Below are positions 1 to 64,000 of a stretch of DNA of 64,000 nt, piece after piece. Positions within the stretch are counted from its first letter, which is position 1; every line of letters starts with the position of its first letter. A program made the translations under genes and the position numbers. A model generated the notes under the pieces. The model was not told the DNA's origin, made no database searches, and worked only from the letters and a program-made list of their open reading frames with translations. The DNA is from Halomarina pelagica (lineage in GTDB: Archaea; Halobacteriota; Halobacteria; Halobacteriales; Haloarculaceae), in contig NZ_CP100454.1 of NCBI RefSeq assembly GCF_024228315.1, forward strand, positions 124,001 to 188,000, in the 5' to 3' direction.

Positions 1-303
1 AGAACGAACGTTCTCTACCAGCGTTAGGTCGTTACACACCTGAGGGAGCTGGAACGACCGGACGAGTCCGCGCCTCGCGCGGTCGTGGACTGGGGCGTCG
101 CCGAGCGTCTCGCCGGCGAAGATCACCTCGCCGTCCGTCGCTTCGAGAACGCCGGTAAGCAGGTTCACGAACGTCGTCTTCCCGGCCCCGTTCGGGCCGA
201 TGATACCGACGATCTCGCCGCGCCGTATCTCGAAATCCATCTGGTCGACGGCCGTGAGTTCACCGAACTTCTTGGTCAGTCCCCGCGTCTCGAGGACCGT
301 CAT
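1..303 (-). CDS. livG: ABC transporter ATP-binding protein, LivG type (partial, cut by window edge)
   Basis: Encodes about 101 N-terminal residues of a cytoplasmic ATPase that would energise the permeases encoded next to it. The Walker A motif GPNGAGKTT is visible near residue 40, followed by a segment (RGLVRSFQLPQV) in the Q-loop position typical of LivG subunits. The Walker B and signature motifs lie outside the window. The ATG overlaps the TGA of the LivM gene (ATGA), so it is translated in the same operon, downstream of the binding-protein and permease genes. Assignment to the branched-chain/hydrophobic amino acid class rests on this motif context and on the neighbours. Confidence 0.93.
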   Translation of the reverse strand, partial: MTVLETRGLTKKFGELTAVDQMDFEIRRGEIVGIIGPNGAGKTTFVNLLTGVLEATDGEVIFAGETLGDAPVHDRARRGLVRSFQLPQVCNDLTLVENVRS

Positions 304-1340
304 TCTCGTTTCCTCCCTTCCATCAGTTCGCTCGCTTTCCGTCGAATCCGTCCAGTGATTCCCGCCACTCCGCCCGGTTCGAACACGATGATGAGAAACA
401 GGATCAGTCCCATTACGAAGTGCCAGTACTCGGTGAACTGCTGGGCCTCCGAACGGATGAGGATGAACGCTCCCGCGCCCGCGATCGGCCCGAAGAACGA
501 CCCGATGCCGCCGAGGACAGCCATGAATGCCAGCTCGCCGGACTGGGACCAGTGGAGTACCGACCCCGGCGTGATGTGTCCATTGAGGAAGGCGTACATC
601 GCACCGCCGACCCCGGTAAAGATACCCGAGACGATCGTCGCGTACCAACGGTACCGCACGACCGGAATCCCGATGGCACGGGCTCGGTCGGGACTGTCCC
701 GAATCGTCTTGAGCGTCAGCCCGAACGGGGAGTTCATGAACACCCACATCAGCGCTATCGAGGCCAGAAACGACAGCAGGACGACGTAGTAGAGGACGCC
801 CTGGAGGTAGCCGCTGTACCCCCAGACCGCGACGTAGTCGATACCGGCGACGGTCGGCGATGCGATCGGAACCCCGTCCGTCCCGCCGGTGTAGGTGTAC
901 AGTTTCACCGTAACGACGTACAGGAGGAAGCTCAGCGCGAGCATCAGCAGCGCGTAGTACACCTCGGTGTGCCTGACCGAGATGTACCCGATGACGACCG
1001 CCAACACGGCCGCCGCGAGGATTCCGATCGGGAGCAACACGAACAGTTCGCGAATCTCCGTGTACCGGAGAACCAGACCGATCGCGTACGCCGACCCGCC
1101 GAAGAATGCAGCGTGACCGAACGACAGCAGTCCGGTGTAGCCGAGGAGTACGTTGAACGCGACCGCGGCGATCGCGAACGCGAGTATCTGCGCCGTCAGG
1201 AAGACCTCGAACTGTCCCGTGACAGGGAGGTACGGCAGTACCAAAGCGAGCGCGACGAGGCAGGCGGTCACGAGGCCGAAGGGGGTCGTGAACCCGTCTC
1301 GAACGACGCCCGCGATTCCGGTGTCGGTGTCCTGGCTCAT
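300..1340 (-). CDS. livM: Branched-chain amino acid/carboxylate ABC transporter permease, LivM family
   Basis: A 346-residue integral membrane protein with about eight to ten hydrophobic segments. It carries the family stretch YTGLLSFGHAAFFGGSAYA around residues 68-86 and the cytoplasmic loop TIRDSPDRARAIGI, the ATPase-coupling region in LivM permeases. It should pair with the LivH permease encoded just upstream in the operon, whose stop codon it overlaps by four bases. The C-terminus is short and basic (RKASELMEGRKRE). The solute cannot be read from the permease; the neighbouring CoA ligases suggest an organic or aromatic acid rather than leucine, which is inference. Confidence 0.93.
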   Translation of the reverse strand: MSQDTDTGIAGVVRDGFTTPFGLVTACLVALALVLPYLPVTGQFEVFLTAQILAFAIAAVAFNVLLGYTGLLSFGHAAFFGGSAYAIGLVLRYTEIRELFVLLPIGILAAAVLAVVIGYISVRHTEVYYALLMLALSFLLYVVTVKLYTYTGGTDGVPIASPTVAGIDYVAVWGYSGYLQGVLYYVVLLSFLASIALMWVFMNSPFGLTLKTIRDSPDRARAIGIPVVRYRWYATIVSGIFTGVGGAMYAFLNGHITPGSVLHWSQSGELAFMAVLGGIGSFFGPIAGAGAFILIRSEAQQFTEYWHFVMGLILFLIIVFEPGGVAGITGRIRRKASELMEGRKRE

Positions 1341-2260
1341 GCTTTGATGTCTCCGTACAGACCGGTCGGTTTGATCAACATCACGGCGGCCATCAGCAGG
1401 AACACGATCGCCAGCGCCAGTTGCGGAACGTAGTAGGTACCGAACGCCCGCATGAAGCCGATGAGCAGGGACGCCGCGATCGCCCCTTTCAGACTACCGA
1501 GTCCACCGATGACCAGCACCGCGAACGCCAGGATGACGAACTGGAGCGAGAGTCCGGTAGTCATGGACGCGTTCGGCAGGTACAGCGCGCCGCCCAGCCC
1601 CGCCAGCGCGACGCCGATGACGTACACCTTGAGGTGGACCGACCGCGTGTCGATGCCGGTGACCCCCACGATCTCGGCGTCTTCGGCCATCGCCAGCGTG
1701 ATCTTGCCCAGGCGCGTCTCCTCGAAGAAGTAATAGAGGGTGACGGCTACCACGGCGGTTACGGCCGTCGCGAAGATCGGCCACAGCGGATAGGTGAAGC
1801 CGAACAGCGTGACGCCGCCGAGGAGGTCAGACGGTGCCGTCGCGCTCACCGGCTGACCGCCCCAGACGAACTTCATCCCGTCTTCCAGCATCAGGATGAC
1901 GCCGAACGTCGCCAGCAGCTGGTAGTCGTCCTCGAGACCGTATATCGGCCTGAACATCGTCCGTTCCATCGTGAGTCCGACGATCGAGACGATCGCCGGA
2001 ACAACGACGAGTAACCCGACGAGGAGTGCGACGAGCAGCACGCCACCGCCGACGGATCCGCCGAGCGCGCCGACGATTCGCGTGATGATCGTCGCGGACA
2101 CGTAGGCACCGAGGACCAGAAACGCGGCGTGGGCGAGGTTCAGGAAGTTGAGCATCCCGTAGATTATCGAGAGACCGGTTCCGAGCAGGAACAGCACCGC
2201 CGCTAGGAACAGCGCGTTCAGGACGATCGGCAGCTGCTGTGTGAGTAGTTCGGTGACCAT
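1337..2260 (-). CDS. livH: Branched-chain amino acid/carboxylate ABC transporter permease, LivH family
   Basis: A 307-residue membrane permease of usual family length. The N-terminal stretch GTGLSIIYGMLNFLNLAHAA (residues about 27-46) and the loop MAEDAEIVGVTGIDTRSVHL are LivH hallmarks. It forms the second half of the membrane channel with LivM. It starts seven bases after the end of the solute-binding protein gene and overlaps livM by four bases, so binding protein, LivH, LivM and LivG form one transcription unit reading leftwards. Confidence 0.93.
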   Translation of the reverse strand: MVTELLTQQLPIVLNALFLAAVLFLLGTGLSIIYGMLNFLNLAHAAFLVLGAYVSATIITRIVGALGGSVGGGVLLVALLVGLLVVVPAIVSIVGLTMERTMFRPIYGLEDDYQLLATFGVILMLEDGMKFVWGGQPVSATAPSDLLGGVTLFGFTYPLWPIFATAVTAVVAVTLYYFFEETRLGKITLAMAEDAEIVGVTGIDTRSVHLKVYVIGVALAGLGGALYLPNASMTTGLSLQFVILAFAVLVIGGLGSLKGAIAASLLIGFMRAFGTYYVPQLALAIVFLLMAAVMLIKPTGLYGDIKA

Positions 2261-2267
2261 CGCCGGA

Positions 2268-3632
2268 TCAGATGCTGTTGAGCCACTCGCCGGTCGTCTT
2301 GTTGACGGGCGGGTTCACCTCCTCCTTGGCGATCCAGACGGGATCTCGCAGCGAGATGTTCTCACCGCCGGTGTCCGAGAACCCCCAGAACGACGGTTCG
2401 ACCGCGTTGTGACTCCCTCTGGGAACGCTGAGGAAGCCGCTGGCCGTGTCGAAGCCGATGCCTTCCATCGACTGGACCCACGCGTCCTTGTCGGGATACT
2501 CCCCGCTGAGCTTGTAGGCCCGCTCGACGGAGTGGACGTACGCGTACAGCGCCTGCCAGGCGTGAAAGGCACCGTGTGCGTACGGCGACGCGTTGTACCG
2601 TTTCTCGAAGCTGGCGACGAACTCCTCGTGGAGGGAGTTCCACCCCAGAATACCGTACGGGAAGTGTGGACCACGGGCCCCGAAGAGGAGGCCGTCCGGG
2701 ACCTGATCCGGCGCGTCGGCGAAGATGTGCGTTCCGCCGCTGAAACAGGGGAGCGTGTCGTCGAACAGGCCTCGGCCGTTGGCCTGCGTTATGAAGTTCA
2801 CCAGGTCACCCCCCCAGAGGCTGGAGAAGAGGAAGTCGGGGTTGCTGTCGTTGAGGGCAGTGATCGTCGAACTGAAGTCCTCGTTAGGGAATGGTGTGAA
2901 CCGCGACTCGACGACCTTGACGTCGATGCTGAACGCCTCGATGGCCTTCGTGAACAGGTTCCAGTTGTTCCGGCCGTAGGCGTAGTCCTGGTTGACGCCG
3001 GCGACGGTCTTGACGTCTGGGAGCGCGTTCTTCAGGACTAACGCCGCGCCGACGGCGTCGGTCGAACTGCTCGCACACGTCCGGAACACGTACTTCGGGT
3101 CGGTGACTGCGCTGTCGAACAACTCCGTCGTCCCCGTGTCCCAGATGATCGTCGGCTGGCCGAGTTCTTCGGCGATCGGTCCCACCGTGAGGGCGTTCGC
3201 ACTGGAGATGAACCCGACGATGACGTCATAGTTCTCCTGGGTGGCCAGTCGACGGTACAGTTGCGCGACGTTCTCGTTGTTCTCGTCGTGCTCGTCCATC
3301 TCGATCTTCTGCTTACCGAGGATCCCGCCGTTGCCGTTGATCTTGTCGACGATCATACGCGCCGCCTGCATCATCGGCTTGCCGAAGACGGCCGCCGGCC
3401 CGGAGGTGAATCCTACGCACGCCATCCGTAGCGGTTCGCTGGGTATCTCACCGCCGCCGCCGCCTCCACCGTCACCGCCCGTGTCTCCCGCCGGGTTGGA
3501 ACAGCCCGCCATCGACGCTGCGATCGTCGCGGCACCGGCCCCCTTCAGGAACGTCCGTCGGTCGACGGGAGGGTCGAGAGGAGGGATTCCCCGCTTCACT
3601 ATGTCGCCATCCGGCTTGAGCGATGGTCGCAT
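2268..3632 (-). CDS. ABC transporter solute-binding lipoprotein (LivK/amide-urea family), Tat-exported
   Basis: A 454-residue extracellular receptor, first gene of the importer operon. The N-terminus has a twin-arginine signal (DRRTFLKGAGAATIAA) ending in a lipobox-like AGCSN, followed by a Gly/Asp linker, as in haloarchaeal Tat lipoproteins anchored at the outer face of the membrane. The mature part is a Peripla_BP_6 type two-lobed receptor (FGKPMMQAARMIVDKINGNG; DVIVGFISSANALTVGPIAE). Binding-protein type fits leucine-like, aromatic or other carboxylates; the ligand is not deducible. The first ATG is kept because a TATA-like box lies about 25 bases upstream, consistent with a leaderless transcript. 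Confidence 0.92.
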   Translation of the reverse strand: MRPSLKPDGDIVKRGIPPLDPPVDRRTFLKGAGAATIAASMAGCSNPAGDTGGDGGGGGGGEIPSEPLRMACVGFTSGPAAVFGKPMMQAARMIVDKINGNGGILGKQKIEMDEHDENNENVAQLYRRLATQENYDVIVGFISSANALTVGPIAEELGQPTIIWDTGTTELFDSAVTDPKYVFRTCASSSTDAVGAALVLKNALPDVKTVAGVNQDYAYGRNNWNLFTKAIEAFSIDVKVVESRFTPFPNEDFSSTITALNDSNPDFLFSSLWGGDLVNFITQANGRGLFDDTLPCFSGGTHIFADAPDQVPDGLLFGARGPHFPYGILGWNSLHEEFVASFEKRYNASPYAHGAFHAWQALYAYVHSVERAYKLSGEYPDKDAWVQSMEGIGFDTASGFLSVPRGSHNAVEPSFWGFSDTGGENISLRDPVWIAKEEVNPPVNKTTGEWLNSI

Positions 3633-3652
3633 AAAACATGGCTATGGTAGTA

Positions 3653-3662
3653 TCGTTAATAA
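3653..3662 (-). promoter_or_regulatory. TATA-box-like promoter of the importer operon
   Basis: Read on the minus strand the bases are ATTTATTAAC, an A+T island centred about 25 bases before the ATG of the solute-binding protein gene. In haloarchaea this spacing gives a start site at or next to the ATG. Confidence 0.5.
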
Positions 3663-3781
3663 ATGTTCCTTATGCTGAATTTACACGATCCGTGACAGCT
3701 CGATGAACCGAGCGTCAGCCGAATTCTATCGCCGAGCGGCCGGCTCGTGGACGGATGACGACGGTTCGTAGGGTGTCGGCG

Positions 3782-5470
3782 TCATCCCATCGTTCTCTCC
3801 CGCTCCTCGAGTGACGTCCGACGAACTTTCCCAGAGGTCGTCTTCGGGAGTTCGTCAATGAACTCGATGGCACGGGGGTACTCGTACTCGGCGAGACGAT
3901 TCCGTACGTCCCGTCTGAGCCTCGCTTTGATGTCCTCGCTCGGTTCGTATCCCTCCGCGAGGACGACGAACGCCTTCGGCACCTCCCCGCGCTCGTCGTC
4001 GGGGATCCCGATGACGCCCGCGGCGGCGACCGCATCGTGAGTCGCCAGCGCCTCCTCGATCTCGACGGGACCGATGCGGTAGCCCGCACTGATGATGACC
4101 GTGTCCTTTCGGCTGTGAAACTCCACGTACCCCTCTTCGTCCATCGTACCGAGGTCTTCGGTGAGTAGCCATCCGTTTCGGACTTTTGTCGCCGTCTTCT
4201 CCGGCTTGTTCCAATACTCCTTGAAGCACACCGGGTTTCCCTCGTAGCGAACCGCGATCTCTCCGGTCTCGCCGGGGGCGACGGTCGGTTCCGCCGTCTG
4301 CGGATCGACGATCTCGAGGTCGTGACCCGGCGCTCGCCGGCCGATTTTCCCCTCACTGGATTCGACGAGCTTCGTGCAGTCTCCCGCGACCATGTTCGCT
4401 TCCGTCTGTCCGTACGCCTCGTGGACGACCGCACCCCCGAAGACGTCCTCGGCCCAGTCGACGATGCTCTGACCGAGTGACTCGCCACCGCTGGGGATAC
4501 ACCGGACACTGGAGACGTTCCACCGATCGGGGGCCTCCAGTTGCTCCATCATCCGCAGCGCCGTCGGTGGCGCGAAGTAATTCGTCACGTCGTACCGCTC
4601 GATGATCTCCATCGCCGTCTCCGGATCGAATTTCTCGTCGGCCGTGTAGGCGACGACGGGCTGACCGTAGAACAGCCCGGGGAAGACGACGTCGAACAGC
4701 GTCGCGACCCACGCCCACTCCGACGGCGTCCAGAACACGTCGCTATCGTGCAGTTCCAGATTACAGAATCCAGTGATGAACAGCGGGAGGGTCCCGAACA
4801 GGACCCGGTGGGCGTGCAGGACGCCTTTCGGGTCGCCGGTCGTCCCAGACGTGTAGATGATGATCGCGTCGTCCTCCGCGTCGGTCTGGACAGTCTCGAA
4901 CGTCGAGGCGTGTGATCCAACCACGTCGTCGAAGGTCGCTTCGTCGCCCTCTGACGTGACGTCGCCGACGGCTACGATGGTTTCCAGCGACGGAACGTTA
5001 TCGACGACTGTCCGAAGCGTGTCGACGTTGGACTCGTCCACGACGCACGCGCGTGCGCTCGCGTCGTCGAGCCGATACTCGAGAGCGTCGGTTCCGAACA
5101 GCGTACTCAGTGGGACGGAGACGGCCCCCACCTTCCAGGCAGCGACGTGCGCGACGACCGTTTCAGGACGCTGACGCGTGTTTATCCCGACACGGTCACC
5201 GCGTTCGACCCCTTGGTCCCGGAGGTAATTCGCGACCGCGTTGGCCGTCTCGCGGAGTTCCGAGAACGTATATGTCTCCTGCCCTCCGGCCCCATCGTCG
5301 GCGTAGAGCGCGACGCGGTCGCCGTCCTCGGTCGCCCAGCGGTCGCAGACGTACGTCGCCATGTTGAACGACGCCGGGACCTCCCACTCGAAGGCGTCGA
5401 GCAACTCGTCGTACGAGTCCCACTCCCGCTCGTAGAAGTGGTACGCGTCGATTCGAGATCGTTCCGGCAT
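3782..5470 (-). CDS. AMP-forming acyl-CoA synthetase (carboxylate/aromatic acid-CoA ligase)
   Basis: A 562-residue cytoplasmic member of the adenylate-forming ligase superfamily: it activates a carboxylate with ATP to an acyl-adenylate and transfers it to CoA. The P-loop YTSGTTGDPKG, the adenine-binding HEAYGQTE, the hinge region SAGYRIGPVEIEE and the C-terminal catalytic lysine motif KTTSGKVRR are all intact. The sequence resembles the medium-chain acyl-CoA/benzoate-CoA ligase branch rather than acetyl-CoA synthetase proper. It lies between the importer and the oxidation genes, which supports a role in activating the imported acid. A minus-strand TATA box (5493-5500) sits about 27 bases before this ATG. 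Confidence 0.88.
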   Translation of the reverse strand: MPERSRIDAYHFYEREWDSYDELLDAFEWEVPASFNMATYVCDRWATEDGDRVALYADDGAGGQETYTFSELRETANAVANYLRDQGVERGDRVGINTRQRPETVVAHVAAWKVGAVSVPLSTLFGTDALEYRLDDASARACVVDESNVDTLRTVVDNVPSLETIVAVGDVTSEGDEATFDDVVGSHASTFETVQTDAEDDAIIIYTSGTTGDPKGVLHAHRVLFGTLPLFITGFCNLELHDSDVFWTPSEWAWVATLFDVVFPGLFYGQPVVAYTADEKFDPETAMEIIERYDVTNYFAPPTALRMMEQLEAPDRWNVSSVRCIPSGGESLGQSIVDWAEDVFGGAVVHEAYGQTEANMVAGDCTKLVESSEGKIGRRAPGHDLEIVDPQTAEPTVAPGETGEIAVRYEGNPVCFKEYWNKPEKTATKVRNGWLLTEDLGTMDEEGYVEFHSRKDTVIISAGYRIGPVEIEEALATHDAVAAAGVIGIPDDERGEVPKAFVVLAEGYEPSEDIKARLRRDVRNRLAEYEYPRAIEFIDELPKTTSGKVRRTSLEERERTMG

Positions 5471-5492
5471 GCGTTAGCCAATGACGATCCGG

Positions 5493-5566
5493 ATTATACA
5501 ACTTCCGGTGACGCTTCCGCGGTACCGACGACGACCGTCGCCGACGTCACGGCGTAAGTATAAGTA
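5493..5566. promoter_or_regulatory. Divergent promoter region between CoA ligase and oxidoreductase genes
   Basis: GATTATAC at 5493-5500 read leftwards (GTATAATC) lies about 27 bases from the ligase ATG, and AGTATAAGTAC at 5556-5566 lies about 30-35 bases before the oxidoreductase ATG. Both fit archaeal TATA boxes for leaderless or nearly leaderless mRNAs, so the two operons are probably controlled from one shared intergenic region, possibly by the IclR protein encoded at the end of the cluster. Confidence 0.55.
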
Positions 5567-5595
5567 CCTGACCGGGTATTCTCGTTCAGAGGGTC

Positions 5596-6618
5596 ATGCG
5601 AGCATCAGTCATACCCGAGACTGGCGGACCGGAGGTCGTGACGGTGAAGGACGTTCCAGTTCCCGACGTCGGTGACGACGACGTCCTGGTCGAGGTGAAG
5701 GCCAGCGCCGTCAATCACACCGATATCTGGATACGCCGCGGCTACGAGGGCGACCCGCCGATCGTCACCGGGATCGACGTCGCAGGTGAGATTGCCGAGG
5801 TCGGTGCGGACGTCGACGACTTCGCGCCCGGCGATCGCGTGGTACTGTACTGGAACACGACGTACTGCGGCGAGTGCGAGTTCTGCAACGACGGCGAGAC
5901 GACGATGTGTCGCGACTACGGCGGCCTGGGCGTCAAACGCGACGGGGGGCACGCCGAGTACGTCGCCGTCGAGGCGAAGCACGCGGTTGAACTCCCCGAC
6001 GGCGTCTCGTTCGAGAAGGCCGCCGCGGCCCCCTCGAACTTCGGGACCGCGTGGCGCGGGCTGCTCACCCGGGCCGGCGTCGGCCCGAGCGACGAGGTGC
6101 TCGTCCTCGGCGCGAGCGGTGGCGTCGGCCACGGGGCCGTCCAGATCGCTGCACACGCCGGGGCGACGGTCTACGCCGCCAGTTCCTCGGAGGAGAAGGC
6201 CGAACGGCTCCGCGATCTCGGTGCGGAGTACGTTATCGACTATACCGAGACGGACATCGACGACGCGATCGCGGACCTCACCGGTCGCCGCGGCGTCGAC
6301 GTCGTCTTCGAGTCGGTCGGCGGCGAGACCTACGAACGGGCGGTGCGAAGCCTCGCCCGTGGCGGCCGACTGGTTACCATCGGCGCGACGACCGGCGACG
6401 CCGATCAGGCGATGCTCCCGCACGTGTTCTGGAAACAGCTCGAAGTAATCGGCGCGACCGGTGCGACGATGGGCGAGTTCGAGGATATGCTTGAGGCGTT
6501 CTTCGACGGCGACGTCGAACCGATCGTCGACTCGGTCATCTCGCTCGACGAGATACCGGCGGCCCACGAGCGACTGTCGAGAGGCGACGGATTCGGAACG
6601 ATCGTCGTGAGGCCGTAG
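5596..6618 (+). CDS. Zinc-type alcohol dehydrogenase/quinone oxidoreductase family protein
   Basis: A 340-residue medium-chain dehydrogenase/reductase. The N-terminal GroES-like domain holds the four-cysteine structural zinc lobe (CGECEFC...MC, residues about 94-108). The Rossmann domain has GASGGVGHGAVQIAA for NAD(P) binding. The usual first catalytic zinc cysteine is absent: that place reads NHTDIW, so it may work as a zinc-poor quinone/enoyl reductase rather than a classical alcohol dehydrogenase. It starts a rightward unit with the MaoC gene three bases downstream. Substrate is unknown; oxidation or reduction of an intermediate of the acid pathway is inferred from context. Confidence 0.85.
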   Translation: MRASVIPETGGPEVVTVKDVPVPDVGDDDVLVEVKASAVNHTDIWIRRGYEGDPPIVTGIDVAGEIAEVGADVDDFAPGDRVVLYWNTTYCGECEFCNDGETTMCRDYGGLGVKRDGGHAEYVAVEAKHAVELPDGVSFEKAAAAPSNFGTAWRGLLTRAGVGPSDEVLVLGASGGVGHGAVQIAAHAGATVYAASSSEEKAERLRDLGAEYVIDYTETDIDDAIADLTGRRGVDVVFESVGGETYERAVRSLARGGRLVTIGATTGDADQAMLPHVFWKQLEVIGATGATMGEFEDMLEAFFDGDVEPIVDSVISLDEIPAAHERLSRGDGFGTIVVRP

Positions 6619-6621
6619 TCG

Positions 6622-7614
6622 ATGCCGAATCGGACGCTAGACCGACTGGTTGATCGCGTCGGCGACACCGTCGAGTCGGTCGATGGACTGACGGTCGAGG
6701 CCGGTAAGGTCGCCGAGTTCGCGGCCGCGGTCGGCGACGATGATCCCGCGTTCCGCGACCCAGATGCCGCGACCGGCCGCGGGTTCGACCGGCGACCCGC
6801 ACCGCCCACGTTCACCCGGTCGGCGATGTTCCCGCGATACCGTCCCGACGGCGTCGGTCGCCTCGGGTTCGACCTCGGGTTCGACATCCGGTACGAACTC
6901 CACGGCGAGCAGGCCTATGAGTTCGCGCGACCGGTGTTCGTCGGCGACACGCTGTCGGGGACGACGACGTTGACCGACGCGTACGAACGCGAGGGACGAC
7001 AGGGCGGGACCATGACCTTCGCCGTCCTGGAGACCGAGTACGTCGACGAGAGCGGGGCGTTGGTCGTCACGGAGCGGGAGACGCTCATCGAAACGGACGG
7101 ACCGGTGGTGGAGAACGATCACACGCGCGAACCGATCGAGCGGGACGCGACACCAGACGGGGCGAGCGTCCGGCAACCGGACCTCGGATTCAAACCGGTC
7201 GTATCGGTCGACGACGTCGAGGTCGGTGACGCCGGCCCGACGGTCATCGTGGAGGAACTGGTTCCTCAGGACTTCGTCCGGTACGCCGGGGCGAGCGGCG
7301 ACTTCAACCCCATCCACTATGACGAACGGTACACGCGCACGCTCGGGAACCGGAGCGTGTTCGGCCAGGGGATGCTCGTGGCCGGCTACGCCGGTCACCT
7401 CGTCACCGACTGGTTCGGGGTCGCCGCGATCCGACGGTTCCGGACCCGGTTCACCGCCCGCGTCTGGCCGGGCGACACGCTGACCGTAAGCGGGGAAGTG
7501 ACCGGCGTGGACGCGCCCGAGGTGACCGCTGAACTCACCGCGACCCGCCAGACGGGGCAGACGGTCCTGGTCGGAGACGTCACGGCGGCGATTCCGCCGA
7601 CGGATCGCACGTGA
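6622..7614 (+). CDS. Double-hotdog MaoC-family hydratase/dehydratase
   Basis: A 330-residue protein made of two hotdog domains. The N-terminal half (about 1-145) resembles the FAS1-like/MaoC N-terminal domain (FAAAVGDDDPAFRD; RPAPPTFTRSAMF). The C-terminal half (about 190-330) has the hydratase-2 active-site motif GASGDFNPIHYDE and the following GQGMLVAGYAGHL. Such proteins hydrate 2-enoyl-CoA or dehydrate 3-hydroxyacyl-CoA. It begins three bases after the stop of the oxidoreductase gene, so the two are co-transcribed. It fits a beta-oxidation-like step on the CoA thioester made by the neighbouring ligases. Confidence 0.88.
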   Translation: MPNRTLDRLVDRVGDTVESVDGLTVEAGKVAEFAAAVGDDDPAFRDPDAATGRGFDRRPAPPTFTRSAMFPRYRPDGVGRLGFDLGFDIRYELHGEQAYEFARPVFVGDTLSGTTTLTDAYEREGRQGGTMTFAVLETEYVDESGALVVTERETLIETDGPVVENDHTREPIERDATPDGASVRQPDLGFKPVVSVDDVEVGDAGPTVIVEELVPQDFVRYAGASGDFNPIHYDERYTRTLGNRSVFGQGMLVAGYAGHLVTDWFGVAAIRRFRTRFTARVWPGDTLTVSGEVTGVDAPEVTAELTATRQTGQTVLVGDVTAAIPPTDRT

Positions 7615-7756
7615 TGGCGCAGGTGTCGAGCCCCAAGCGTCGCTACGGTCGCACCCCACATAGTTTAGTGGACGGGGGGAGAGTCGGAGAGCAGACGTAC
7701 GAGCATGTATCGAGTTACCTCACGGCAATCTGTACGTTCGTTCGACGGGATCGACC

Positions 7757-8818
7757 ATGAGTGACGAGTACCTGGACAGGATCGTCGACGAGGCGGCCCT
7801 GTCCGAGTACCTGGATTCGGAACTCGGCTCCGAGACGCTATTTCAGGTGACTCGTCACCGGGCCGGCCACTCGAACGAGACACTGTTCGTCACGTGGGGC
7901 GAGCGCGAACTCGTCCTCCGTCGGCCGCCCCCTGGAGCGACGGCCGACACGGCCCACGACGTACTCCGTGAGTACCGGGTGGTAGATGCGCTCCAGGAGA
8001 CCGACGTTCGCGTGCCGCGGACCGTACTCGGTTGCGACGATCACGACGTCATCGGGTGCGACTTCTACCTCATGGAGCGGGAACGGGGCGACGTTCTCCG
8101 GGAGGACGAGCCTCCTCGGTTCGCGACGCCGGATCACCGACGCCGTGTCGGGGAGGAACTCGTCGACCGGCTGGCGGAGGTCCACGCCGTCGACTACGAG
8201 GCGGTCGGGCTCGGCGACTTCGGGCGGCCCGAGACCTACATAGAACGGCAGGTCGACCGGTGGCACCGGCAGTTCGACTGGGCCTTCGACGTCACGGCGT
8301 CCGAGCGGGGCGTGCCGACGATTGAGGAGGTGGGGAGCTGGCTCGACGACAACGTCCCGGAGTCGTCACCGAACGCGCTCGTCCACGGGGACTACAAGCT
8401 CGACAACGTGCTGTTCGGGCTGGGCGTGCCGCCGAACATCGCCGGCATCTTCGACTGGGAACTCAGTACGCTCGGGGATCCGCGGTTCGACCTCGGCTGG
8501 TTGCTCACTTACTGGCGGGATCCAGGCGACTCCGAGGCGGCCATCCCGGAACTGATCCCGACGTTCACTGATCGGGACGGCTACCCGACCAAGGGGGACC
8601 TCGTCGAGCGATACGAGGACGCTACGGGAACCACGTTCGAGAACGGCCGTTTCTACCGCGTCCTCTCGGTATACAAGCTCACGGCGCTCTGCGAGATGTT
8701 CTTCCGCCGCCACCTGGAGGGGAACGCGGACAACCCGATGTACCCGAAGATGCGCGAGCGTGTCCCCGCGATGGCCGACTGGGCGATGCGGATCGCCGAG
8801 GGCGACGAGCCGATCTAG
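7757..8818 (+). CDS. APH-like phosphotransferase (ACAD10/11 N-terminal type kinase)
   Basis: A 353-residue aminoglycoside-phosphotransferase fold protein. The catalytic loop HGDYKLDNVLFG (residues about 211-222) and the metal-binding GIFDWELSTLGDPRFDLGW are intact. This subgroup accompanies acyl-CoA dehydrogenases and, in eukaryotes, is fused to ACAD10/11, where it phosphorylates 4-hydroxyacyl-CoA; a comparable role on a hydroxyacyl-CoA here is inference. An antibiotic-resistance role is unlikely in this catabolic setting. The stop codon overlaps by four bases the stop codon of the convergent ligase gene. Confidence 0.85.
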   Translation: MSDEYLDRIVDEAALSEYLDSELGSETLFQVTRHRAGHSNETLFVTWGERELVLRRPPPGATADTAHDVLREYRVVDALQETDVRVPRTVLGCDDHDVIGCDFYLMERERGDVLREDEPPRFATPDHRRRVGEELVDRLAEVHAVDYEAVGLGDFGRPETYIERQVDRWHRQFDWAFDVTASERGVPTIEEVGSWLDDNVPESSPNALVHGDYKLDNVLFGLGVPPNIAGIFDWELSTLGDPRFDLGWLLTYWRDPGDSEAAIPELIPTFTDRDGYPTKGDLVERYEDATGTTFENGRFYRVLSVYKLTALCEMFFRRHLEGNADNPMYPKMRERVPAMADWAMRIAEGDEPI

Positions 8819-10419
8819 CGGTTCAGGTCGTACCCCCGCTCCCGATCCCAGACGTCCGCGGCTTCGGTGTCGAGAAGCTGATCTTTCCGAACCTTTCCCG
8901 CCGGGGACCGCGGCAGGTTCTCCCGGATCTCGACGTACCGGGGGAGCTTGTGGTACGTCAACTGCTTCTCGCAGTGCTCGCTGACGTCGATCGGACTCAG
9001 CCGCGCTCCCTCCTCCGGAACGACGACCGCTTTGATCGCCTCGTCGTCGTTCCCCGTCGCCACGCCGAAGACCGCCGACTCCCGGACTGCCGGATGGGTG
9101 TCGATGACGGTCTCGATCTCGAGCGAGGAGATGCGACCGGCGACGCGGCCGAGGTGGATGGTGTTCGTCTTGCTCGCGACGAAGTAGAGGTAGCCGTCCT
9201 CGTCGACGTAGCCGACGTCGTTCGTGTGGATCCACTGGTTCCGGCAGACCTCGACCGTCAGTTCGTCGTCCCCGTCGAACCCCCGTAACATGGTGTTCGG
9301 GGTAGTTGGACGGATGAGGATCTCGCCCGTCTGTCCCGTGGGGACTTCCCAGTCGTCCTCGTCGACGATCTTGATCTCCGCGTAGGACACTGGTTTACCG
9401 ACGCTCCCCAGTCGCCGGTCGCCCGGTCGGTTCGACGTAGCTAGGGTCGAACTCGGCGTGATACCGTAGGCTTCGAGAACCGTCACGTCGAACCGCCGCT
9501 CGAAGTTCGCGATCATCGTCTCGTCGCTCCCGAAGCCGAACCCGTGACCGACGGCGTGCGTCACCGGGGTCTCATCGTCGCGCTCGTGCTCCTCTCGGTT
9601 GTACAAGACGGACAGCATCCGACCCAGGTAGAGGAACACGGTCGCGTCGTACTTCCGGGTCCACTCCCAGAACCGCTCGCCGTCGAACTGCTTCTGGAAG
9701 GCGAACGTAGCGCCACTGATCAGCGCTCCGGTGACGCCCATCTGCATCGGATAGCTACTGTAGAACGGAAGCGTCGTGAAGATACAGTCGTCGCGAGCGA
9801 GATCGAGGAGATCACGGCACGATTCCCTCCCGGTGTTGATGTAGGAGTAATGGGGAAGTGTGACGCCCTGCGGGTGCGTCCGCCGGTACCGCTGTACGTA
9901 GATGACCGAACAGGTATCCGACCCCCCGACGTCTACGTCGGGTGGCGCAGAACCGTCGCCCGAGAGCAACAGATCGAAATCGCGGTAGGGTTGGTCGGGA
10001 TCCCCCTCTCCGGCAAAGAACTCGGTGCTGATCGTGGTCGTATCGCCTCTGACGTCCCGGTACGCCGACTCGGTGTCGGCGTCGAGAATCACTACATCGG
10101 CGTCGGTCGCCGAGAGGACGTACTCGAGCGTCTCTCCGGTGAACCGGGTGTCGATGGGGGCGGCGACGGCCCCGATCTTCGCGAGCGCGAAGACGGCGTA
10201 CAGGTACTCCGGACGGTTGTACATGTAGAGACAGACCGCGTCTCCGGCGGTAACGCCGCTCGAGAGCAGTCGGTTTGCGATCGCGTTCGCTCGTGAGTCG
10301 ATCTCTTCGTAGGAGAATTCCGTGTCCTGGTACCGGAAGAACGTCTCGTCGCCGTGCTCTGCTGCGCGTCGCTCCAGGAGTTCGCCGAGCGTCCGGACCG
10401 AATCCGATACGGCGGCCAT
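8815..10419 (-). CDS. AMP-forming acyl-CoA ligase with disrupted P-loop
   Basis: A 534-residue adenylate-forming ligase of the benzoate-CoA ligase-like branch. The start is taken at MAAVSDSVRTLGELLE, because the open frame upstream runs into the regulator gene and has no family sequence. The C-terminal catalytic motif SPAGKVRKDQLL and the motif VLEAYGITPS are present. The conserved P-loop expected after CSVIY (TSGTTG-P-KG) instead reads VQRYRRTHPQG. The bases at about 9868-9900 spell Y-S-G-T-G-G in another frame, so two compensating small indels seem to have scrambled the loop. The enzyme may be inactive, or the read may contain errors. It abuts the IclR gene and is probably co-transcribed with it. 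Confidence 0.8.
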   Translation of the reverse strand: MAAVSDSVRTLGELLERRAAEHGDETFFRYQDTEFSYEEIDSRANAIANRLLSSGVTAGDAVCLYMYNRPEYLYAVFALAKIGAVAAPIDTRFTGETLEYVLSATDADVVILDADTESAYRDVRGDTTTISTEFFAGEGDPDQPYRDFDLLLSGDGSAPPDVDVGGSDTCSVIYVQRYRRTHPQGVTLPHYSYINTGRESCRDLLDLARDDCIFTTLPFYSSYPMQMGVTGALISGATFAFQKQFDGERFWEWTRKYDATVFLYLGRMLSVLYNREEHERDDETPVTHAVGHGFGFGSDETMIANFERRFDVTVLEAYGITPSSTLATSNRPGDRRLGSVGKPVSYAEIKIVDEDDWEVPTGQTGEILIRPTTPNTMLRGFDGDDELTVEVCRNQWIHTNDVGYVDEDGYLYFVASKTNTIHLGRVAGRISSLEIETVIDTHPAVRESAVFGVATGNDDEAIKAVVVPEEGARLSPIDVSEHCEKQLTYHKLPRYVEIRENLPRSPAGKVRKDQLLDTEAADVWDRERGYDLNR

Positions 10420-10420
10420 C

Positions 10421-11188
10421 TCACTTCCCCTCGTTTTGAAGCCGTTGCTCGAGGTCGCCGACCGTCTCGACGAGCCTCTCGCCGAGGTTCTCCGGGTGGT
10501 TTCCCGCGAAGTTACGTGAATGACCGAAGACGCCGATCGCGTGGCGTCTGTCGTCCGCGTCGCGGAATCCGACGCCGACCGAGAGGATACCGAGTACCGC
10601 CTCCCCCTCGCTGACTGCGAAGCCGCGTTCGCGAACCGCCTCAAGTTCGACGAGGAGATCCCCGACGTCGGTCGTCGTCCGTCGCGTCTGCCCCGGGAGG
10701 CCATGGTGGTCGGCGACCCGTTCGACGTACTCGTCGGACGCACCGGCGAGAATCGCCTTCCCCAGCGCGTGCGTGTGGAGGTACGAACGCTTTCCGACGC
10801 GCCCGTACGTGGTGGTCGCGCCCTCCGGAGTCGCGTTCTCGATGAAGTATCCACGACCGAGTTCTTCGGTGACCCACCACGTCGACTGCGCTAACTCGTC
10901 TGCAACGGCCTGCACCGTCCCGACGACCGATCGCTTGATGCCGGTCATGTTCTTCGCCGCCGTTCCGTGGGTCAGAAAGCGGAGCCCGAGTCGATAGGTC
11001 CCGCCGTCGTTCACGAGGTACCCCTCCATCTCGAGCGTGGCCAGGTAGTTGTGAACCGAACTCTTCGATAGATCCAACTCTTCGGTCAGTTGCGCAGGTG
11101 TCGCACCGCCGAGTGCCTGCAGTCGGTTGATCAATTCAAACGCCGTCCGAACCGACTTGACCTGCCGTGATGGGGTGTTCGCGAGCAT
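10421..11188 (-). CDS. IclR-family transcriptional regulator
   Basis: About 255 residues with an N-terminal winged helix (SVRTAFELINRLQALGGATPAQLTEELDLSKSSVHNYLATL, split here only for description: residues about 11-50) and a C-terminal IclR effector domain (GRVGKRSYLHTHALGKAILA; SVGVGFRDADDRRHAIGVFG). IclR proteins commonly control carboxylate and aromatic-acid catabolism by binding a pathway acid. Start: an ATG at 11188 is preferred over 11200 or upstream alternatives because TATATA at 11211-11216 lies about 25 bases before it, which gives a leaderless message. It is the first gene of a unit ending with the P-loop-defective ligase. Confidence 0.87.
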   Translation of the reverse strand: MLANTPSRQVKSVRTAFELINRLQALGGATPAQLTEELDLSKSSVHNYLATLEMEGYLVNDGGTYRLGLRFLTHGTAAKNMTGIKRSVVGTVQAVADELAQSTWWVTEELGRGYFIENATPEGATTTYGRVGKRSYLHTHALGKAILAGASDEYVERVADHHGLPGQTRRTTTDVGDLLVELEAVRERGFAVSEGEAVLGILSVGVGFRDADDRRHAIGVFGHSRNFAGNHPENLGERLVETVGDLEQRLQNEGK

Positions 11189-11207
11189 TGCACGATACAT
11201 CGAGGCA

Positions 11208-11219
11208 GCGTATATATCA
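11208..11219 (-). promoter_or_regulatory. TATA box of the IclR regulator gene
   Basis: Minus-strand bases GTGATATATACG contain a clear TATATA core about 25 bases before the ATG at 11188. This spacing decides the start choice for the IclR gene. Confidence 0.6.
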
Positions 11220-11601
11220 CTTTTTCTAATCGTAAATAGATCTAGATAAGATGGGGGTATGAGCAGACAAATTAATCCACATATAGTAATAAGTTTCACT
11301 TCACGGTGTCTCACTGGAACGTGTATCGATCTGAAAACACAGTGCTCTTACTACGGGGCCCGTCCCACGACCGTTCGTCAGATCGTCTACTAATAGTGGA
11401 TACGTCTGATATCGTACTGTATATAGTATCCGCATACACTGGACTCGGTTAATCTCTTCTCCGTCATTATTCGCGCGCCCTTTGACGGACGTATCGATCC
11501 ATACAGGGCCTATACCGTGCGCATAACACACGTATTTTTGTTAGATCAATTCGCTCGGGCCGCAGCTCAGCGGTATATACAGTAACCATGACAAACCTTC
11601 G
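11220..11601. other. A+T-rich intergenic stretch without a recognisable gene
   Basis: Marks the end of the metabolic block. No coding sequence with haloarchaeal composition is seen. A short tRNA-like string (GGGCCGCAGCTCAGCGG, 11557-11573) is present but cannot be folded into a full tRNA. The stretch ends in a transposase remnant. Confidence 0.6.
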
Positions 11602-11861
11602 GCTGAGATAGTCAAGGAGTACAACTACTGCTGGGAAATCGGAAGCGGCTACCAGTCAATCTAGCGGTTCATAGCCCCCACAACCTCGAAGCACTTTGGG
11701 TTTCGATCTTCTATTTCGCCTGCGCCTGTCTGCTGTACTTGATCTGGCGAGCCGTCGATTTACCCGTGCAGGTAGAACAGACCGCCGAGTACAAGCATCC
11801 TCCGATCGTGACGACCGACAACACATTGACGTTGCTGAAGAAGGAGGCCGGGATCAGATAG
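11602..11861 (+). pseudogene. C-terminal remnant of a haloarchaeal DDE transposase
   Basis: Translation gives AEIVKEYNYCWEIGSGYQSI, then a stop at 11662-11664 and RFIAPTTSKHF, then after a one-base frame change IFYFACACLLYLIWRAVDL and TLTLLKKEAGIR with a natural stop at 11861. The pattern W-EIE-GY-SIK-F-A-TTSK and the hydrophobic LLY-IWRAVDLLVQVE tail belong to a common haloarchaeal transposase C-terminus. One nonsense and one frameshift mutation plus the missing N-terminal part show it is dead. It is debris of an old insertion at the edge of the mobile region. Confidence 0.65.
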
Positions 11862-12062
11862 CGAGAGTCTCAACCCGAGATAGCGTGATTTTCTGATTGG
11901 CAACGCTATTGGGGTCCTCAGAGAATCACTGACCTAGTCGTTAGCGCGAGACAGGAAGAAGCGAATGAGAGGTAATCTGGAGCCGTTCCCGCTCACTGAT
12001 TCGCCCCAGACCGCACATCACAGCCCCGCTACACCCGCTGTAGCCGAAACTTCCGCAACTGA

Positions 12063-12350
12063 CAGTTCTGGACGAAGCAAGACCGACAGGCCATCCTCCG
12101 CTACGTCGACCAGCAAGTAGACACCGTCCTCGACGAAGGCGACGACCCGTTCCCGGCGTTCCGCGACCGCGTGATCGTCTACGTTCTCGCCCTCTTGGGC
12201 GTCCGCGGCGCTGAAGTGTTCCGCGACCCCGCCGCCGACCGCCGCGAGGGGCTGCGCCACCAATCGGTCGAGACGACCCACCAGGCGTATCACGACGTCC
12301 AAGCGGAGGAGACCGCCCGTCCCGTCGACGACATCCTGAACAGTGAATAG
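12063..12350 (+). pseudogene. Remnant of a tyrosine recombinase/integrase with internal deletion
   Basis: An open stretch without a start codon (preceded by TGA at 12060) reads QFWTKQDRQAILRYVDQQVD, then FRDRVIVYVLALLGVRGAEV, then RREGLRHQSVETTHQAYHDV and ends DDILNSE. The first part matches the N-side of the catalytic domain, including the arginine box (TGVRGAEV-like); HQSVETTHQAY is the C-terminal box with the histidine and the tyrosine nucleophile. The middle of the catalytic domain is missing in frame. It was probably the integrase of a virus or integrated element once present here. The identification is by motif reading only. Confidence 0.65.
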
Positions 12351-12362
12351 CGACACACCGCG

Positions 12363-12389
12363 TTTCCGCTGTATTTGGGAAAGCGGAAA
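12363..12389. repeat. Inverted repeat just after the integrase remnant
   Basis: TTTCCGCT (12363-12370) and AGCGGAAA (12382-12389) are perfect 8-base arms around an 11-base centre, starting 13 bases after the integrase stop. It could be a terminator or the arms of a former attachment site; integrase genes often lie next to their att site. No second copy was found in this window. Confidence 0.45.
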
Positions 12390-12847
12390 TCCTTCGAGCT
12401 GGTATCAAGAGTGTGCCTTATACACCAATCTCGTGATCAGAGAAAACAGGAACCAATTATCAATCTCCATTTCGTAGACGGAAGCTACCGCTTGTACTGC
12501 GGTATAAACCGTATAAAGCTATACTATTCACCAACACCTCGTCAGAGGAGGGAGGCTCAATCACCATAAGCTGTCGTGGGAAGCTAAACTCGATGGTACG
12601 CAGCTGATTGGAGATGCACCTAACGAATCGACGAATGGGCTCATAGCCGTCTCTTTGTAGAGGTCAGCAAGATCATACGTGATGGGACGATCCTTCTCGG
12701 AATTCGTAGTCAGTTTGAACCACACCAAGTGGGAAGAGGTATTCAGAAGATAGTTACTTTCGAGGAGAAAGATCGACTGTCGTTGCCCTAATTTGCCCAC
12801 CCTACAGCGAGAGGGCCATGTACCTCGTTGATTAGCCCAGAGATTAA
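12390..12847. other. Intergenic stretch without a recognisable gene
   Basis: About 460 bases of lower GC. Short open frames on both strands show no family sequence and have poor haloarchaeal codon composition. It runs into the palindrome cluster in front of the partition operon. Confidence 0.55.
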
Positions 12848-13186
12848 AACAGATATCTGTTACAGATAGCTGTAACAGGAGTCAATAACAGATATTTCGC
12901 ATCGATTAAAAATTCCGCATGCAATCAGTGCTGGGTTATGATTTTGAACCTCCTTCAATAGATAACAGATATCCGTTGCGTTACTTCGTACTGGAGATCT
13001 GTTCCGACAATCAGTATTACTAATCTATAGCAGAAATCAGATACAAAAGTCTGTTACAGAGAGCTATAACAGATGCCAGTGCTAAAAATATGGGATGAGT
13101 TACCGAGTCAGTCAACAGAACTAATCGCCATACAGGACGTAATACAGACGTTGAGGACAGATAACCGTACCAGATATCTGTTACAG
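12848..13186. repeat. Palindromic iteron cluster (candidate partition site/origin iterons) upstream of parA
   Basis: A+T-rich region with recurring boxes. AACAGATATCTGTT (12848-12861) is a perfect 14-base palindrome with a near copy AACAGATATCCGTT (12964-12977) and a half copy at 12887-12895. CTGTTACAG-N4-CTGTAACAG (12857-12878) recurs as CTGTTACAG-N4-CTATAACAG (13051-13072). AGATATCTGTTACAG occurs identically at 12851-12865 and 13172-13186, the last copy about 60 bases before the parA start. Direct placement before a ParA-type operon suggests a centromere-like binding site for the partner protein, an autoregulatory operator, or iterons of a replication origin. Confidence 0.65.
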
Positions 13187-13243
13187 ACATGTGTGACTTA
13201 CGTCTGACACAGATTTATGGCATCGTGAGTGTATCCAAGGAAT

Positions 13244-14236
13244 ATGATAACGGCCGTGGTCTACTCCGAATCAGGCGGGACGTTCAAAACCACAATGACG
13301 GCCAACATTGCGGTCGCATTAGAGCGAATGGGTCAGAACACGCTCGTGTTCGATCTTGATCCACAAGAGGGAAATCTCACGAGCCTCTTCGATGTTGGCA
13401 AGCATCGAAGTGACCCAGATGCAGACAACCTCGTTAAGCACATCCTCGAGATGCCGGACGGCGACTTTCACGATCTGATTGAAACCTCGGCGGAAGGCGT
13501 CGACATTATACCGAGTCACGACATGCTCGGGGACTTCACGTCAAACCTGGAGCAAAAGATCTCGTATGAGACGGGGATGAAGAACATGAGTCGTGACGAG
13601 TATCCCCGATTCGAACTCCTGTACAAGTTACTCTGGGAGCGACAACAGCTCCACGAACAATATGACGCTATCCTTATCGACCCGAACGCGCGAGCGGAAG
13701 ATCTGCTCTACAACGCCATTTACGCACTACGGACACTCGTCGCACCCGTCAAGCCAGCGGGCAAGGGGAACCTGAGCCTGGAGGGCCTCGACGAACTCGT
13801 CGGGAACATGGAGAGGCAACTGGATATCGAGATCGGACTCTCGTGTGTCGTTCCCTCGGGCGTCGGTCAAACTAACGCCCACCGACAATACCAGAAGCAG
13901 TTCGAAGATACAGAGGAGTTCGCCACACCAGTCACGATCGGCAACCGCGAAAGTCTCATGGACGCAATGTGGGAAGCCCGAGGGTCGGCGTTCAAGGTAG
14001 TCGAGGAGCGCTGGAAGACCTTCGAAAGAGACGGCGAGATGGTGAGTGACCCCGGTCAACGACGAGTGCGTGACAGGGAGATCGAAACGCTACGGACGCT
14101 GTACGAACTTGCCTGGTTCATCGCGACCGAAACGTTCGGGGTCGACGTCGATCCCGTGCTGGAACTCGAGATTCAGGACTACGAGAAGAAGATCATCGAT
14201 CTACGGGAGGACACACCGGAGGTGACACCTGCATGA
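13244..14236 (+). CDS. ParA/Soj-family partition ATPase
   Basis: About 330 residues. The N-terminus AVVYSESGGTFKTTMTANIA is a deviant Walker A region in which the usual leading lysine of KGGxxKT is serine (S10-G-G-T-F-K15-T-T). The Walker A' segment VFDLDPQEGNLTSLF and the stretch AILIDPNARAEDLLYNAIYA follow. ParA ATPases position plasmid copies on the nucleoid. Start: a GTG at 13229 is possible, but the ATG at 13244 gives the standard short N-terminus. The stop overlaps the ATG of the next gene (ATGA), so the two form an operon. The missing signature lysine is unusual and could affect dimerisation-dependent hydrolysis. Confidence 0.85.
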   Translation: MITAVVYSESGGTFKTTMTANIAVALERMGQNTLVFDLDPQEGNLTSLFDVGKHRSDPDADNLVKHILEMPDGDFHDLIETSAEGVDIIPSHDMLGDFTSNLEQKISYETGMKNMSRDEYPRFELLYKLLWERQQLHEQYDAILIDPNARAEDLLYNAIYALRTLVAPVKPAGKGNLSLEGLDELVGNMERQLDIEIGLSCVVPSGVGQTNAHRQYQKQFEDTEEFATPVTIGNRESLMDAMWEARGSAFKVVEERWKTFERDGEMVSDPGQRRVRDREIETLRTLYELAWFIATETFGVDVDPVLELEIQDYEKKIIDLREDTPEVTPA

Positions 14237-14730
14237 GTAACTTCAAATCTGGATCTGGCAATCTCGATTTCGGTAGTAGCGACACGAAGAAAGATGATGA
14301 CACCGCCACCGCGGAAACCACGCAGACACACGTCGAGGGAGATGAAGACCCCGAACCAACGCCAGCGGACCAACCCACATCAGCCTCGCAAGACGGAGCA
14401 TCATCTGATCTGGGGAGCATGTCCGATCAACCAGCATCGGACCGAGTATCAACTGAAGAGTCGACAGCGTCTGAATCTCCTGTCGAGCAGTATCCGTACT
14501 TCGTCCGACGGAGTAACGTCGGGGATGAGCGCGACACGCGTCTTGAGATCCACGTTCGAGACAAAGTCGCCAACCAAGAAGCCACGTTCCGAAATGAACT
14601 CGCCGAACAACTCGGAGCAAGCGAGGTTTCGAAAACGGATGCCCGTGAGTTCGCCCTTCTCGCTGCGTTTCATCACCCCGAGCGCGTTGCTGAATTGATG
14701 CGGGATGAGGGGTTCGGCGCCCTCGGTTGA
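14233..14730 (+). CDS. Partner protein of ParA (haloarchaeal plasmid partition operon)
   Basis: 165 residues. The N-terminal half (about 1-85) is low-complexity, acidic and Ser/Thr-rich, hence probably disordered. The C-terminal half (PYFVRRSNVGDERDTRLEIH; LAEQLGASEVSKTDAREFAL) looks like a compact helical domain that could bind DNA. It overlaps the ParA gene by four bases and occupies the position of a ParB/ParR-type centromere-binding protein. It is not a classical ParB (no HTH-ParBc domain). The function is inferred from operon position; the upstream palindromes are the obvious candidate target. Confidence 0.65.
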   Translation: MSNFKSGSGNLDFGSSDTKKDDDTATAETTQTHVEGDEDPEPTPADQPTSASQDGASSDLGSMSDQPASDRVSTEESTASESPVEQYPYFVRRSNVGDERDTRLEIHVRDKVANQEATFRNELAEQLGASEVSKTDAREFALLAAFHHPERVAELMRDEGFGALG

Positions 14731-14820
14731 AATCAAGGAGGCATCGACACTTCGTTTGACACTGGGGGGGTTGAGGGGGATGGCTCCGTTTGTGATCTCG
14801 CCTTACTCCATTGACATCCA

Positions 14821-14990
14821 CCCACGACTGAAGCCGTGGGATTCCTCTCGTGGGGGTCTCAGTCGGTCTGAGACACTCCTAGAGCGACATTCCCACTCGG
14901 TGCGGTACTCTGGTTTGTGTATTCCTCGTTGGCCGTTGTCTCCACGATGGAGGACGGGCTATGGTGCTCCCGCCAACTGTGATTGTTCCA
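14821..14990 (-). ncRNA. Predicted omegaRNA/sotRNA overlapping the tnpB 3' end
   Basis: Haloarchaeal IS1341-type tnpB genes are known to give sense-overlapping transcripts from their 3' end, and TnpB guide RNAs end at the element boundary. The corresponding position here is the tnpB 3' region through the end hairpin at 14821-14840. The coordinates are approximate, and no RNA evidence is available from the sequence. Confidence 0.35.
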
Positions 14991-16125
14991 CTTGAGGTAC
15001 ACGGGCCGTGCCATCGACCCTACCGTGTTGTTCTGCCGTCCCAGGAACGATTCGCTCGCTACGAGGTCAGCGTGCCCCTCGAAACCACACGGACACGTCA
15101 ACGAGTCCTCGTGGCGAACGGTTGCGTCGCGTTCGCCGCACTCGGGGCACTCTTGACTCGTCCACGACTCGGATTCTTCTTCGACCGTGATGCCGTATTC
15201 CTCACACACGTCTTCGAGGCGGTTGATGAATCGGCGGTACGCCCAGAAATTGTGTGTTTTCTCGTTCACACGCGGCGACCAGTGCGTCGAGAGAACACCC
15301 TTAATGTCCCCGACATACAACGTTGAAACGCCCTCGTCGTACAGGCGTTCTACGAGGTCGCGGACGAGGTTGTCCTGGGCGTGGTCGCGTCGGTTCGTGC
15401 GCTTCCGGTACAGGCGGTCAATGCGCTTGCTGGACTTGCGCTGATTTTCGAGAAGCGACTGGTAGTACGCGATTTGTTCCGTGGTTTCACGGAACTCCTC
15501 GAACAAGTCACGCCCCTCGTACAGGAGTTGTTGGCCGGTCGTTATCGTGCAGGCGACGAGGTTGTTCGCGCCAACGTCCAGGGCGGCTTCTTCTGAAGCC
15601 AGTGGTGAGTCCAGTCGAGACGTGTCGATAGTGACTGGTTGGAAAGCCCTGAACGTGTCTGCGAGTCTGTCGTACACGATTTCGAGTCGGCCCTGCTCAC
15701 CGCTCCACTTCGGGTCGCCCGCAATTTCAACACGAAGGCGTTGATTCTTCGATGGTGTACTGGTCGTTTCGGACGTAGGTGCGAAGCACTCGTCCGTCTT
15801 CCTCGTTGCCCCAGTATCCCGGTGGTGACGGTTTCTCATCGAGTTTCCCGGCGTGGTATTTCTCATTGCTGGAGAAGAACGACCGCCATGCAGACGAGTT
15901 CTTGCGGATGATTTGTTGGGCGACACTACTGCTGAGGACGCCCTTGTATTTGCCTTCGAGACGACCGGTGTCGGCATCCCAGACGCTATTGTCTTCGAGG
16001 AAGGCTTGGCGGCGAGCATAGCTCGTCTCGTTCCAGAGACTTGCAGAAGCGTCCAACCAGCGTTTGAACACCTCTTGCTCCTTCGTGGAGCGAGGGTGGA
16101 CGTTGAACTGGTTGGTTCGCTTCAT
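14859..16125 (-). pseudogene. tnpB: TnpB (IS1341-type RNA-guided nuclease) with one frameshift
   Basis: The first frame (16125 down to about 15745) begins [20 protein letters not shown] and ends [11 protein letters not shown]. The second frame continues from [15 protein letters not shown] to the stop at 14859. Joined, they give a full-length TnpB with RuvC aspartate [13 protein letters not shown], the glutamate region [13 protein letters not shown], the zinc finger CPECGERD...CPCGF and the last aspartate in GHADLVAS. A single small indel near 15745-15755 separates the frames. All catalytic motifs survive, so the inactivation is recent or a read error. TnpB uses an RNA from the element's end to guide DNA cleavage. 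Confidence 0.8.
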
Positions 16126-16267
16126 TAACCAATAGTACGAAATGTTGGTTTGTAAAGGTATGGATTGACGTTGGAGACTCGGGCTTGCTATCGCTCGTGG
16201 GTTGTGTCGTTGTTTGTCGGATTCATCCCACGACTTTAGTCGTAGGCTTTCTCCTCAACTTTCTGTA

Positions 16268-16587
16268 AGCGGCGGGACGGTGAAGACCACCGCTCAAGTC
16301 ATCGATGGTGCGGTACTTGTGGCTGCGAAACTCCATAGCGGGCGCGAGGCAGACCTCAGAGATGTCCTCGCAGTTGCCGAAGAAATCGACCTTGATACCG
16401 TCACGCCCATCTTCTTCGGGGCGACCGAGGTGCTCTTCGAGATCAACTGAAACACGGACTTTCGATCTTAGAAAGCGAAGATCTCAAGCACGGATTCAGA
16501 AGCGATTTCGGTGTGTCGACAATATCTACGGAAACCGTCGCGTCTCTCCGACAATATCTGTCGGAGCAGGTAGAGCGACTGGGTTAA
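16268..16587 (+). pseudogene. C-terminal fragment of a haloarchaeal nucleotidyltransferase-like (DUF6036-type?) protein
   Basis: Reads SGGTVKTTAQVIDGAVLVAA and GREADLRDVLAVAEEIDLDT, then loses frame. One missing C in GTCACGCC/CATCTT (about 16405-16412) restores HLLRGDRGALRDQLKHGLSI, ESEDLKHGFRSDFGVST and the natural end SLRQYLSEQVERLG with stop at 16587. The N-terminal part is absent, replaced by the tnpB element. The family name is from memory of haloarchaeal proteins with this tail and is uncertain; an intact nucleotidyltransferase-fold gene occurs at 46448-47317. Confidence 0.55.
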
Positions 16588-16717
16588 CGTATTTGATACC
16601 TGATTCGCGTCACGGTACGTGGAACTCAGTTTTACCCATTCTCGAAATCTGTACTCCGTCGGAACGAGACGTCCACTGATTGCTTATAAAGGCGAGATCC
16701 GGGTCTCAGAATTCCTA

Positions 16718-16846
16718 TTTACACATCGATGACGGGGGGTGAGTTCGACGAGTATTACACTCCGACGGTGGAGGGGAGAATCCAGGGAGGGTTACACATC
16801 GACGACGGGGCGTCAGACGTGCGGCTTACACATCGATGACGGGGGG
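16718..16846 (+). repeat. G-tract origin-recognition-box-like repeats without an adjacent orc gene
   Basis: TTACACATCGATGACGGGG followed by two more G occurs at 16719-16739 and 16826-16846. A shorter copy TTACACATCGACGACGGGG lies at 16792-16810 and a degenerate one at about 16755-16776. All are on the same strand. The design (conserved 15-base core ending in a G tract) parallels the boxes around orc1 at 25 kb, but the core differs completely, so a different initiator would be expected. Possibly the remains of a second origin linked to the partition operon. Confidence 0.5.
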
Positions 16847-16976
16847 CGTGAACCTGATAATTGGTTGGAAATGGCCTTGTTAAAACCCTTGAGCAGTGAG
16901 AGGTATCAACGGTCGTGCTGCATACAGGGCGCGAGTCGGTCAATAGAGACGAATGGGGACCAAACCTGTCGAGAGG

Positions 16977-17371
16977 TCAGGAATCGGACTCGCGGACGAG
17001 CCCCGGGGCAAGCGCGACGTAGTGAAGCGTCCAACAGTCCGACCACTTTGTGCCCACCTCGTGCCCGTACTCGCAGAGAATGTTCGGGCCATCCAGCCCA
17101 TCGAGTCCACAGCACCCCGAGGTCCGTTCTCGCTTCTCGTGGAGCCAGATATTGATCACATCGGCGTTGTTCAATATGAACTGCCCAACGTGGTCCTTAC
17201 GGGGTTCTCGTCCGACGTTGCCACGGTGTAACTACCCACCGGTAGATAGTCTTCGCCCGCATACTCCTCGAGCGACGTTACCCACGGGTTCACGAGTACG
17301 GACGAGTCGGTGAGTTTGCTGACTGACGCTGTCAAAGCCGCCTCACACTCACCGCACTTGAAGACGACCAT
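16977..17371 (-). pseudogene. Haloarchaeal hypothetical protein, split by a frameshift
   Basis: The start MVVFKCGECEAALTASVSKL (ATG at 17371) runs to a stop at 17171. Shifting frame at about 17178-17185 continues the protein as FILNNADVINIWLHEKRERT, then CCGLDGLDGPNILCEYGHEV, ending ALAPGLVRESDS at 16977. The joined product is about 130 residues with Cys pairs CGEC, CC and a single C that could bind zinc. The two halves join naturally at a single one-base indel, so it is a recent pseudogene or a read error. Function not recognised. Confidence 0.6.
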
Positions 17372-17620
17372 TGGTTAGACGGTTGTAGAATACGCGTGGA
17401 TATATCTTGAGCGGGGGTAGGCTCGGGTAAATCTACCGAACTCTGAACGACTCATACACCGAATCCAAGGCTGCTGAATACAGCCTCTGAGTCGGTCACG
17501 GCATTCCTAACAGGAAAAAGCAGCTCTAACTACCCGTGCTGAATGTATAACGCGAGTCGGTCACACTCTACAGTGAATGGATATTTGTATTCTACCCGCC
17601 AGAACATCGAAAAAGAACGC

Positions 17621-18073
17621 ATGTCCGAAATCACCGTTCGCCCCAAAGGGTACGTCGAAGACTGCCCCGTCATCCGTCAGATCGGCGAGCGAGACCTGTA
17701 TCTCGGGAACAAGCACGCGGCAGATTCCGGGCAGCACAACCAGTCGTTCAGGTACGTCGTTTCGGTCTCGACAGACGACTATCCATTGACGACACATCAT
17801 CATCCGCTGGACGACGGACCGGGTAACGACTGGACGGCATTTGAACGGGCTGTTGATACGGCGCTTACGCTCTACCAGCAAGACGGCTCGGTTCTGGTTC
17901 ATTGCAAAGCGGGCATTTCCCGAAGCAGTACGGTTATCGCGACGGTGCTTGCTGCTGAGGAATCCCGACAGCTCCACGATGCGCTCTCGATTGTCCTGCA
18001 AGCCCGGCCAAGCGCAACGCTCCATCCTGCCCTCCACGAGCTGGCAGTCGTGTACCTAGCTGCCCGAACCTAA
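17621..18073 (+). CDS. Dual-specificity protein phosphatase-like protein
   Basis: About 150 residues starting MSEITVRPKGYVEDCPVIRQ; upstream in-frame starts would add a tail unlike the family. The signature loop HCKAGISRS (H94, Cys95 nucleophile, Arg101) matches HCxxGxxR(S/T) of cysteine phosphatases, and an acidic loop (HHPLDDGPGND, residues about 65-75) could hold the general acid. It is small, with only the catalytic domain. The substrate may be a phosphoprotein or RNA 5' end. It stands alone, flanked by copies of the dispersed repeat at 17471-17563 and 18147. Confidence 0.8.
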   Translation: MSEITVRPKGYVEDCPVIRQIGERDLYLGNKHAADSGQHNQSFRYVVSVSTDDYPLTTHHHPLDDGPGNDWTAFERAVDTALTLYQQDGSVLVHCKAGISRSSTVIATVLAAEESRQLHDALSIVLQARPSATLHPALHELAVVYLAART

Positions 18074-18288
18074 GTCCAATCTGCTGAACTCATCCCCTAT
18101 ATCTCGCACGGCACCTGTGACAGGGGCTGGTGAGGTTTCTACGACCGTGCTGAATAGAGAGCGCGTATCGGCCACTGGCCATTCGCCTTTTGGTGAGGAA
18201 TCGGATTGATAGATACAGACGAGCGTTACAACGCTCAGCAATAGTTACTCAAATGGTTTTACCCTACGGAGCATTCACGGATGTATTG

Positions 18289-18735
18289 ATGCGCAAAACG
18301 GTCGTTCTCCCGAAGTGGCGTGAGTCTCCGTCTGAGACGCTTGACGAGCCCAACAGCGCGTATGCCACTATCACACATCACGATGGCTACAGGCGCGTCA
18401 TGTTCTCTGGGGGAGTGAGTGTTGACGGTGATCTAGCTGAACAGGTAAGAACCGTCTTAGAGCGCCGTCAAGCGGCGCTCCATGATTTCGGAGGGAGCAT
18501 GGACGATATCGTAATTACCCGGTACTACGTGCGTGAAGACCACCTCAACCGGACAACACAGGCTTCGATTCACGAGGCCCGCGACGAGTTTTTCGATCGA
18601 CCACACTACCCAGCCAGCACGATGATCGGGACTGGATCACTGCTGGTCGAGGACGCACTCGTCGAAATCGAAATCGAGGCAGAAATCCCTGACGAGGATT
18701 GGGAGACAGACGTGCTGACAGAGGAAGATCCTTGA
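18289..18735 (+). CDS. RidA/YjgF/UK114-family protein
   Basis: About 148 residues beginning MRKTVVLPKWRESPSETLDE; an earlier in-frame ATG at 18253 is possible. The motif VMFSGGVSVDGDLAEQ, then DDIVITRYYVREDHLN and YPASTMIGTGSLLVEDALVE are the conserved core of RidA-fold trimers. The classical deaminase arginine of RidA (in R-DL-PNV-VE) is not evident in that place, so 2-iminoacid deaminase activity is uncertain; it may be one of the RidA paralogues with another role. Located between repeat copies, with no operon partner. Confidence 0.75.
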   Translation: MRKTVVLPKWRESPSETLDEPNSAYATITHHDGYRRVMFSGGVSVDGDLAEQVRTVLERRQAALHDFGGSMDDIVITRYYVREDHLNRTTQASIHEARDEFFDRPHYPASTMIGTGSLLVEDALVEIEIEAEIPDEDWETDVLTEEDP

Positions 18736-18960
18736 CAGAAGGTACACTTACCTACCGACAGATTCGTCGCTACCAGCCTGAAGCGAACGATGATCGTCTG
18801 CTGCATACACGCTCTGAGTGTTGCACGCGGCTACTGGCAGTGACTGGAGAGGTCTCTGTGGGAGTGCTGCATACAGGGCGCGAGTCGGTCAGGAGACGGC
18901 GCTCTCACTCAATGCATCGGCTCGGGAACCACGACCGGTAAATCGATCCACGATTGACGA

Positions 18961-19245
18961 CTACGACTCGGGGGACGCCCCGACCGCGTCAGAGATCGCC
19001 TGGAGGTCGGCCTTCCTGAACGTGGAGTCGTCCGCCGCCTCCAGCGACTCTGCGACGCCGACCTGCGCTCGGACGAGTCGGCGCATCCGCGTCGTCGACG
19101 GTCGCCTCGCCTCGTCGACGTCGACCTCGAGCGCCTCACAGATTGCCTGTAGCTCCTCCTTCGTGAACGACGCCTTGAACTCCCGTTCGAAGCGACCCGT
19201 CGCCGCTCGAATCGCGTTCCGCATCTCGTGGACGGTCGGACTCAT
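18961..19245 (-). CDS. Small haloarchaeal hypothetical protein (94 aa)
   Basis: Starts MSPTVHEMRNAIRAATGRFE at 19245; upstream in-frame sequence is non-coding in character. It has two similar helical units, KASFTKEELQAICEALEVDV and DDSTFRKADLQAISDAVGAS, each with the pattern F-K-L-AI-A, suggesting an internal duplication of a SAP-like or small helical DNA-binding motif. Charged throughout, no signal or membrane segment. Not recognised as a named family. Confidence 0.65.
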   Translation of the reverse strand: MSPTVHEMRNAIRAATGRFEREFKASFTKEELQAICEALEVDVDEARRPSTTRMRRLVRAQVGVAESLEAADDSTFRKADLQAISDAVGASPES

Positions 19246-19363
19246 GAGTCCCCACTCTCCTGTTGCCACCCTCAAGCTTCCTACTCGGTAGCACCGAGCA
19301 GTGCAGAAGATGCAGATCGGATGTGATCGCTGACCATTGTTGGACGTATCCTCTGTTGAACGT

Positions 19364-20182
19364 TCAGAGTGCCTTGTCGATGTTGTGCGTGAGATAGCCA
19401 ACAACGAGTTCACGGAACTGCTTCCACCAGTGTCGTGAGCGGACGAATGCGCCATATTTCCGTTTAATGCGGGAGTTCACCGTCTCGTTCTTACTACGTT
19501 GTCCGTAGAGATCGGCGTCCAGTCGAGCGTTCCACGCCTTAAGAAGCGACGAAAACTCGCAGTGCTTGATGAGCGGTCGAACACCAGTCTCACGGGCTAA
19601 CGCGCGAACCTTCTGGTCGTCATATCCCTTATCTCCCGGGAGAATCGCTACTTCCCCGGTATTCCGCTTGATGAGCGACGGCGCGATTTGCGAGTCGTGT
19701 TTTCGTGCCGTCGTCACGTGTACGTCGAGAATCGCGTTCGACCTCGTGTCTACGAGAAGTGTGACTTCAGCTGCTGAATCGTCAGCTTCGTTCGCTTGGT
19801 GGTGTTTCGAGGCGTGACTACGGTCGACCCCGGAAGCGTCGATCCCGACGACACCGTTGGTTGGGAAGAGTGTGACCGAGAGATTGAGCAGGACGCGCCA
19901 AACCGCCATATCGAGCCGATTGAACGCCTTACATAGCGTTGAGGGTGACGGGAGTTCGTCCAGATTGATGGCTCTCCGAATCCGAGGCATCTCGATGAGT
20001 TCGTCTAGAAGCGTCCGGTACGTCGTATTGTTCCGAACCTTGAGACAGAGCAAGACGATATGCTGGTGGAGCGTGTACCGTCGTTTCGAGAACTTCGAAG
20101 AGTAACGAGCGACAGCTCGGCGTGCCAAGTGCATCGCTTGCTCAATAAACCGGAGCAACCGCGAATTCGGGAGGACTGCCAT
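19364..20182 (-). CDS. IS5-family transposase (intact)
   Basis: 272 residues, full length for haloarchaeal IS5/ISH-type DDE transposases. The DDE residues can be placed at GVVGIDASGVDRSHASKHH (first D), AILPGDKGYDDQKVRA (second D) and KNETVNSRIKRKYGAF (E). The N-terminal RFIEQAMHLARRAVARYS and PSPSTLCKAFNRLDMAVW are typical. The reading frame is unbroken, so it may still be active. Terminal inverted repeats were looked for within 60 bases on each side, but only weak matches were seen, so the element limits are not given. Confidence 0.85.
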   Translation of the reverse strand: MAVLPNSRLLRFIEQAMHLARRAVARYSSKFSKRRYTLHQHIVLLCLKVRNNTTYRTLLDELIEMPRIRRAINLDELPSPSTLCKAFNRLDMAVWRVLLNLSVTLFPTNGVVGIDASGVDRSHASKHHQANEADDSAAEVTLLVDTRSNAILDVHVTTARKHDSQIAPSLIKRNTGEVAILPGDKGYDDQKVRALARETGVRPLIKHCEFSSLLKAWNARLDADLYGQRSKNETVNSRIKRKYGAFVRSRHWWKQFRELVVGYLTHNIDKAL

Positions 20183-20303
20183 CCGGTCAGACTACCGGAC
20201 CAACCTGTAACTCTCTGAGGATTTAAACAGATCCGTCTATATATATGGTCCCAGAATGAGGGGTGATGATGCCTTCCATACGGCTGTCGTACCGACAGTC
20301 GAG

Positions 20304-21068
20304 ATGACTGAACCGCTGACGACGACTGACGTCGACAATAGGGCAGCGACTGACTCCAAGCGGGCGATTTCGGCGCCTGATCTTGAATTTACCTATCATA
20401 ACGGGACGACAGCTATTCGGAACGTGACCCTCGATATTCGAAAAGGTGAGTTTTTCGGACTCCTCGGCCCCAACGGAGCGGGGAAAACCACGCTAATCAA
20501 GCAACTCGTCACGCTCCTGAAGCCAACTGTGGGTCGTGTAACTGTCAACGGCTTCGACGCCGTGGAGCAGCCCGTCGCCGTGCACAACACTGTCGGGTAT
20601 ACCGCGCAGGACACTAGCGTCGATCTTGGACTCACTGCCAGAGAGAACCTCCAGTATGCCTGTAAGATGTACCGACTCGGCGGGATCGTCGTGGTCATCC
20701 TGATCGCCGAGTTGTTTAGTTTCGTCTTCGTCGCGTTCTCGAACATCGTTGGGCTCGTGACGCACTGCTCGGACGCGACCGCGCTCATAAGCAACTTCAT
20801 TGCGCTCCCGTTGGTGTTTCTGAGCTCGTCATTCATACCGAGGTCGCTCCTTCCAGCGTGGATCCAGACCCTTAGCGCGTTCAACCCCGTGACCTACGGA
20901 GTGACTACAATCCGCACCCTCATGCTCGATGGATGGATGTGGACGACGATCGGGCCAGCCATCGTCGTGCTCGTCGTGTTCGATCTCGTACTCGGAGGAT
21001 TAGCTGTCGTGTTGCTCCGCCGCGCCACAGATAGCGAGACTACGCCGAGCGTACGGGGACACCGATGA
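20304..21068 (+). CDS. Chimeric ABC protein: ATPase N-terminus fused to ABC-2 permease C-terminus
   Basis: About 254 residues from MTEPLTTTDVDNRAATDSKR. Residues about 30-125 are the first part of a DrrA-type ATPase (GLLGPNGAGKTTLIKQLVTL; Q-loop VGYTAQDTSVDLGLTARENL). At YACKMYRL/GGIVVVIL (about 20680) the sequence switches in frame to the last membrane segments of an ABC-2 permease (FIALPLVFLSSSFIPRSLLP; FNPVTYGVTTIRTLMLDGWM). Signature, Walker B and the permease N-terminus are missing. A deletion between two adjacent transporter genes is the simplest cause. The product cannot hydrolyse ATP. It overlaps the next gene by four bases. Confidence 0.8.
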   Translation: MTEPLTTTDVDNRAATDSKRAISAPDLEFTYHNGTTAIRNVTLDIRKGEFFGLLGPNGAGKTTLIKQLVTLLKPTVGRVTVNGFDAVEQPVAVHNTVGYTAQDTSVDLGLTARENLQYACKMYRLGGIVVVILIAELFSFVFVAFSNIVGLVTHCSDATALISNFIALPLVFLSSSFIPRSLLPAWIQTLSAFNPVTYGVTTIRTLMLDGWMWTTIGPAIVVLVVFDLVLGGLAVVLLRRATDSETTPSVRGHR

Positions 21069-22177
21069 CGACGAGAGCCACACAACACGTCGAGACGGTC
21101 GTGATCGGTGGGGGACAGGCCGGGCTGGCCATGGGCTACTACCTCGCACAACACGACCACTCATTCGTGATCCTTGACGCTGGGAGCCGCGTGGGCGACG
21201 CCTGGCGCGATCGCTGGGATTCACTCCGGCTGTTCATTCCGGCCGGGCTCAGCAGCTTGCCGGGAATGCCGTTCCCCGCTGGGAACGCCTACTTCCCCAC
21301 CAAAGACGAGATGGCCGACTACTTGGAGTCGTACGCCGACCAGTTCGACTTGCCGGTACAGCTCGACACGAGAGTCGAGTCGCTCACTCGCAACGGCGAT
21401 CGCTACGTGCTGGATGCCGACACGCAGCGCATCACGGCGGATCGTGTCGTGGTGGCGACCGGGCCGTATCACTACCCAAACATCCCCGGGTTCGCACCGA
21501 AACTTGCCCCGTCGATTACCCACCTTCACTCGAGCGAGTATCGGAATCCCGACCAGCTGCCTGAGGGGGACGTGCTCGTCGTCGGTGCTGGCAACTCGGG
21601 GGCCGAGATTGCCATCGAACTCGCCGTTGACCGGCGTGTTTGGCTCTCCGGGCCGGACACCGGACATCTCCCGAAATGGGATGCCGATGATCTCCCTCGC
21701 TGGTTGTTCTGGTTCGACGGACGTATCTTCAGGTGGCTGTTCAGCGACCTCCTGACTGTTGACACGTGGCTCGGTCGAAAGCTAAAAGCGCGCGGTCAAA
21801 AGGGGGGCGATCCGTTGATTCGTCTCACACCCGATGACCTCGAACAGGCAGGCGTCGAGCGGGTCCCCCGAGTTGAGGGGGTGGTAGACGGCGCTCCGCG
21901 TCTCGACGATGGGCGACGCCTCGACGTGGACACCGTAATCTGGGCGACTGGTTTCCGCCCGGACTTTAGCTGGATCGAGGTCCCAGGGCTGAGCTGTGAG
22001 GCTGACGGCTCCCCCATCCACGACCGAGGCGTAGTGGAAGATGAACCGGGCCTGTACTTCCTCGGCCTGCCCTTCCAGCGGTCACTCCTCTCGGCCACGC
22101 TCGTCGGTGTCGGTGCTGATGTGCGGTATCTCGCCGCCCGCATCCGAACGCGGGCCGACGCTGGCGAGACCGAATGA
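21065..22177 (+). CDS. Flavin-dependent monooxygenase/oxidoreductase (CzcO-like)
   Basis: 370 residues. FAD-binding motif VVIGGGQAGLAMGYYL at residues about 12-27, NAD(P)H-binding VLVVGAGNSGAEIAIEL in the middle and the late motif TVIWATGFRPDFSWI are all present, as in single-component flavoprotein monooxygenases related to CzcO/TrkA. It is likely to oxygenate or reduce a small organic compound; no substrate can be named. It overlaps the chimeric ABC gene by four bases, so it descended from an efflux/detoxification operon whose transporter part has been deleted. Confidence 0.82.
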   Translation: MTTRATQHVETVVIGGGQAGLAMGYYLAQHDHSFVILDAGSRVGDAWRDRWDSLRLFIPAGLSSLPGMPFPAGNAYFPTKDEMADYLESYADQFDLPVQLDTRVESLTRNGDRYVLDADTQRITADRVVVATGPYHYPNIPGFAPKLAPSITHLHSSEYRNPDQLPEGDVLVVGAGNSGAEIAIELAVDRRVWLSGPDTGHLPKWDADDLPRWLFWFDGRIFRWLFSDLLTVDTWLGRKLKARGQKGGDPLIRLTPDDLEQAGVERVPRVEGVVDGAPRLDDGRRLDVDTVIWATGFRPDFSWIEVPGLSCEADGSPIHDRGVVEDEPGLYFLGLPFQRSLLSATLVGVGADVRYLAARIRTRADAGETE

Positions 22178-22222
22178 TCCATCTCGTACGCCTCAGCGTC
22201 GGTCAAGCGTCGGCGTCGTCGA

Positions 22223-22840
22223 TCATTCGCCGTCTTCCTCCTCGGACGGCTCGTAGGTGAGCACGACGACACCCGAGCCGACCGCCGCCGTGTCGACGAG
22301 CTTCATCGTCGTCGGTGCGGTCGCGCCCCTGAAGAGGCGCTTGCCGCTGCCTTGGACAACCGGGTGGACCAGCAGCCGATACTCGTCGACGAGGTCGTGC
22401 TGCATCAGCGTGTCCAGCAGCGCTCCACTCCCGACCATCAGGATGTCCTGTCCGGGCTGTCGTTTCAGCGCCGCGACTTCGTCGGTGACGTTCTCCGTAA
22501 TCAGGCGTGCGTTCCACTCCATCTCGTCCGTAGCCAGCGTCGTCGATACGATGTGCTTGGGGACGCTGTTAATCCAGTCGGCGTACCCAACGTCGTCCGT
22601 CATGGAGGGCCAGACGGCGGCTAGGCCCTGGTAGGTCACGCGTCCCAGCAGCAGTGCGTCGAACTCGGTGATGTGGGCTTTCGAGTGGCGCACCAGTTCA
22701 TCTGGGTCCTCCCAGAACTGCATCTGCCACTCCGATTGCTTGTCGAAGATCCCATCGAGGGTGACCTTGTTTTCGACGACGAGTCTCCGTCCGTTTGACT
22801 GCTCACGTGTGCTCTCGTCGGTCGTCCCGGTCTCACGCAT
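22223..22840 (-). CDS. RibD C-terminal/dihydrofolate reductase-like protein, third tandem copy
   Basis: 205 residues from MRETGTTDESTREQSNGRRL. Family features: TLDGIFD near the N-terminus, DALLLGRVTYQGLAAVWP, VPKHIVSTTLATDEMEWN, GQDILMVGSGALLDTLMQHD and VHPVVQGSGKRLF. This fold binds NADPH; many members are annotated as pyrimidine reductases without known substrate. It overlaps the end of the preceding copy by eight bases. It is closer to the copy at 23406-23993 than to the middle copy (shared HPVVQGSGKRLF, PTTMKLVDT/PTTMNLVDT). Confidence 0.85.
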   Translation of the reverse strand: MRETGTTDESTREQSNGRRLVVENKVTLDGIFDKQSEWQMQFWEDPDELVRHSKAHITEFDALLLGRVTYQGLAAVWPSMTDDVGYADWINSVPKHIVSTTLATDEMEWNARLITENVTDEVAALKRQPGQDILMVGSGALLDTLMQHDLVDEYRLLVHPVVQGSGKRLFRGATAPTTMKLVDTAAVGSGVVVLTYEPSEEEDGE

Positions 22841-23402
22841 CGGCTTCCTCCACGTCCGTTGCTGCCGGCTGGTAGGTGAGCGAGACGACGCCCGTGTCAA
22901 ACGTCTTCGAATCGGCCAGATTCAGCGCCGTCCGTTTACCGCCTGTCTCGAAGAGACGCTTCCCGTCCCCGAGTACCAGGGGATGGACATTGAGCACGAG
23001 TTCGTCGAGGAGGCCGTAGTCCAGCAGTGACCGGACGAGCGTGCGGCTGCCGACGATCCCGATTCCCTCACCTTCTCGTTGCTTCAGCTCGGCTATTTCT
23101 TCTTCGACGTTCCCGGCGATGAGCGTCGAGTTGTTCCATTCGACGTCCTCTAGCGTCGTCGAAACGACGTACTTTGGTACGTTGTTGATGAACTTCGCGA
23201 TCGGATTGTCGTCGGGTTGCGTGGGCCAGAAGGCGACAAGTTCCTCGTATGTGACTCGTCCCAACAGTAACGCATCCGACGACGACATTCCCGCCGCGTT
23301 CGCCTCGTCCAGCTTTGGGGTCGAGTAGGGTGGCGACCACTCCTCGGGCGATTCCATCACGCCGTCTATGGACACGGCTTCGGTTGCGACTAACTTCCGC
23401 AT
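22833..23402 (-). CDS. RibD C-terminal/dihydrofolate reductase-like protein, second tandem copy
   Basis: 189 residues from MRKLVATEAVSIDGVMESPE. Motifs SIDGVMESPEEWSPPY, ALLLGRVTYEELVAFWP, VPKYVVSTTLEDVEWNNST, GIGIVGSRTLVRSLLDYGLL and VHPLVLGDGKRLFE. It has the same fold as its two neighbours but is more diverged. It lies three bases after the first copy and overlaps the third, so all are translated from one mRNA. A role in reduction of a small NADPH-dependent substrate is inferred from the fold only. Confidence 0.85.
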   Translation of the reverse strand: MRKLVATEAVSIDGVMESPEEWSPPYSTPKLDEANAAGMSSSDALLLGRVTYEELVAFWPTQPDDNPIAKFINNVPKYVVSTTLEDVEWNNSTLIAGNVEEEIAELKQREGEGIGIVGSRTLVRSLLDYGLLDELVLNVHPLVLGDGKRLFETGGKRTALNLADSKTFDTGVVSLTYQPAATDVEEADA

Positions 23403-23405
23403 CGT

Positions 23406-23993
23406 TCAGACCTCCTCCTCTGTGGCCGGCTCGTAGGTGAGTACGACGACGCCCGAGCTGAACGCCTTCGTGTCGACGAGGTTCATCGTCGTCGGCTCGC
23501 TCGCGCCCTCGAAGAGGCGCTTGCCGCTGCCCTGGACGACAGGGTGGACCATGAGGCGGTACTCGTCGACGAGGTCGTGTTCCACGAGCGTGTCCACGAG
23601 TTCCCCGCTCCCGTTGACGAGGATGTCCTGTCCGTCCTTCCGCTTCAGCGCGGCGACCTCCTCGGCGACGTCACCGTCGATGATCGTGGAGTTGTTCCAC
23701 TCGGCCTCTTCGAGGCTCGTCGAGACGACGTACTTTGGGAGGCTGTTCATCCAGTCGGCGAAGCCCGTCTCGTCCTCTCGATCGGGCCAGGCGTCCGCGA
23801 ACGACTCGTAGGTCGTCCGGCCCAGCAAGAGCGCCCCCGCGTCGAACAGTTCGGCGTGCTTGTACTCCTGTTGTTCTTCACTGAAGAACTGGAAGGACCA
23901 CTCCTCCGGCGCCTCCATGACCCCATCGAGGGTCAAGAACTCGGAGACGATCAGGGTTCGCTGTGATTCGGTGTGGATGTTGCTGTCGGTCAT
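23406..23993 (-). CDS. RibD C-terminal/dihydrofolate reductase-like protein, first tandem copy
   Basis: 195 residues. TLDGVMEAPEEWSFQFF, GALLLGRTTYESFADAWP, LPKYVVSTSLEEAEWNNST, GQDILVNGSGELVDTLVEHD and VHPVVQGSGKRLFEGA are family motifs. The ATG overlaps the stop of the ArsR-type gene (shared bases 23990-23993), so translation is coupled. Three paralogues in a row under one regulator suggest substrate diversification or dosage; the natural substrate is unknown. Confidence 0.86.
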   Translation of the reverse strand: MTDSNIHTESQRTLIVSEFLTLDGVMEAPEEWSFQFFSEEQQEYKHAELFDAGALLLGRTTYESFADAWPDREDETGFADWMNSLPKYVVSTSLEEAEWNNSTIIDGDVAEEVAALKRKDGQDILVNGSGELVDTLVEHDLVDEYRLMVHPVVQGSGKRLFEGASEPTTMNLVDTKAFSSGVVVLTYEPATEEEV

Positions 23994-24328
23994 TCTTCGT
24001 ATTCCTCTAGATGGTCTGCGAGCGCGTCGAACCGGTCCTCCCAGAAGACACGGTATCGGGTGAGCCAGCCGAACGCGGCCGAAAGCGGCGCGGCGTTCAG
24101 GTGGGCGCGGCGAACGCGACCGTCCTTCTCGATGTCTATCAAGCCGGCGTCCTCCAGCACATGGAGGTGCTTCGAGACGGCGGCGAGTGAGACGTCGTGC
24201 GGCTCGGCCAGTTCGCTGACGCTCTCGGGCTCGTCGGCCACCTGTTCGAGGATAGCCCGACGGATCGGGTGCGCCAGCGCCTGAAAGACCGCGTCGAGAT
24301 CGAGATCGTCCGGTAGTCGTTCAACCAT
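23990..24328 (-). CDS. ArsR-family winged-helix regulator, first gene of the DHFR-like operon
   Basis: 112 residues. The domain runs VFQALAHPIRRAILEQVADE, VSELAEPHDVSLAAVSKHLH and LEDAGLIDIEKDGRVRRAHL, the ArsR/SmtB core with helix 3 SLAAVSKHLHVL. No metal-binding cysteines are present, so it is of the non-metal type often paired with SRPBCC or reductase genes. The C-terminal tail FGWLTRYRVFWEDRFDALAD matches regulators of the AHSA1-neighbour kind. It probably represses its own operon through the palindromes in front of it. Confidence 0.87.
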   Translation of the reverse strand: MVERLPDDLDLDAVFQALAHPIRRAILEQVADEPESVSELAEPHDVSLAAVSKHLHVLEDAGLIDIEKDGRVRRAHLNAAPLSAAFGWLTRYRVFWEDRFDALADHLEEYEE

Positions 24329-24371
24329 CCAGTTGAATGGATGCTGGACGAATACTTAACTCTTCAGTTAA
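24326..24371 (-). promoter_or_regulatory. Promoter/operator of the ArsR-DHFR operon
   Basis: TTAACT-CTTC-AGTTAA (24356-24371) is a perfect inverted repeat about 30 bases before the ATG, overlapping the likely TATA position. CATCCA-N6-TGGATG (24326-24343) spans the start codon itself. Such paired palindromes over promoter and start are what an ArsR dimer would bind for autoregulation. Confidence 0.55.
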
Positions 24372-24485
24372 ACGTCTCCATTAGGCCGTCTGTCAGTTTT
24401 TCTTGGAGTTGGTAATGTCTCCTTCGCATTGATTTCTGCGGGGCTATCTTTCTGCGAGGAGAGAATTCCGCCGTTTACGGCGGGC

Positions 24486-24805
24486 GTGAACCCGATGTAC
24501 ACGTCTCAGACGTGCCACTCGTGCCACCGCATCGGTCGGCGGGAGTCGCAGGCAGAGTTCCGGTGTCCGCACGCCGACTGCCACGTTACGACGTTTCAGG
24601 CCGACATCAACGCTTCCGCGAATATCGCACGACGGGTTGACCCGTGGGGAGAGAGCGTCCCGCTTGACAAGGCGGAACGCGATGACTCGCCTCGGGATGG
24701 GAGCGGTAGTGACACCGCCACGACTCACCGTGAGAGAGCGAGACATCCTCGCAGATGACGCTCACGGCGTTCCAAGAGTCGGAACCCTCTGCCAGCGACG
24801 ACTGA
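24486..24805 (+). pseudogene. TnpB C-terminal remnant
   Basis: Reads VNPMYTSQTCHSCHRIGRRE, then FRCPHADCHVTTFQADINAS and ANIARRVDPWGES, the zinc-finger and final RuvC aspartate region of IS605-group TnpB. A frameshift near 24745 separates this from the natural C-terminus MTLTAFQESEPSASDD ending at 24805. The element end hairpin CCTCGCCGTTTACGGCGAGG follows at 24830-24849. A second hairpin-like string CCGCCGTTTACGGCGG (24468-24483) sits directly at the left edge of the fragment, perhaps marking the junction of the deletion that removed the rest of the gene. Confidence 0.7.
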
Positions 24806-24829
24806 CTGGTATCCCCCATGCAGGGGAAG

Positions 24830-24849
24830 CCTCGCCGTTTACGGCGAGG
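24830..24849. repeat. IS605-group end hairpin
   Basis: CCTCGCCGT-TT-ACGGCGAGG is a perfect 9-base-arm hairpin just downstream of the TnpB remnant, equivalent to the element-end hairpin beside the remnant at 31.2 kb. Confidence 0.6.
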
Positions 24850-24909
24850 AGGATGTCACCGATGCAGACTAGATCGATAGATCGACTGCCGACATTACGT
24901 TTGGTAGCG

Positions 24910-25260
24910 GGGGGTGTCCGCAATTCTTCTGTGAGTCGAAAGGGACCCACGAAGACTGTTCAAATATGTCTTTTGAACATCGTCAGACGGTCGTCAGACG
25001 GGGGGTGTCCGCAATTCCAGTCCCTGGCAGGAACGGGGGGCGTCCGCAATTATTCCCCTATTCAGGGCCTACCAAGCCGATTTCCGTGGTGGTAGAAGTA
25101 GTGACTGCAATATTCTTTCTTAGGCTAATCAAACAATAGTAATCGGACAACGGGGGGTGTCCGCAATTATTGGTATTGCAAGCCATACCGATCCTCCTTT
25201 CGTGGAGCGATGGAGCCAGTATAAAAAGTCGCCGCAGGATAACGGGGGGTGTCCGCAATT
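24910..25260 (+). repeat. Origin recognition boxes downstream of orc1 (five copies)
   Basis: GGGGGGTGTCCGCAATT occurs at 24910-24926, 25000-25016, 25152-25168 and 25244-25260, and with one change (CGTCCG) at 25035-25051, all in the same orientation. Two further copies flank the region upstream of orc1. Repeats with a terminal G tract around an orc1/cdc6 gene are the accepted form of haloarchaeal origin recognition boxes (ORBs) bound by the cognate Orc1. Confidence 0.88.
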
Positions 25261-25293
25261 CTGGCGGGCTAGGTATCAACCAGGTGCTCTTGG

Positions 25294-26628
25294 TTATTGG
25301 GTTTCAGAGGCGATCTCCTTAGCGATATGCCCGTAGGTCGGTGCGTAATTGTCGTCGTTGAGTAGGATTTCGATCGTTTCGTCTATCGGAATCGATAGCG
25401 CGGCCTCCCACCGCTCGCCACCACGGCTACCACCCGTCACCTTATCCATATTGATCACGCCCGTCAACTTTAGATCTTGGAGTCTGTCACGCATCCGGCG
25501 CTGCACGAGGGGAGTTTCATCCACGGATTTGGCGTACGTCGAGTAATAATCGTGAATCTGGTTCGTCCGCGCTGGCGTTTTGCCCCGCGCTTCGAGATAC
25601 AGCAAACCACACAATGTGAGGAGATCGTCCGAAGTATGGTCGTCAAGCATATTCTTGATATAGCTCTTGTTCACCTCTCGTTGGGCCTCCTCGACGTGGT
25701 CTATCGTGACATGTTCTGCTCGTTCGTTGTGCGCTATCGTTGCCGCTTGTCCGAGCAAATCGATCGCCTGTCTCGCCGACCCACGCTCACGCTCAGCGTT
25801 TTCTGCACACTTCTCAATAACTGACTCAGAGACGACTTCGCTCTCGATACTGACGAGCTGGCCATCTTCGTAGACGAGTTCAGTATTGGTGAGACCTTTC
25901 GCTGCTCGTCGATAGAGTATACTCTTTAACTGGTCAATGGTGTAGGGTGGGAAGTCCACCTCTGCCTCGTACAGAGCGTCCTTGATCCGAGGTGAGAGCT
26001 TCGATTTAAATCGTCGATCGTTCGAGATTCCGATGACTGAACATCCGATATTGTCGTCCAACTCTTCGGACGAATACGCTCGCGGAAGCTTATAGAGAAT
26101 ATTTAAATCATCGTCTTGATCGTCCCTGATTCTGTCAATTTCGTCAAGAATATAGATGTATGTCCCCCCACGCTCGTTCATAACGTCGAATAAGTCAGAG
26201 TAGAGGTTATCGAGCGTCTGTCCCCGAGGCTTCTTCCGCAGGCCTTTTAGCTCCTTCAACGCTGTTGTCAACACGTGATACGATTTATTTGCTGAATTGC
26301 ACTCTATGTAGACAATAGTTACGTCTAGCTCCTGCTCTTCAGCGAATTCTGTGAACTGGTCACGTTTAAGTCGCACTGCTGCCGTCTTCCCTTGGCCGGG
26401 CTTCCCATAGATGAACAAATTGCGAGGGTTCTCTCCTCGAGCGGCTGGTTCTATCGCGCTATGGATCGAGTTGAGTTCAGACGTGCGTTCTGGCATCGTC
26501 TCGGGCTTCATCTTATCCCCCTGGAATACGTCACCATTTTTCAACACAGTTGATGTTGTTGAAAATTCTTTCAACCCGGTCTGCGAGGAGGACGTCTTTT
26601 GCGGGTCGGACGTATTCTGGTCAGCCAT
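25294..26628 (-). CDS. Orc1/Cdc6-type replication initiator ATPase
   Basis: 444 residues from MADQNTSDPQ; an in-frame ATG nine codons upstream is possible. Order: N-terminal linker, AAA+ core with Walker A GKPGQGKT (about 75-82), Walker B YIYILDEIDRI, sensor-1 VIGISND, sensor-2 GSARQAIDLLGQA, then a winged-helix C-terminus. It binds the G-tract boxes on both sides of its gene and opens the origin. It is a plasmid-type Orc1: the winged helix should read this replicon's private box sequence. The intact gene suggests this origin is functional. Confidence 0.93.
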   Translation of the reverse strand: MADQNTSDPQKTSSSQTGLKEFSTTSTVLKNGDVFQGDKMKPETMPERTSELNSIHSAIEPAARGENPRNLFIYGKPGQGKTAAVRLKRDQFTEFAEEQELDVTIVYIECNSANKSYHVLTTALKELKGLRKKPRGQTLDNLYSDLFDVMNERGGTYIYILDEIDRIRDDQDDDLNILYKLPRAYSSEELDDNIGCSVIGISNDRRFKSKLSPRIKDALYEAEVDFPPYTIDQLKSILYRRAAKGLTNTELVYEDGQLVSIESEVVSESVIEKCAENAERERGSARQAIDLLGQAATIAHNERAEHVTIDHVEEAQREVNKSYIKNMLDDHTSDDLLTLCGLLYLEARGKTPARTNQIHDYYSTYAKSVDETPLVQRRMRDRLQDLKLTGVINMDKVTGGSRGGERWEAALSIPIDETIEILLNDDNYAPTYGHIAKEIASETQ

Positions 26629-26717
26629 ATACAGGTCATCGGGAGAGAGGTACATAAAATCTGGTGTCCGGAATGTCCGTATTGTCCGGGATTGGGCGAT
26701 GTTTAATACGGGGGGAC

Positions 26718-27118
26718 GGGGGGTGTCCGCAATTTTCAGCAGGCGGTACTACCACTATTTGGTAAGAGAAACTCCAGAGGAAGACAAGGGAAACAGAGAA
26801 GATTGCTAGTATAGAGATCTATACGCTAGGTATCGGTAGGTTAGACGAAGAGCCGTTTCTGGTCTAGAACTCCTTCTTCTAGTCTTCTAGAAAGAAAGCT
26901 AGTATAGTAGTAATATCGTTTATGGTATCGGTATTTATTGCTCCGAAAGACATCTAGAATCGCGTTCTAGTAGCTGAGGCTAGGCTAGTGTACAACGAAA
27001 TTAGGGAGGTTCACGGCCTCTACGGGGCAGTAACTCTCATTCCATGAAATCAGCTACTGAGAACGACTGATGTGCCTCGTAAGGTACATCGTAAGACGCC
27101 AAATTGCGGACACCCCCC
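26718..27118. other. Predicted replication origin: facing ORBs around an A+T-rich duplex-unwinding region
   Basis: One ORB (GGGGGGTGTCCGCAATT) lies at 26718-26734 and its inverted copy at 27102-27118. The roughly 370 bases between are rich in A/T with many CTAG-containing strings (TCTAGAA, GCTAGTATAG). Facing ORBs that bracket an A+T-rich element immediately upstream of orc1 are the standard layout of haloarchaeal origins. Position and symmetry, not experiment, support the call. Confidence 0.85.
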
Positions 27119-27387
27119 GTCCCTCCCTTTCCCTTCATCTACTAGTTCGTTTGATAAGTTAGGAATACGAACCGCCTCTGTCTGACGTACCCGTCTTGCC
27201 AGTCGCGTGTAGATCAGGACGGATCAGGCCATACAGCATGCAGATATCACGGGGATGTTCCGTGGACGAACAGAGGGCGGCTAGACGACTGCCGTCACAT
27301 CGATCATCACGCATTGAACCCGTGTTCTAAGATGATCTCTCCCATCGAGTGATCCAGCAAAAACGTTGATAACTGGTGAATAGAACT
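27119..27387. other. Intergenic region right of the origin
   Basis: No gene recognised. Likely carries the promoter of the following hypothetical gene; no clear repeat beyond the inverted ORB at its left edge. Confidence 0.5.
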
Positions 27388-27924
27388 ATGACACTAACTC
27401 ACTGTATGGCGTCACTTCACATCACTGACTGTGCTGACTACGATACCTTCGCCCGCTCGTGGCACGCCCACTCTCTCGACCGGGATGATGTGTCGCTGGC
27501 GCCCGCTCGCGATCGGGGGCTTATCAACGAGGACGAGACGCGATTGTTCTGGCAGTTACTCGGCCAGCTCGCTCCTGATGAGCTGTTGTTTCGCTTACCC
27601 GAGTGGCTGGCCGAGGAGAAAGTCGGCTTCGTCGAGGGAGGCGCACCGACGGTATTTGTTGGTCGGATCGAACGCGAGACGGACAAGGCGATTCTCGTCG
27701 CTGAATCAGCGGCCGCCCGCCCACTCGCGAAACTCGCCCATCGCATTCATCATCTTGAGGAAGCGCTCGAGACGCTCTCGGAGGCTGATCCAGAACGGCG
27801 GGCATGGTTGTCGAAACGCCGTGAGACAGCGCGACGAGAATTCGAGCAGCGTGAGGATGTCAGTGGTCTTCGCGAGGGATGGCTCCCAAAAAGCCAACTT
27901 TGTAACGTGATCAGACGGGTCTGA
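27388..27924 (+). CDS. Haloarchaeal hypothetical protein next to the origin
   Basis: About 178 residues, start at MTLTHCMASLHITDCADYDT or at the internal ATG at 27406. Acidic and soluble. Contains DETRLFWQLLGQLAPDELLF, EKVGFVEGGAPTVFVGRIER and a charged helical C-terminus (LAHRIHHLEEALETLSEADP) likely to form a coiled coil. Codon use is normal for a haloarchaeal gene. It is not recognised as a named family. Its position beside orc1 suggests a replicon-maintenance or accessory role, which is a guess. Confidence 0.65.
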   Translation: MTLTHCMASLHITDCADYDTFARSWHAHSLDRDDVSLAPARDRGLINEDETRLFWQLLGQLAPDELLFRLPEWLAEEKVGFVEGGAPTVFVGRIERETDKAILVAESAAARPLAKLAHRIHHLEEALETLSEADPERRAWLSKRRETARREFEQREDVSGLREGWLPKSQLCNVIRRV

Positions 27925-28589
27925 CCGGACTTCATCTCCACCGATGGGACCGTCTTGAGCGACACTTCCTCGTCCTGGTCGGAGATGGGAAGCAAGCGTA
28001 GCGACTACCGGCCCCACGCCTCGTCGAAGTACTTGCTCACAACTGATCTGGATGTGGTCAGCGATGTCCCTACTCTGTGTGGAGATGAGAGCGCACGTGG
28101 AACGTTGCGTACTGCGTTTCGCCTATCTGGTTCCGACTTCGCTCACGAGCTGCTGAATCGCTTGTACTGTAAGTAGTGAGGAGGATCCTAGGATGACCCT
28201 AGGTTTCACCCTCTTGGACTGTCCTACCGTACGACTGTCCACAGTTGCACTGACGAGCCCTGATCGATGGTACTCTTGATCGTTTCGTCGGACAGGGTGC
28301 GTTCTTGAACCAGAAACACGTGCTCCGAGCATTCCTCATAACGGCCGTGCTAATGTACGAAACGGCCGACAAAGACACAGCTACAGATGAGGACGAGGGG
28401 GTTGGTTACGCAGGGAATCGACGAGCACCAGGGTCCAGCACACCGAGACAACTCGCTGGGTGACAACATACCCTCTACTTAGCGAATAGTTGATGAGTGG
28501 TTATTTCTAATATCAGTGTAGGGGCAGAAGAGTGCTTCTTCCGTCGTCGATAGATATTGGAACTCCAACACGATATCCTATGTCGTTGA
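27925..28589. other. 665-base stretch without a recognisable gene
   Basis: Short open frames here lack family sequence or a supporting start. CCTAGGATGACCCTAGG (28186-28202) contains two CCTAGG strings. Nothing else stands out. Confidence 0.5.
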
Positions 28590-29003
28590 CTATTGATAGT
28601 CCTCGAAGACATCTTTTTCGTGGGTTATCGACGCAACCGCGAGATCGATGAGTCGCGCCCCGAGCCCACTGATCGCATAGTATGAGTAGGGCTGATGTCT
28701 GTCAGGATCGGTCTGCTTCCAATTCGTGATCAGGTTGGCCTCCACGAGCGTGTCGAGATGCGTATGGAGCGCGTTTCCGCTTCGCCCGGTGAGCGTCGAG
28801 AGTTCTTTTGCACTCATCCCATCGGCGTCACGTAGCCGATAGAGGATGGCGAACCGAAGTGGGTGAGCCAGCGCCTTGAACCGATCTATGAAATCAGCGA
28901 GTTCGTGTGGGTCACTGTCGTCGAGCAGCTCTGCGGTGACAGCAGCTATCAACTGCGCTGCTGCAGTTTCCTCCTCGTCGGCTTCCGCTTGGGTGCTTGC
29001 CAT
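28590..29003 (-). CDS. ArsR/MarR-type winged-helix DNA-binding protein
   Basis: 137 residues from MASTQAEADEEETAAAQLIA; the frame upstream is non-coding. The core DRFKALAHPLRFAILYRLRD, AKELSTLTGRSGNALHTHLD and TLVEANLITNWKQT is an HTH_20/ArsR-type winged helix, followed by a wing with HQPYSYYAISGLGARLIDLA. It is divergent from the gene at 29134, separated by about 130 bases, and could regulate both. No metal-binding residues are evident. Confidence 0.82.
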   Translation of the reverse strand: MASTQAEADEEETAAAQLIAAVTAELLDDSDPHELADFIDRFKALAHPLRFAILYRLRDADGMSAKELSTLTGRSGNALHTHLDTLVEANLITNWKQTDPDRHQPYSYYAISGLGARLIDLAVASITHEKDVFEDYQ

Positions 29004-29133
29004 GTAGACTGATACACGGTCAATAGACAAGAAGGTAACGACTGTTACTTTCTTCAACACAGCCGGTCTACAGTGGTCGTAGCTCGAGAAACGAACAGAT
29101 GGCTTTTTACTCGTATTCGCAGTAGTGGTTAGT

Positions 29134-29823
29134 ATGCGTGAGTATGATGGACGGCCAATGCGAGAGGTTCTCCTCGAGCGGCTACCTGCCCCTGCCTTTG
29201 CGGACTTCCTTGTGTATCTCATGGGTCCCTACACGACATTCGAACTGGACTACGTTCTCGCACCAGAGACGGAGTCAGAGCATCTCAAGGCTGATCTCGG
29301 CGCGTTCACAGCTGCTGACCGGGCATTTATCGCGGAGCTCGAAGCGCTCTGTTCGGAGCTTCGTGCCGATCCAGGCGTGAATGCGTTCATCGCGACGGAT
29401 CCTGCCATTCCACTCCCCGAGGATGAGAATGCGACCGCTGACACCCCGACGATGAACGCGATTGCGCAGTCGAAGGCCTTCGCTGAAGCCAGCAATGCGG
29501 TCGGGTTCATTCTCCCGATTGCTGGCGTCCGAGACGGCGTGAGCGCTGAAATCGGCGCCGTCTTGGAAGCGATGGATCTCGAAAACGATGATCCGAGCCC
29601 GCCGGTAAAGGATCCACGGCGCTTTCGCATCTTTGTCGAAACCGGGATCACGAGTACTACAATTCACGCGACAGAAGACGAGTACAGCGTGCCGATCGTC
29701 GAATACGAGACGAAAGGGCAACTGCGGAAAGAACTCCACGACTTTGTGACGGATGTCGCCACGCTCGAAGCCACGGGAATTCTCCCGTCGGTCCAGGACG
29801 AACTCACACGCGATCATGTCTAA
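29134..29823 (+). CDS. Haloarchaeal conserved hypothetical protein (DUF7509-like)
   Basis: 229 residues from MREYDGRPMREVLLERLPAP. FADFLVYLMGPYTTFELDYV near the N-terminus and KAFAEASNAVGFILPIAGVR in the middle resemble a haloarchaeal family that I recall as DUF7509; the name is tentative. The MGPY and AVGFILP segments are reminiscent of nucleoside 2-deoxyribosyltransferase/TIR-like flavodoxin folds, but no catalytic set can be confirmed. It is transcribed divergently from the winged-helix gene, a typical arrangement for regulator and target. Confidence 0.7.
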   Translation: MREYDGRPMREVLLERLPAPAFADFLVYLMGPYTTFELDYVLAPETESEHLKADLGAFTAADRAFIAELEALCSELRADPGVNAFIATDPAIPLPEDENATADTPTMNAIAQSKAFAEASNAVGFILPIAGVRDGVSAEIGAVLEAMDLENDDPSPPVKDPRRFRIFVETGITSTTIHATEDEYSVPIVEYETKGQLRKELHDFVTDVATLEATGILPSVQDELTRDHV

Positions 29824-30206
29824 TCCGTGGCACTCGTCTGCTAGTGATGGGACTGACGTCGATACATCGCGCTCATTACTAATCCCCGAGTGAACAGCCA
29901 AAATGCAAAAATTCGTACTGGTTGGCGTGACGATACACGCGAACGATCGTCACTAACCAGCCGGCGACCTCAGTGAGAAGGCCCAGTGCAGCGGGATGAA
30001 GCACATCTACTTCTTGTACCGCCTTCGGCGTCGTGCCGACACTCCTCCTACACCGTGGTCATGGTCCTTCTCGAGAGTGTGCCTCTTCTCTCTATTGCAC
30101 TCGCTCGCATTCGACTGTGCCTCTCTGAGAACGATCAACGGTGAGGCGTCGATGGACCCTCCGGATGAGCACGAGCGTAAGACCGCCGTCACTGGGGACG
30201 CCGGTA
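29824..30206. other. Intergenic stretch without a recognisable gene
   Basis: Open frames on both strands are short and unlike known families. The left limit of the large inverted duplication falls near 30190-30207. Confidence 0.5.
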
Positions 30207-30437
30207 TCAGCCCGGAGTGAGATAGAGGCGGTCGTTGACTTCGTAGAGATAGCCCCGACTGAGCAATTGCGTGAGCGCGACGTCCGCTTCCGCCTCGGTA
30301 AACCCCTGATTCTGCAGTACGTTGCGTGCAATCGCTTGACGCATCCCCTCGGTCTCTTGCATGGGCGCTTTGAGCTGCGCAAGTGCGTCGCTGGCGAGCG
30401 AGCCGAGTGGGGTTTGTCGTGATGAGGTAGGGTCCAT
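30207..30437 (-). CDS. Small winged-helix-like protein, duplicate copy 1
   Basis: 76 residues from MDPTSSRQTPLGSLASDALA (ATG at 30437). QAIARNVLQNQGFTEAEADV then LTQLLSRGYLYEVNDRLYLT has the shape of a small winged helix (helix-turn-helix plus a beta wing ending in YLYEV-DRLYL). It differs from its twin at 60327-60557 by only two residues (K/E in LKAPM/LEAPM and E/D in TEGM/TDGM). A more distant relative is at 58712-58978 (GWLYEANGELHITDPDY). The function is unknown, perhaps as a regulator. Confidence 0.7.
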   Translation of the reverse strand: MDPTSSRQTPLGSLASDALAQLKAPMQETEGMRQAIARNVLQNQGFTEAEADVALTQLLSRGYLYEVNDRLYLTPG

Positions 30438-30857
30438 GGGCGATCGTGGGGAGCGGGTAGATCGGCTAGTTAGATGATTGCGTACTGTACTCTCTCGGGC
30501 AACACGTCTTGAAGCTTTGGCCATCCACTACTCGCACACTGCGGCCCAGTAGGGCACGTTCTCACGGCTATCGTGTCATCCCGTCGATGTGTTCGTCCTC
30601 TCAGCCGTCTGTGGCGCTGCCGATCGCTCTCTGAGGGGTATGCGGACATGACGGGGGACCGTGTTGGTGACGGAGGTACCCCACGTTGCAAGCGAAAAAC
30701 TGGCGAAAACGGTGGCATGAGCCAGTCTCTCTACGATCTAGAGACGGTGGCTGCGTCGTTACCTCCATAGGCTGTCGGCAGCCACGGATACTCATTCGGC
30801 CGTGACGGGCCTCAGACACACCCCCCACGTCCGCTGCGATGACGATAGTGGCCGTGG
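30438..30857. repeat. Non-coding part of the inverted duplication
   Basis: Lies between the two small duplicated genes. It is clearly similar to 59907-60326 on the opposite strand (for example GCAAGCGAAAAACTGGCGAAA here versus TTTCGCCAGTTTTTCGCTTG there). Because the DNA is conserved without an evident gene, it may hold regulatory sequence or simply reflect a recent duplication. Several short open frames cross it, but none is conserved in both copies at full length. Confidence 0.65.
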
Positions 30858-31142
30858 TCACTCGTACCTCCTAGTCAGTCGGTGCGCGAAGAACGCCGTT
30901 GTCCGCTTCTCAAGGTGCAGCTGGACGTCTTGCGGTTCACCGTCGATCTCAAGCCCGGCGGTATGAACCGTATACATCCCGCGGACGTGCTCAAGAAACG
31001 CCGAGCGCACTGCCTCGACCGACTCGAAGTCGGTTGCTGATCGACTCACGAGGAGGTTTCTGGCGTCGTGGAACGTCTGCTCGCGAACGGTCTCGAAATC
31101 AGGGTGCCGCTCCTCGTCGGCTGACGGCTTGTCTGCTCGCAT
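30858..31142 (-). CDS. Small haloarchaeal hypothetical protein, duplicate copy 1
   Basis: 94 residues from MRADKPSADEERHPDFETVR. HDARNLLVSRSATDFESVEA, FLEHVRGMYTVHTAGLEIDG and a charged helical end. Nearly identical to the protein at 59622-59906 on the other strand; differences are scattered, and the C-termini diverge (HRLTRRYE versus HQLVDMYE). No family recognised. Its immediate 5' side abuts a tnpB remnant that is absent from the other copy. Confidence 0.68.
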   Translation of the reverse strand: MRADKPSADEERHPDFETVREQTFHDARNLLVSRSATDFESVEAVRSAFLEHVRGMYTVHTAGLEIDGEPQDVQLHLEKRTTAFFAHRLTRRYE

Positions 31143-31171
31143 GGGTACTACCGTTCACACTCTTCGTTGAC

Positions 31172-31830
31172 ATCCTCCCCGGCGTAAACGCCGGGAGACG
31201 CACGGCGTCTCCCGAGCCTCGCCTCACGTCGTTCAGCGAGACGCCGGGGGCTCCTCGCGGTGGGAATCTCGCTTACCGACCCACGGAGGCAACTTGCGGG
31301 TTCGTATGCTCCTCGTTGGGACAAGAGCGTGGTGACTCCGACCAGTTGTGGTCGTCCCACTTGAGGCATACAGGCCGTGCCATCGGCCGTGATACCGTCG
31401 TTTACCGTTCCAAGAACGTCTCGGACGTCCCGAGAACCGAAGGTTCTCGGGGGCACGCAAGACGCGTCGCGTCTTGCGTACGCCGTAAGGTCCGCGTGCC
31501 CCTCGAAGCCGCACGGACACGTCAGCGTATCGCGGTGGCGCGTCGTTCGGTCGGTCGAACTACAGTTCGGACACTCTTGGGAAGTCCACGCTTCGACCGG
31601 ATTTCGACCGTGATGCCGAACTCCTCGGCAGTACAGGCGAGCCGCTTCACGAACGCCCAGATGTGGTGCGTCTTGGCGTTCATCTCCACCGTCTCGTGTG
31701 TGTCGAGTACGTCGTTGAGAGCGCCGACGTACACCGTGGAGGTGCCCTCGCCATGCAACCGTTCGAGGAGGTCGACTCCTTTTCGGAGTCGCGACAGAGG
31801 TTGCTCGTCTCTCACCTCTAACCAAGGATT
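31172..31830 (-). pseudogene. Degenerate IS605-group tnpB fragment
   Basis: Minus-strand pieces in different frames are [40 protein letters not shown] and EFGITVEI, then after a frameshift [20 protein letters not shown] and [15 protein letters not shown]. These are the C-terminal half of a haloarchaeal TnpB with its zinc finger. The element end hairpin CTCCCCGGCGTAAACGCCGGGAG (described as arms of 8-9 bases around TAAA, 31175-31198) marks its 3' side. The N-terminal half is missing. It lies inside a segment absent from the paralogous copy at 59 kb. Confidence 0.7.
31429..31479. repeat. Tandem perfect hairpins inside the tnpB fragment
   Basis: CCCGAGAACC-GAA-GGTTCTCGGG (31429-31451) is followed after three bases by ACGCAAGACGCG-T-CGCGTCTTGCGT (31455-31479). 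Arms of 10 and 12 bases are perfect. They sit just after the codons for the last catalytic aspartate and replace normal TnpB sequence. Confidence 0.75.
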
Positions 31831-32390
31831 CAATCAGGGAGATACTGTTGGCGCAACTGGGCCACGTACTGCGCGTCCCAGCTCTTGGTCTCGACGTAGT
31901 AGGTGAGGGCGGCCCTGACGTAGCCGACAGGCAGGATATCATGCGTTGCGAGCGTGCAGAGGATGTGCGGTGTCGTGAAGAGTATATTCCGGTCGTTGAG
32001 GGCGAGGGTGATGAAGAGGTAGTTAGTCGTGTTGAACTCGTCTGTGATGAACAGATCTGCCTCCAACTCGTTCGCTAGCCAGATCCCCTCGGATTCTCCG
32101 CGATCGAGTCCGTAGTCGAGTGGATCGTCGGTCCGGTTATCGACATCGTGTGTCGTCAGATGGTGTGCTGCCTGGAGGACGAGGTCGGCGGCTGCAGACA
32201 GGAGATCACCGCTTCCTGTTGCTTCGGTGATCTCTCCGAGGACACTCGCGGGTGTGTGGATGTCGTACGCGATGAGGAGTGCTTTGAGTGGATCTGCACC
32301 AGAGGGGGCCGTTAGACGGTTGTCGACGACGGGAGTGGCGAGATTCAACAATACATTGGTGTAAACAACGGCAACGGCGTTCTCCGACAT
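31830..32390 (-). CDS. PIN-domain-like toxin of a VapBC-type pair
   Basis: 186 residues. Segments [60 protein letters not shown] and [15 protein letters not shown] follow the order of PIN-domain acidic motifs. The first motif, where PIN nucleases have an aspartate, reads YTN, so the first metal ligand may be lost. E in RGESEGI and D in FITDEFN are in place. PIN toxins cleave RNA. The gene follows the ribbon-helix-helix gene by two bases, the usual antitoxin-toxin order. Confidence 0.75.
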
Positions 32391-32392
32391 CG

Positions 32393-32788
32393 TCAGGCGT
32401 GCGACTCGTCATCGGAGTCAGACGAGGGAGTGTCCGTCCATTCGGGGATCTCGCCGTCGTAGAAGACATCATCGCTCGGAAGGGTGTCCTCGAGCTGGGG
32501 TTCGGCAGGTGTCCGGTCGACCGACGCCCGGAGGAGTTTCATTCGCATTGCTTCCTCGCGCCCAAGGACCGCTTCGACGGTGTTGTAGTCGACGCGGTCA
32601 TTGTAGTACGCGTCGCTAAGACGCCGACGGAACTCCTCGTCATGTGTGAGGGTTTCGAGTTCATCCTCGAGAGCGTCGATGAGAAGACGGGTCCGAGAGA
32701 TATCGAGGATTTCAACGACACTGTCGGCACGCTCAATGAGAGATCTCGGGGCGTTGAAATCGACTCGTGTTTTCTCTTCAGCCATCAT
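32393..32788 (-). CDS. Ribbon-helix-helix-like antitoxin of the VapBC-type pair
   Basis: 131 residues, strongly acidic. N-terminus KTRVDFNAPRSLIERADSVV and EILDISRTRLLIDALEDELE matches the beta-alpha-alpha pattern of CopG/RHH proteins; the long acidic tail (SDDVFYDGEIPEWTDTPSSD) would wrap the toxin. Two candidate ATGs at the start (MMAEEK). A 19-base palindrome directly upstream (32792-32810) is the evident operator, so the pair is probably autorepressed. Confidence 0.75.
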   Translation of the reverse strand: MMAEEKTRVDFNAPRSLIERADSVVEILDISRTRLLIDALEDELETLTHDEEFRRRLSDAYYNDRVDYNTVEAVLGREEAMRMKLLRASVDRTPAEPQLEDTLPSDDVFYDGEIPEWTDTPSSDSDDESHA

Positions 32789-32791
32789 TCC

Positions 32792-32810
32792 ATGTGTAGA
32801 TTCTACACAT
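32792..32810 (-). promoter_or_regulatory. Palindromic operator of the VapBC-type operon
   Basis: ATGTGTAGATTCTACACAT is a perfect palindrome (9-base arms around one base) starting four bases before the antitoxin ATG. An A+T box (ATTAAGTA on the minus strand) adjoins it at about 32810-32817, in the TATA position. RHH antitoxins bind such sites. Confidence 0.75.
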
Positions 32811-33041
32811 ACTTAATCTCGTTGCCGTCCGTCTCAACTGGCTCATCGTAGCCGTGAGTAAATAATTTCGGGAAACAGCTCAACGGCAATGTACTACAGG
32901 AGGACACCTCTAGTTCCAGTACCTCACAAAGTATCCTCGGCAAAAACGTAGCCCACATTCGAACTAGGAGTCGTCCCCTTGGTTTTCCGTGTCGAGTGTC
33001 CTGTCCGGGTGTACTTATACGGCCGCGTCGTAGCGAGCGCC

Positions 33042-33311
33042 ATGACCGGCGACGATGAGCCAACCCAGCACTGTGAGATGGCTGCTCCTATCGATCTCGA
33101 GGGTGCGCTATCGAGGGCTGGCATCGAACACCTCGAGGTCGTCAACGAGGTCGTCGATCCATGCTTCGATCGTACTGTGCATCTCGTCTGTTCGCGTGTC
33201 GGTCTCCTCGAAGGAGGCCGACGAGTCGCTCGTCGTAGCCATGATGTTCTGAAAGTCGCCTTCCTGCGATTGCTTCGATTCAGCCCGCGCCGCACCCCTG
33301 ACGGCGCATAA
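33042..33311 (+). pseudogene. 3'-truncated copy of the small gene found intact at 59181-59475
   Basis: The first 31-32 codons, beginning MTGDDEPTQHCEMAAPIDLE and continuing GALSRAGIEHLEV, match the intact protein MTGDEPVQHCEVATPIDLEG on the opposite strand at 59475, including its promoter (TTATACGGCCGCGTCG... upstream). After LEV the frame reads through the reverse complement of an ArdC gene fragment and has no natural C-terminus. So a recombination joined two gene fragments here. Confidence 0.6.
33108..33242 (-). pseudogene. N-terminal fragment of an ArdC-like antirestriction/ssDNA-binding protein
   Basis: 44 codons: MATTSDSSASFEETDTRTDE then MHSTIEAWIDDLVDDLEV, after which the sequence enters the duplicated repeat and stops at 33108. 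The segment IEAWIDDLVD is the conserved beginning of the ArdC N-terminal domain in haloarchaeal plasmid proteins, which normally run to 300 or more residues. The rest of the gene has been lost at the recombination junction near 33130. Confidence 0.6.
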
Positions 33312-33328
33312 AAAACTCGTGACGGCGG

Positions 33329-33688
33329 TTAGCGGAGGGCGGCGTTCTCATCAGCGAAGCCGACTGTGACGAGGTAGTCGAGAAATGACTCGAACTGGTT
33401 GATGTCGCTGGGCCTGTCGGTCGCGAGGTGGCATACCCACTCGATGGCCCACTGGAACACCGGATCAGTGCCGCCCTTGCCGTGGATATACCACCAGCGG
33501 GCGGCCTTCAGCGCGACGAGCGGATTCGTCGGCGGCTGCTCGGTCGCGAGCGCCTGCGTAATCGACCGGGGTTCCTCGGGGACATCTTCTGGTTCGACCT
33601 CAGCTGACTGGCTGTTCGCTCCGTCGACTGGAATTGCATCGATCGAGACGTCGCTCGAATGCTGTTGTTGGCTCACGGAAATCACCAT
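33329..33688 (-). CDS. Haloarchaeal plasmid-type hypothetical protein (119 aa)
   Basis: The first half is acidic and low-complexity (VPVDGANSQSAEVEPEDVPE-like). The second half is a conserved-looking domain LVALKAARWWYIHGKGGTDP, VFQWAIEWVCHLATDRPSDI and FESFLDYLVTVGFADENAAL. No catalytic motif is seen. It is the last gene of a leftward series (35.1 to 33.3 kb) of small proteins that I associate with haloarchaeal plasmids; function unknown. Confidence 0.68.
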   Translation of the reverse strand: MVISVSQQQHSSDVSIDAIPVDGANSQSAEVEPEDVPEEPRSITQALATEQPPTNPLVALKAARWWYIHGKGGTDPVFQWAIEWVCHLATDRPSDINQFESFLDYLVTVGFADENAALR

Positions 33689-33718
33689 CTCGGAGGGCGC
33701 GAAAAACGGGTCGCTGCA

Positions 33719-34729
33719 TCAGGCAGGCGGGAGGTAGACGCTCCGATCACCGGCGATCTCCTCGAGGTTGTTCCGATGCCGGTGCGAGAAGTAGCACTCG
33801 TAGCAGCAGTACCCACAGACTGCTCCTGTGTCGTACTCGGCGACGTATGGGCCACGATCAGTCGTCCAGACGTTGGCGCGGCACTCGGTACACGCCGCGC
33901 TCTCGATATCGCCTCGCGTGGGCCCGGAATAGGTGAGTTCGGTCTCGTCCGCCTGGGGTGTCGGATCGGGCCAGACGCCGTGGTCCTGCCAGAATTCTTT
34001 GAGCCGGCTGAGGCTATGCCGGACTGTCTTCCGGACCGTGACGTGGTCGGCGTCGCGACCGCTGTCGTCCCAGCCGTCGGCTGTCCAGAACTCGCCGAAC
34101 TGCGCGCCGCGATGCAGACCATTCCAATCGAGGCCGACGATGTCAGCCGGCGGGTCACCCGTCAGCGTTGGCTGGGTGAGCTGCTCCACGACCTCGAGTT
34201 GCTTGGGTGGACTGCCACCAAGGATGTGGACCCGACGGCCACGCCAGTCGATGGGATCGGAGAACTCGCGTGCAGGTGTGTCCGCATACCCTCGCGAGTA
34301 CCCAAGCACCATATCGTCGGGAACCGCCTCAATGGCGGCCCGGCATTTCGGGACGATGATGAACTCCGTCTCGGGCAGTCTCTCCTGGAGCTCTCGAATC
34401 GTGTCGACGTACGACTGTGCTTCTGCAGCGTCGTAGGCGTCACCGATGATACCCACGTCGGGTTCGTACTCGAGCGCCCGCTTGACGTACCGGTCGAGGT
34501 CTGGATTCCGAAAATCGTTATCGAGCATTCCGACCGGGCACTCGAGGGTCTCGAATTGCAACTGCTGATACGTGCAGTCCTCGCGAAACCCAGGGAGGAA
34601 GCCGAGGGTCAAAGCATCGAGCGCAAACGGAACCCGATGGAGGAACGCCACGTACACCGCTTGTCGGGCGTCAGAGTGTGTCTCAGTAGAACTGTTGCTA
34701 ACTGGGTCTGCGCTGTCGCGAATAGCCAT
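33719..34729 (-). CDS. Haloarchaeal DUF6610-like protein with C-terminal zinc motif
   Basis: 336 residues. N-terminal part: AVYVAFLHRVPFALDALTLG, EYEPDVGIIGDAYDAAEAQS, DMVLGYSRGYADTPAREFSD, VHILGGSPPKQLEVVEQLTQ and DIVGLDWNGLHRGAQFGEFW. C-terminal part: CTECRAN and CGYCCYECYFSHRHR, a cysteine-rich metal site. The pattern of short beta strands ending in VHILGG and DIVGLDWN suggests a TIM-barrel enzyme, with faint similarity to tRNA-guanine transglycosylase-type proteins. I recall the family as DUF6610; biochemical function unknown. The start overlaps the frame of the upstream gene. Confidence 0.65.
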   Translation of the reverse strand: MAIRDSADPVSNSSTETHSDARQAVYVAFLHRVPFALDALTLGFLPGFREDCTYQQLQFETLECPVGMLDNDFRNPDLDRYVKRALEYEPDVGIIGDAYDAAEAQSYVDTIRELQERLPETEFIIVPKCRAAIEAVPDDMVLGYSRGYADTPAREFSDPIDWRGRRVHILGGSPPKQLEVVEQLTQPTLTGDPPADIVGLDWNGLHRGAQFGEFWTADGWDDSGRDADHVTVRKTVRHSLSRLKEFWQDHGVWPDPTPQADETELTYSGPTRGDIESAACTECRANVWTTDRGPYVAEYDTGAVCGYCCYECYFSHRHRNNLEEIAGDRSVYLPPA

Positions 34730-35130
34730 GAGGAGTTTCCTGCGGGACTCCGTCGCCCCGCAGGGCTCTCCGGGGCAAGATAGACCTCGCTAGTATTAAC
34801 TAACGGAAGTAGTAAATGGTACTGCGTGTTGGTTAATCTCCGAACAGACTGCATCGCTGTCTTGTCATCTGTGAGCGTCTGTTGATCGGCGTCAGTATCC
34901 GCGAAGAGCGTCGACTGATCTCCTGTTGAGAAATGCGCTACTTCTGGCCGGTCGTCGACGCCGAACTCACTAGCCGCGGGGCGATCGAGCCGCGATTCGC
35001 GGTCGCGATGATCGACGTCTGCACCGAAGTCCTCGAGCGAGGTCTCGACGCTCGTCTCGGTCAGTTCGAGCTGGCCGTCCTCACCGAACGCAGTCTGTCG
35101 CTGAATCACAATCTCGGGTCGGTCGCTCAT
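34609..35130 (-). CDS. Haloarchaeal plasmid-type hypothetical protein, C-terminus probably altered
   Basis: N-terminal about 90 residues (MSDRPEIVIQRQTAFGEDGQ; ETSLEDFGADVDHRDRESRL; STGDQSTLFADTDADQQTLT) are acidic and normal for a small soluble haloarchaeal protein. The last 60 or so residues are basic and Leu/Arg-rich and cover the start of the DUF6610-like gene in another frame, so the natural stop appears to have been lost by a small indel around 34850. No family function is known. Confidence 0.55.
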   Translation of the reverse strand: MSDRPEIVIQRQTAFGEDGQLELTETSVETSLEDFGADVDHRDRESRLDRPAASEFGVDDRPEVAHFSTGDQSTLFADTDADQQTLTDDKTAMQSVRRLTNTQYHLLLPLVNTSEVYLAPESPAGRRSPAGNSSWLFATAQTQLATVLLRHTLTPDKRCTWRSSIGFRLRSML

Positions 35131-35185
35131 CTAGTTCGAAGCCTCCACCTCTGATGGCGTCGACAAACAGCCCGTGAGCGTCCAT

Positions 35186-35392
35186 TTAGGTGTCTTCTGA
35201 CCGAAGCTCGCTGGCTCGGTCATCGAGCCGGCGAAGGATTTGGAACCGTTGCTGGTGAGCGTTCTCGTAGGCAACGCACGCTCGCAGCGTCTCCATGTCG
35301 TTGATCGTCGCGATGCCGGCGTTGATGAGTCGTGTATTCGGTGGGTCGAGACGCTGTTCTGGGGACAGTTCGCTCGAATCTGGGTCGCTCAC
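35186..35392 (-). CDS. Small haloarchaeal hypothetical protein (68 aa)
   Basis: Reads LINAGIATINDMETLRACVA and YENAHQQRFQILRRLDDRAS, a helical protein with a conserved-looking INDMETLRA segment also echoed in the next gene (LEDMETLREYIHDLAED). Both may share a small helical fold and a partner. Not assigned to a function. Confidence 0.65.
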   Translation of the reverse strand: MSDPDSSELSPEQRLDPPNTRLINAGIATINDMETLRACVAYENAHQQRFQILRRLDDRASELRSEDT

Positions 35393-35442
35393 TCCTGGTC
35401 GCCTCCACGCCTCCTGAGGCGACGAAAAACAGCACCCGCCCG

Positions 35443-35706
35443 CTACTCGTCGTCTCCTGGTTGGATCTGGCGAGCGTCCTCGGCGAGGTCGTGGATGTAC
35501 TCGCGGAGGGTTTCCATGTCCTCGAGCGTTTTCGCCTTCACTTTGGCCGTGAGTTTATCCTGATCGCGGGTGCCTGTACCGCGAGTGAGCTTCACGGTGA
35601 GTGAGACGCCGACATCGCTTCGTTCGACGTACTCGGTTCGGTTCGTGCGTTCTTCACTGGACGACGATTCAACTGCTCGACTTGGTTGTTGCTTCGAGTC
35701 AGACAT
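35443..35706 (-). CDS. Small haloarchaeal hypothetical protein (87 aa, DUF7389-like)
   Basis: The acidic Ser-rich N-terminus is followed by GVSLTVKLTRGTGTRDQDKL and TAKVKAKTLEDMETLREYIH. The strand-rich middle and helical end suggest a compact fold. The DUF name is from memory and tentative. It lies in the same leftward array as its neighbours with short gaps (about 50 bases), so co-transcription is likely. Confidence 0.65.
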   Translation of the reverse strand: MSDSKQQPSRAVESSSSEERTNRTEYVERSDVGVSLTVKLTRGTGTRDQDKLTAKVKAKTLEDMETLREYIHDLAEDARQIQPGDDE

Positions 35707-35768
35707 TCGTTCTCCACGAGAGCCCTCTGACAGCTCTCACACCCCTTCAGAGGGTGAAAAACACGTGG

Positions 35769-36188
35769 CTAGTCTGCGCTAGCGGGAGTGCTGTCTACGT
35801 CGATGTCGTCGAGAAGGGGATAATCGATGTGCATCTCGATTTTATCGAAGGGGACAACTGGCTGGATCGCTCCCCCAGGGCCTCCCTCCTTGAGTTCGAG
35901 GATACCCAATACCTCCAGCTGTTTCAGGTCTGCATGGACATCAGAGACGTCGCGGTCGACGAGTCGTGCTGCCTCCCGCATACTTGAAGGGCGCTCTTTG
36001 GCGATCGCCTGAATGAGATTGAGGCGCAGTGGGGTGAGGCTGTCGACGAGATCATCATAGGTTCCGAACTGGAGTACTGCATGCTCATCGCTTTCGTCCA
36101 GTTCCTCAGCCTCGGCAGCCTGAATGAACTGGAGCGTATCCTCTCGGAGCTGTGCTCGGTCGCCGACGGTGATGTGAAGCGTGGTCAT
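35769..36188 (-). CDS. Winged-helix antitoxin/DNA-binding protein (TumA-like, HVO_A0114 type)
   Basis: 139 residues from MTTLHITVGDRAQLREDTLQ. The segment LTPLRLNLIQAIAKERPSSM, REAARLVDRDVSDVHADLKQ and LEVLGILELKEG is a winged-helix domain of the HVO_A0114 type. It follows the TumE-like gene by 34 bases. In TumE/TumA pairs the wHTH protein is the antitoxin and binds the operon promoter; here palindromes at 36559-36593 are available. Toxin-first order is typical for this family. Confidence 0.78.
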   Translation of the reverse strand: MTTLHITVGDRAQLREDTLQFIQAAEAEELDESDEHAVLQFGTYDDLVDSLTPLRLNLIQAIAKERPSSMREAARLVDRDVSDVHADLKQLEVLGILELKEGGPGGAIQPVVPFDKIEMHIDYPLLDDIDVDSTPASAD

Positions 36189-36222
36189 GTTCGGGTGTGT
36201 TGGATGTGTGTTTTGTCTTCTG

Positions 36223-36537
36223 TCAATAGGGACGTGGCGGGTTGCCACCAATGGTGTCCCAGTATTCGTCAGCACTGGCCCAGAACTCGACGACGAGTTC
36301 TTCCATACCGGGGAAATCGACGTCTGCGTCACCGGCAGCGGTGTGGAGTTCGTGGCCTTTGGTGTCTTCGTGGGCGTTGTCGTAGCGGATGAGCGTTAGG
36401 TCTTGCAGCGTTCCCAGATGAAGGGTGTACTTCCAGCCGGACGGGTAGACATCTGTATCGGTCGTCCGTCGGATGACGACGTTCTCGACGAGTCCGGCTT
36501 CGACGTGGGTGTAGCGGTGCGTGAGTTCGTGGCCCAT
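36223..36537 (-). CDS. TumE-like toxin (DUF6516 family)
   Basis: 104 residues: HVEAGLVENVVIRRTTDTDV, WKYTLHLGTLQDLTLIRYDN, AHEDTKGHELHTAAG and FPGMEELVVEFWASADEYWD. The strand-rich fold with the Y-LHLG and RYDN-H motifs matches the DUF6516/TumE family, reported as the toxin of a toxin-antitoxin system with a wHTH antitoxin. Immediately downstream lies that partner. The enzymatic mechanism is not evident from sequence. Confidence 0.75.
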   Translation of the reverse strand: MGHELTHRYTHVEAGLVENVVIRRTTDTDVYPSGWKYTLHLGTLQDLTLIRYDNAHEDTKGHELHTAAGDADVDFPGMEELVVEFWASADEYWDTIGGNPPRPY

Positions 36538-36558
36538 CCCTCACCCGTTGGGTAGCCG

Positions 36559-36593
36559 CCCAACACTATAAGTGTGTTGGGAACATTCCCAAC
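36559..36593 (-). promoter_or_regulatory. Overlapping palindromic operators of the TumE/TumA-like operon
   Basis: CCCAACAC-TATAAGT-GTGTTGGG (36559-36581) and GTTGGGAA-CA-TTCCCAAC (36576-36593) share the half-site GTTGGG/CCCAAC, and a further half-site CGTTGGG lies at 36546-36552. The A+T core of the first palindrome is at the TATA position about 30 bases before the toxin ATG. This is a strong autoregulation signal. Confidence 0.75.
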
Positions 36594-36638
36594 AGCTACT
36601 CAGACGATTGTGGGATATCACTATCCTGCTATGGGGCG

Positions 36639-36791
36639 ATGGTCTCAGTGGTCGCTGGAGGGCTTCTCGCGACGTGGATCGTCGTCGAGATTCTCCTTCT
36701 CGATCAGCCCTCGTGGACGTTGACCGAGGCAGTCTACTTCGCGATCGGGGTAGCCATGGTGGCGCTCGGGGTCATTCATGGATGGACGTAG
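36639..36791 (+). pseudogene. C-terminal fragment of a small membrane protein
   Basis: Fifty codons, MVSVVAGGLLATWIVVEILL then LDQPSWTLTEAVYFAIGVAM and VALGVIHGWT, form two hydrophobic helices with an intervening acidic loop and a stop at 36791. No promoter or upstream coding sequence continues it, so it is probably the tail of a deleted haloarchaeal membrane protein gene, though a small intact protein is possible. Confidence 0.5.
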
Positions 36792-36890
36792 GCGAACAAC
36801 ACGATGTGAGGTCGTAGATTCCCGAACGACAGGAATCAGCGGCTAGATCAAGGGACGTTCCACACGTATTTCCACTCGAGACGAAAAATC

Positions 36891-37631
36891 ATGAGAACAG
36901 CCCACGAATTCGGACGATTCAGGTCAGACACTCCGGGCTTGGATACGGCACGGCCATGGCGACGACGCATCCGCAGAACGGCCGGGGCTGCACTTCTCGG
37001 GGTCGCTTACTGGACGGTGGTCCGCCCGCGGATGATGAACTGGGGCGCGACGCCGGCGGAGGTCGAACGGTCACTCCCGGGCGACGACCTGCTCCCGGAC
37101 GCTGACGCCGAATCGACAATGGCGATCAGTATCGAGGCGCCACCCACCGATATCTGGCCGTGGCTGCGCCAGCTCGGCCAGGAGCGTGGCGGGTTCTACA
37201 GCCACGAGTGGGCAGAGAACCTCGTCGGGCTCGACATCCACAACGCGGACACCATCGTCACGGAGTGGCAGGACTTAGCTGTGGGCGACACGATTCGGCT
37301 CGGCAGGGCCGATCGATACCCGGACGCGACGCTTGAGGTCGCCGCACTCGACCCCGAACGATCGCTCGTCCTACTGACGCCCGGCGACCCGGCGTGGTGG
37401 GTCTGGTCGTTCGTGTTAGAACCGGTCGACGAGACGACGACGCGACTGCTCGTCCGGTCGCGCATCCGCCTGCCGGAGAATAGACTGGTCCGCGTCGCTG
37501 CCCAGTCGGTGCTCGAGCCCGTTACGTTCGTGATGACACACGGGATGCTTCGAGGACTTCGATCGAGAGCCGAGCGACTCGCAGCATCGCAGACCAGGCC
37601 AGTCATCGCTACTCGGGACGTATCCACATGA
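36891..37631 (+). CDS. SRPBCC-superfamily (polyketide cyclase/START-like) protein
   Basis: 246 residues. An N-terminal membrane-anchoring stretch (AGAALLGVAYWTVVRPRMMN, about 30-50) precedes an SRPBCC domain: MAISIEAPPTDIWPWLRQLG, GGFYSHEWAENLVGLDIHNA, LVLLTPGDPAWWVWSFVLEP and ETTTRLLVRSRIRL. Such helix-grip domains bind hydrophobic ligands. No enzymatic residues can be assigned. It starts a group of chromosome-like genes and stands in its own transcription unit. Confidence 0.8.
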   Translation: MRTAHEFGRFRSDTPGLDTARPWRRRIRRTAGAALLGVAYWTVVRPRMMNWGATPAEVERSLPGDDLLPDADAESTMAISIEAPPTDIWPWLRQLGQERGGFYSHEWAENLVGLDIHNADTIVTEWQDLAVGDTIRLGRADRYPDATLEVAALDPERSLVLLTPGDPAWWVWSFVLEPVDETTTRLLVRSRIRLPENRLVRVAAQSVLEPVTFVMTHGMLRGLRSRAERLAASQTRPVIATRDVST

Positions 37632-37731
37632 TACCTATCCCGTCAATAGTTCATGAGGCACCTGGCCATTCGCGTGTAACGAGAATCTCAGTGGGTATCT
37701 ATCACGGTATACGACAGAGATTGTAGTACAC

Positions 37732-38739
37732 ATGAGCGCTACTGACCTCAGTACAGACGTTTGGGACGTCGATGAGAACGGATTCCCGGCCGATGCACCG
37801 TTCGAAGATCGTCTACGATTCCTGCTCCGATATTCGATCCTCGCGCCATCGAGCCACAACTCCCAGCCGTGGTCGTTCGCCGTCGACGGTGACACCATCC
37901 ACATCCACGCAGATGACTCGCGCTGGCTCGAGGTCGCAGATGCGGGCAGGCGCGAGCTCCACATCAGCCTCGGCTGTGCCCTCGAGAATCTGTTGATCGC
38001 TGCTGCTCGGTTCGATTTCGGCTTCACCGTCGAATATGGGACAGACAAAAGCGACGCGGTCGTCTCCGTTCGATTCGACCCCGCCGTCGCCCCCGACCAG
38101 TCCGACGACGTAGCGCTCTTCGAGGCGATCACTACACGGCGGACGTCCCACCAGGTATTCCTGGACCGCGTGATTCCGTCGTCGACACTTGATCAGCTCC
38201 GAGCACTCGTTCGCGAGGACGACGTCGACCTCCTGCTGATCGATGATGAGACGCGGAAAGAGAAAATCGCTGAACTCCAAGTCGAAGCAGACGAACGGCA
38301 GATGGCCGATCCAGCGTATCGGCGGGAACTCGGTCACTAGGTTGGCATCGGTGCGCTCGGTGCCCCGTGGCTCATGGCCCGCATCGGACAGCTAGCCGTG
38401 ACGTATCTCGACCTCGGCGAGCGGGAGGGAGCAAAGAATTCGAAGCTCATCACGAGCGCACCCACGGTCGCCCTACTGACGACACCCGACGACTCGGTCG
38501 AAGCACACGTCCGGACCGGGCAGGTCTTCGAGCGACTGATGCTCGCCGCCACGCGAAAGAGCGTGGCCGTCCACCCGATGAGTCAGATACTGGAGCGACC
38601 GGACCTGAAGCGCGAACTGGCCGAGGAACTCGAGATCACGGACGCGACCCCGCAACATCTGTTCCGGCTGGGATACGCCGAGGACGACGATGAGGAGACA
38701 CACACGCCCCGCTGGCCGGTGACGACGGTGCTGCGATAG
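37732..38739 (+). pseudogene. Nitroreductase-family (Acg-like) protein interrupted by an amber codon
   Basis: One frame encodes 335 residues except for TAG at 38338-38340. Before it: RFLLRYSILAPSSHNSQPWS, FEAITTRRTSHQVFLDRVIP and DPAYRRELGH; after it: VGIGALGAPWLMARIGQLAV, SKLITSAPTVALLTTPDDSV and RLMLAATRKSVAVHPMSQIL. The FMN-binding motifs of Acg/RV3127-like nitroreductases are spread over both halves, and a tryptophan (TGG) is the likely original codon, so this is a one-base nonsense mutation. Both halves are too short to fold alone. Confidence 0.8.
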
Positions 38740-38871
38740 TACGGCGGACAAACTGTACTCCTCTCCCGAACCGGAACACAGATTCGGGATGGCAGATCAA
38801 CGAGAGTCCGAACGTCCTCTCTCAGATGATCAGTCCCTCCCTCAACAGTTCGTCCCGATGGACTACTCCGT

Positions 38872-39120
38872 GTGACGCGTCCCCGAACGACGCCAGCGGT
38901 GGCTCCCGGTGGCGACCGTGTCCACGCCGGGACTGTAGTAGCAGATTGGATCGCTGTCCGGGTGGTCGAGGCGGATAGCTTCGGGCGGGTGCTGTTTGCT
39001 GGTTACACCTTCGAAGTCGCTGCGTTCACCTTCGTGGGCGAGGTGTTGCTGATTATCTGGCTGCTCGTCTACGGGCGTCGGATTCGCGGGGACGAGGAAT
39101 CAACGTCCACGGTGCCCTGA
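38872..39120 (+). pseudogene. C-terminal fragment of a membrane protein (DUF4386-like?)
   Basis: Begins at a GTG without supporting context. The tail FAGYTFEVAAFTFVGEVLLI and IWLLVYGRRIRGDEE looks like the last transmembrane helix and end of a DUF4386-type membrane protein. The preceding part is not membrane-like, so the gene has lost its N-terminal helices. Family assignment is weak. Confidence 0.4.
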
Positions 39121-39259
39121 GTCGGCTCGCTCGCTATAGAGAGTACACCTCAGTCAGGGCCCTCCCAACCAGATTGACATCTGAGTCCAGTTCTCCTACC
39201 CTGAGAATCGAGATGCTCGATTATAGTCATCTGAGTCCTATCAGACCCTAGTGAACGTT

Positions 39260-39865
39260 ATGGCATCGATCCTCGTATTCTATGGAACCAGTCAAGGACA
39301 GACCGCCAAGATCGCCGACCGCATCGTCGGCGTCTTGCGTGACCGCGGCCACACCGCCGAGGCCATCGACGCCGGGCAGCTCTCTGACGACTTCGAACTC
39401 ACCGAGTACGACGCCGTTCTCGTCGGCGCGTCCATCCACGGCGGCAAACACCAGCCCGAAGTCCGGACGTTGGTCACCACCGATCGCGAGGACCTGACCA
39501 CGCGGCCGACGGGGTTCTGCCAAATGTGCCTGACTGCCACCCGACCGGATGAGGAGAGTCAGGCCGAGGCCGCAGGATACGTCACCGCGTTCGTCGAGGA
39601 CACCGGCTGGCAGCCGGATCGAATCGTAATCTTCGGCGGCGCGCTTCGCTACTCGGAGTACGGGTTCCTCAAGCGGCTGGTGTTGAAACAGCTCACCAAG
39701 GACATCACCGGGGATACGGATACGTCCCGAGACTACGAGTACACCGACTGGGACGAGGTCGAGACGTTCGCCGCCGACTTCGCGACGTTCGTCGAGGAAC
39801 AACTCGGCATCGTCGCGTCGGTTTCGGACGCCCAGAAGGGGGTCGAATGCCGACCGGTCGAGTGA
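39260..39865 (+). CDS. Flavodoxin-domain protein (HemG/protoporphyrinogen oxidase-like)
   Basis: About 201 residues from MASILVFYGTSQGQTAKIAD (ATG preferred over a GTG nine bases earlier). The FMN phosphate loop FYGTSQGQTAKIADRI, the loop DAVLVGASIHGGKHQPEV and IVIFGGALRYSEYGFLKRLV are flavodoxin_5/HemG features. It is likely an FMN electron carrier or a menaquinone-dependent oxidase. Its end overlaps the start of the next membrane-protein gene by 19 bases, suggesting coupled translation. Confidence 0.83.
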   Translation: MASILVFYGTSQGQTAKIADRIVGVLRDRGHTAEAIDAGQLSDDFELTEYDAVLVGASIHGGKHQPEVRTLVTTDREDLTTRPTGFCQMCLTATRPDEESQAEAAGYVTAFVEDTGWQPDRIVIFGGALRYSEYGFLKRLVLKQLTKDITGDTDTSRDYEYTDWDEVETFAADFATFVEEQLGIVASVSDAQKGVECRPVE

Positions 39866-40719
39866 CAGTACCACGCCCGTACGTCCTCGGGTCGCTCGCA
39901 ACCATCGCGCTGACGCTAATCGCGACGGTCGTCGGGCTGTTCGTGCCCAGCTTCTACCGTGATGCACCGGTGCTCCTTCCGCAGGTCTACGGGCAGGACC
40001 TCCTGACGCTCGTCGTGGCTGTGCCAGCACTCGCCGTCTCGCTGTACTTCGTCACACGTGGCTCGCTGCGAGCGTACGTCGTGTGGCTCGGGGTGACCGG
40101 CTACCTCCTGTACACCTACGCCTCCTACGCATTCATGACCGCGTTCAACGAGCTGTACCTCGTCTACGTCGCGTTGCTGTGGCTGACGCTGTTCACGTTC
40201 GTCGGCGGGATGGTCCGCCTTGACGCTTCCGTTGTGAAGCGAGCGGTCGGTGAGTTGCCAGTCCGGTCGTACGTGGCGTTCCAGCTGCTGCTGGTCGTCC
40301 TGATCGGGGTCCTCTGGCTGTCCGAGATTCTCCCAGCCACGTTCGCAGGGACCACCCCGCCGAGTATCACCGAGGCGGGGCTCCCGGTGAACGTCATCTA
40401 CTCACTCGACCTCGGCATCGTCTTGCCCGCATTCGCCCTCTCTGCGTACTGGCTGTGGAAGAGACGGGCCTGGGGGTATGCCCTCACCGGCGTCCTCCTC
40501 GCGAAGATCGTGACGCTCGGCGGGGCGGTGCTAGCAATGGCCGTCTTCATGATTCGTGACGGTCAGACCGTCCCGCTGCCGCAGCTCGTTATTTTCGGGC
40601 TGCTGACCCTGGTGAGCCTCGTGCTGATGGCTCGGTTCATTCTGTCGATCGATACAGAACACAGTCCAGCCGCCACGAGGCCGTTCACCGAGCCCTCAAG
40701 TGAACCCGGGATGAGATAA
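39847..40719 (+). CDS. Multi-pass membrane protein, unknown function
   Basis: 290 residues with about eight hydrophobic helices (LGSLATIALTLIATVVGLFV; LLTLVVAVPALAVSLYFVTR; LYLVYVALLWLTLFTFVGGM; QLLLVVLIGVLWLSEILPAT; LVIFGLLTLVSLVLMARFIL). A periplasm-facing loop with PATFAGTTPPSITEAGLPVN is present. No transport signature recognised. It overlaps the flavodoxin gene and is followed six bases later by the next gene, so the three probably form an operon. Confidence 0.75.
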   Translation: MPTGRVTVPRPYVLGSLATIALTLIATVVGLFVPSFYRDAPVLLPQVYGQDLLTLVVAVPALAVSLYFVTRGSLRAYVVWLGVTGYLLYTYASYAFMTAFNELYLVYVALLWLTLFTFVGGMVRLDASVVKRAVGELPVRSYVAFQLLLVVLIGVLWLSEILPATFAGTTPPSITEAGLPVNVIYSLDLGIVLPAFALSAYWLWKRRAWGYALTGVLLAKIVTLGGAVLAMAVFMIRDGQTVPLPQLVIFGLLTLVSLVLMARFILSIDTEHSPAATRPFTEPSSEPGMR

Positions 40720-40725
40720 CGAATC

Positions 40726-41574
40726 ATGCGGCTCAAATCGGTTCTGAGCGTGCTTGGTCTCCTCGTGGTCAGCGTCGTAGCTGTCGTCCTCGGCGGCAAG
40801 GCTCGTCTCGAGCGAGTTAACTCCCAACTCGTAGACGAACTGCTCGCTGCTGCCACCACGCGCTCTGATCACGTCTTCACGAAAGACGATCTCGACGGAC
40901 TCCCCGAGCCCGTGCAGCGATACCTGGATACCGTCCTCACCGAAGGGCAGCCGTACGTCCGAGCGGTGCGCCTGCGGCAACACGGTGAGTTCCGCCTGGG
41001 CGACGCGGACGCACCGTGGAAACCACTCGAAGCGACCCAGCACGTCACGACCGCCCCACCAGGATTCCTCTGGGATGCTGTAATTGAGATGGCTCCACTA
41101 GTATCGGTTCGCGTTGTCGATATGTACAAGGATGGAACAGGCGCGTTACGCGCCAAGCTCCTCTCGACGGTTCCCGTTGCAAACGCCGACCCAAGCCCAG
41201 AGCTGGACGCTGGAGAGTTGATGCGGTACCTGGGCGAGAGCGTCTGGTATCCGACCGCTCTCTTGCCGAGTGAAGGGGTCGAGTGGGAGCCGATAGACGA
41301 GCGCTCGGCTAGGGCGACGCTCGAACATCGCGGAACGGCTGCCTCGCTGGTGTTTTATTTCAACGGTCGGAACGAAGTGGAGCGGGTATCCGCCGAACGG
41401 CCGTACCGGAAGGACGACGGCACGTACGAATCGACGCCATGGACCGGGTACTGGCGAAACTATCAGGTCAGAGATGGGGTTCGGATTCCGATCGACGGAG
41501 AAGTCGAATGGCATCTGCCGGAGGGCGATCTGCCCTATTGGCGAGCAACCGTAGAGGAAATCGAATACACGTGA
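40726..41574 (+). CDS. DUF6544/DUF6920-like secreted or membrane-anchored protein
   Basis: 282 residues with an N-terminal hydrophobic anchor (VLSVLGLLVVSVVAVVLGG). The remainder, LPEPVQRYLDTVLTEGQPYV, RLRQHGEFRLGDADAPWKPL, LMRYLGESVWYPTALLPSEG and WRNYQVRDGVRIPIDGEVEW, matches a conserved family with the W-PTALLP motif that is annotated as DUF6544/DUF6920 in my memory. A lipid- or small-molecule-binding beta fold is plausible. Third gene of the 39.3-41.6 kb operon. Confidence 0.75.
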   Translation: MRLKSVLSVLGLLVVSVVAVVLGGKARLERVNSQLVDELLAAATTRSDHVFTKDDLDGLPEPVQRYLDTVLTEGQPYVRAVRLRQHGEFRLGDADAPWKPLEATQHVTTAPPGFLWDAVIEMAPLVSVRVVDMYKDGTGALRAKLLSTVPVANADPSPELDAGELMRYLGESVWYPTALLPSEGVEWEPIDERSARATLEHRGTAASLVFYFNGRNEVERVSAERPYRKDDGTYESTPWTGYWRNYQVRDGVRIPIDGEVEWHLPEGDLPYWRATVEEIEYT

Positions 41575-41592
41575 TAAGGTGGATATCGGCCG

Positions 41593-41988
41593 TTACGCCA
41601 AGTGAGACACGTCGGCAGGTTCTTCGATGTCAGCGAATTCACCGCGCTCGACCGGCTCCCAGTCGTCGCCGGGTTCGGGACTCCACCAATCGACCGTGTA
41701 GGCACCCGGTGCGCCGAGGATCTTCACCTGAGCCGACCCGTCAGGCAGGTCACGACGAAGTTTTTCGTCGACGTGGAGATTCCAGGTCGTGTCGGTATCG
41801 AAGCAGGCGAGGACGGCTTCCTCGTAGCCACGATCCTCATGTGATTCCTGGAGTTCAACCTGTGTGTTGCAGTCCCTGCAGAACACGCCCTCAAAGGGAA
41901 TGTGGCTGAACACCTCGTGCCCGCAGACTGGACTCCAGAGGAACTCGAACAGTGCTTCGCTGTGGCGGTTGAGTACTTTGCGGGTCAT
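41593..41988 (-). CDS. Haloarchaeal zinc-site hypothetical protein (DUF7567-like)
   Basis: 131 residues. SPVCGHEVFSHIPFEGVFCR then DCNTQVELQES shows a single Cys plus a CxxC pair. Further sequence: VLACFDTDTTWNLHVDEKLR, LPDGSAQVKILGAPGAYTVD. Acidic and soluble; probable metal-binding N-terminus. Family name tentative, function unknown. Convergent with the DUF6544-like gene. Confidence 0.7.
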   Translation of the reverse strand: MTRKVLNRHSEALFEFLWSPVCGHEVFSHIPFEGVFCRDCNTQVELQESHEDRGYEEAVLACFDTDTTWNLHVDEKLRRDLPDGSAQVKILGAPGAYTVDWWSPEPGDDWEPVERGEFADIEEPADVSHLA

Positions 41989-42053
41989 TGTCAGAGCAGG
42001 CCTGGTTCACCCGGGACCTTCTTTGCCCGGATACAAACGACACCGCGTGAGGA

Positions 42054-43409
42054 CTAGTCCTCTTCAGTGGTCTGTTTCTGAGATCGCTCTGGAGGTTGAA
42101 TCACGAGCCGTTTAATTCGCGCGTTGTCGATGGCGTCGACGCGAAGGACGTACCCATTCTGCTCGATCTCATCAGCCATCTCGGGTTCTCGCCCGAGTCG
42201 GCTAAAGACGAACCCACCAATTGTCTCGACTTCATCGGTCTCGAACTCGACGCCAAGCCGTTCGTTCACTTCCCGGACTGGCACGCCGCCGTCGACGACG
42301 TACGTACCGTCGTCTCGTTCCTCGATTGTGGGACCCTGCGGTGCTGTGTCGAATTCGTCTCGGATGTCACCGACGATCTCTTCGAGAATGTCTTCGATCG
42401 TGACGATCCCCTCGAAGACGCCCCATTCGTCGATGACGACGGCGATCTGCCCCCCACCGTGCGTCTGAAACTCGGCGAGAATCGCGTCGATCCGTCGCGT
42501 TTCGGGAACGACGAGGACGTCGCGTGCGAGGTCGAGGGCAGTGACCGTGTCGTCGTGATCGGTGTCGGTTTCGCTCGCCTTCAGGATGTCCTTCGCGTGG
42601 ACGAATCCGATCGGCTGCTCCCCGTCCTCGTCGAGCACGATATACCGCGTGTAGGTTCCGCTGGCGGCAACAGACCGGAGTTCCGAGAGAGTCATGGACG
42701 CAGAGACGGTCTCCACATCGGGGCGTGGCACCATGATTTCGCGGGCGATCGTGTCGCCGAGTTCGAAGACACTCTCGATCATCTCGACCTCATCGAGATC
42801 GATCTCTCCCGTCTCTTCGGAGCGAGTGAGAATCATCAGAATTTCTTCCTCGGAATGGGTCTCTTCGCCTTCTGCCGCTGGCGAGACACCAAACAAGCCA
42901 GTGAAGTAGTTGGCAGTACCGTTGAAGACGATGATACCCGGGATAAACACGTAATAAAAGAACTTCATGAGTGGGGCAACGAGGAACGCCACTCGCTCGG
43001 CTTCCTGAATGGCGAACGTCTTGGGGGCGAGTTCACCGAATACGACGTGGAGGAACGTGATGAAGCCGAATCCCAGCGCGAATGCAACAAGATGAATCGC
43101 CTCCGCGGGCAGGAGTTCACCGAGAATCGGTTCGATGAGTGCTGCCACAGCCGGCTCGCCGATCCACCCGAGGCCGAGTGACGAGAGCGTGATTCCGAGC
43201 TGACTGACTGCAAGATAGCCATCCAGATTCTCGATAGCATCCTGTACTATGCTCGCACCAGGCTTCCCGCGGTCGACGAGTGCGTTCACTCGGGTCGGCC
43301 GGAGCTTCACGAATGCGAACTCGGCGGCCACGAACACGCCGTTCATGATGACGAGGAAGAACGCGAGAAGCAACCCACCGACGGAGATCAGGTCTACCAT
43401 ACCCTTCAT
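42054..43409 (-). CDS. CNNM/CorC-type membrane transporter (DUF21, CBS pair, CorC_HlyC)
   Basis: 451 residues. Residues about 1-190 are the DUF21/CNNM transmembrane domain (FFLVIMNGVFVAAEFAFVKL; SQLGITLSSLGLGWIGEPAV; FLHVVFGELAPKTFAIQEAE). Two CBS domains follow (IMVPRPDVETVSASMTLSEL; VVIDEWGVFEGIVTIEDILE). A C-terminal CorC_HlyC domain begins at DGTYVVDGGVPVREVNERLG. These proteins export or regulate Mg2+ or Na+ across the membrane, with nucleotide binding at the CBS pair. Full length and intact; a housekeeping-type gene. Confidence 0.9.
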   Translation of the reverse strand: MKGMVDLISVGGLLLAFFLVIMNGVFVAAEFAFVKLRPTRVNALVDRGKPGASIVQDAIENLDGYLAVSQLGITLSSLGLGWIGEPAVAALIEPILGELLPAEAIHLVAFALGFGFITFLHVVFGELAPKTFAIQEAERVAFLVAPLMKFFYYVFIPGIIVFNGTANYFTGLFGVSPAAEGEETHSEEEILMILTRSEETGEIDLDEVEMIESVFELGDTIAREIMVPRPDVETVSASMTLSELRSVAASGTYTRYIVLDEDGEQPIGFVHAKDILKASETDTDHDDTVTALDLARDVLVVPETRRIDAILAEFQTHGGGQIAVVIDEWGVFEGIVTIEDILEEIVGDIRDEFDTAPQGPTIEERDDGTYVVDGGVPVREVNERLGVEFETDEVETIGGFVFSRLGREPEMADEIEQNGYVLRVDAIDNARIKRLVIQPPERSQKQTTEED

Positions 43410-43508
43410 TGTCCTCTGAGTGACTTGTAGGGGATGGATACAGCGTCGCGCGACACGACTACGCTCACAAAGCGCTACTCGTCCGCTTATACGGATTAGG
43501 CGAGAAAC

Positions 43509-43702
43509 CCCACGACTTGAGTCGTGGGATGAATCGCCGCACGGTTCGCAACCGCTGAAACCGCAAGGTTTGAGGTACCTCCGAGTCCTTCGCGGGAGAG
43601 GAGTAACGGGGGCGTGGCACTCCTAGCGGCGTGTCGGGTCGTCAACGTACGTTCCCAAACCAGCGTAAACGCGCGTGAGAAGCCCACGACTGAAGTCGTG
43701 GG
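43509..43702 (+). mobile_element. Miniature IS605-group element (both end hairpins, no tnpB)
   Basis: CCCACGACTTGAGTCGTGGG (43509-43528) and CCCACGACTGAAGTCGTGGG (43683-43702) are strong hairpins about 175 bases apart. The left one with its flank GATTCATCCCACGACT (minus strand) matches the 5' end of the tnpB element at 16221-16246, and the right one resembles that element's 3' end. So this is an internally deleted, non-autonomous derivative. It could still give an end-derived guide RNA. It lies between the CNNM and HtpX genes. Confidence 0.7.
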
Positions 43703-43818
43703 AGAACATCACACACTCGAGGATTTCCCCCGGAATTACCGTGCTCGACAATGGATATGTGGACACGATCCTTCGACGACACAAGCATCACAACGGAGGC
43801 GTCTGGGATTTGAATTGA

Positions 43819-43960
43819 GGTAGAGTTCGAGCTCTGTCCCGAGTGCGGAAATCTTCAATATAGTAGTATCGCCCACCCCTGACGACCTATCCGAATGCGC
43901 AGTCTGTGGCGGCGATCTGAGTGACGTAGAGTCAGACAATCTAATCGAGTTGTGTAGCCG
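43819..43960 (+). pseudogene. Possible remnant of a two-zinc-ribbon small protein
   Basis: FELCPECGNLQYSS is followed, after a one-base frame change, by SPTPDDLSECAVCGGDLSDV. Two CxxC knuckles in neighbouring frames suggest a broken small zinc-ribbon gene. Its end cannot be separated from the htpX promoter region. Low confidence. Confidence 0.3.
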
Positions 43961-43992
43961 GTTTTATACACCCGCCTCTGTAATCAACCCAT

Positions 43993-44880
43993 ATGAGACA
44001 TTTCGGGCTCAAGATCCGGATGGCATTCGTCGGCGCTATCCTCGCGGCGTTCTATCTCGTCGCCGTCACCGCGGCGATGGTGGTGTTCGGCCAGGGCGTC
44101 CTCCCGATCGCTATCGTCGGCAGTCTCCTCCTCGTCGGCATCCAGTACAAGATTGGGAAGTGGGCCGCACTACGGAGCGTCGGTGCCGAGGACCTCCCCG
44201 AGAGCCAGTACTCGCAGATCCACCAGTTCGTCGAGCAGGTCTGCCGCAACAAGAATATGGAGAAACCGTCGCTGAAAATCGCCAACATGGGCGTGCCGAA
44301 CGCGTTCGCGGTCGGCCGCCGCGGCAACGGTACCGTCGTCATCTCCCGGGAGCTCATCCAACTGCTCGACCGCGACGAACTAGAGGGCGTCATCGCCCAC
44401 GAACTCGCGCACATCGACAATCGCGACGTCGTCACCATGCAGCTCGGACAGGGCATCGCCTCGATCGTCGCCATCGTCGCCCAGTACGTCGTGCTCTTTA
44501 CGGGCGATAATGATCTCGCGGACTTCTTCCTCGCCATCGTCGTCGGCAACATCGTTCAGTTCCTCGTGATGATCTTCGTGCTCGCCATCTCACGGTACCG
44601 CGAGTACGTCGCCGACGCCGACGCCAAGGACGTCATCGGGCAGGGCGAACCGCTCGCCCGTGCTCTTGAAAAAATCCAGCAGGGCAATCAGCACGCCCGC
44701 AAGTCACCCCGGAATACCCAGCGGCATCGCGGCCGCCCCCGCGGCAACCGGCGCGGCGACGCGAATGTCGACCAGCAGGTGAGCGCGCTCTGTATCTCCA
44801 GCCCCGACCGTGGTCTCCTCCAACGGATCGTCTCTACGCACCCGCCAATGGAGAAGCGCATCGAACGGCTTCGCTCGTAG
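43993..44880 (+). CDS. htpX: HtpX-like M48 membrane metalloprotease
   Basis: 295 residues. Two N-terminal membrane helices (VGAILAAFYLVAVTAAMVVF; VLPIAIVGSLLLVGI) and one or two more after the active site. Zinc motif HELAH (H136, E137, H140), third ligand E204 in RYREYVADADA. The C-terminal ALCISSPDRGLLQRIVSTHP and PMEKRIERL are typical. M48 proteases degrade misfolded membrane proteins. The linker around residues 230-262 is unusually Arg-rich (RKSPRNTQRHRGRPRGNRRG) and might result from paired indels. The ATG follows a TATA-like TTTTATAC by about 30 bases. Confidence 0.9.
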   Translation: MRHFGLKIRMAFVGAILAAFYLVAVTAAMVVFGQGVLPIAIVGSLLLVGIQYKIGKWAALRSVGAEDLPESQYSQIHQFVEQVCRNKNMEKPSLKIANMGVPNAFAVGRRGNGTVVISRELIQLLDRDELEGVIAHELAHIDNRDVVTMQLGQGIASIVAIVAQYVVLFTGDNDLADFFLAIVVGNIVQFLVMIFVLAISRYREYVADADAKDVIGQGEPLARALEKIQQGNQHARKSPRNTQRHRGRPRGNRRGDANVDQQVSALCISSPDRGLLQRIVSTHPPMEKRIERLRS

Positions 44881-45117
44881 ATGCCCGGGATACGCGAACT
44901 CCTCGCGGTCGTCCTCGGCGCTGCGCTCGGCGTCGCGCTCCTCGCCGCGCCGCGAACCATGCTTCAGTTGTCCGTGTTCGTCAACCCGAATCGCCGACGC
45001 CGTGGTGACTACGGCACTGACGAAGCAATCCCTGACCGGTGGATGTGGGTCGCCCGTGGGCTTGGTGTCCTCTGTCTCACAATAGCTGCGTTCATCGCCT
45101 ACCAGACGTACGCTTAA
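44881..45117 (+). CDS. Small membrane protein downstream of htpX
   Basis: 78 residues with two hydrophobic helices (LLAVVLGAALGVALLAAPRT; VARGLGVLCLTIAAFIAYQT) and a charged loop VFVNPNRRRRGDYGTDEAIP. The ATG immediately follows the htpX stop codon, so the two are co-translated. Perhaps a partner or substrate-delivery subunit of the protease; function unknown. Confidence 0.72.
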   Translation: MPGIRELLAVVLGAALGVALLAAPRTMLQLSVFVNPNRRRRGDYGTDEAIPDRWMWVARGLGVLCLTIAAFIAYQTYA

Positions 45118-45240
45118 CCACTCTGTCTACCAGTTTGGGGACGCGGATTGAAGACCTGTCTCGAGCTGTAAGTACGCCTCTTCCGATTTTTCCGTGTGGA
45201 ATCGACCATCGACTCTCGCTAAATACTCATCAAGTACAGG

Positions 45241-45606
45241 TCACTGCTCGGCGCTGTAGACGATGCGCGAGGGCGCTTCGTAGCCACAGTCGGGGCAGTT
45301 GAACCATCGCTGCACGTTCGCCCCATCAGCTGCCTTCTCGCCGACGAGAACGTCGTCATTCGGGCACTCAGGACAGCCCAATTTGGGGGTTGGTCTGTCT
45401 CGAAGTGCGTCCCGAAATACTGTCTCCTGCTTCGTCTCGAAACCACGCGACCAGACCGGGTAGCCGTCGACGAGGATTGCTGCCCGCCACTTGTACCGGT
45501 ATGAGTCCGGTACACGATGGAGAGTGGTTCGGGCTCCAGTCTCGGTGTTTCGATACGCGAGCGACGGGGTGCGACTCTCCCGTGTCCAGTTGGTGATTCG
45601 GGGCGT
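45241..45606 (-). CDS. Haloarchaeal zinc-ribbon protein lacking a standard start codon (DUF7568-like)
   Basis: About 121 codons: TPRITNWTRESRTPSLAYRN, HRVPDSYRYKWRAAILVDGY, WSRGFETKQETVFRDALRDR, GCPECPNDDVLVGEK and FNCPDCGYEAPSRIVYSAEQ. Two CxxC pairs make a zinc ribbon. The frame is closed by the TAA of the upstream gene only four bases before PRITNW, and the codon where relatives would have ATG is ACG (45604-45606). Translation may be coupled to the upstream stop with ACG, or the start has been lost by one transition. Function unknown. Confidence 0.55.
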   Translation of the reverse strand, partial: TPRITNWTRESRTPSLAYRNTETGARTTLHRVPDSYRYKWRAAILVDGYPVWSRGFETKQETVFRDALRDRPTPKLGCPECPNDDVLVGEKAADGANVQRWFNCPDCGYEAPSRIVYSAEQ

Positions 45607-45609
45607 CGG

Positions 45610-46101
45610 TTAGAAGTGGACGTCGGCAGGCACGATCCAGAGGTTCTTGCTTTCCTCCAGGATTCGATCCAACTGCTCGCGATGGCGGATGCCGCTCGCG
45701 TGCTCGGTGTACAGGAAAATCGTCGGGCCGTCGTACGCACCGACCTGGTGGAAGGCGTGCCGGGCGAGGTTCTCATCGCGCATAATCTCCTGGTCTGAGA
45801 GTTCGTCGATGGCTTCCTTCACCCGTTCGAGATTGCGCTCGAACTCTTCTTTCGTCGCTTCCCACCCTCGGTCGAGTAGGTCCTGCCCGCCATCTGTGTC
45901 AACTGGTGCCGTGGTCGGGAGATCGCCCCACCGCGCCTTGCCCGCGACCGTCGTGTCCTCCTCGTCGAACGTTACATAATAGTCGAACACGGTGAAGGAA
46001 TGCGGGTCCGCGCCCACCAAGCGGTCGAACACCGTCTTTCCGGTGGCCAATGCGTCGTCGTATGTCGATGCCTCTACCAGAGTGTAGATGACAATGTACA
46101 T
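45610..46101 (-). CDS. Haloarchaeal hypothetical protein (163 aa)
   Basis: Start at MYIVIYTLVEASTYDDALAT; the frame upstream lacks protein character. Segments FDYYVTFDEEDTTVAGKARW, DLLDRGWEATKEEFERNLER and YDGPTIFLYTEHASGIRHRE. Soluble, acidic, with a ferredoxin-like alternation of strands and helices near the N-terminus. No named family. It lies three bases before the zinc-ribbon gene, so the two form a pair on one transcript. Confidence 0.7.
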   Translation of the reverse strand: MYIVIYTLVEASTYDDALATGKTVFDRLVGADPHSFTVFDYYVTFDEEDTTVAGKARWGDLPTTAPVDTDGGQDLLDRGWEATKEEFERNLERVKEAIDELSDQEIMRDENLARHAFHQVGAYDGPTIFLYTEHASGIRHREQLDRILEESKNLWIVPADVHF

Positions 46102-46447
46102 CTGCTTTTCACTTTTGCTGCCGACGACCGCGACTACGCTCCGCGTCACTGTACGCTGCGCCGATACCCCTTGCCGGCGCTCGAAAAACCTTGCAAGATT
46201 ACACGCTCGCTAGGCGTCGTTTTGTTCCGCTCCAGTTACCTCCTCGACGGCGATTGTCAACTTCCCAATTCTGGGTTCCAAAGCAGTGCGTTTCGCAAAG
46301 TTGGCGGACAGCCTGTGAATCCGGTACGGTCGCACTAGTCGACGGTGTCGCTACTTGGAGTGTTACCCTACGTTGTTCTCGAGGGCATTTCCCTGCTGCC
46401 GCACCCCTCGTGAGACGGAAAACAACAACCGCGGCGGGCGCGCCTAG
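46102..46447. other. Intergenic stretch without a recognisable gene
   Basis: Carries the promoter of the leftward pair ending at 45241 and the 3' flank of the nucleotidyltransferase gene. No repeat or RNA structure noticed. Confidence 0.5.
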
Positions 46448-47317
46448 CTACCGGAGTCGAATCGTATCCCCGTTGCGCTCGAGAATCTGCTTTGCAACGA
46501 GTCGGGCAATCGCGTCGTCGACGGCACCTTCTGGATTGTCCGAAAGCGCTCGCACAGTCGCGAGGACTCGCTCCCGGATTGTTTCGACGTCGCCGATTCC
46601 ATCGTCAACAGCCCCCAGCACAGTGTATTCGACTTCGAACTCTGTCGCGAACTCTGCAATACGAGCGGTGAACGTGTTTGGAAGCCCGGACAGTGAGGTC
46701 ACCGCCATCTCGATCGCGAACAGCGGGTGCGAACGGTCACGAATCTGTCGTGCCTCCGTTGAGCCGGTATTGAACGATCGCTGTTCGTCAATTTCGGTCA
46801 GAATTACCTCGTAGTCCAACCCCCGCTGGGCGTACGTCCGCATGTCTTCGATATCGCGTCGACGACCACTCGCCAGGTCACCACCGGAGACTGCTTTCAG
46901 CAAAAACATATCCTCATCGGCGAGGACGAATGCCGTCGCGTGATTTCCTGCCCAGAACTCCTCCGCTCGGTCGTGCATCCGGTCGGTGATCCACACTTTC
47001 CCGACGACTTGCCGTTCGAAGATATCGATCTGGAAACCACGCTCCTTGTGATGCAACTCGACAGTTTTCCCGACACCATCGAATGATTCAGTTGGCTCGC
47101 CGACGACCGCGAATTCCTGCGACGTGAGCGTCTGGAATACGTGTTCGAACTCGGAGACGATTCCGAGCGCCAGATCGATATCCTCGGTCTGGTCCTTCAA
47201 GCCCCGAACTGTCATCGCAGACCCCCCGAGGAGGTACACCGTCACGGATTCCGAAAGCCAGCTGTCGAACTCCTCGAGAAACTCTTTGATCGCTTCGCCG
47301 CCTTTGAACACGGTCAT
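46448..47317 (-). CDS. Nucleotidyltransferase-fold protein (DUF6036-like), probable toxin of a two-gene module
   Basis: 289 residues. VYLLGGSAMTVRGLKDQTED then IDLALG carries the GGS and DxD (D46, D48) signature of minimal nucleotidyltransferases, followed by KTVELHHKERGFQIDIF with a further acidic residue and a helical C-terminal half (DMFLLKAVSGGDLASGRRRD). The C-terminal part ends with a winged-helix-like piece (AIARLVAKQILERNGDTIRL). The ATG overlaps the stop of the HTH gene by four bases. This layout recalls AbiE-type (type IV) and MNT-type toxin-antitoxin loci; activity is inferred. Confidence 0.75.
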   Translation of the reverse strand: MTVFKGGEAIKEFLEEFDSWLSESVTVYLLGGSAMTVRGLKDQTEDIDLALGIVSEFEHVFQTLTSQEFAVVGEPTESFDGVGKTVELHHKERGFQIDIFERQVVGKVWITDRMHDRAEEFWAGNHATAFVLADEDMFLLKAVSGGDLASGRRRDIEDMRTYAQRGLDYEVILTEIDEQRSFNTGSTEARQIRDRSHPLFAIEMAVTSLSGLPNTFTARIAEFATEFEVEYTVLGAVDDGIGDVETIRERVLATVRALSDNPEGAVDDAIARLVAKQILERNGDTIRLR

Positions 47318-48264
47318 GAAACTTCGTACTGCTCTTTGAGCGCCGTAAATTCTGCTTCACTCGGGAGGATGACAGGGGATTCCTCCGAGGCGTCGAACTC
47401 TCCCTCAAGTGGCCGATACATCGCAGCTACTGCAGATTCCAAATCGTACCACGTTGCAGTCTCCGTCAGCGTCTCCTGGTCGATGTCCAGCTTCTCGATC
47501 AAGAGCATTGCATAACTGACGCGGCGGGACCCGCTATCGAGGACGAGCGTGTGGCACACCACCTCGGCAGGTGTGAGTTCCTCGTTGGGGGCATACCAGA
47601 ACGCGGGTTCGCCGGCGAGGAAGAACTGCAGGCCGTACGCTGCAAACCGAGCGAGTCCGGTCAGTTGCCAGTCGGAGGCGGACTCGAGTGCATCCGTATC
47701 CGTGGCTGTCTGGACGCGGACGAGTGCCCGCTTCGGATCACACCATTCGACGGTCGAACTCGGCGCGAGTGCCCGGACTCGCGACCGGTGTTCGTGTCGC
47801 ACGACAGCGTGCGCGAACGCCAACAGCGGGGAGAGGTCCTCACTCAACGCGTACTCCGGGCCGGACGGGGACAACATCGCCCGATGCTTAAGCGGCGACA
47901 GGGCCTTGTGAACGCCCTGCCGAGTAATGTCGAGTCGCGCTGCGATCTCGGACACCGAACGGGGCTCGTCGAGATACCAGCACACCCGGAGCGTGGCCGG
48001 CGAGAGGAGGTCGGCCCACTCGACGTGGCCGAGTTCCGCCTGGAGGCTCCGGTACGCTTCGACGACCGAGTGATCCGCGACATGGACCTGCCGCTGGTTG
48101 TTGGGACCACGGCGTTCGACGAGAAGCCCTGCTTCCAGCAACTCATCGAGGACGTCGTAGAGGTGTATCTGCGAATACCCAGTGTCCGTCGCGAGCTCAG
48201 CTGCCGTCGCGTCCCGGCCGGTACTCAATGCGTCAATGACGGCGAGTCCGGCCTTGGTGAGCAT
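47314..48264 (-). CDS. HTH regulator, partner of the nucleotidyltransferase (probable antitoxin)
   Basis: 316 residues with two winged-helix units: AELATDTGYSQIHLYDVLDE and LLEAGLLVERRGPNNQRQVH near the N-terminus, and ATLRVCWYLDEPRSVSEIAA plus RLDITRQGVHKALSPLKHRA in the middle. The C-terminal half (WQLTGLARFAAYGLQFFLAG; FWYAPNEELTPAEVVCHTLV) resembles the AbiEi-type antitoxin domain that follows an HTH. It is transcribed first, from a promoter boxed by an inverted repeat (48276-48312). Antitoxin assignment is by organisation. Confidence 0.75.
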   Translation of the reverse strand: MLTKAGLAVIDALSTGRDATAAELATDTGYSQIHLYDVLDELLEAGLLVERRGPNNQRQVHVADHSVVEAYRSLQAELGHVEWADLLSPATLRVCWYLDEPRSVSEIAARLDITRQGVHKALSPLKHRAMLSPSGPEYALSEDLSPLLAFAHAVVRHEHRSRVRALAPSSTVEWCDPKRALVRVQTATDTDALESASDWQLTGLARFAAYGLQFFLAGEPAFWYAPNEELTPAEVVCHTLVLDSGSRRVSYAMLLIEKLDIDQETLTETATWYDLESAVAAMYRPLEGEFDASEESPVILPSEAEFTALKEQYEVS

Positions 48265-48275
48265 CTGTGTCTACT

Positions 48276-48312
48276 CTAAATCCTATTCGTATAAATACGT
48301 TTCTGGATTTAG
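48276..48312 (-). promoter_or_regulatory. Inverted repeat flanking the TATA box of the HTH/nucleotidyltransferase operon
   Basis: CTAAATCC (48276-48283) and GGATTTAG (48305-48312) are perfect 8-base arms; the 21 bases between them contain TATAAATA in the TATA position about 25-30 bases before the ATG. A dimeric HTH protein bound here would block TBP, which is a classical autorepression layout. Confidence 0.75.
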
Positions 48313-48325
48313 GTTGACGAATCTG

Positions 48326-48832
48326 TTATTCGGCGACGAGATCTGCGAGCGCGTTCTCTAGCGTCCCGTGGAACTGCCAGCTCGCCCGCTCGAAGGCCTC
48401 GTCGGTCGGGCCGTCCCAGCGGGGGACCCCGGAGTGGTCGCTCACCTTGATGGTCCACTCGGCCGGCTCGTCGAACGGGTTCTGCGTCGGAAGTTCCACG
48501 ACGTAGAGGAACTCCTCGTCGCCGTGGATGCCGTTAGCTGGGTTCTCGACACCGTAGCCGAGCAGGAACACTGGTTGGTCCAGATGCTCCATGTTTGCCG
48601 GTTTGGGGAGATCCGCTGGCTGCGCTGCGTCGATCGTTCGCTCCGTCTCACCGTCTAGGTAGAGTCCCATCGTCGAGAGCTTGTCAAGGAATACGAACGT
48701 TGCAGCCGTGTAGCCCGGCCCGCGCTCGGTACAGGTTGCATCGAGGAGGTCTTTCAGCTGTGCGAGGTTCCGGAGGACGCTCGTCGGGTTAGCCGCCAGA
48801 ATGGCGGTAGACTTGTGCAACGCGGTCGTCAT
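48326..48832 (-). CDS. Haloarchaeal hypothetical protein (168 aa)
   Basis: From MTTALHKSTAILAANPTSVL. Segments AQLKDLLDATCTERGPGYTA, ATFVFLDKLSTMGLYLDGET, VFLLGYGVENPANGIHGDEE and FERASWQFHGTLENALADLV. Acidic, soluble, no motif of known catalysis. Together with 48963-49385 and the broken DUF6735-like gene it belongs to a leftward series of plasmid-type small proteins (50.1 to 48.3 kb). Function unknown. Confidence 0.66.
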   Translation of the reverse strand: MTTALHKSTAILAANPTSVLRNLAQLKDLLDATCTERGPGYTAATFVFLDKLSTMGLYLDGETERTIDAAQPADLPKPANMEHLDQPVFLLGYGVENPANGIHGDEEFLYVVELPTQNPFDEPAEWTIKVSDHSGVPRWDGPTDEAFERASWQFHGTLENALADLVAE

Positions 48833-48962
48833 GGGCTGGTTCGCTAGTCTGTTCGACTCGTTGGACAAATCGGAGTTGACTCTGTGTCGACATCGATTTT
48901 CCCAGCGCGTGTGCGCCGGCGATGGGTGCCGGCGCACAAAAACGAACTCGATGTACCCTATT

Positions 48963-49385
48963 TCAGGAGTCCACCAACCACTCGACGGTAATCGTCAGAT
49001 TCCCCGACTCGTAGTCGGCCTCGAAGTCGACGGTAAACGCGTCCGATTTGGAGGCGGCGTGGTAGGCTCGATGAAACTTGAGTGAACCAGTCGCCTTGAA
49101 GTGAAAGAACGCGGCTGCGGTGTAGGGCTCGCTTCGGGTTTCGATCTGTGTCTCGACTGAGGCAGGGAGCGCGATCTGTGGCATGTCGGTGTCGATGCCT
49201 GCTGCGAACGCCTTCGCCTCCTCGACGGTCGCTTGCGAATGCGCTGGTGTCTGGCCGGTCAGCACGTCCACTGGTGTCTCTGTGTCGTCGGTGAACAGGA
49301 CGTCTTCGAAGGTCTGTGTCCCGAGAACCGCGTCGGGGCCCAACTCGCAGTCGTGGAACGGATCGTCGGCTAGTTCCTCAGTCAT
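48963..49385 (-). CDS. Haloarchaeal hypothetical protein (140 aa)
   Basis: MTEELADDPFHDCELGPDAV, then FEDVLFTDDTETPVDVLTGQ, SVETQIETRSEPYTAAAFFH and FKATGSLKFHRAYHAASKSD with a strand-rich end DYESGNLTITVEWLVDS. No known family is recognised. Adjacent to similar-sized genes in one orientation. Confidence 0.65.
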   Translation of the reverse strand: MTEELADDPFHDCELGPDAVLGTQTFEDVLFTDDTETPVDVLTGQTPAHSQATVEEAKAFAAGIDTDMPQIALPASVETQIETRSEPYTAAAFFHFKATGSLKFHRAYHAASKSDAFTVDFEADYESGNLTITVEWLVDS

Positions 49386-49456
49386 GGAATCATGAGCCCA
49401 CGAGGGCTCAGTCCTTCCAGCCCTCGAAAAACAGCAGCTGCGTCGAAGCAGGTTGT

Positions 49457-50115
49457 CTACGAGTGGGTCAGACTCGCCCTTTCGAACGTTGCTTCCCCAG
49501 TCGAGATGAGCAACTCCTGCCGATCGCCGACCCGTTCAGCGAGCTTCCGTTTTAGATACTGTCTCGCCGTCGACGGCGTGAACACACCCTTATCGATCAT
49601 GTCGCCGACGACATCCTTGAGCGCCTGAAACTGCCCCTGCAGTTGGCCGTCACCGACTGGCTCACTATCGTCCCAGTGCACAGTGGCGAGTGCGCCGTTC
49701 CCGACCGTCTCGCCTTGCTCAATCATCCCTGAGTCGTACTGCAGACCGAACCACAGCGTCCGATACGCGGTCACCTCGAAGGTCGACGACACCACGAAGA
49801 ACGCCTCGTGATGGAGGTAGTCGAGGTGGTCGGCCACGATCTCGTCGAGTGAGAGGCCTGTCGCTCGAGGCTTCGGCTCGACGACCGTCTATGGTTGGTC
49901 TTCGCCAGCGAGGTAGCCGTCGACAGCGTCTGTCTCGAGGCCATCGGCCAGTTCCGCGAGCAGCTGTTTCGCCCACTTGGTGTTTGTGTCGTCACCGCCG
50001 AATGGCGTCGCCGCCGTGATGCGGTGCTTCAGTTTGAGGTTCGCAGCTCCCCACTGAGAGTAGTGGAGTGTGTACGTGCCGTCGGTTCGTACGCAACGAG
50101 TGCACGATGTCCCAT
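49457..50115 (-). pseudogene. DUF6735-like haloarchaeal protein, broken twice
   Basis: The natural start MGHRALVAYE (ATG 50113-50115) loses frame near 50085-50090, where one GAAC of a GAACGAAC repeat seems deleted. The correct frame resumes TDGTYTLHYSQWGAANLKLK, ETDAVDGYLAGEDQP, then TAG at 49889-49891, then TVVEPKPRATGLSLDEIVAD, HLDYLHHEAFFVVSSTFEVT and KGVFTPSTARQYLKRKLAER to the stop at 49457. Joined it is about 220 residues, the usual size of the family. Two independent lesions indicate true decay. Family name from memory. Confidence 0.72.
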
Positions 50116-50392
50116 GGTAAAATCGCCTCACGGAACGATGCTCGTGTAGAGTCGCCCCGTACCTCTCTGGGAATGATAAATCAACAATAAAAGCTGATAT
50201 TATTTTGATATTTACCGCGGGGATCTGCCCTGACTACTGATTCGAGCTATGGATCCTCAGAGAAATCGGGGTAGGAGATCGGGTCGTTGTTCAGCGGAAG
50301 AAGTGAATCAAGAGTATATAAATGAATTATCATTGTTTTTACCTAAACTGGCAGGCAGCGTCCGATTTTGACGAAACCTGAACCCTATGGGG

Positions 50393-52002
50393 TATGGTAT
50401 GTGTTTAGCCCGAACTGATTTCGCCACTGTCTCATAGGAAGCGCACAAGCCGGGCTGTATGTACTGGCGGCAGGGTTTCGTGGTGATCCACAGGGATGGG
50501 CTCCGCGGCGGAGCCCATCCCGTCACCCCTGCTGTCATCGCTGGTAGGTGGGATCTGTGAACGGGGACGATCTCACCAAGGAGGAACTGCTTTCTCGCTT
50601 TCTTCAACTTGAGCAGCGGGTCGAAGAACTCGAACAGGAACTCACTCAGAAGAACAAGCGGATCGAAGAACAGAACGAGCAGATCGAGGAACTCGAAGCA
50701 CGGCTTCGCAAGTACGAAAATCCACACACCCCGCCCAGCAAACGACGGTCGGCGACCCCTCGGTCGCCGACCTCGGACAGTGACGAGGACGACGATAACG
50801 TCCGTACTGACGGCGGAACACCGGGTCGGAACGACGGACACGATCCAGAGTGGCGAACAGTGTCTGATCCCGATGAGGAAGTTGAGGTCACCTGCGACTG
50901 CTGTCCAGAGTGTGGTGAGGATCTCGACGAGTCGGTGGGCGTCAGCCCCCGACTCGTCGAAGAGATTCCCGATCCACAGCCGCCTGTCGTCACCCGGTAC
51001 AACCGTCACTGCTACGAGTGTGAGTCCTGTGGAACCGCAACTGTTGCCTCACACCCCGACTGCCCCGATGAGGGGCAGTTCGGGGTGAACGTCATCGCAC
51101 AGGCCGCACTCTCCCGGTACGAGCAGCGACTTCCCTACCGGAAGATCGCTGATCGCTTCGAGCAGCTCTGTGGGTTGGAGCTTTCGGGCGCGTCCGCGTG
51201 GCACGCGACCGAGCGCGCTGCGCGCGGCGCTGCGATACAAAAAATCCGTCGCCACATCCAGGACGCTGATGTCGTCCACGTCGACGAAACCGGCGTCAAA
51301 CGTGACGGTGACCAAGCGTGGATCTGGACGTTCAGGACGGCCGAGCACACGCTGTACGCCGTCAGAGAGAGCCGTGGTCATGATGTTCCCGCGGAAGTCC
51401 TCGGTGAGGACTTCGCGGGAACGGTCGTTTGTGACGGCTGGACGGCGTATCCGGCCTTCACCAGCAACCTCCAGCGGTGTTGGGCCCACTTGCTCCGTGA
51501 GGCCGAAGACGTCGCCGACGACCACAAGAAGGGAGAGCGGATTCACCGATCTCTCAGGCAGATGTACGTCGGTCTCCAGGCGTGGCTGGAGACCGACCCA
51601 ACAGTCCGTGAACGGGCACAGATGCATCGGTCTGCCCGGGCCGAACTCACCTCGCTCGTTGAGCGGTCAGAGACCGACGGAGCAGTGGCAACACTGCTCG
51701 GGAAGATCGAAGGTGGGCTCGACCACTGGCTCACCTTCGTCGGTGAGCCAGCGGTCTCACCGACGAACAATGCTGCCGAGAACGCGCTTCGTGAGCCGGT
51801 CGTTCTCCGGAAAATCATCGGGACGCTCCGTAACGACCATGGAATGTTCGTCCACGAGACGTTGCTGTCCCTGCTGGCGACGTGGCGCCAGCAGGGACGC
51901 AACCCCTACGAGGAACTCAAGCGAGTTGCCCGAGACAACGAGATGATTTCACGGGCGCAAGCTGTGCCGGTTGTCGAGCCCTCGGGGTAAACACATACTC
52001 GT
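50393..52002 (+). mobile_element. IS66-family insertion sequence
   Basis: The transposase gene is bracketed by inverted ends: GTATGTGTTTAGCCCGA at about 50398-50414 and, on the other strand, GTATGTGTTTACCCCGA at about 51982-51998 (one mismatch). The ends carry the transposase only; the small accessory ORFs of bacterial IS66 are absent. No target duplication could be confirmed by eye. It separates the small-gene series on its left from the A+T-richer island on its right. Confidence 0.75.
50548..51990 (+). CDS. IS66-family transposase (intact)
   Basis: 480 residues, GTG start at 50548 or 50557. N-terminal coiled coil (LLSRFLQLEQRVEELEQELT; KNKRIEEQNEQIEELEARLR), then a zinc-finger region (CCPECGED; CYECESCG), then the DDE domain: VVHVDETGVKRDGDQAWIWT, GTVVCDGWTAYPAF, RCWAHLLREAEDVAD and NNAAENALREPVVLRKIIGT. 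Full-length and unbroken, so probably functional. Confidence 0.88.
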   Translation: MGSVNGDDLTKEELLSRFLQLEQRVEELEQELTQKNKRIEEQNEQIEELEARLRKYENPHTPPSKRRSATPRSPTSDSDEDDDNVRTDGGTPGRNDGHDPEWRTVSDPDEEVEVTCDCCPECGEDLDESVGVSPRLVEEIPDPQPPVVTRYNRHCYECESCGTATVASHPDCPDEGQFGVNVIAQAALSRYEQRLPYRKIADRFEQLCGLELSGASAWHATERAARGAAIQKIRRHIQDADVVHVDETGVKRDGDQAWIWTFRTAEHTLYAVRESRGHDVPAEVLGEDFAGTVVCDGWTAYPAFTSNLQRCWAHLLREAEDVADDHKKGERIHRSLRQMYVGLQAWLETDPTVRERAQMHRSARAELTSLVERSETDGAVATLLGKIEGGLDHWLTFVGEPAVSPTNNAAENALREPVVLRKIIGTLRNDHGMFVHETLLSLLATWRQQGRNPYEELKRVARDNEMISRAQAVPVVEPSG

Positions 52003-52036
52003 GGTTTAAATCGGGGGTCGAGGAAAATAGCGCGCG

Positions 52037-52165
52037 TCAGATGAAGAGTGAGATGAGGCCAAGAACGAGCGCGGTGTATACCACAGCGAACACGGCGAAC
52101 GCGAGGATAGTCAGTGTCGTTCGAATGTGCGCTCTGGCGTGTTCTTGAATTGTCGCACTGTGCAT
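52037..52165 (-). CDS. Very small single-pass membrane protein (42 aa)
   Basis: MHSATIQEHARAHIRTTLTI then LAFAVFAVVYTALVLGLISL and FI, stop. The N-terminal third is polar and helical, the rest one hydrophobic helix. It starts four bases after the end of the next gene on the same strand, so the two are translationally linked. Size and layout recall small membrane effectors or holin-like peptides, but that is only an impression. Confidence 0.55.
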   Translation of the reverse strand: MHSATIQEHARAHIRTTLTILAFAVFAVVYTALVLGLISLFI

Positions 52166-52169
52166 ATCT

Positions 52170-52541
52170 TCACTGAACACTGTCGGCTGTCGGGCCAACC
52201 CTGACTACTTTCCCTACAAATTCACTCCCGTCCTCTTCACCTTCTCCGTCGACTTTGAGTTTGATGTCCTTCCATTCCACTTCTCCGAAGCCACCTTCAG
52301 TGCAAACGATGGTTCCTGAATCTGAGGTGATAAAGCCACTTGCGTTGGTACTAGGTGACTCGCTCAGAGTGATGTCGTAGTATTCGCTAGCCGTTGGGTC
52401 TCCATTGAAGTACGTGTTTGTGGTGAAGTGGAACTCGATTATCTCACCCGAATCAAGTCTGAGGTGGTGGGGGTCTTGATACTGGCTTCGGTTGTGGTAG
52501 AGGTAGGCACGCTCCGCTCCAAAATCCCTGTCTCCCGTCAT
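52170..52541 (-). CDS. Hypothetical protein with beta-rich fold (123 aa)
   Basis: MTGDRDFGAERAYLYHNRSQ, GEIIEFHFTTNTYFNGDPTA, ITLSESPSTNASGFITSDSG and WKDIKLKVDGEGEEDGSEFV. Strand-rich and acidic with no signal peptide. Codon use is more A/T-rich than in the metabolic blocks. Pairs with the downstream 42-residue membrane protein. No family recognised. Confidence 0.62.
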   Translation of the reverse strand: MTGDRDFGAERAYLYHNRSQYQDPHHLRLDSGEIIEFHFTTNTYFNGDPTASEYYDITLSESPSTNASGFITSDSGTIVCTEGGFGEVEWKDIKLKVDGEGEEDGSEFVGKVVRVGPTADSVQ

Positions 52542-52764
52542 TGGTTAACTCTGACTAGGAAGGCTACTGTCATAAATCGATGATACGTATCGCCGTCGCG
52601 ACTGCCTTCTCGACATCTTTGCTTCGAGTTTCTGTGTTCTCTGAGTGAACCAGTATCTCCGACTCCTCGGTTGTCTTCACTGCGGAAGTGTGGAGTGATG
52701 AGGTGTGCGGCAGTAGACGACACGTAATCCCATACCGTTGCTCGGTGTCGACCTTGTGGATGTC

Positions 52765-52986
52765 ATGGCACAAGCGCGGTTCGCCGCGATGCATCAGCGC
52801 ACGCTGGCGATACTCGAACAGCTCGCCTTCGAAGGGTTGGTCGAGAAGCGTGAGGTCCGGGCACGCGAGTACTTCGAGGGTAGAACCCACCAGTACGCCC
52901 CGCCAGACATGACATCCGAGGAGACAGCAGCGGCGTACGGGCTAACTGATGCTGGTCGCGAGTGGGTCTCTGAGCACGCTGACTGA
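52765..52986 (+). CDS. Winged-helix-like small protein, possibly truncated
   Basis: MAQARFAAMHQRTLAILEQL, AFEGLVEKREVRAREYFEGR and AAAYGLTDAGREWVSEHAD. The pattern LEQLAFEGLVEKREV...YGLTDAGREW resembles the second half of a PadR/MarR-type winged helix (recognition helix end, wing, last helix). The N-terminal helices seem to be missing, and an in-frame TTG at 52738 does not restore them. May be a decayed regulator. Confidence 0.45.
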   Translation: MAQARFAAMHQRTLAILEQLAFEGLVEKREVRAREYFEGRTHQYAPPDMTSEETAAAYGLTDAGREWVSEHAD

Positions 52987-53181
52987 CCAGCCAGCGGACT
53001 TGCTGGCCAGCTTTTCGGCACGTAGCTCACGAAACGTCCTCTCTGTTCAGCACCGTGCTTTGAGCGCGTCACTGGGAGCGCCCAGATATTCGCATTCACG
53101 AGTGCGTCGGACAGTCCTCTACTTCGAGTAAAATCTCAACCGTTTGCGAAGCTTCATCCCGGTACTCCCACACACAGCAGT

Positions 53182-53757
53182 ATGGCTCGCTGGGAGGAAT
53201 ATGAAGTTAGCATGACTGAGCTGCGGCTCCAGTCTTTCAATCGGCCAGAGCCCATCTTCATGCATCCGAGATTAGCCCCTCGGATAGACCGCATTGATGA
53301 CTTGTACAAGCAATACGATGCTCTTGACAACTCCTTCTCCGACGAAGCCGCCGACCTCATCCGGACTCTTCAAGACGAACTTCGTTTGCTCTTCGTGGTC
53401 GCGAATGCCGCGTTCAAACACAACTGTGGGTGTATCGTCTACTGGGAGCTGTTTAGACCTGAACTCTGCACGAAGGAACTGTTAGACCAAATCACGAGTA
53501 CACCGAGGCCTGAAACGCTTGAATCGATGCTGTATCAATCGGGGGTACTAGGTGGGAACATAGTTGGAGACATGAAGAAAATCAGAGGGACTCGTCACGG
53601 ATTCGCCCATGATATGAGTGTTAATCTTGACTGGGATGGGGAGCTTCGGGAGATGGCTGTTCTTGCGATGCACATCATTGACATCCTATACAGCTTCGAA
53701 CCGCGACAGCGAATTGATGATTCTGACTTCTCCTGGACGAATCCCGATAGCTGGTAA
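53182..53757 (+). CDS. HEPN-like protein with RX4H motif
   Basis: 191 residues, mostly helical (IDDLYKQYDALDNSFSDEAA; LIRTLQDELRLLFVVANAAF; MAVLAMHIIDILYSFEP). R138-H-G-F-A-H143-D lies before the last helices and fits the RX4-6H signature of HEPN domains, many of which are RNases in toxin and antiviral systems. A Cys pair CGC is in the middle. It is followed by two membrane-protein genes and TcmP on the same strand. The HEPN assignment rests on one motif and helical content. Confidence 0.5.
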   Translation: MARWEEYEVSMTELRLQSFNRPEPIFMHPRLAPRIDRIDDLYKQYDALDNSFSDEAADLIRTLQDELRLLFVVANAAFKHNCGCIVYWELFRPELCTKELLDQITSTPRPETLESMLYQSGVLGGNIVGDMKKIRGTRHGFAHDMSVNLDWDGELREMAVLAMHIIDILYSFEPRQRIDDSDFSWTNPDSW

Positions 53758-53821
53758 AATATACTCGCGCGTATATAGAAAGGCCGACACGTTTACTTCT
53801 GTGTAGTTCTCGTGTTGATGT

Positions 53822-54055
53822 ATGAGCAACGAGGGAGCTCAGTTGGCACTCGGTATAGGCGTCCTCGGCGTGCTGGCGGTCTCGGGGGCGGGAGCAACGC
53901 TACTTGAAACAGGGGGGAGACTCTGGTCTGACCCGACCATCGGTCCACTGCTTCACTGGCTCGGGAACATCGTATTCCTGGCTGTGGTCTATAGCGTGAT
54001 GGCTGTGGCAGTCGCCGGGATACTGTACGCCTTCGTCAAACCATCTGGGTGGTGA
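53822..54055 (+). CDS. Small two-helix membrane protein
   Basis: 77 residues: ALGIGVLGVLAVSGAGATLL and WLGNIVFLAVVYSVMAVAVA plus GILYAFVKPSGW. It ends six bases before the ATG of the rhomboid gene and probably forms an operon with it; a GTG start for the rhomboid would even overlap. Could be a regulatory subunit or substrate of the protease. No family recognised. Confidence 0.65.
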   Translation: MSNEGAQLALGIGVLGVLAVSGAGATLLETGGRLWSDPTIGPLLHWLGNIVFLAVVYSVMAVAVAGILYAFVKPSGW

Positions 54056-54060
54056 AACAG

Positions 54061-54963
54061 ATGGAAACGCAATCGCCACTCTCCGAGGCAGTCGAGAACC
54101 TCCGGGGGGCGGCGAGAGAACTCGTCGATGGGGTCTCCTTTCGAGAGCTGCTGGGGCTGTTCGTCGTCATCCCAGGTATCCTCTTGGCAGTAGAAGGGGC
54201 TATCCAGAGTGATTACTGGCTGTTGGCGGGAGTTACTCGGTCGGATTTCTACTCCACGCTCATCGGCCAGCAACTGTTTTCAGTCGACACTATCGTCGAG
54301 GCGTACCTCTCCAGTGTCGCTCACCAAAACTGGGCGTCCCATCTGAAGGGGAACCTGATAGCGTATATTCTGTGCGTATCAGCACTCTATCCGATGGCAG
54401 TGTTGAGTCGAGAGAAGCGTCGAGTCGGTCAGGTGTTCGCCCTCGTGTTGGTGACTGCTCCGTTGTTCGTGAGCGTGATGAGCATCCTCTATCCGATGGG
54501 ACGACAGTCCATCGGGTTCTCCGGGGTCTTGTCCGCCTTTTACGGAATGCTCCCCGTGGTGACCGTCGCCGCGATAGACGTCCGCGTCGATACGGACTTC
54601 GACGCGTTCTGGTCTCTCATCGTGATGTTCACCGTTTACACGCTGCTGTTGGTAATCGTGGGTAGCTTCGTGTACGCGGCTGGCGTCTTCGCGATTGTGG
54701 CCGGGCTTCTCGTCTGGTTCCTGGTTCGGGTTAAACTTGATGGCGCGATGGAGGTGCTACGGGTAGCGACCAGCCCCGAGTACCCGATGTTCATCTGGGC
54801 GGTTACTATCGCGATTACGGGGGTGGGTGCGATGTTCTATCAGCTCGCCCCTGGAACGAACGTGGTCGCCCATCTCGCGGGGTATATGTTCGGGTTCCTC
54901 GGAGCGTTCTTGTTACTCGGCGATGGAGGCATCAGCGATGCGCTGCCGTTTGAGTCGGTATGA
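54061..54963 (+). CDS. Rhomboid-family intramembrane serine protease
   Basis: About 300 residues from METQSPLSEAVENLRGAARE. Seven or so membrane helices. The family signatures are visible: HQNWASHLKGNLIAYI (H-x-H-x3-N region of helix 2), GFSG with the catalytic Ser154, and HLAGYMFG with the catalytic His271 six residues before the last helix end. Rhomboids cleave transmembrane substrates. The N-terminal cytosolic helix is charged. In this island it may release or activate a partner, such as the small membrane protein encoded just before it. Confidence 0.78.
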   Translation: METQSPLSEAVENLRGAARELVDGVSFRELLGLFVVIPGILLAVEGAIQSDYWLLAGVTRSDFYSTLIGQQLFSVDTIVEAYLSSVAHQNWASHLKGNLIAYILCVSALYPMAVLSREKRRVGQVFALVLVTAPLFVSVMSILYPMGRQSIGFSGVLSAFYGMLPVVTVAAIDVRVDTDFDAFWSLIVMFTVYTLLLVIVGSFVYAAGVFAIVAGLLVWFLVRVKLDGAMEVLRVATSPEYPMFIWAVTIAITGVGAMFYQLAPGTNVVAHLAGYMFGFLGAFLLLGDGGISDALPFESV

Positions 54964-55042
54964 TGTTGCTCACTATCTGGAGCAGTGATGGTCTACAACA
55001 TCACAACGACCGTGAACGTTATTATCGCTCACTCCACTCCAC

Positions 55043-56083
55043 ATGATAATGCGGCAACCGGACCAAGCGTGGATTCGCAACCAGCTCCGCCAACTCACTG
55101 ACCACTCCGACACACTGTGTGAAATCGGCGATGAAGAGGTGGTTGATGCCACGTTCGGTCCCTGGACGGCGCTCAAGCTCGTCTCACTCACTGCGACTGT
55201 GGACGTCTATACGTCTATCATGGCGAACAACGGGTTCAACTACTACTACGTGGACGCCATGTCGGGTGGAGGCATCGTCAATCTCGACGGCTGCGACGGC
55301 GCGTTGGTGGGTTCACCTATCATTGCGGGCACTGTCCCTCGTGAACCGTTCGAGAAGCTGTACTTCGTCGAGGCGTCACGCGACCGGGCCGAAGCGCTCC
55401 GTGCCCGACTTGACTACGCAGTTGACGAGATTGATGCATTCAACCATACTCGCGACGACTGCGTGGTGATACACGGTGACGCGAACGAGGTCCTTCCAAA
55501 ACTCCCACAGATGATAAAGGAAGACAACGGGGGGACGCTCACGGGGCGAAACGGGATGGGCGGCGCACATCACCTCGCATTCATCGATAACGAAAAATAC
55601 GAGGTCAAGTTCGAGGCGATTCGGAAGCTCTCCACCATGCTAAACGACCTCCTCATCAATTACCAAGAGACATCTCTCAACCGGCAGTATGGCCGAATTC
55701 TCCGGGGCGACTGTGAATGGGACGACTTCCTCGCGTTCTTCGACAAACGCGGTGGGGTGAAACGGTTAGAAGCCCCCGAGGACCGCTTCGACTTCTACAC
55801 GAGGTTGCTCGAAAACATCGACCGCTCAGAGTACCGCTCTCTCCAAGTAAGGGGCTCGAACGCCTACTCCTACGCCTATCGAATGGTGTACGCGACTCGG
55901 CTAACTGGCGGTGGCAGTGAGTACGCTCAGTTCATGGACGGTCAAAAGCGGAAAATCGAAGGCATCACTGGCGACGAAATCGGGACCGTTCTCGATACGA
56001 TGCGTGGTGCGGGAACGACACTCGACCTCTGGTCTGCGGAAGAGAAAGCCGAGGACGGACAGAGCAAACTCGCTGACTACTGA
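55043..56083 (+). CDS. tcmP: Three-Cys-motif partner protein TcmP-like
   Basis: 346 residues (ATG at 55043, alternative 55049). YVDAMSGGGIVNLDGCDGAL then VGSPIIAG, YFVEASRDRAEALRARLDYA, VIHGDANEVLPKLPQMIKED and HHLAFIDNEKYEVKFEAIRK resemble TcmP: a Rossmann-like, methyltransferase-type core (D-xSGGG, FVE) fused to a helical C-terminal half with GRILRGDCEWDDFLAFFDKR. TcmP genes are known as neighbours of a three-Cys-motif radical SAM-like gene; here that neighbour lies convergently and overlaps by seven bases. The function of the pair is not established. Confidence 0.75.
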   Translation: MIMRQPDQAWIRNQLRQLTDHSDTLCEIGDEEVVDATFGPWTALKLVSLTATVDVYTSIMANNGFNYYYVDAMSGGGIVNLDGCDGALVGSPIIAGTVPREPFEKLYFVEASRDRAEALRARLDYAVDEIDAFNHTRDDCVVIHGDANEVLPKLPQMIKEDNGGTLTGRNGMGGAHHLAFIDNEKYEVKFEAIRKLSTMLNDLLINYQETSLNRQYGRILRGDCEWDDFLAFFDKRGGVKRLEAPEDRFDFYTRLLENIDRSEYRSLQVRGSNAYSYAYRMVYATRLTGGGSEYAQFMDGQKRKIEGITGDEIGTVLDTMRGAGTTLDLWSAEEKAEDGQSKLADY

Positions 56084-57129
56084 GACGGCAGCTCGGGCAT
56101 CGGCGTGTCTGGCGTCTCTCTTCCACCGAACGATTCTGGCGACTGGCGCTCACGCCACTCCGAGAGCCATTCGGACACACGACCGTCCGTGAGCTTCACG
56201 AGCTCTTTGTCCGGCCAGAGATGGATTGGAAGTCCCATCTCGTCGCCTATCTCTTGGACCGCCGAGAGGTGGGCGACCGCGTAGTCGACCCACTGCTCGA
56301 CGTCGGTGAGCGTCTCCAGATGGTTCGCCAGCTCCGGTTCCCCGGCGTCACGAGCCGCCTGGATGCACATCTGGAAGTTGCCCGCGCGTGGGTTGATGGG
56401 TTCGTGGAACACGACCGAAGGGTCGCACTCGGCTACTCGACCGAGGAGCTCACGAAGGTCGCCTCGGTCCATCGTCGGATACGTCGGACTCATGGAAACG
56501 AACGTATTTACGCCGAGTTCGTTGAACTCGTCCAGCCCACGGAGTCGGTGCTCTGGTGAGGGCGCGCTCAGCTCGATAGCAGCGACCTCGTCGGCGTTGA
56601 GGGAGGGAATCGAAGACCCGATGGTGACGTACTCCCCAGCCGCTTCGAATGTAGGGTGGTCTTGGAGCGCGAGGATAGGGTTTCGAGTCAGCACTCGTGC
56701 GTACCTTTCGTGCTTCGCCAGTGCCTCAACGACTCCACGTGTGATGTCGCCCGCGCGCCCGTCCATGTAGCAGTCTGTGGAGAACGAGATGCCTACGACA
56801 CCCGCTCCCTTCTCGGTCTCCTTCCACGTGTGCTTCCGACCGAGGTGAGCGTCGAGGCGCTCGTCGAGGCCGTCACGGTAGAGCACATACGAGCCCCACT
56901 CCTTCTGGGGGTTCTTCACTCCGGCCTCTTCTTCGAGCATGTCGGGTCGCGCGCGGATGTTGGGCGTGGAAGGGACGTAGCAGAACTTGCACCCGTGTCG
57001 GCAACCGGTGGCGACGTTCACGACGTAGTCGCAGAGGTGTTTACTACTGAGACTGGATTCGCTGAGTATGGCTTTGGTCGGGTCTTCCTCTGTCCGCACC
57101 CGACTATCGCGCTGGGTTTCTTGTGACAT
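56077..57129 (-). CDS. Radical SAM/three-Cys-motif protein (SPL-like), partner of TcmP
   Basis: 350 residues from MSQETQRDSRVRTEEDPTKA. ATGCRHGCKFCYVPS holds the CX3CX2C iron-sulfur motif (C43, C47, C50) of radical SAM enzymes. Later parts, GVVGISFSTDCYMDGRAGDI, VLTRNPILALQDHPTFEAAG, ITIGSS-like VTIGSSIPSLN and FVSMSPTYPTMDRGDLRELL, follow a partial TIM-barrel. The closest types are spore photoproduct lyase-like proteins and the Gp37/Gp68 (DUF5131) group paired with TcmP. Convergent with TcmP. A DNA-base or RNA-base reaction is a reasonable guess, not shown. Confidence 0.75.
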   Translation of the reverse strand: MSQETQRDSRVRTEEDPTKAILSESSLSSKHLCDYVVNVATGCRHGCKFCYVPSTPNIRARPDMLEEEAGVKNPQKEWGSYVLYRDGLDERLDAHLGRKHTWKETEKGAGVVGISFSTDCYMDGRAGDITRGVVEALAKHERYARVLTRNPILALQDHPTFEAAGEYVTIGSSIPSLNADEVAAIELSAPSPEHRLRGLDEFNELGVNTFVSMSPTYPTMDRGDLRELLGRVAECDPSVVFHEPINPRAGNFQMCIQAARDAGEPELANHLETLTDVEQWVDYAVAHLSAVQEIGDEMGLPIHLWPDKELVKLTDGRVSEWLSEWRERQSPESFGGRETPDTPMPELPSQ

Positions 57130-57172
57130 ATGGAGTCCCCGATACCATTCGGTTAAGTGGCACTTCGTATTG

Positions 57173-57182
57173 CTTATATAAG
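57173..57182 (-). promoter_or_regulatory. TATA box of the radical SAM gene
   Basis: CTTATATAAG is palindromic and lies about 45 bases before the ATG at 57129, leaving a short leader. It supports the start chosen for the radical SAM gene. Confidence 0.55.
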
Positions 57183-57368
57183 TGCTCTTTCCTCGGAGTG
57201 TAGGTAAAGCGGTAGAGTCGGGCGGTTCGAGAGCCAGTAGAGGTTCCTCTTGACATCGGTCACGAGGAAACACTCCTGAGTGGTGTGCGGTGGGGTCTCA
57301 TCAGCGACCCCTGAGGCAGAGTTGAACCTTGGAGTAATCATTCACACCAATTTGACGAACAGCGACAC

Positions 57369-58358
57369 TCACTCGGTGGCTTGGTCAGTCTCGGTTTGGT
57401 CAGAGCCATTGAGCCATTCTTCCAGTCCATCCAACTCGCCAACCCATCGCTCTGTACCGCCTGCAACCCTTACTACTTCTTCTACATCCCACACACGCTC
57501 GCTAAGCTCGGAAACGTCACCACAAGAGTTGATGAGCGACTCGGCGGTGAACACCTGCTGAGACGGGAGAGATTGTAGCTCTGTCCGACGCTCTACCGGT
57601 CCAGTGTATATGAATGACTGTATCGGGGGGTGCGGGACGAGCTGAGGGTCGTTGATTCGAAGATAGATGTCATCTCCGAACTTATCAAGTCGACACCAGT
57701 ACAACTCCTGTTCATCCGGTTCGTAGTACTCGTAGCGATATGCGTCGTCATCGTTGTCACAGAGGTAGGCTTGTCCTTGTGTGAACAGGCAGAAGTCACC
57801 GTAGGAGATACGACCCAGTAGATTTCGATAATACTCGTGTGGACACGCGCTTGATACTCGGGGGTCACCCCGTTGCAGACCCCGATAAGCCCTATCTACC
57901 ACGAAACGTTTCGCGTTGACGTAGATACGCTGAAACTTTGTCTTCTGCTCTGTCTCTGTCTCTTTATAGAGGTCCTCTGCCTCTCGACAGACTGTCGTGC
58001 GCATTCGAAGACTTGGGCTGAGCGTCCTGTCAGAAGTCGCGTAATCACTCCATGCCTCAATCATGGCCGCCATCTGTTGTACCATCTCGACCGTGGCGTA
58101 TTGGTGGCGTCTGTAGTGTTTTAATTCTTCAACAAAGTCTGCAACTTCGTCCTCCGAACGTCCATCCGAGTGTTTAACCTCCCACAAAATCCCTGCTGCC
58201 GTCCGTTGGACGTTCTCGTACCAGTCAAACTTGTTGCGTCGCTTTTTCAATCTGTAGCTCGCCATATCCCCGATGATGCGGCTCGCTACCCCACCGACGA
58301 TGCCGCCGAGGACTCCTAGCACTGCCGGTTCAGTCAAGAGTTCGATTACATTCACCAT
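57369..58358 (-). CDS. Membrane-anchored protein of unknown function (329 aa)
   Basis: The N-terminus (AVLGVLGGIVGGVASRIIGD) is a single membrane helix followed by a basic stretch SYRLKKRRNKFDWYENVQRT. The long soluble part is helical (EVADFVEELKHYRRHQYATV; MVQQMAAMIEAWSDYATSDR) and then mixed (HEYYRNLLGRISYGDFCLFT; YEYYEPDEQELYWCRLDKFG). Many Tyr and acidic residues. The base composition matches the island, not the flanks. No family recognised; a cytosolic sensor or effector tethered to the membrane would fit a defence or stress island, but this is speculation. Confidence 0.68.
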   Translation of the reverse strand: MVNVIELLTEPAVLGVLGGIVGGVASRIIGDMASYRLKKRRNKFDWYENVQRTAAGILWEVKHSDGRSEDEVADFVEELKHYRRHQYATVEMVQQMAAMIEAWSDYATSDRTLSPSLRMRTTVCREAEDLYKETETEQKTKFQRIYVNAKRFVVDRAYRGLQRGDPRVSSACPHEYYRNLLGRISYGDFCLFTQGQAYLCDNDDDAYRYEYYEPDEQELYWCRLDKFGDDIYLRINDPQLVPHPPIQSFIYTGPVERRTELQSLPSQQVFTAESLINSCGDVSELSERVWDVEEVVRVAGGTERWVGELDGLEEWLNGSDQTETDQATE

Positions 58359-58462
58359 CCGTTCAGGATTTGTCTTTCGTCGTCTCAGAGACTTCCGGCG
58401 CAGAACACGCGAAGCGGGGCATTATGGGACTACGTTCTCAAATATATGGAGTTAACCTTTCG

Positions 58463-58615
58463 ATGTCACCCATCGAACCTATAGCGGACGAAACCGCTGT
58501 TCGACTCATATGCCAGGTCACCAACGACGAACTCACGATGTTTTATCTACCCTCCATCAACTCGGTGGCCAAGAACCTTCTTGTCGACTCAGGCAACCTC
58601 CTCACTCGTGACTAA
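58463..58615 (+). CDS. Possible small protein (50 aa)
   Basis: MSPIEPIADETAVRLICQVT then NDELTMFYLPSINSVAKNLL and VDSGNLLTRD. Preceded by an A+T box (CAAATATATGG, 58438-58448), but it lacks any family match and could be a chance frame or a fragment. Confidence 0.25.
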   Translation: MSPIEPIADETAVRLICQVTNDELTMFYLPSINSVAKNLLVDSGNLLTRD

Positions 58616-58711
58616 GCACAAGTCTCCTGGATGGAGGCCCAGAGTACATCTTTCACAGCTCGACCCGGCTCATCTCCTTAATGATGTGGCTCTCACTCGG
58701 CTTGTGAAGGT

Positions 58712-58978
58712 ATGGTTCGATGGCGCTATACGACGACCACCCACCCAAGTCCAACGTCGGTACCCGGCTGGATCGAGCAGGCCTACGAACGGCTCACTGC
58801 CGCCATCGATGGCCGACACGAGGGGTTCTCCCGCGCACAGGCACAGGAGTGGCTGCTGGCCGATGAGACCTTCGTCGACGAGCCGGCCGACGCCCGGTAC
58901 GCCGTCGATCACCTCCTCAAGCAAGGATGGCTGTACGAGGCCAACGGAGAGCTGCACATTACCGATCCCGACTACTAA
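58712..58978 (+). CDS. Small winged-helix-like protein, distant paralogue of the duplicated pair
   Basis: 88 residues. WIEQAYERLTAAIDGRHEGF, SRAQAQEWLLADETFVDEPA and YAVDHLLKQGWLYEANGELH form a helix-turn-helix with a beta wing, similar in plan to the 76-residue proteins at 30207 and 60327 (RGYLYEVNDRLYLTPG). The first 17 residues (MVRWRYTTTTHPSPTSVPG) are odd. An ATG at 58720 in another frame reads MALYDDHPPK, suggesting a small indel near 58750 in an original start region. Regulatory role plausible. Confidence 0.6.
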   Translation: MVRWRYTTTTHPSPTSVPGWIEQAYERLTAAIDGRHEGFSRAQAQEWLLADETFVDEPADARYAVDHLLKQGWLYEANGELHITDPDY

Positions 58979-59180
58979 TGTGGGAATCGGCTCCACCACG
59001 AGTGGGCAGTGTCCCCATCGGCCAGGCCAGGGCGTGACCGCAGGAGGCCGTCGAGACTGCCCTCTCGACCCTCACCTCTACCAACCGCAGTACGAGCTCT
59101 CTTGGAGCGGTTGCACAGTCAACAGGAGGCCATTCGGACCGCTGCTAGCGGTCGTGGGGCTGGCTAGGCTTGCTCGCTCC

Positions 59181-59475
59181 TTACTGACGAGGGATATCAG
59201 CGGCTGCCAGCAGCTCGTCGAGAAACGTCGAGAGGAGGTCGGCAGGATCGCGGTCGGGTGCATCTGCTGGTTCCTTCCAGAGTTCGACGTCGAATCGCTG
59301 GGTGGCCGTCGCCTCCCCCTCAGTGACGATCAGCATGAGAATGGCCGTCTGGTAGATTACCACCGTCCGCTGCTCGTCGACCTCGAGGTGTTCGATGCCA
59401 GCCCTCGACAGCGCACCCTCGAGATCGATGGGGGTAGCCACCTCACAGTGCTGGACTGGTTCGTCGCCGGTCATG
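59181..59475 (-). CDS. Small haloarchaeal protein, intact parent of the fragment at 33042
   Basis: 98 residues from MTGDEPVQHCEVATPIDLEG: SRAGIEHLEVDEQRTVVIYQ, TAILMLIVTEGEATATQRFD and ADLLSTFLDELLAAADIPRQ. A beta-hairpin-rich start with a helical end, no known family. It is divergent from the gene at 59622 with a 146-base common promoter region containing a TATA-like TTATACGG on its own side (about 59497-59504). Its first third and promoter are repeated inverted at 32990-33133. Confidence 0.65.
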
Positions 59476-59621
59476 GCACTCGCTACGACACGGCCGTATA
59501 AGTACACCCGGACAGGACACTCGACCCGGGCAACCGTTATTATTCAGGGTATCTAACGAATACCGTACGCACCGGTGGGATCACGGCTCAGCGTGGTCCC
59601 GATACCTTGATCAGCGTACCC

Positions 59622-59906
59622 ATGCGAGCAAACAAGCACTCAGCCAGTGAGGAGAGACAGCCCGACTTCGAGACGGTCTGCGAGCAGACCATCCACGACG
59701 CCAGAAACCTCCTGGTGAGTCGACCAGCGACCGACTTCGAGTCAGTCGCGGCAGCGCGCTCGGCGTTTCTCGAGCACGTCCGGGGAATGTATACGGTTCA
59801 TACCGCCGGGCTCGAGATCGACGGCGAACCACAAAACGTCCAGCAGCACCTCGAGGAGCGGGCAACGACGTTCTTCGACCACCAATTGGTCGACATGTAT
59901 GAGTGA
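59622..59906 (+). CDS. Small haloarchaeal hypothetical protein, duplicate copy 2
   Basis: 94 residues from MRANKHSASEERQPDFETVC (an earlier ATG at 59607 is possible). Near-identical to 30858-31142: HDARNLLVSRPATDFESVAA, FLEHVRGMYTVHTAGLEIDG, ending TTFFDHQLVDMYE. Substitutions keep the frame, so both copies were under selection or the duplication is recent. Divergent from the 98-residue gene. Confidence 0.68.
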   Translation: MRANKHSASEERQPDFETVCEQTIHDARNLLVSRPATDFESVAAARSAFLEHVRGMYTVHTAGLEIDGEPQNVQQHLEERATTFFDHQLVDMYE

Positions 59907-60326
59907 TCGTAGTCAGTGCCGGCATCACCACAGCCATAGGGCGTTTCGAGATCCCGTCACGAACGAGTGAGCAACCATGGCTACCGACGGCGCACGGAGT
60001 TGACCACGCGACCATCGTCCCCAGACTGCAGAGTGACCGACTCCTACGATCGTTTTCGCCAGTTTTTCGCTTGCAACGTGGGGTACCTCCGTCACCGACA
60101 CGGTCCCCCCGTCATGTCCGCATACCCCTCAGAGATCGATCGGCAGCGCCACAGACGGCTGATTAGGACGATTATATCTGATAGATGACAGGATAGCCGT
60201 GAGAACGGGCCCCGCTGGGCCGCAGCGTGAGAGCAACAGGTGGCCAAAGCTTCAAGACGTGTTGCCCAGGAGAATATACTACCCAATCATCTAACCAGCC
60301 GATCTACCCACTCACCACGATCGCCT

Positions 60327-60557
60327 ATGGACCCTACCTCATCACGACAGACACCACTTGGCTCGCTCGCCAGCGACGCACTCGCGCAGCTCGAAGCGCC
60401 CATGCAAGAGACGGACGGGATGCGTCAAGCGATTGCACGCAACGTACTGCAGAACCAGGGGTTTACCGAGGCGGAAGCGGATGTCGCGCTCACGCAATTG
60501 CTCAGTCGGGGCTATCTCTACGAAGTCAACGACCGCCTCTATCTTACCCCTGGCTAA
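60327..60557 (+). CDS. Small winged-helix-like protein, duplicate copy 2
   Basis: 76 residues, MDPTSSRQTPLGSLASDALA to RGYLYEVNDRLYLTPG, with only two differences from the copy at 30207-30437. Exact spacing to the 59622 gene is kept between the two duplicates (705 bases start to start). Likely a small DNA-binding protein. Confidence 0.7.
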   Translation: MDPTSSRQTPLGSLASDALAQLEAPMQETDGMRQAIARNVLQNQGFTEAEADVALTQLLSRGYLYEVNDRLYLTPG

Positions 60558-60964
60558 CCCTGACGTCCTCGATGAACCGCAGCTTTCGACAGGAACTCTG
60601 CGATGATCACCGTCACGTCACCGTCGGTCGCTTAAGTAGGGGCATGCCACTGTGAGGGCCGTACCACGCGACCGTTGCCTCTCCCCCTGCCGGAAACTCA
60701 GGGTTATTCGTTAGTATTTCTGTCTCGTAAGGAAGATAGCGAGTAGCAACGATCGTCGGAGGATTAGTTCCTATGAAACTAGAAACTACGGATTCAAGAG
60801 CCGTATATGAGAGAACCACTAAACGGACGCTCGCTCAATCGTAAAGAGTTCTAACACAACTCTATGGGGTGTTTGGCACGTATGACACACGTGGTATCCG
60901 CAGCACACGAATAGAGTCGGTACGCCGAGGAAGCGATACTGTTTTGAATTCTGCACACGATCAT
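60558..60964. other. Intergenic stretch without a recognisable gene
   Basis: Right flank of the duplication; GC drops toward 60700-60960. It probably contains the promoter of the ATPase gene. No repeat noticed. Confidence 0.5.
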
Positions 60965-62392
60965 ATGATCATGCGCAGAACGTTTATCAACCGTGATCGG
61001 GAGTTCGAATTTCTCGATACACGATTCACCACTGGTGAACGGCAGTTGCTCGTCTTCTATGGACGCCGTCGCGTCGGGAAGACTGCACTCGTCACCGAGT
61101 TTCTCGAACGATGCTCGCGCGATCACGTCTACTTCCTCGCTGACCAGCGGGGTACGGACGCAAATGTGACCCGCTTCGCCCAGCAGTGTGCAGCCGCATT
61201 TGACGATATTCCGCCAGCAGTCGAGGGCTTTGACGATGCCTTCGAATACATCGTTCGGCGGATCGACGATGCGTTTGTCGTCGTGATCGATGAATTCTCC
61301 TATCTTGTCGAGGAAGACGAGTCGATCCCATCCGTGTTCCAACGGATTCACGACGACATCCTCGCGGAGACACAGGTGTCCGTGATACTGCTCGGCTCAT
61401 CGATTTCGATGATGGAGGAGGGAGCACTCAGCCACGAGAGCCCACTCTACGGACGTCGAACGGGACAGTGGAAGCTGACACCACTGCGCTTCGTGGACGC
61501 ATGTCGCTTTTTCCCGGCGTATTCAATCACCGATCTGATTCGCGTATACGCTGTCCTCGGTGGTGTGCCGGCCTACCTCGAGCAGTTCGATCCGGAGGCA
61601 TCGGTGCCCGACAATATCCGTGAGCGCGTTCTCTCGAAAGGAACGTTTCTGTACGAAGAGCCAGAGTTCTTCCTCCGTCAGGAACTGCGTGAGCCAGCAA
61701 CCTACATGGCGATTCTGGAGGCGATGGCGGCTGGCAACACGAGAGTCACCGAGATTGCGAACGCAATCGGTCGCGACGCCAGCGGCATGTCGCGATACCT
61801 GCAAAACCTGCAACGGTTAGAAGTCGTCGATAAACTCGTTCCCGTGACCGAGCCGAATCGAAAGCAAGGGATCTACACGATCTGCGATCACTTCTTCGAG
61901 TTCTGGTTTCGCTTCGCGTCGCCAAACCTCTCCGATCTCGAACAAGGGAACGTCGACCCGGTCGCTAAATCCGTGATGAGTGGCCTCAATGAACATACGA
62001 GTTGGGTCTTCGAGGATATCTGCCGGCAGGCAGTCCAGCATCCCAACTTCCCCATTTCCGTGTCCCGGACTGGGACATGGTGGTACGACGAAGAGGAGAT
62101 CGATGTCGCCGCTGTCAGTGAGGACGATGAACGACTCGTCCTCGGTGAATGTAAATGGACGAGTTCGCCAGTCGACGACGGCCTTCTCACGGCTCTCGAA
62201 GGAAAAGCGTCGAGTGTTCGGTGGCGTGGAGTGAATCGAACTGAGTACCTCGTCTTGTTTTCGAAGAGCGGCTTCACTGAGTCGCTCCGAGAGACCGCGA
62301 ACGAGCGGGACGATCTCTTGCTCTACGGTCTTCCAGAGCTGGTTACACTGTTCGATATCGAGACCACATCCGAGTCGGCACGGTCTACTTAA
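60965..62392 (+). CDS. Archaeal AAA/STAND-like ATPase with C-terminal DUF234 nuclease-like domain
   Basis: About 475 residues from MIMRRTFINRDREFEFLDTR. Walker A VFYGRRRVGKTALVTEFLER, Walker B AFVVVIDEFSYLVEED and sensor-like VILLGSSISMM form an archaeal ATPase core. A winged helix (RVTEIANAIGRDASGMSRYL) follows. The C-terminal part has EEEIDVAAVSEDDERLVLGE then CKW, a PD-(D/E)XK-like D-x-n-E-C-K motif of DUF234 domains. Such proteins occur in many archaea in mobile contexts; role unknown, with defence or recombination proposed. Confidence 0.85.
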   Translation: MIMRRTFINRDREFEFLDTRFTTGERQLLVFYGRRRVGKTALVTEFLERCSRDHVYFLADQRGTDANVTRFAQQCAAAFDDIPPAVEGFDDAFEYIVRRIDDAFVVVIDEFSYLVEEDESIPSVFQRIHDDILAETQVSVILLGSSISMMEEGALSHESPLYGRRTGQWKLTPLRFVDACRFFPAYSITDLIRVYAVLGGVPAYLEQFDPEASVPDNIRERVLSKGTFLYEEPEFFLRQELREPATYMAILEAMAAGNTRVTEIANAIGRDASGMSRYLQNLQRLEVVDKLVPVTEPNRKQGIYTICDHFFEFWFRFASPNLSDLEQGNVDPVAKSVMSGLNEHTSWVFEDICRQAVQHPNFPISVSRTGTWWYDEEEIDVAAVSEDDERLVLGECKWTSSPVDDGLLTALEGKASSVRWRGVNRTEYLVLFSKSGFTESLRETANERDDLLLYGLPELVTLFDIETTSESARST

Positions 62393-62612
62393 GCCAACGC
62401 TCTGGTGTAGACCATTGTTGGTACAGAGCCGTCCGGCGATGTTGCTGTGGATGGACTCGGTGAGAGGGCTCTCCAGAACAGGAGTGCGCCGGTCCAGCGG
62501 GAGGACCTACTGACCCGACTCAAAGTATGGGATCGTCAGCAACAATCTACTTCACAAGAGCGGTTCGAAAATAGGTGTTCCTTCGGGAGCCCCCTATGAT
62601 AGTCTCGAAGAG

Positions 62613-63578
62613 CTAGAAGACAGATTTAATTCCAGCTCTGATGCGTTTCACGCTTGGTAGGACTTCTTGCTCCAGCGCGGGACTCACCGGAATCGGGACG
62701 TCCTTCACGCCGATAGTCTTCGGCGGCCCGTCAAGGCTGAAGAAATTATTCTCGACGATCTCGTTGGCGATGTACCCCTGCGTTCCGTAACGTTCGACGG
62801 TCTCGTCGACAACGACAAGGTGGCCCGTCTTCTCGACACTCTCGGCGATGGTGTCAGTATCGAGCGGGGCGAAGGTCCGGGGGTTGATGAGTTCGACATC
62901 CAGATCGAGGTCGGCTGCCGCCTCCTTCGCTCGGTGGAACATTACTTGCGTCGCCACGACCGTCACGTCTTCGCCTTCTTGTTCGACCACCGATTCCCCG
63001 AGAGGGAGGGTGTACTCCTCCTCTGGCACTTCCCCCTTCATCTCGCTCAGCATCTTATGCGGAAGGAAGAACACCGGGTTGTCGTCGCGTATCGAACTCT
63101 TGAGTAACCCCTTCGCGTCGTACGGCGTCGTGGCAGTGACGACGACCCAGCCGGGGACGTTCCCGATCCACGAGTGGACGGACTGGGAGTGCTGGGCACC
63201 GGCGCCGATACCCGCCCCCGACGGCGCGAAGATCGTGAGGGGGGCCGAGAGTCGACCCCCACTCACATAGGGCTGTTTCGGGATCTGGTTGAACACTTCG
63301 TCACCCGCGGTCGCGGCGAAGTCGGCGAACTGGAGTTCGGCGACTGGTCGAATTCCGCCAACGGCTGCGCCGAGCGCCATTCCGGCTATCCCGATCTCCG
63401 ACAGCGGCGTGTTCCTGACGCGGTCACCACCGTATTTCTCGTGGAGGCCTGCAGTCTCACCGAAGTTGCCGCCGAACTCCTCGACGTCCTCACCGAAGAG
63501 AACGACGTCATCGTCCCGCTCGAGTTCCTCGCCGAGGGCTTCCGCAATCGCTTCGATGTATGTGATCTCTCTCGTCAT
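62613..63578 (-). CDS. 2-oxoacid dehydrogenase E1 component, beta subunit
   Basis: 321 residues, usual length. EALGEELERDDDVVLFGEDV, EYGGNFGET-like VEEFGGNFGETAGLHEKYGG, NTPLSEIGIAGMALGAAVGG and LQFADFAATAGDEVFNQIPK are the pyrimidine-domain motifs, and EVELINPRT-like DVELINPRTFAPLDTDTIAE the transketolase C-domain. With the alpha subunit it decarboxylates pyruvate, branched-chain 2-oxoacids or acetoin using thiamine diphosphate. It starts two bases after the end of the alpha gene. Lipoyl and E3 partners would lie outside or elsewhere. Confidence 0.92.
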   Translation of the reverse strand: MTREITYIEAIAEALGEELERDDDVVLFGEDVEEFGGNFGETAGLHEKYGGDRVRNTPLSEIGIAGMALGAAVGGIRPVAELQFADFAATAGDEVFNQIPKQPYVSGGRLSAPLTIFAPSGAGIGAGAQHSQSVHSWIGNVPGWVVVTATTPYDAKGLLKSSIRDDNPVFFLPHKMLSEMKGEVPEEEYTLPLGESVVEQEGEDVTVVATQVMFHRAKEAAADLDLDVELINPRTFAPLDTDTIAESVEKTGHLVVVDETVERYGTQGYIANEIVENNFFSLDGPPKTIGVKDVPIPVSPALEQEVLPSVKRIRAGIKSVF

Positions 63579-63580
63579 GG

Positions 63581-64000
63581 TTACTCCCCCTGCCCATACA
63601 GCGGGGTCCGGTAGACGTTCTCGTAGGCCGTTTCGGGTTCCGGTTCGGGGCTCTCACGGGCGAACTCGATGGCTTCCTGTACTTCCGCGCGGATGGCCTC
63701 GATCATCTCGTCGATGTCCTGTTCCGTGACGACGCCGTCGTCGAGCAATTGCTTTCGGTAGTTCTTGAGTGGGTCTTTCAGCTCTCGCTCCTCTTCGAAC
63801 TCGGTCTCGTCGCGGTACGTCTGCTTGTCACCCTCGAAGTGCGGGCCGAGCCGCGCGACGCGACTCTCGATAACCGACGGCCCTTCCCCGTTTCGGGCAC
63901 GTTCAATTGCCTCAGAAACGGTTTCGTAGACCGTCTCTACGTTACTCCCGTCAATGCTCTCGTTAGGGATCTTGTGTGGAATCCCATAGTCTGAGAGGTT
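63581..64000 (-). CDS. 2-oxoacid dehydrogenase E1 component, alpha subunit (C-terminal part, cut by window edge)
   Basis: The last about 139 residues: NLSDYGIPHKIPNESIDGSN, VIESRVARLGPHFEGDKQTY, RDETEFEEERELKDPLKNYR and TAYENVYRTPLYGQGE. The GIPHK...IDGSN stretch and the E-x-R-x-x-x-H-x-x-D-x-x-x-YR pattern are typical of E1 alpha subunits. The thiamine-binding motif GDG...N lies beyond the window. The stop codon is two bases before the beta-subunit ATG, so translation is coupled. Confidence 0.92.
   Translation of the reverse strand, partial: NLSDYGIPHKIPNESIDGSNVETVYETVSEAIERARNGEGPSVIESRVARLGPHFEGDKQTYRDETEFEEERELKDPLKNYRKQLLDDGVVTEQDIDEMIEAIRAEVQEAIEFARESPEPEPETAYENVYRTPLYGQGE

Follow-up and report, generated by a model that had tools for sequence, protein, structure and literature searches.

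Cassette systems known so far are the integrons, which are bacterial and found in some archaeal metagenome-assembled genomes, and, lately, the dif modules of Acinetobacter. Integrons (archaeal examples in PMC9668308, where Halobacter-, haloarchaea and Haloferax are not mentioned) are tandem arrays of single-gene cassettes with diverse cargo, one shared site each and an attI-like first site, and the haloarchaeal arrays described here are alike in all of these. Unlike integrons, the haloarchaeal arrays have no detectable hairpin and no adjoining IntI, each of their cassettes has two functional core sites, their genes lie in either orientation and they are enclosed in a TIR-bounded shell. The dif modules of Acinetobacter (pdif/XerCD; PMC13141974) are small genes between short, two-armed sites that alternate in direction; the modules reside on plasmids, carry no recombinase and are lost two at a time through crossover in the spacer, again as in the haloarchaeal arrays. 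However, pdif sites have an 11-6-11 geometry and both of the alternating modules have cargo (PMC13141974), whereas the haloarchaeal sites are 29 bases long and differ in core between R1 and R2, a constant linker of 37 bases forms every second module, the units share one orientation and IS5-type TIRs bound the arrays; the two also belong to different domains of life and differ in sequence.

Two further systems are close to these arrays. Archaeal Xer/dif dimer resolution (PMC2958812, PMC8371274) likewise combines a short palindromic site with a universal Xer-like recombinase, but archaeal dif is single per chromosome and 11-6-11, whereas the R sites are many, with variable arms and two core types. 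Haloarchaeal IS5-family IS have in common with the cassette elements a TIR of the type GGCTCTGTTGAAATCCTC and an 8-base target duplication; unlike these IS, the cassette elements examined have cargo without a transposase, and R sites inside their ends. A search of the open full-text literature, as distinct from subscription papers and preprints, returned no description of such a haloarchaeal system. The system works in the manner of integron cassettes or Acinetobacter dif modules, and in form it is close to the latter.

Results

The repeat is part of a 95-base double site

The window, that is, the whole stretch of 64,000 nucleotides that was analysed, corresponds to positions 124001-188000 of contig C1 in the genome of Halomarina pelagica (G000; 4.6 Mb, 7 contigs). 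The original prediction had described in it six copies of a 28-base dispersed repeat between genes. When the interval 16.6-19.3 kb of the window was blasted against 30 related genomes, the similarity continued beyond the left end of the repeat for 60-100 bases, indicating that the repeat is one end of a larger unit. Alignment of 16 units yielded an element of 95 bases, in which the sole gap was a one-base shift in one copy; the repeat is real, but the 28-mer is only part of this conserved unit. The unit, termed here a double site, consists of an R1 site (about GTGCTGCATACACCCTCTGTATCTCGCAC), a linker of 36-37 bases and an R2 site (about GTGCTGAATACAGGGCGCGAGTCGGTCAC). R1 and R2 are each 29 bases long, with 11-base arms that form inverted repeats around a 7-base core (11-7-11), and they are opposite in direction, facing each other across the linker. 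The cores read AGAG(G/C)nT in R1 (reverse-complemented) and AnnGCGC in R2; in 112 double sites, positions 15-18 of R2 are GCGC in at least 95% of the copies and positions 13-15 of the reverse-complemented R1 are GAG in at least 98%. The R sites are numerous and vary in both arms, with two types of core. They have the inverted arms around a core of 5-8 bases, and the crossover inside that core, that are features of tyrosine-recombinase sites. What was called a 28-base dispersed repeat is, in fact, a set of recombination core sites of two kinds, which are arranged in a fixed way and mark cassette boundaries. The features of the locus, in window coordinates, are as follows.

16873..16914, + strand: left-end leader with a transposon-type TIR (GGCCTTGTTAAAACCCTTGAG...) and a subterminal motif, immediately preceding the first R2 (left-end profile from 33 TIR-bearing copies: 85 bits)
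16915..16943, + strand: R2 of the left end, attI-like, lone (core AGGGCGC)
16977..17371, - strand: cassette 1, small gene broken in two frames (two overlapping short frames)
17471..17499, + strand: R1 of double site 1 (27.5 bits, R1 matrix)
17500..17535, + strand: linker of double site 1, 36 bases
17536..17564, + strand: R2 of double site 1, variant core
17621..18073, + strand: cassette 2, dual-specificity protein phosphatase gene (Pfam DSPc, E 6.8e-13; ORF 17543-18073, start at ATG 17621 placed by eye)
18081..18109, + strand: R1 of double site 2, 7 bases past the phosphatase stop codon (33.4 bits, R1 matrix)
18110..18146, + strand: linker of double site 2, 37 bases
18147..18175, + strand: R2 of double site 2 (42.7 bits)
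18289..18735, + strand: cassette 3, RidA / endoribonuclease L-PSP family gene (Pfam Ribonuc_L-PSP, E 6.5e-12; ORF 18190-18735, start at ATG 18289 placed by eye)
18798..18826, + strand: R1 of double site 3 (32.3 bits, R1 matrix)
18827..18863, + strand: linker of double site 3, 37 bases
18864..18892, + strand: R2 of double site 3 (28 bases the same as in the R2 at 16915)
19364..20182, - strand: IS5-family DDE transposase beside the array (Pfam DDE_Tnp_1, E 3.3e-11)
20217..20234, - strand: TIR at the outer end of that IS (GGATCTGTTTAAATCCTC); the cassette-element TIRs are related to it

Double sites 1 (17471-17564), 2 (18081-18175) and 3 (18798-18892) correspond to covariance-model matches at G000:C1:141472-141563, G000:C1:142082-142174 (E 6.0e-22) and G000:C1:142799-142891 (E 4.2e-22), respectively. 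Scored with a matrix derived from the copies themselves, those at 16915, 17471, 17536, 18147 and 18864 got 28.6-34.1 bits, far above chance, as the top score obtained with the same matrix in ten simulated 64-kb sequences was 16.6 bits. The fifth of the six predicted copies (18798-18826) was weak by this matrix (12 bits); by the R1 matrix, which was derived from 112 double sites of relatives, it is a good R1 site. The count of six has to be corrected, since a seventh copy, the R1 at 18081-18109, had been overlooked, and the predicted copies comprise all the R1 and R2 sites of the window except this one. That the two outermost copies (16915 and 18864) are identical over 28 bases was confirmed. 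The copies do form pairs, although there are three pairs rather than the two reported, with spacings of 65, 66 and 66 bases within the pairs, and the variation noted among the inner copies is indeed structured, the reason being that there are two site types. As had been claimed, the copies separate small unrelated genes (the broken small gene, the phosphatase gene and the RidA-family gene lie in between) and are not remains of one coding sequence. The statement that they match no IS end of the window is right for the 28-mer, but the 42-base stretch that precedes the first copy opens with a TIR, and this TIR is related to the IS5-family element's end at 20217-20234. Genome-wide, an exact search (up to 3 mismatches) returned the two outer copies only, and a profile search returned ten double-site matches, some of them partial.

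The suggested link of the copies to transcription starts or conserved structure found no support. As single-stranded DNA, five double sites folded on either strand no better than dinucleotide-preserving shuffles (z -0.80 to +1.05, ten strands), and a comparison of Rfam families with the window gave no match, on which grounds a structural RNA was rejected.

The array of the window may be inactive, as the window revealed no right end for it, the gene of cassette 1 is broken and double site 1 has an atypical R2 core. This gene looks like a small cysteine-rich protein gene in broken form. Close to the array on its left side (16719-16850) there are three 25-base direct repeats (TTACACATCGATGACGGGGGG) that resemble replication-origin boxes and sit downstream of a ParA-like gene (13229-14236). 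A second cluster, with a left end and double and single R sites, is found on a 145-kb replicon of the same genome (G000:C4:79314-84025).

Double sites form arrays across one archaeal order

Using a sequence-only covariance model (E <=0.001), we detected the double site in 141 of 195 genomes of the order, representing 51 of 67 genera, the best E value being about 1e-24. In a draw of 247 genomes from the phylum 33 were positive, every one of them in the same order and none in other orders. Among the hosts are Haloferax, Haloarcula, Halorarius, Haloglomus, Haloprofundus, Haladaptatus and Halobaculum. Double sites follow genes, and the rich genomes carry them in tandem arrays, large examples of which are found in genome G161 (C1:56-79 kb) and on the Haloprofundus salinisoli plasmid NZ_CP083664. 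Adjacent double sites were in the same orientation in 84 of 84 cases, the gene intervals between them had a median of about 700 bases, and the cassette genes themselves lie in either orientation relative to the site. The cargo is diverse and includes HalOD1 proteins, transporters, regulators, CopA/CopZ-like (copper transport) and MerA-like (mercuric-reductase-like) proteins and many genes without known function. A viral origin was considered and rejected, there being no exact match in viral contigs and none in phage records.

Cassettes are lost or gained exactly within the cores

The plasmids of Haladaptatus sp. YSMS36 (NZ_CP119783, L129) and QDMS2 (NZ_CP119792, L134), which share a region that is ~98% identical, differ by exact loss or gain of cassettes, where either direction is possible. 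QDMS2 is without L129 11669-12063, and its junction is an R2xR2 hybrid composed of the left part of one parental R2 and the right part of the other, with the crossover within the shared AGCGC. It is also without L129 12864-14052, where the junction is an R1xR1 hybrid with the crossover within the shared CTCT. At both junctions zero bases were lost or gained and the crossover lies in a shared core of 4-5 bases; since the parental sites differ elsewhere, homologous recombination over the double site is unlikely. The removal of modules in pairs by conservative crossover between like sites, as seen in these plasmids, is a feature of dif modules. About 370 bases of the QDMS2 plasmid (L134 12124-12492) are missing from its sister plasmid L129, inserted shortly after a double site.

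Segments are also shared between more distant hosts. A two-cassette block of 2362 bases is 98.3% identical between Halorussus halophilus and Halobaculum roseum, which belong to different families; it starts at R2, and the leaders outside R2 differ between the two hosts. Two loci of Halorarius litoreus (G015; L026 and L029) have a common left context through GTGCTGCATACAGAGCG, up to the core, and diverge beyond it. Of 81 ends of shared segments, 11 were within 15 bases of a core, versus 0.69 expected (P about 1e-10 if ends are independent, which not all of these HSP ends are). Conservative site-specific recombination is the only mechanism known to us that accounts for the junctions, and these three further cases agree with it. 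Three Haladaptatus plasmids (L131, L132, L133) share a region with sharp ends (about 10966 and 13107) that are not at R sites, so a different recombination process acts at these ends.

Arrays can lie within IS5-type ends

Lone R sites lie inward of TIRs of the GGCTCTGTTGAAATCCTC type, at 42 bases on the left and 37 on the right. Arrays are bounded by a left end (TIR leader and R2) and a right end (R1 and TIR leader), and whole arrays can lie within TIRs that match those of IS5-family IS, with 8-base target duplications. In elements with both ends the duplication was perfect (8/8) for L031 (1.34 kb, in the source genome), L032 (14.85 kb) and L050 (2.44 kb), and 7/8 for the TIR-bounded element L038. 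An IS5-family IS of the source genome (L030 4699-6371) has the same TIR as the cassette elements and an 8/8 duplication, and its transposase is 77% identical to the transposase at 19364-20182 of the window. These IS may belong to the ISH1 subgroup of IS5. The target of L032 is uninterrupted in Haloglomus halophilum, where the two flanking genes are adjacent and the element is absent; for L031 no empty target was found among genus relatives, none of which retains both flanks. The cassette elements examined carry cargo and no transposase, which suggests that they are mobilised in trans, and the transposase at 19364-20182 is a putative source of the TIR-mediated step. TIRs in common with an autonomous IS and target duplications of the same length, both found here, are features of non-autonomous IS5-type elements.

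L032 (700-15552) has copper-ATPase, copper-chaperone-like and mercuric-reductase-like genes aboard. The IS5-family IS at L030 4699-6371 and L023 12838-14211 are longer than their transposase requires and may carry passenger genes; the TIR-bounded stretch of L023 also contains a reverse-strand lipoprotein-like ORF.

A candidate recombinase

No PF00589 gene was found near the array of the window or that of G161, and a scan of 20 loci of short tyrosine recombinases revealed no sites nearby, except at L084. Short tyrosine recombinases (195-230 aa) were therefore rejected as the dedicated enzyme, their loci being without sites and only singletons lying near arrays (L065, L136). An integron-type integrase adjoining the arrays was likewise rejected, as none was found in the window, in G161 or at the 20 short-recombinase loci, and so were serine recombinases (PF00239), which are absent from 8 of 12 site-bearing genomes. 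Of the tyrosine recombinase families, a single Xer-like one occurred in each of the seven array-rich genomes that were checked; its protein (G000:C1:2990318-2991331) is the leading candidate and would act in trans. All 157 good genomes of the order have the family, site-free genomes included, and for this reason its co-occurrence with the sites is no test of its role. In Haloferax volcanii, deletions of four single xerC/D-like genes are reported to be viable (PMC7776575). No chromosomal R-like site was common to all genomes (7 of 30 had none at up to 3 mismatches), and this makes it less likely that R is the host dif site; a chromosomal dif of the same sequence as R was discarded on this ground.

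Discussion

The repeats are very probably the recombination sites of a haloarchaeal gene-cassette system, of which we observed the site structure, the arrays and their orientation, conservative junctions, TIRs with target duplications and one uninterrupted target. In the proposed model a cassette would be a gene together with its 95-base double site (R1, a linker of ~37 bases, R2). A recombinase, presumably a tyrosine recombinase acting in trans, would carry out strand exchange in the core, pairing R1 with R1 or R2 with R2, and the exchange would remove or insert entire gene-plus-double-site units with zero bases lost, probably through a circular cassette intermediate. The difference between the R1 and R2 cores would keep the units in one orientation, and this is the simplest reason for the uniform orientation that we can offer. 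The entire array would behave as a non-autonomous transposon that generates 8-base target duplications, with an IS5-family transposase presumably supplied in trans for the TIR step.

A narrower version of this model, with which its probability overlaps and which we regard as possible though rather doubtful, is a haloarchaeal system of dif modules operated by the Xer recombinase of the host, where R is the plasmid form of the chromosomal dif. R is short and palindromic with a central crossover, successive sites are opposite in direction, constant modules of 37 bases lie between the gene modules, and the Xer-like protein is found universally and represents the only family common to the seven array-rich genomes. 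On the other hand, the geometry is 11-7-11 and not 11-6-11, the genomes do not all share an R-like chromosomal site, and the pairing of cargo with linker and the TIR shell are not among the described features of dif modules (PMC13141974). We withhold the label of dif modules because an 11-6-11 geometry and a relation to the host dif were tested for and not found.

It is improbable that the unit of 95 bases is a repeat of MITE-like or IS-derived nature which enters intergenic positions, with arrays arising by its repeated insertion and by homologous recombination between copies. The IS5-type TIRs and 8-base target duplications at the outer ends would agree with such an origin, but the internal double sites have neither TIRs nor target duplications, and 84 of 84 neighbouring pairs have the same orientation. 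Moreover, the exact R1/R1 and R2/R2 hybrids fall in cores of 4-5 bases, a stretch of homology much too short, and too precisely placed, for homologous recombination, and the segments common to different families have their breakpoints at R.

A true integron of the IntI/attC type is more improbable still, even though single genes are parted by imperfectly palindromic sites of ~95 bases and form tandem arrays with an attI-like first site. The folding signal is absent in all ten strands (z -0.80 to +1.05), no integrase lies beside the array of the window or that of G161, crossover occurs at both R1 and R2 cores rather than at one site on one strand, and the genes are in either orientation relative to the site. 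Accordingly, since single-strand folding and a linked integrase were tested for and not found, the label of integron is withheld as well. Least credible is that the repeats are regulatory elements or promoters ahead of small genes: the copies are intergenic and conserved, but genes lie on both sides of them and on both strands, the hybrid junctions are exact and there is neither an RNA family nor a folding signal.

Returning to the cassette model, we hold with about even confidence the wider proposal that haloarchaea evolved a cassette-shuffling platform independently of integrons, with a dedicated or co-opted recombinase, two cores per cassette that fix orientation and IS5-type ends that move arrays, and that this platform would be one of the chief means by which genes are exchanged throughout the order. 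If the model is true, this would be a third cassette system, present in about three quarters of the sampled genomes of a well-studied archaeal order, and it would explain the swapping of single genes between haloarchaeal families. The double-site model provides a profile with which cassette arrays can be searched for, and which recombinase is at work becomes directly testable in the genetically tractable Haloferax.

Follow-up and report, generated by a model that had tools for sequence, protein, structure and literature searches.

A haloarchaeal TcmP and radical SAM gene pair with a clamp-like tail: a possible DNA-directed enzyme couple

TcmP proteins are defined by a neighbour that carries a three-Cys, radical-SAM-like motif. 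In the closest described system, the TcmP/three-Cys pair (PDC-M41), the three clustered cysteines belong to a DUF5131 protein (phage Gp37/Gp68); this was the partner in 17 of the 19 bacterial plasmid loci inspected, and in 7 of these 17 the two genes overlap convergently. In the literature searched, no published account of the pair described here or of TcmP function was found, nor any publication on DUF5131 with radical SAM; the passages retrieved mention TcmP as gene-table entries. Two class I methyltransferases acting on RNA, RlmJ (23S rRNA m6A2030) and Trm1, are also relevant; their motif IV reads DPPY and DPFG, respectively, and that of N-methyltransferases in general [DN]PP[YF]. In radical SAM mobile pair A/B (TIGR04470), two radical SAM genes are paired, and the Eubacterium eligens locus includes a MarR-type regulator and no TcmP. 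Finally, according to passages of PMC4929162, SplB-like genes have NreB genes as neighbours in several archaea, NreA is encoded in almost all archaeal genomes, and its C-terminal PIP sequence is required for repair.

The gene pair analyzed here was found in a salt-loving archaeon, within a stretch of 64,000 nucleotides (the window). The tcmP gene and the radical SAM gene, rSAM1, overlap tail to tail, an arrangement also seen in the convergent PDC-M41-type loci, here by seven bases (56077-56083). The five genes that the initial annotation had recognized here, their coordinates and the seven-base overlap were all recovered when the open reading frames were re-read (Table 1).

Table 1. Features of the tcmP-rSAM1 locus and its immediate surroundings (positions in the window).
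Feature	Position	Strand	Remarks
HEPN-like protein gene, RX4H motif	53182-53757	+	191 aa; neighbour, outside the conserved pair
77-aa membrane protein gene	53822-54055	+	neighbour, outside the conserved pair
rhomboid-like protease gene	54049-54963	+	304 aa from GTG; neighbour, outside the conserved pair
tcmP	55043-56083	+	346 aa; TcmP family, class I (RlmJ-like) methyltransferase fold predicted
C-terminal PIP-like motif QSKLADY of TcmP	56060-56080	+	residues 340-346, read from the sequence
rSAM1, SPL-like radical SAM gene	56077-57129	-	350 aa from ATG, CX3CX2C
orphan ORF adjoining rSAM1	57369-58358	-	329 aa; no family match over cut-off

The identification of TcmP was borne out by NCBIfam TIGR04474 (56.7 bits versus a cut-off of 53), and the protein also matches PADLOC PDC-M41A (E 1.9e-10). 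Its overlapping neighbour contains the expected three cysteines, as CX3CX2C, and the two genes represent a haloarchaeal form of the TcmP/three-Cys pair already named. A Pfam scan of TcmP gave no match with E of 1 or below, and hence no homology to Nre domains; a sequence search of the PDB returned mTOR chains only (E of at least 0.55), taken as chance. The predicted structure (pLDDT 79.2) has a class I methyltransferase fold, common to RlmJ and Trm1, at 13-14% identity. In VIA-align, Trm1 was aligned at Z 15.5 (rmsd 7.0) and RlmJ at Z 14.6-15.0 (rmsd 3.5-3.7, 214-219 residues; the best at Z 15.0 with rmsd 3.5 over 215 residues), with several O-methyltransferases within 1 Z unit of RlmJ; the Foldseek ranking starts with COMT. 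Residues D71, G75, G77, S91, E110 and D182 are invariant in all 15 aligned TcmPs. The protein thus combines the features expected of an RlmJ-like class I enzyme, a predicted Rossmann methyltransferase fold and residues of the SAM pocket. At motif IV, however, it reads FIDNE, which matches neither the N-methyltransferase pattern nor the RlmJ-like and Trm1-like forms, and we know of no catalytic motif of the form DNE at this position. The 29 haloarchaeal TcmPs fall into three motif IV types: DN[QE] (15 proteins), DP[KE]G (6) and DP[FY]G (8).

The radical SAM assignment of the second gene was likewise upheld, with cysteines arranged as C43-X3-C47-X2-C50 and a Pfam Radical_SAM score of 30.0 bits versus a cut-off of 29.5. 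For the rSAM1 model (pLDDT 89.6), the first six VIA-align entries were all spore photoproduct lyases (SPL, SplB; Z 18.4-18.7, rmsd 3.3-3.6, 258-266 residues), the best at Z 18.7 with rmsd 3.4 over 264 residues, and the next protein followed at Z 16.3. In Foldseek, CysS and SuiB came first, and no SPL was among the best 50 matches listed. With the CX3CX2C clusters aligned, the structural comparison suggests that rSAM1 is folded like spore photoproduct lyase. The two differ, however, in partners and hosts, are 12-14% identical, and rSAM1 falls below the SPL family cut-offs (PF20903, 13.7 versus 27; TIGR03886, 12.3 versus 437.55). The H-donor cysteine of SPL is located at about C140, and the SPL/rSAM1 profile alignment spans the cluster region only. 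The partner in the window also differs from that of PDC-M41, which carries CX6CX2C in the four DUF5131 proteins aligned. As a DUF5131 member, rSAM1 gave no Pfam match and a weak comparison with a four-protein profile (probability 6.2, E 0.006), on the basis of which it may be remotely akin to that family. Its scores as a mobile-pair-B, PA0069 or Rv2578c member were far under the cut-offs, that for TIGR04470 was weak (36.9 bits versus 410), and PADLOC returned no match.

TcmP was detected in 25 of 391 haloarchaeal genomes, and in all 25 an rSAM1 homologue adjoins it, so that the co-occurrence claimed earlier holds throughout; by our own arithmetic, about 1.9 shared genomes would be expected from 25 TcmP and 30 radical SAM carriers. 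Conversely, 29 of the 36 distinct loci with the radical SAM gene also have TcmP beside it. Apart from the window, which lacks it, 23 of 28 such TcmP loci include another radical SAM gene (rSAM2); its usual presence in haloarchaea, the DNE form of motif IV in this TcmP and the PIP-like tail described below distinguish the pair from PDC-M41. The 36 loci comprise those of 30 genomes from the 391-genome sample (35 genomes matched in the radical SAM search, five of which had partial matches only and were excluded) and six further loci from a 26-locus search. The other 20 of the 26 were dropped, nine as partial or broken copies (all from Haloarcula) and 11 as duplicates of sampled genomes, recognized from the length and match of their contigs (L127, L128, L130, L131, L133, L134, L135, L138, L140, L141 and L142). 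Genes in the loci were called with a home-made codon score, and the TcmP of L080, which is broken, entered the counts with its C-terminal piece. As the loci share descent, these counts are not independent.

In the seven remaining loci (L102, L103, L104, L106, L109, L139 and L146), a profile that included bacterial TcmPs found no TcmP. In the tree, the radical SAM genes of L104 and L106 branch apart from the others; they have ribosomal protein S13 and KaiC-type genes as neighbours and may differ in function. The gene of L109, a 12-kb contig, groups with rSAM2. Among the neighbour families other than TcmP, the three most frequent were present in 8, 7 and 6 of the 36 loci. One member of each of these three was scanned: the first matched an HTH family weakly, under the cut-off, the second a phage integrase and the third PadR. 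Several pair loci are plasmid-borne. Among cyanobacteria, TcmP adjoins the Nostoc homologue of rSAM1, and no annotated TcmP lies within 5 kb of the Gloeothece homologue. A scan of viruses yielded one distant radical SAM protein (34%) with no TcmP found beside it, and a phage collection yielded five records with partial radical SAM matches (27-30%). No viral relatives of TcmP or of the HEPN-like gene were found by peptide-pattern scans, which divergent members may escape.

The initial annotation had joined the pair to the three preceding genes, as a defence unit in which a HEPN ribonuclease, a membrane protein, a rhomboid trigger, TcmP and the radical SAM protein would act jointly. HEPN proteins are defined by a conserved RX4-6H motif. 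This pattern was found in the HEPN-like protein, whose R138 and H143, named earlier, are both retained in all of the eight sequences aligned (that of the window and seven weak homologues). Moreover, the short gaps and the overlap between the 77-aa and rhomboid genes would permit a single transcript over 53182-56083. Profile scans of Pfam, PADLOC and NCBIfam gave no HEPN family match for the HEPN-like protein and no family above cut-off for the 77-aa protein; one HEPN-like homologue weakly matches HepT (16.7 versus a cut-off of 60), and the single PDB hit obtained by sequence had E 1.1. The rhomboid-like protein scores below the Pfam Rhomboid cut-off (19.5 versus 22.6 bits). Its serine and histidine exist as claimed, although the numbering Ser154/His271 fits an ATG start four codons downstream of the GTG; from the latter they are S158 (in GFSG) and H275.

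The surveys of genomes and flanks speak against such a unit. HEPN-like homologues (E up to 0.001) occur in 8 of the 391 genomes, including the host's own; the seven other carriers lack TcmP, and the gene is absent from all 24 other TcmP genomes. The sole close relative of the rhomboid (48-50%) is encoded in a genome without TcmP (G087). No homologue of the HEPN-like, 77-aa or rhomboid genes was detected in the flanks of the other 35 radical SAM loci of the distinct set, which span about 8-10 kb per side or less where a contig ends (6.1 kb in total for the shortest). The repeated adjacency that had been anticipated for these genes was therefore not observed, the outcome that the initial annotation had named as refuting; the other such outcome that it had named, loss of the R138/H143 pair, did not occur. 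The three genes accompany TcmP only in this window and for that reason leave the picture. The roles proposed for them, an RNase-like effector and a membrane protease trigger, found no comparative support in either survey. On the strength of these surveys we reject a five-gene system, which we consider extremely improbable.

The C-terminus of TcmP looks made to bind the sliding clamp. The PIP sequence is given in a passage of PMC4929162 as QXXhXXaa, and QSKLADY conforms to it except for the second aromatic residue, which would fall beyond the end of the protein. The motif closes a stretch (residues 323-346) that is disordered in the model (pLDDT <50). A strict form, Q..[LIM]..[FYW] within the last 15 residues, was detected in 21 of the 29 haloarchaeal TcmPs, including that of the window, versus 6 of 625 other called genes of the loci (a control set that includes the radical SAM genes, one of which, in L084, is among the 6) and 0.2 of 29 expected from shuffled tails. 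The leucine of the motif, L343, shows no variation among the 15 TcmPs aligned, which represent all three motif IV types. The eight proteins without the strict motif are those of the DP[FY]G type, which lack its Q. Clustering of the 28 intact TcmPs at 50% identity gives 13 groups, eight in which all members have the motif and five without it. Two of the TcmP-less loci also include clamp-related genes: in L139 the radical SAM gene is next to a gene for an Eco57I-type N6-methyltransferase that ends in QSGLGAW, and in L146 it is followed by a gene with a PCNA domain, additional to the stronger PCNA match found elsewhere in that genome. A clamp link was recognized in none of the other five.

Similarly, a beta-clamp-like pentapeptide occurs in 10 of 23 bacterial TcmPs, by a permissive pattern and with several close relatives among the ten (shuffle mean 3.3; 0 of 1000 shuffles reach 10), and in none of 17 DUF5131 partners. 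Most actinobacterial TcmPs lack it. The bacterial set of 23 TcmPs derives from 19 loci, from one Nostoc record and from 18 of the 33 bacterial entries in a set of 36 plasmid records (the other three being haloarchaeal). Both the haloarchaeal and the bacterial patterns were set after the motifs had been noticed in a first subset; outside the seven bacterial proteins first inspected, the count is 6 of 16.

Loci with closely similar radical SAM genes may carry very different TcmPs. Radical SAM cores that share 78-89% identity in DNA precede TcmPs that share no more than 32%, and the DNA match stops near the rSAM1 stop codon. Some DP[FY]G-type TcmPs, although without the Q of the tail motif, are paired with nearly identical rSAM1 proteins. 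TcmP would then be the exchangeable part, and the radical SAM protein the constant machinery.

New with respect to the described systems are the SPL-like fold match, the RlmJ-like TcmP fold, the clamp-like tails and the exchange of TcmP behind a constant core. The clamp-like tail and the SPL-like radical enzyme suggest a role of the pair in the alteration or repair of DNA bases, and the base-modifying or repair function inferred initially is in keeping with both folds and with the motif. In the explanation we favour, tentatively and at somewhat less than an even chance, tcmP and rSAM1 encode a two-protein, clamp-tethered enzyme pair that modifies or repairs bases in DNA. TcmP would dock on the sliding clamp, PCNA, via its C-terminal tail; its RlmJ-like domain, with the SAM-pocket residues, would engage a base in the clamp-loaded DNA and perhaps methylate or flip it; and the SPL-like enzyme would perform 5'-deoxyadenosyl-radical chemistry on that base. 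The net effect would be base modification or lesion reversal in newly replicated or repaired DNA, with the exchangeable TcmP setting the substrate. Chemistry on DNA bases that is linked to the sliding clamp is thus a testable hypothesis, and it would bear on a question raised in passages of PMC4929162, namely the role of archaeal SplB-like proteins and why some of them adjoin Nre genes. A wider form, clamp-guided base editing shared by archaea and bacteria, is rather unlikely: exchangeable, methyltransferase-like TcmP adaptors would bring an SPL-like enzyme to replicating DNA, either to write a new mark or to destroy foreign or damaged bases. It is equally doubtful that the link would be made by PIP tails in haloarchaea, by beta-clamp motifs in some bacteria and, rarely, by an N6-methyltransferase or a private PCNA, and a similarly modest chance attaches to specificity being set by swapping TcmP.

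A narrower form of the favoured reading, to which we give a rather low probability, is dedicated DNA repair: the pair would reverse cross-links or dimer lesions as a mobile counterpart of the Nre/SplB-like couple, with no epigenetic or immune role. The SPL-like fold, the clamp-like motif and the Nre/SplB precedent agree with it, as does a B. glumae plasmid locus in which TcmP lies between error-prone DNA polymerase and dTMP kinase genes. Yet the SPL family models are not passed by rSAM1, and a patchy distribution (25/391) with exchange of TcmP is unusual for housekeeping repair; unlike NreA, the pair is scattered and often plasmid-borne. The exchange behind a constant core would sit well with action against viruses or plasmids, TcmP recognizing or altering foreign DNA as it replicates, with the chemistry supplied by the radical SAM protein. 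The listing of TcmP as phage-defence candidate PDC-M41A and the plasmid loci agree with this, as does an integrase-like family found near 7 of the 36 loci. BREX, NACHT and type ISP restriction-modification genes are neighbours in single bacterial loci, which may also reflect their general frequency on plasmids. The PADLOC entry is a candidate only, however, and its profiles do not match the radical SAM protein, and we judge this role unlikely. RNA as the substrate, with TcmP a relative of rRNA or tRNA methyltransferases and the radical SAM protein completing a hypermodified base, is suggested by RlmJ and Trm1, which lead the VIA-align list for TcmP. It is difficult to reconcile with the PIP-like and beta-clamp-like motifs, the SPL-like partner and the N6 DNA methyltransferase or PCNA gene found at the partner position (one locus each), and appears decidedly improbable.

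The surroundings of the pair correspond in part to the initial description. The five genes are not all A+T-richer than the flanks, as had been stated: flank G+C is 0.602 (31-50 kb), 0.590 (45-50.5 kb) and 0.581 (58.4-64 kb), versus 0.617 for the radical SAM gene and 0.603 for the 77-aa gene. Only the HEPN-like gene (0.505) is clearly below the flanks, the TcmP (0.568) and rhomboid (0.578) genes being mildly so. The 329-aa orphan has no homologue in the fetched radical SAM loci. At the left border a transposase is encoded at 50548-51990, for which the name IS66 is that of the earlier reader. The duplication reported at the right border was not recovered in the DNA, no repeat of at least 25 nt above ~78% identity being found within 50-64 kb; two small ORFs, at 58712-58978 and 60240-60557, resemble each other as proteins only, as judged by eye.

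The five open reading frames proposed by the initial annotation as one unit (HEPN-like protein, 77-aa protein, rhomboid, TcmP and radical SAM protein) and the 7-base tail-to-tail overlap of the last two genes were confirmed in the sequence. TcmP passed its curated family model, and the radical SAM protein (rSAM1) passed the Pfam radical SAM model by a narrow margin; the rhomboid scored slightly below the Pfam cut-off, and the HEPN-like protein gave no match in the family model search. Residues R138 and H143 of the latter were kept in all eight aligned sequences, its own counted. The proposed A+T enrichment relative to the flanks does not apply to the radical SAM and 77-aa genes, and so not to the block as a whole.

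Among 391 haloarchaeal genomes, a TcmP profile search detected TcmP in 25, and in all 25 the radical SAM gene is adjacent to it. Full-length homologues of the radical SAM gene were present in 30 genomes (35 when partial matches are counted). Adding six further loci from a named genome collection gives 36 distinct loci of the radical SAM gene. TcmP adjoins that gene in 29 of them, at a spacing of -17 to 117 bases, and at 14 of these 29 the two genes are convergent, as in the window. Homologues of the HEPN-like protein occurred in eight genomes, the window's own included, and the other seven are all outside the TcmP genomes, so that no other TcmP genome carries one. The sole close relative of the rhomboid also lies in a genome lacking TcmP; less closely related rhomboids are widespread (146 of 391 genomes). 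Since these homologues occur apart from TcmP, and the flanks of the 35 remaining radical SAM loci yielded no homologue of either gene, the five-gene unit is unsupported.

Coordinates of features in the window and in individually fetched loci (L-numbers)
Feature	Location	Strand	Remarks
HEPN-like gene	window 53182-53757
77-aa protein gene	window 53822-54055
Rhomboid gene	window 54049-54963
tcmP	window 55043-56083	+	346 aa
rSAM1	window 57129-56077	-	350 aa
Orphan gene	window 57369-58358		329 aa, adjoins rSAM1; no family above cut-off, no homologue within the fetched loci
ATPase_2/DUF234 gene	window 60869-62392		weak C-terminal Mrr-like match
Lower-G+C block	window 11001-21000		G+C 0.51-0.58; adjoining stretches 0.63 and more
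Broken TcmP gene	L080:9327-10181		transposase-bearing insertion, codons around residue 188
DNA match to L098	L083:8222-10715		88.6%
N6 adenine methyltransferase gene, Halorientalis persicus	L139:6973-9050		Eco57I-type, tail QSGLGAW; at TcmP position; overlaps radical SAM gene if first starts are used
Radical SAM homologue, then second PCNA-domain gene, Halosimplex pelagicum	L146:7995-10554		no TcmP; PCNA-domain protein with long acidic N-terminal part
TcmP, DUF5131, TcmP and another radical SAM gene, Burkholderia glumae plasmid	L181:1-6107		flanked by error-prone DNA polymerase and dTMP kinase genes

Of the 29 TcmP loci, 23 carry an additional radical SAM gene (rSAM2) whose identity to that of the window is mostly 46-51%, and in 15 of the 23 it is divergent from and adjoins rSAM1. 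It is missing in the window, whose genome gave a single radical SAM match (search E up to 1e-30). In several Haloarcula genomes (L144, L145, L147-L152), fragments code only for the C-terminal half of the radical SAM family (open reading frames of about 149-208 aa); H. argentinensis carries several per genome.

TcmP is exchanged behind a constant radical SAM core. Three TcmP types were distinguished by motif IV, namely DP[FY]G (n=8), DP[KE]G (n=6) and DN[QE] (n=15), the last including the window TcmP. Eight locus pairs were picked to display the contrast between like and unlike TcmPs. In the Haloarcula pair L083/L098, rSAM1 is 93% identical and TcmP 22%; for L098/L099 the values are 94% and 28%. 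The L083/L098 DNA match covers rSAM2 and rSAM1 until 76 bases before the rSAM1 end, stopping short of TcmP. In six pairs (L098/L099, L083/L082, L099/L079, L083/L099, L097/L092 and L097/L090), with TcmPs at most 32% identical, the match (78-88%) ends 20-85 bases before the rSAM1 end, while in L092/L090, whose TcmPs are alike (89% identical), it runs through TcmP.

The window TcmP terminates in DGQSKLADY. Of 29 haloarchaeal TcmPs, 21 carry the motif Q..[LIM]..[FYW] within their final 15 residues, against 0.2 of 29 in shuffled tails and 6 of 625 other called genes at the same loci. By type, it occurs in 15/15 DN[QE], 6/6 DP[KE]G and 0/8 DP[FY]G proteins; by eye, seven of these eight end with L..F, the Q being missing. 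An alignment of 15 TcmPs covering all types has 11 invariant columns, and the leucine of the motif occupies one of them. The window tail fits the PIP definition of PMC4929162, QXXhXXaa, except that the second aromatic residue is missing. One of the 6 other motif-bearing genes is the Halorientalis persicus N6-methyltransferase gene, which adjoins rSAM1 at a locus without TcmP. Halosimplex pelagicum has its stronger PCNA match elsewhere than L146; the window's genome has one PCNA match. No clamp link was recognised at the other five TcmP-less loci.

At 17 of the 19 bacterial plasmid loci read, an annotated DUF5131 (Gp37/Gp68) gene lies near TcmP, with the convergent overlap of the window pair in 7 of the 17. 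The Arthrobacter TcmP neighbour, annotated as hypothetical, resembles by eye a shortened DUF5131. In Nostoc, the TcmP partner is a radical SAM protein homologous to the window's (37%), not DUF5131, and the locus adjoins BREX genes; near the second cyanobacterial radical SAM homologue, in Gloeothece, there was no annotated TcmP. A pattern resembling the beta-clamp consensus, set after three examples were noticed in the first seven bacterial TcmPs, occurs in 10 of 23 (6 of the 16 remaining proteins; shuffle mean 3.3, none of 1000 shuffles reaching 10) and in none of 17 DUF5131 proteins. Because the 10 include several closely related proteins, this putative clamp motif is supporting rather than decisive.

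The TcmP model (mean pLDDT 79.2) is a class I methyltransferase. VIA-align matched it to RlmJ (Z 14.6-15.0, rmsd 3.5-3.7) and Trm1 (Z 15.5, rmsd 7.0), with several O-methyltransferases within 1 Z and hence tied; in the Foldseek order COMT comes first, and RlmJ family entries are fourth and eleventh. For the radical SAM model (pLDDT 89.6), six spore photoproduct lyase (SPL) entries led in VIA-align (Z 18.4-18.7, rmsd 3.3-3.6), followed by SuiB (16.3); in Foldseek, CysS and SuiB led, and SPL was absent from the best 50 rows. A common fold, SPL-like or RlmJ-like, is no proof of a common substrate.

Most simply, TcmP and the radical SAM protein can be read as a DNA-directed pair tethered to the clamp. 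TcmP would carry its methyltransferase-fold domain to clamp-loaded DNA, where the SPL-like enzyme would perform radical chemistry on a base; the outcome may be a mark, repair or attack on foreign DNA. No publication on TcmP function, a clamp motif in TcmP or the haloarchaeal layout was found in a literature search excluding most subscription journals and all preprints. The TcmP/three-Cys association already bears a name, and TcmP is among the defence candidates of PADLOC, so the window pair is a variant of that association. Elsewhere in the window, the lower-G+C block is perhaps another inserted region.
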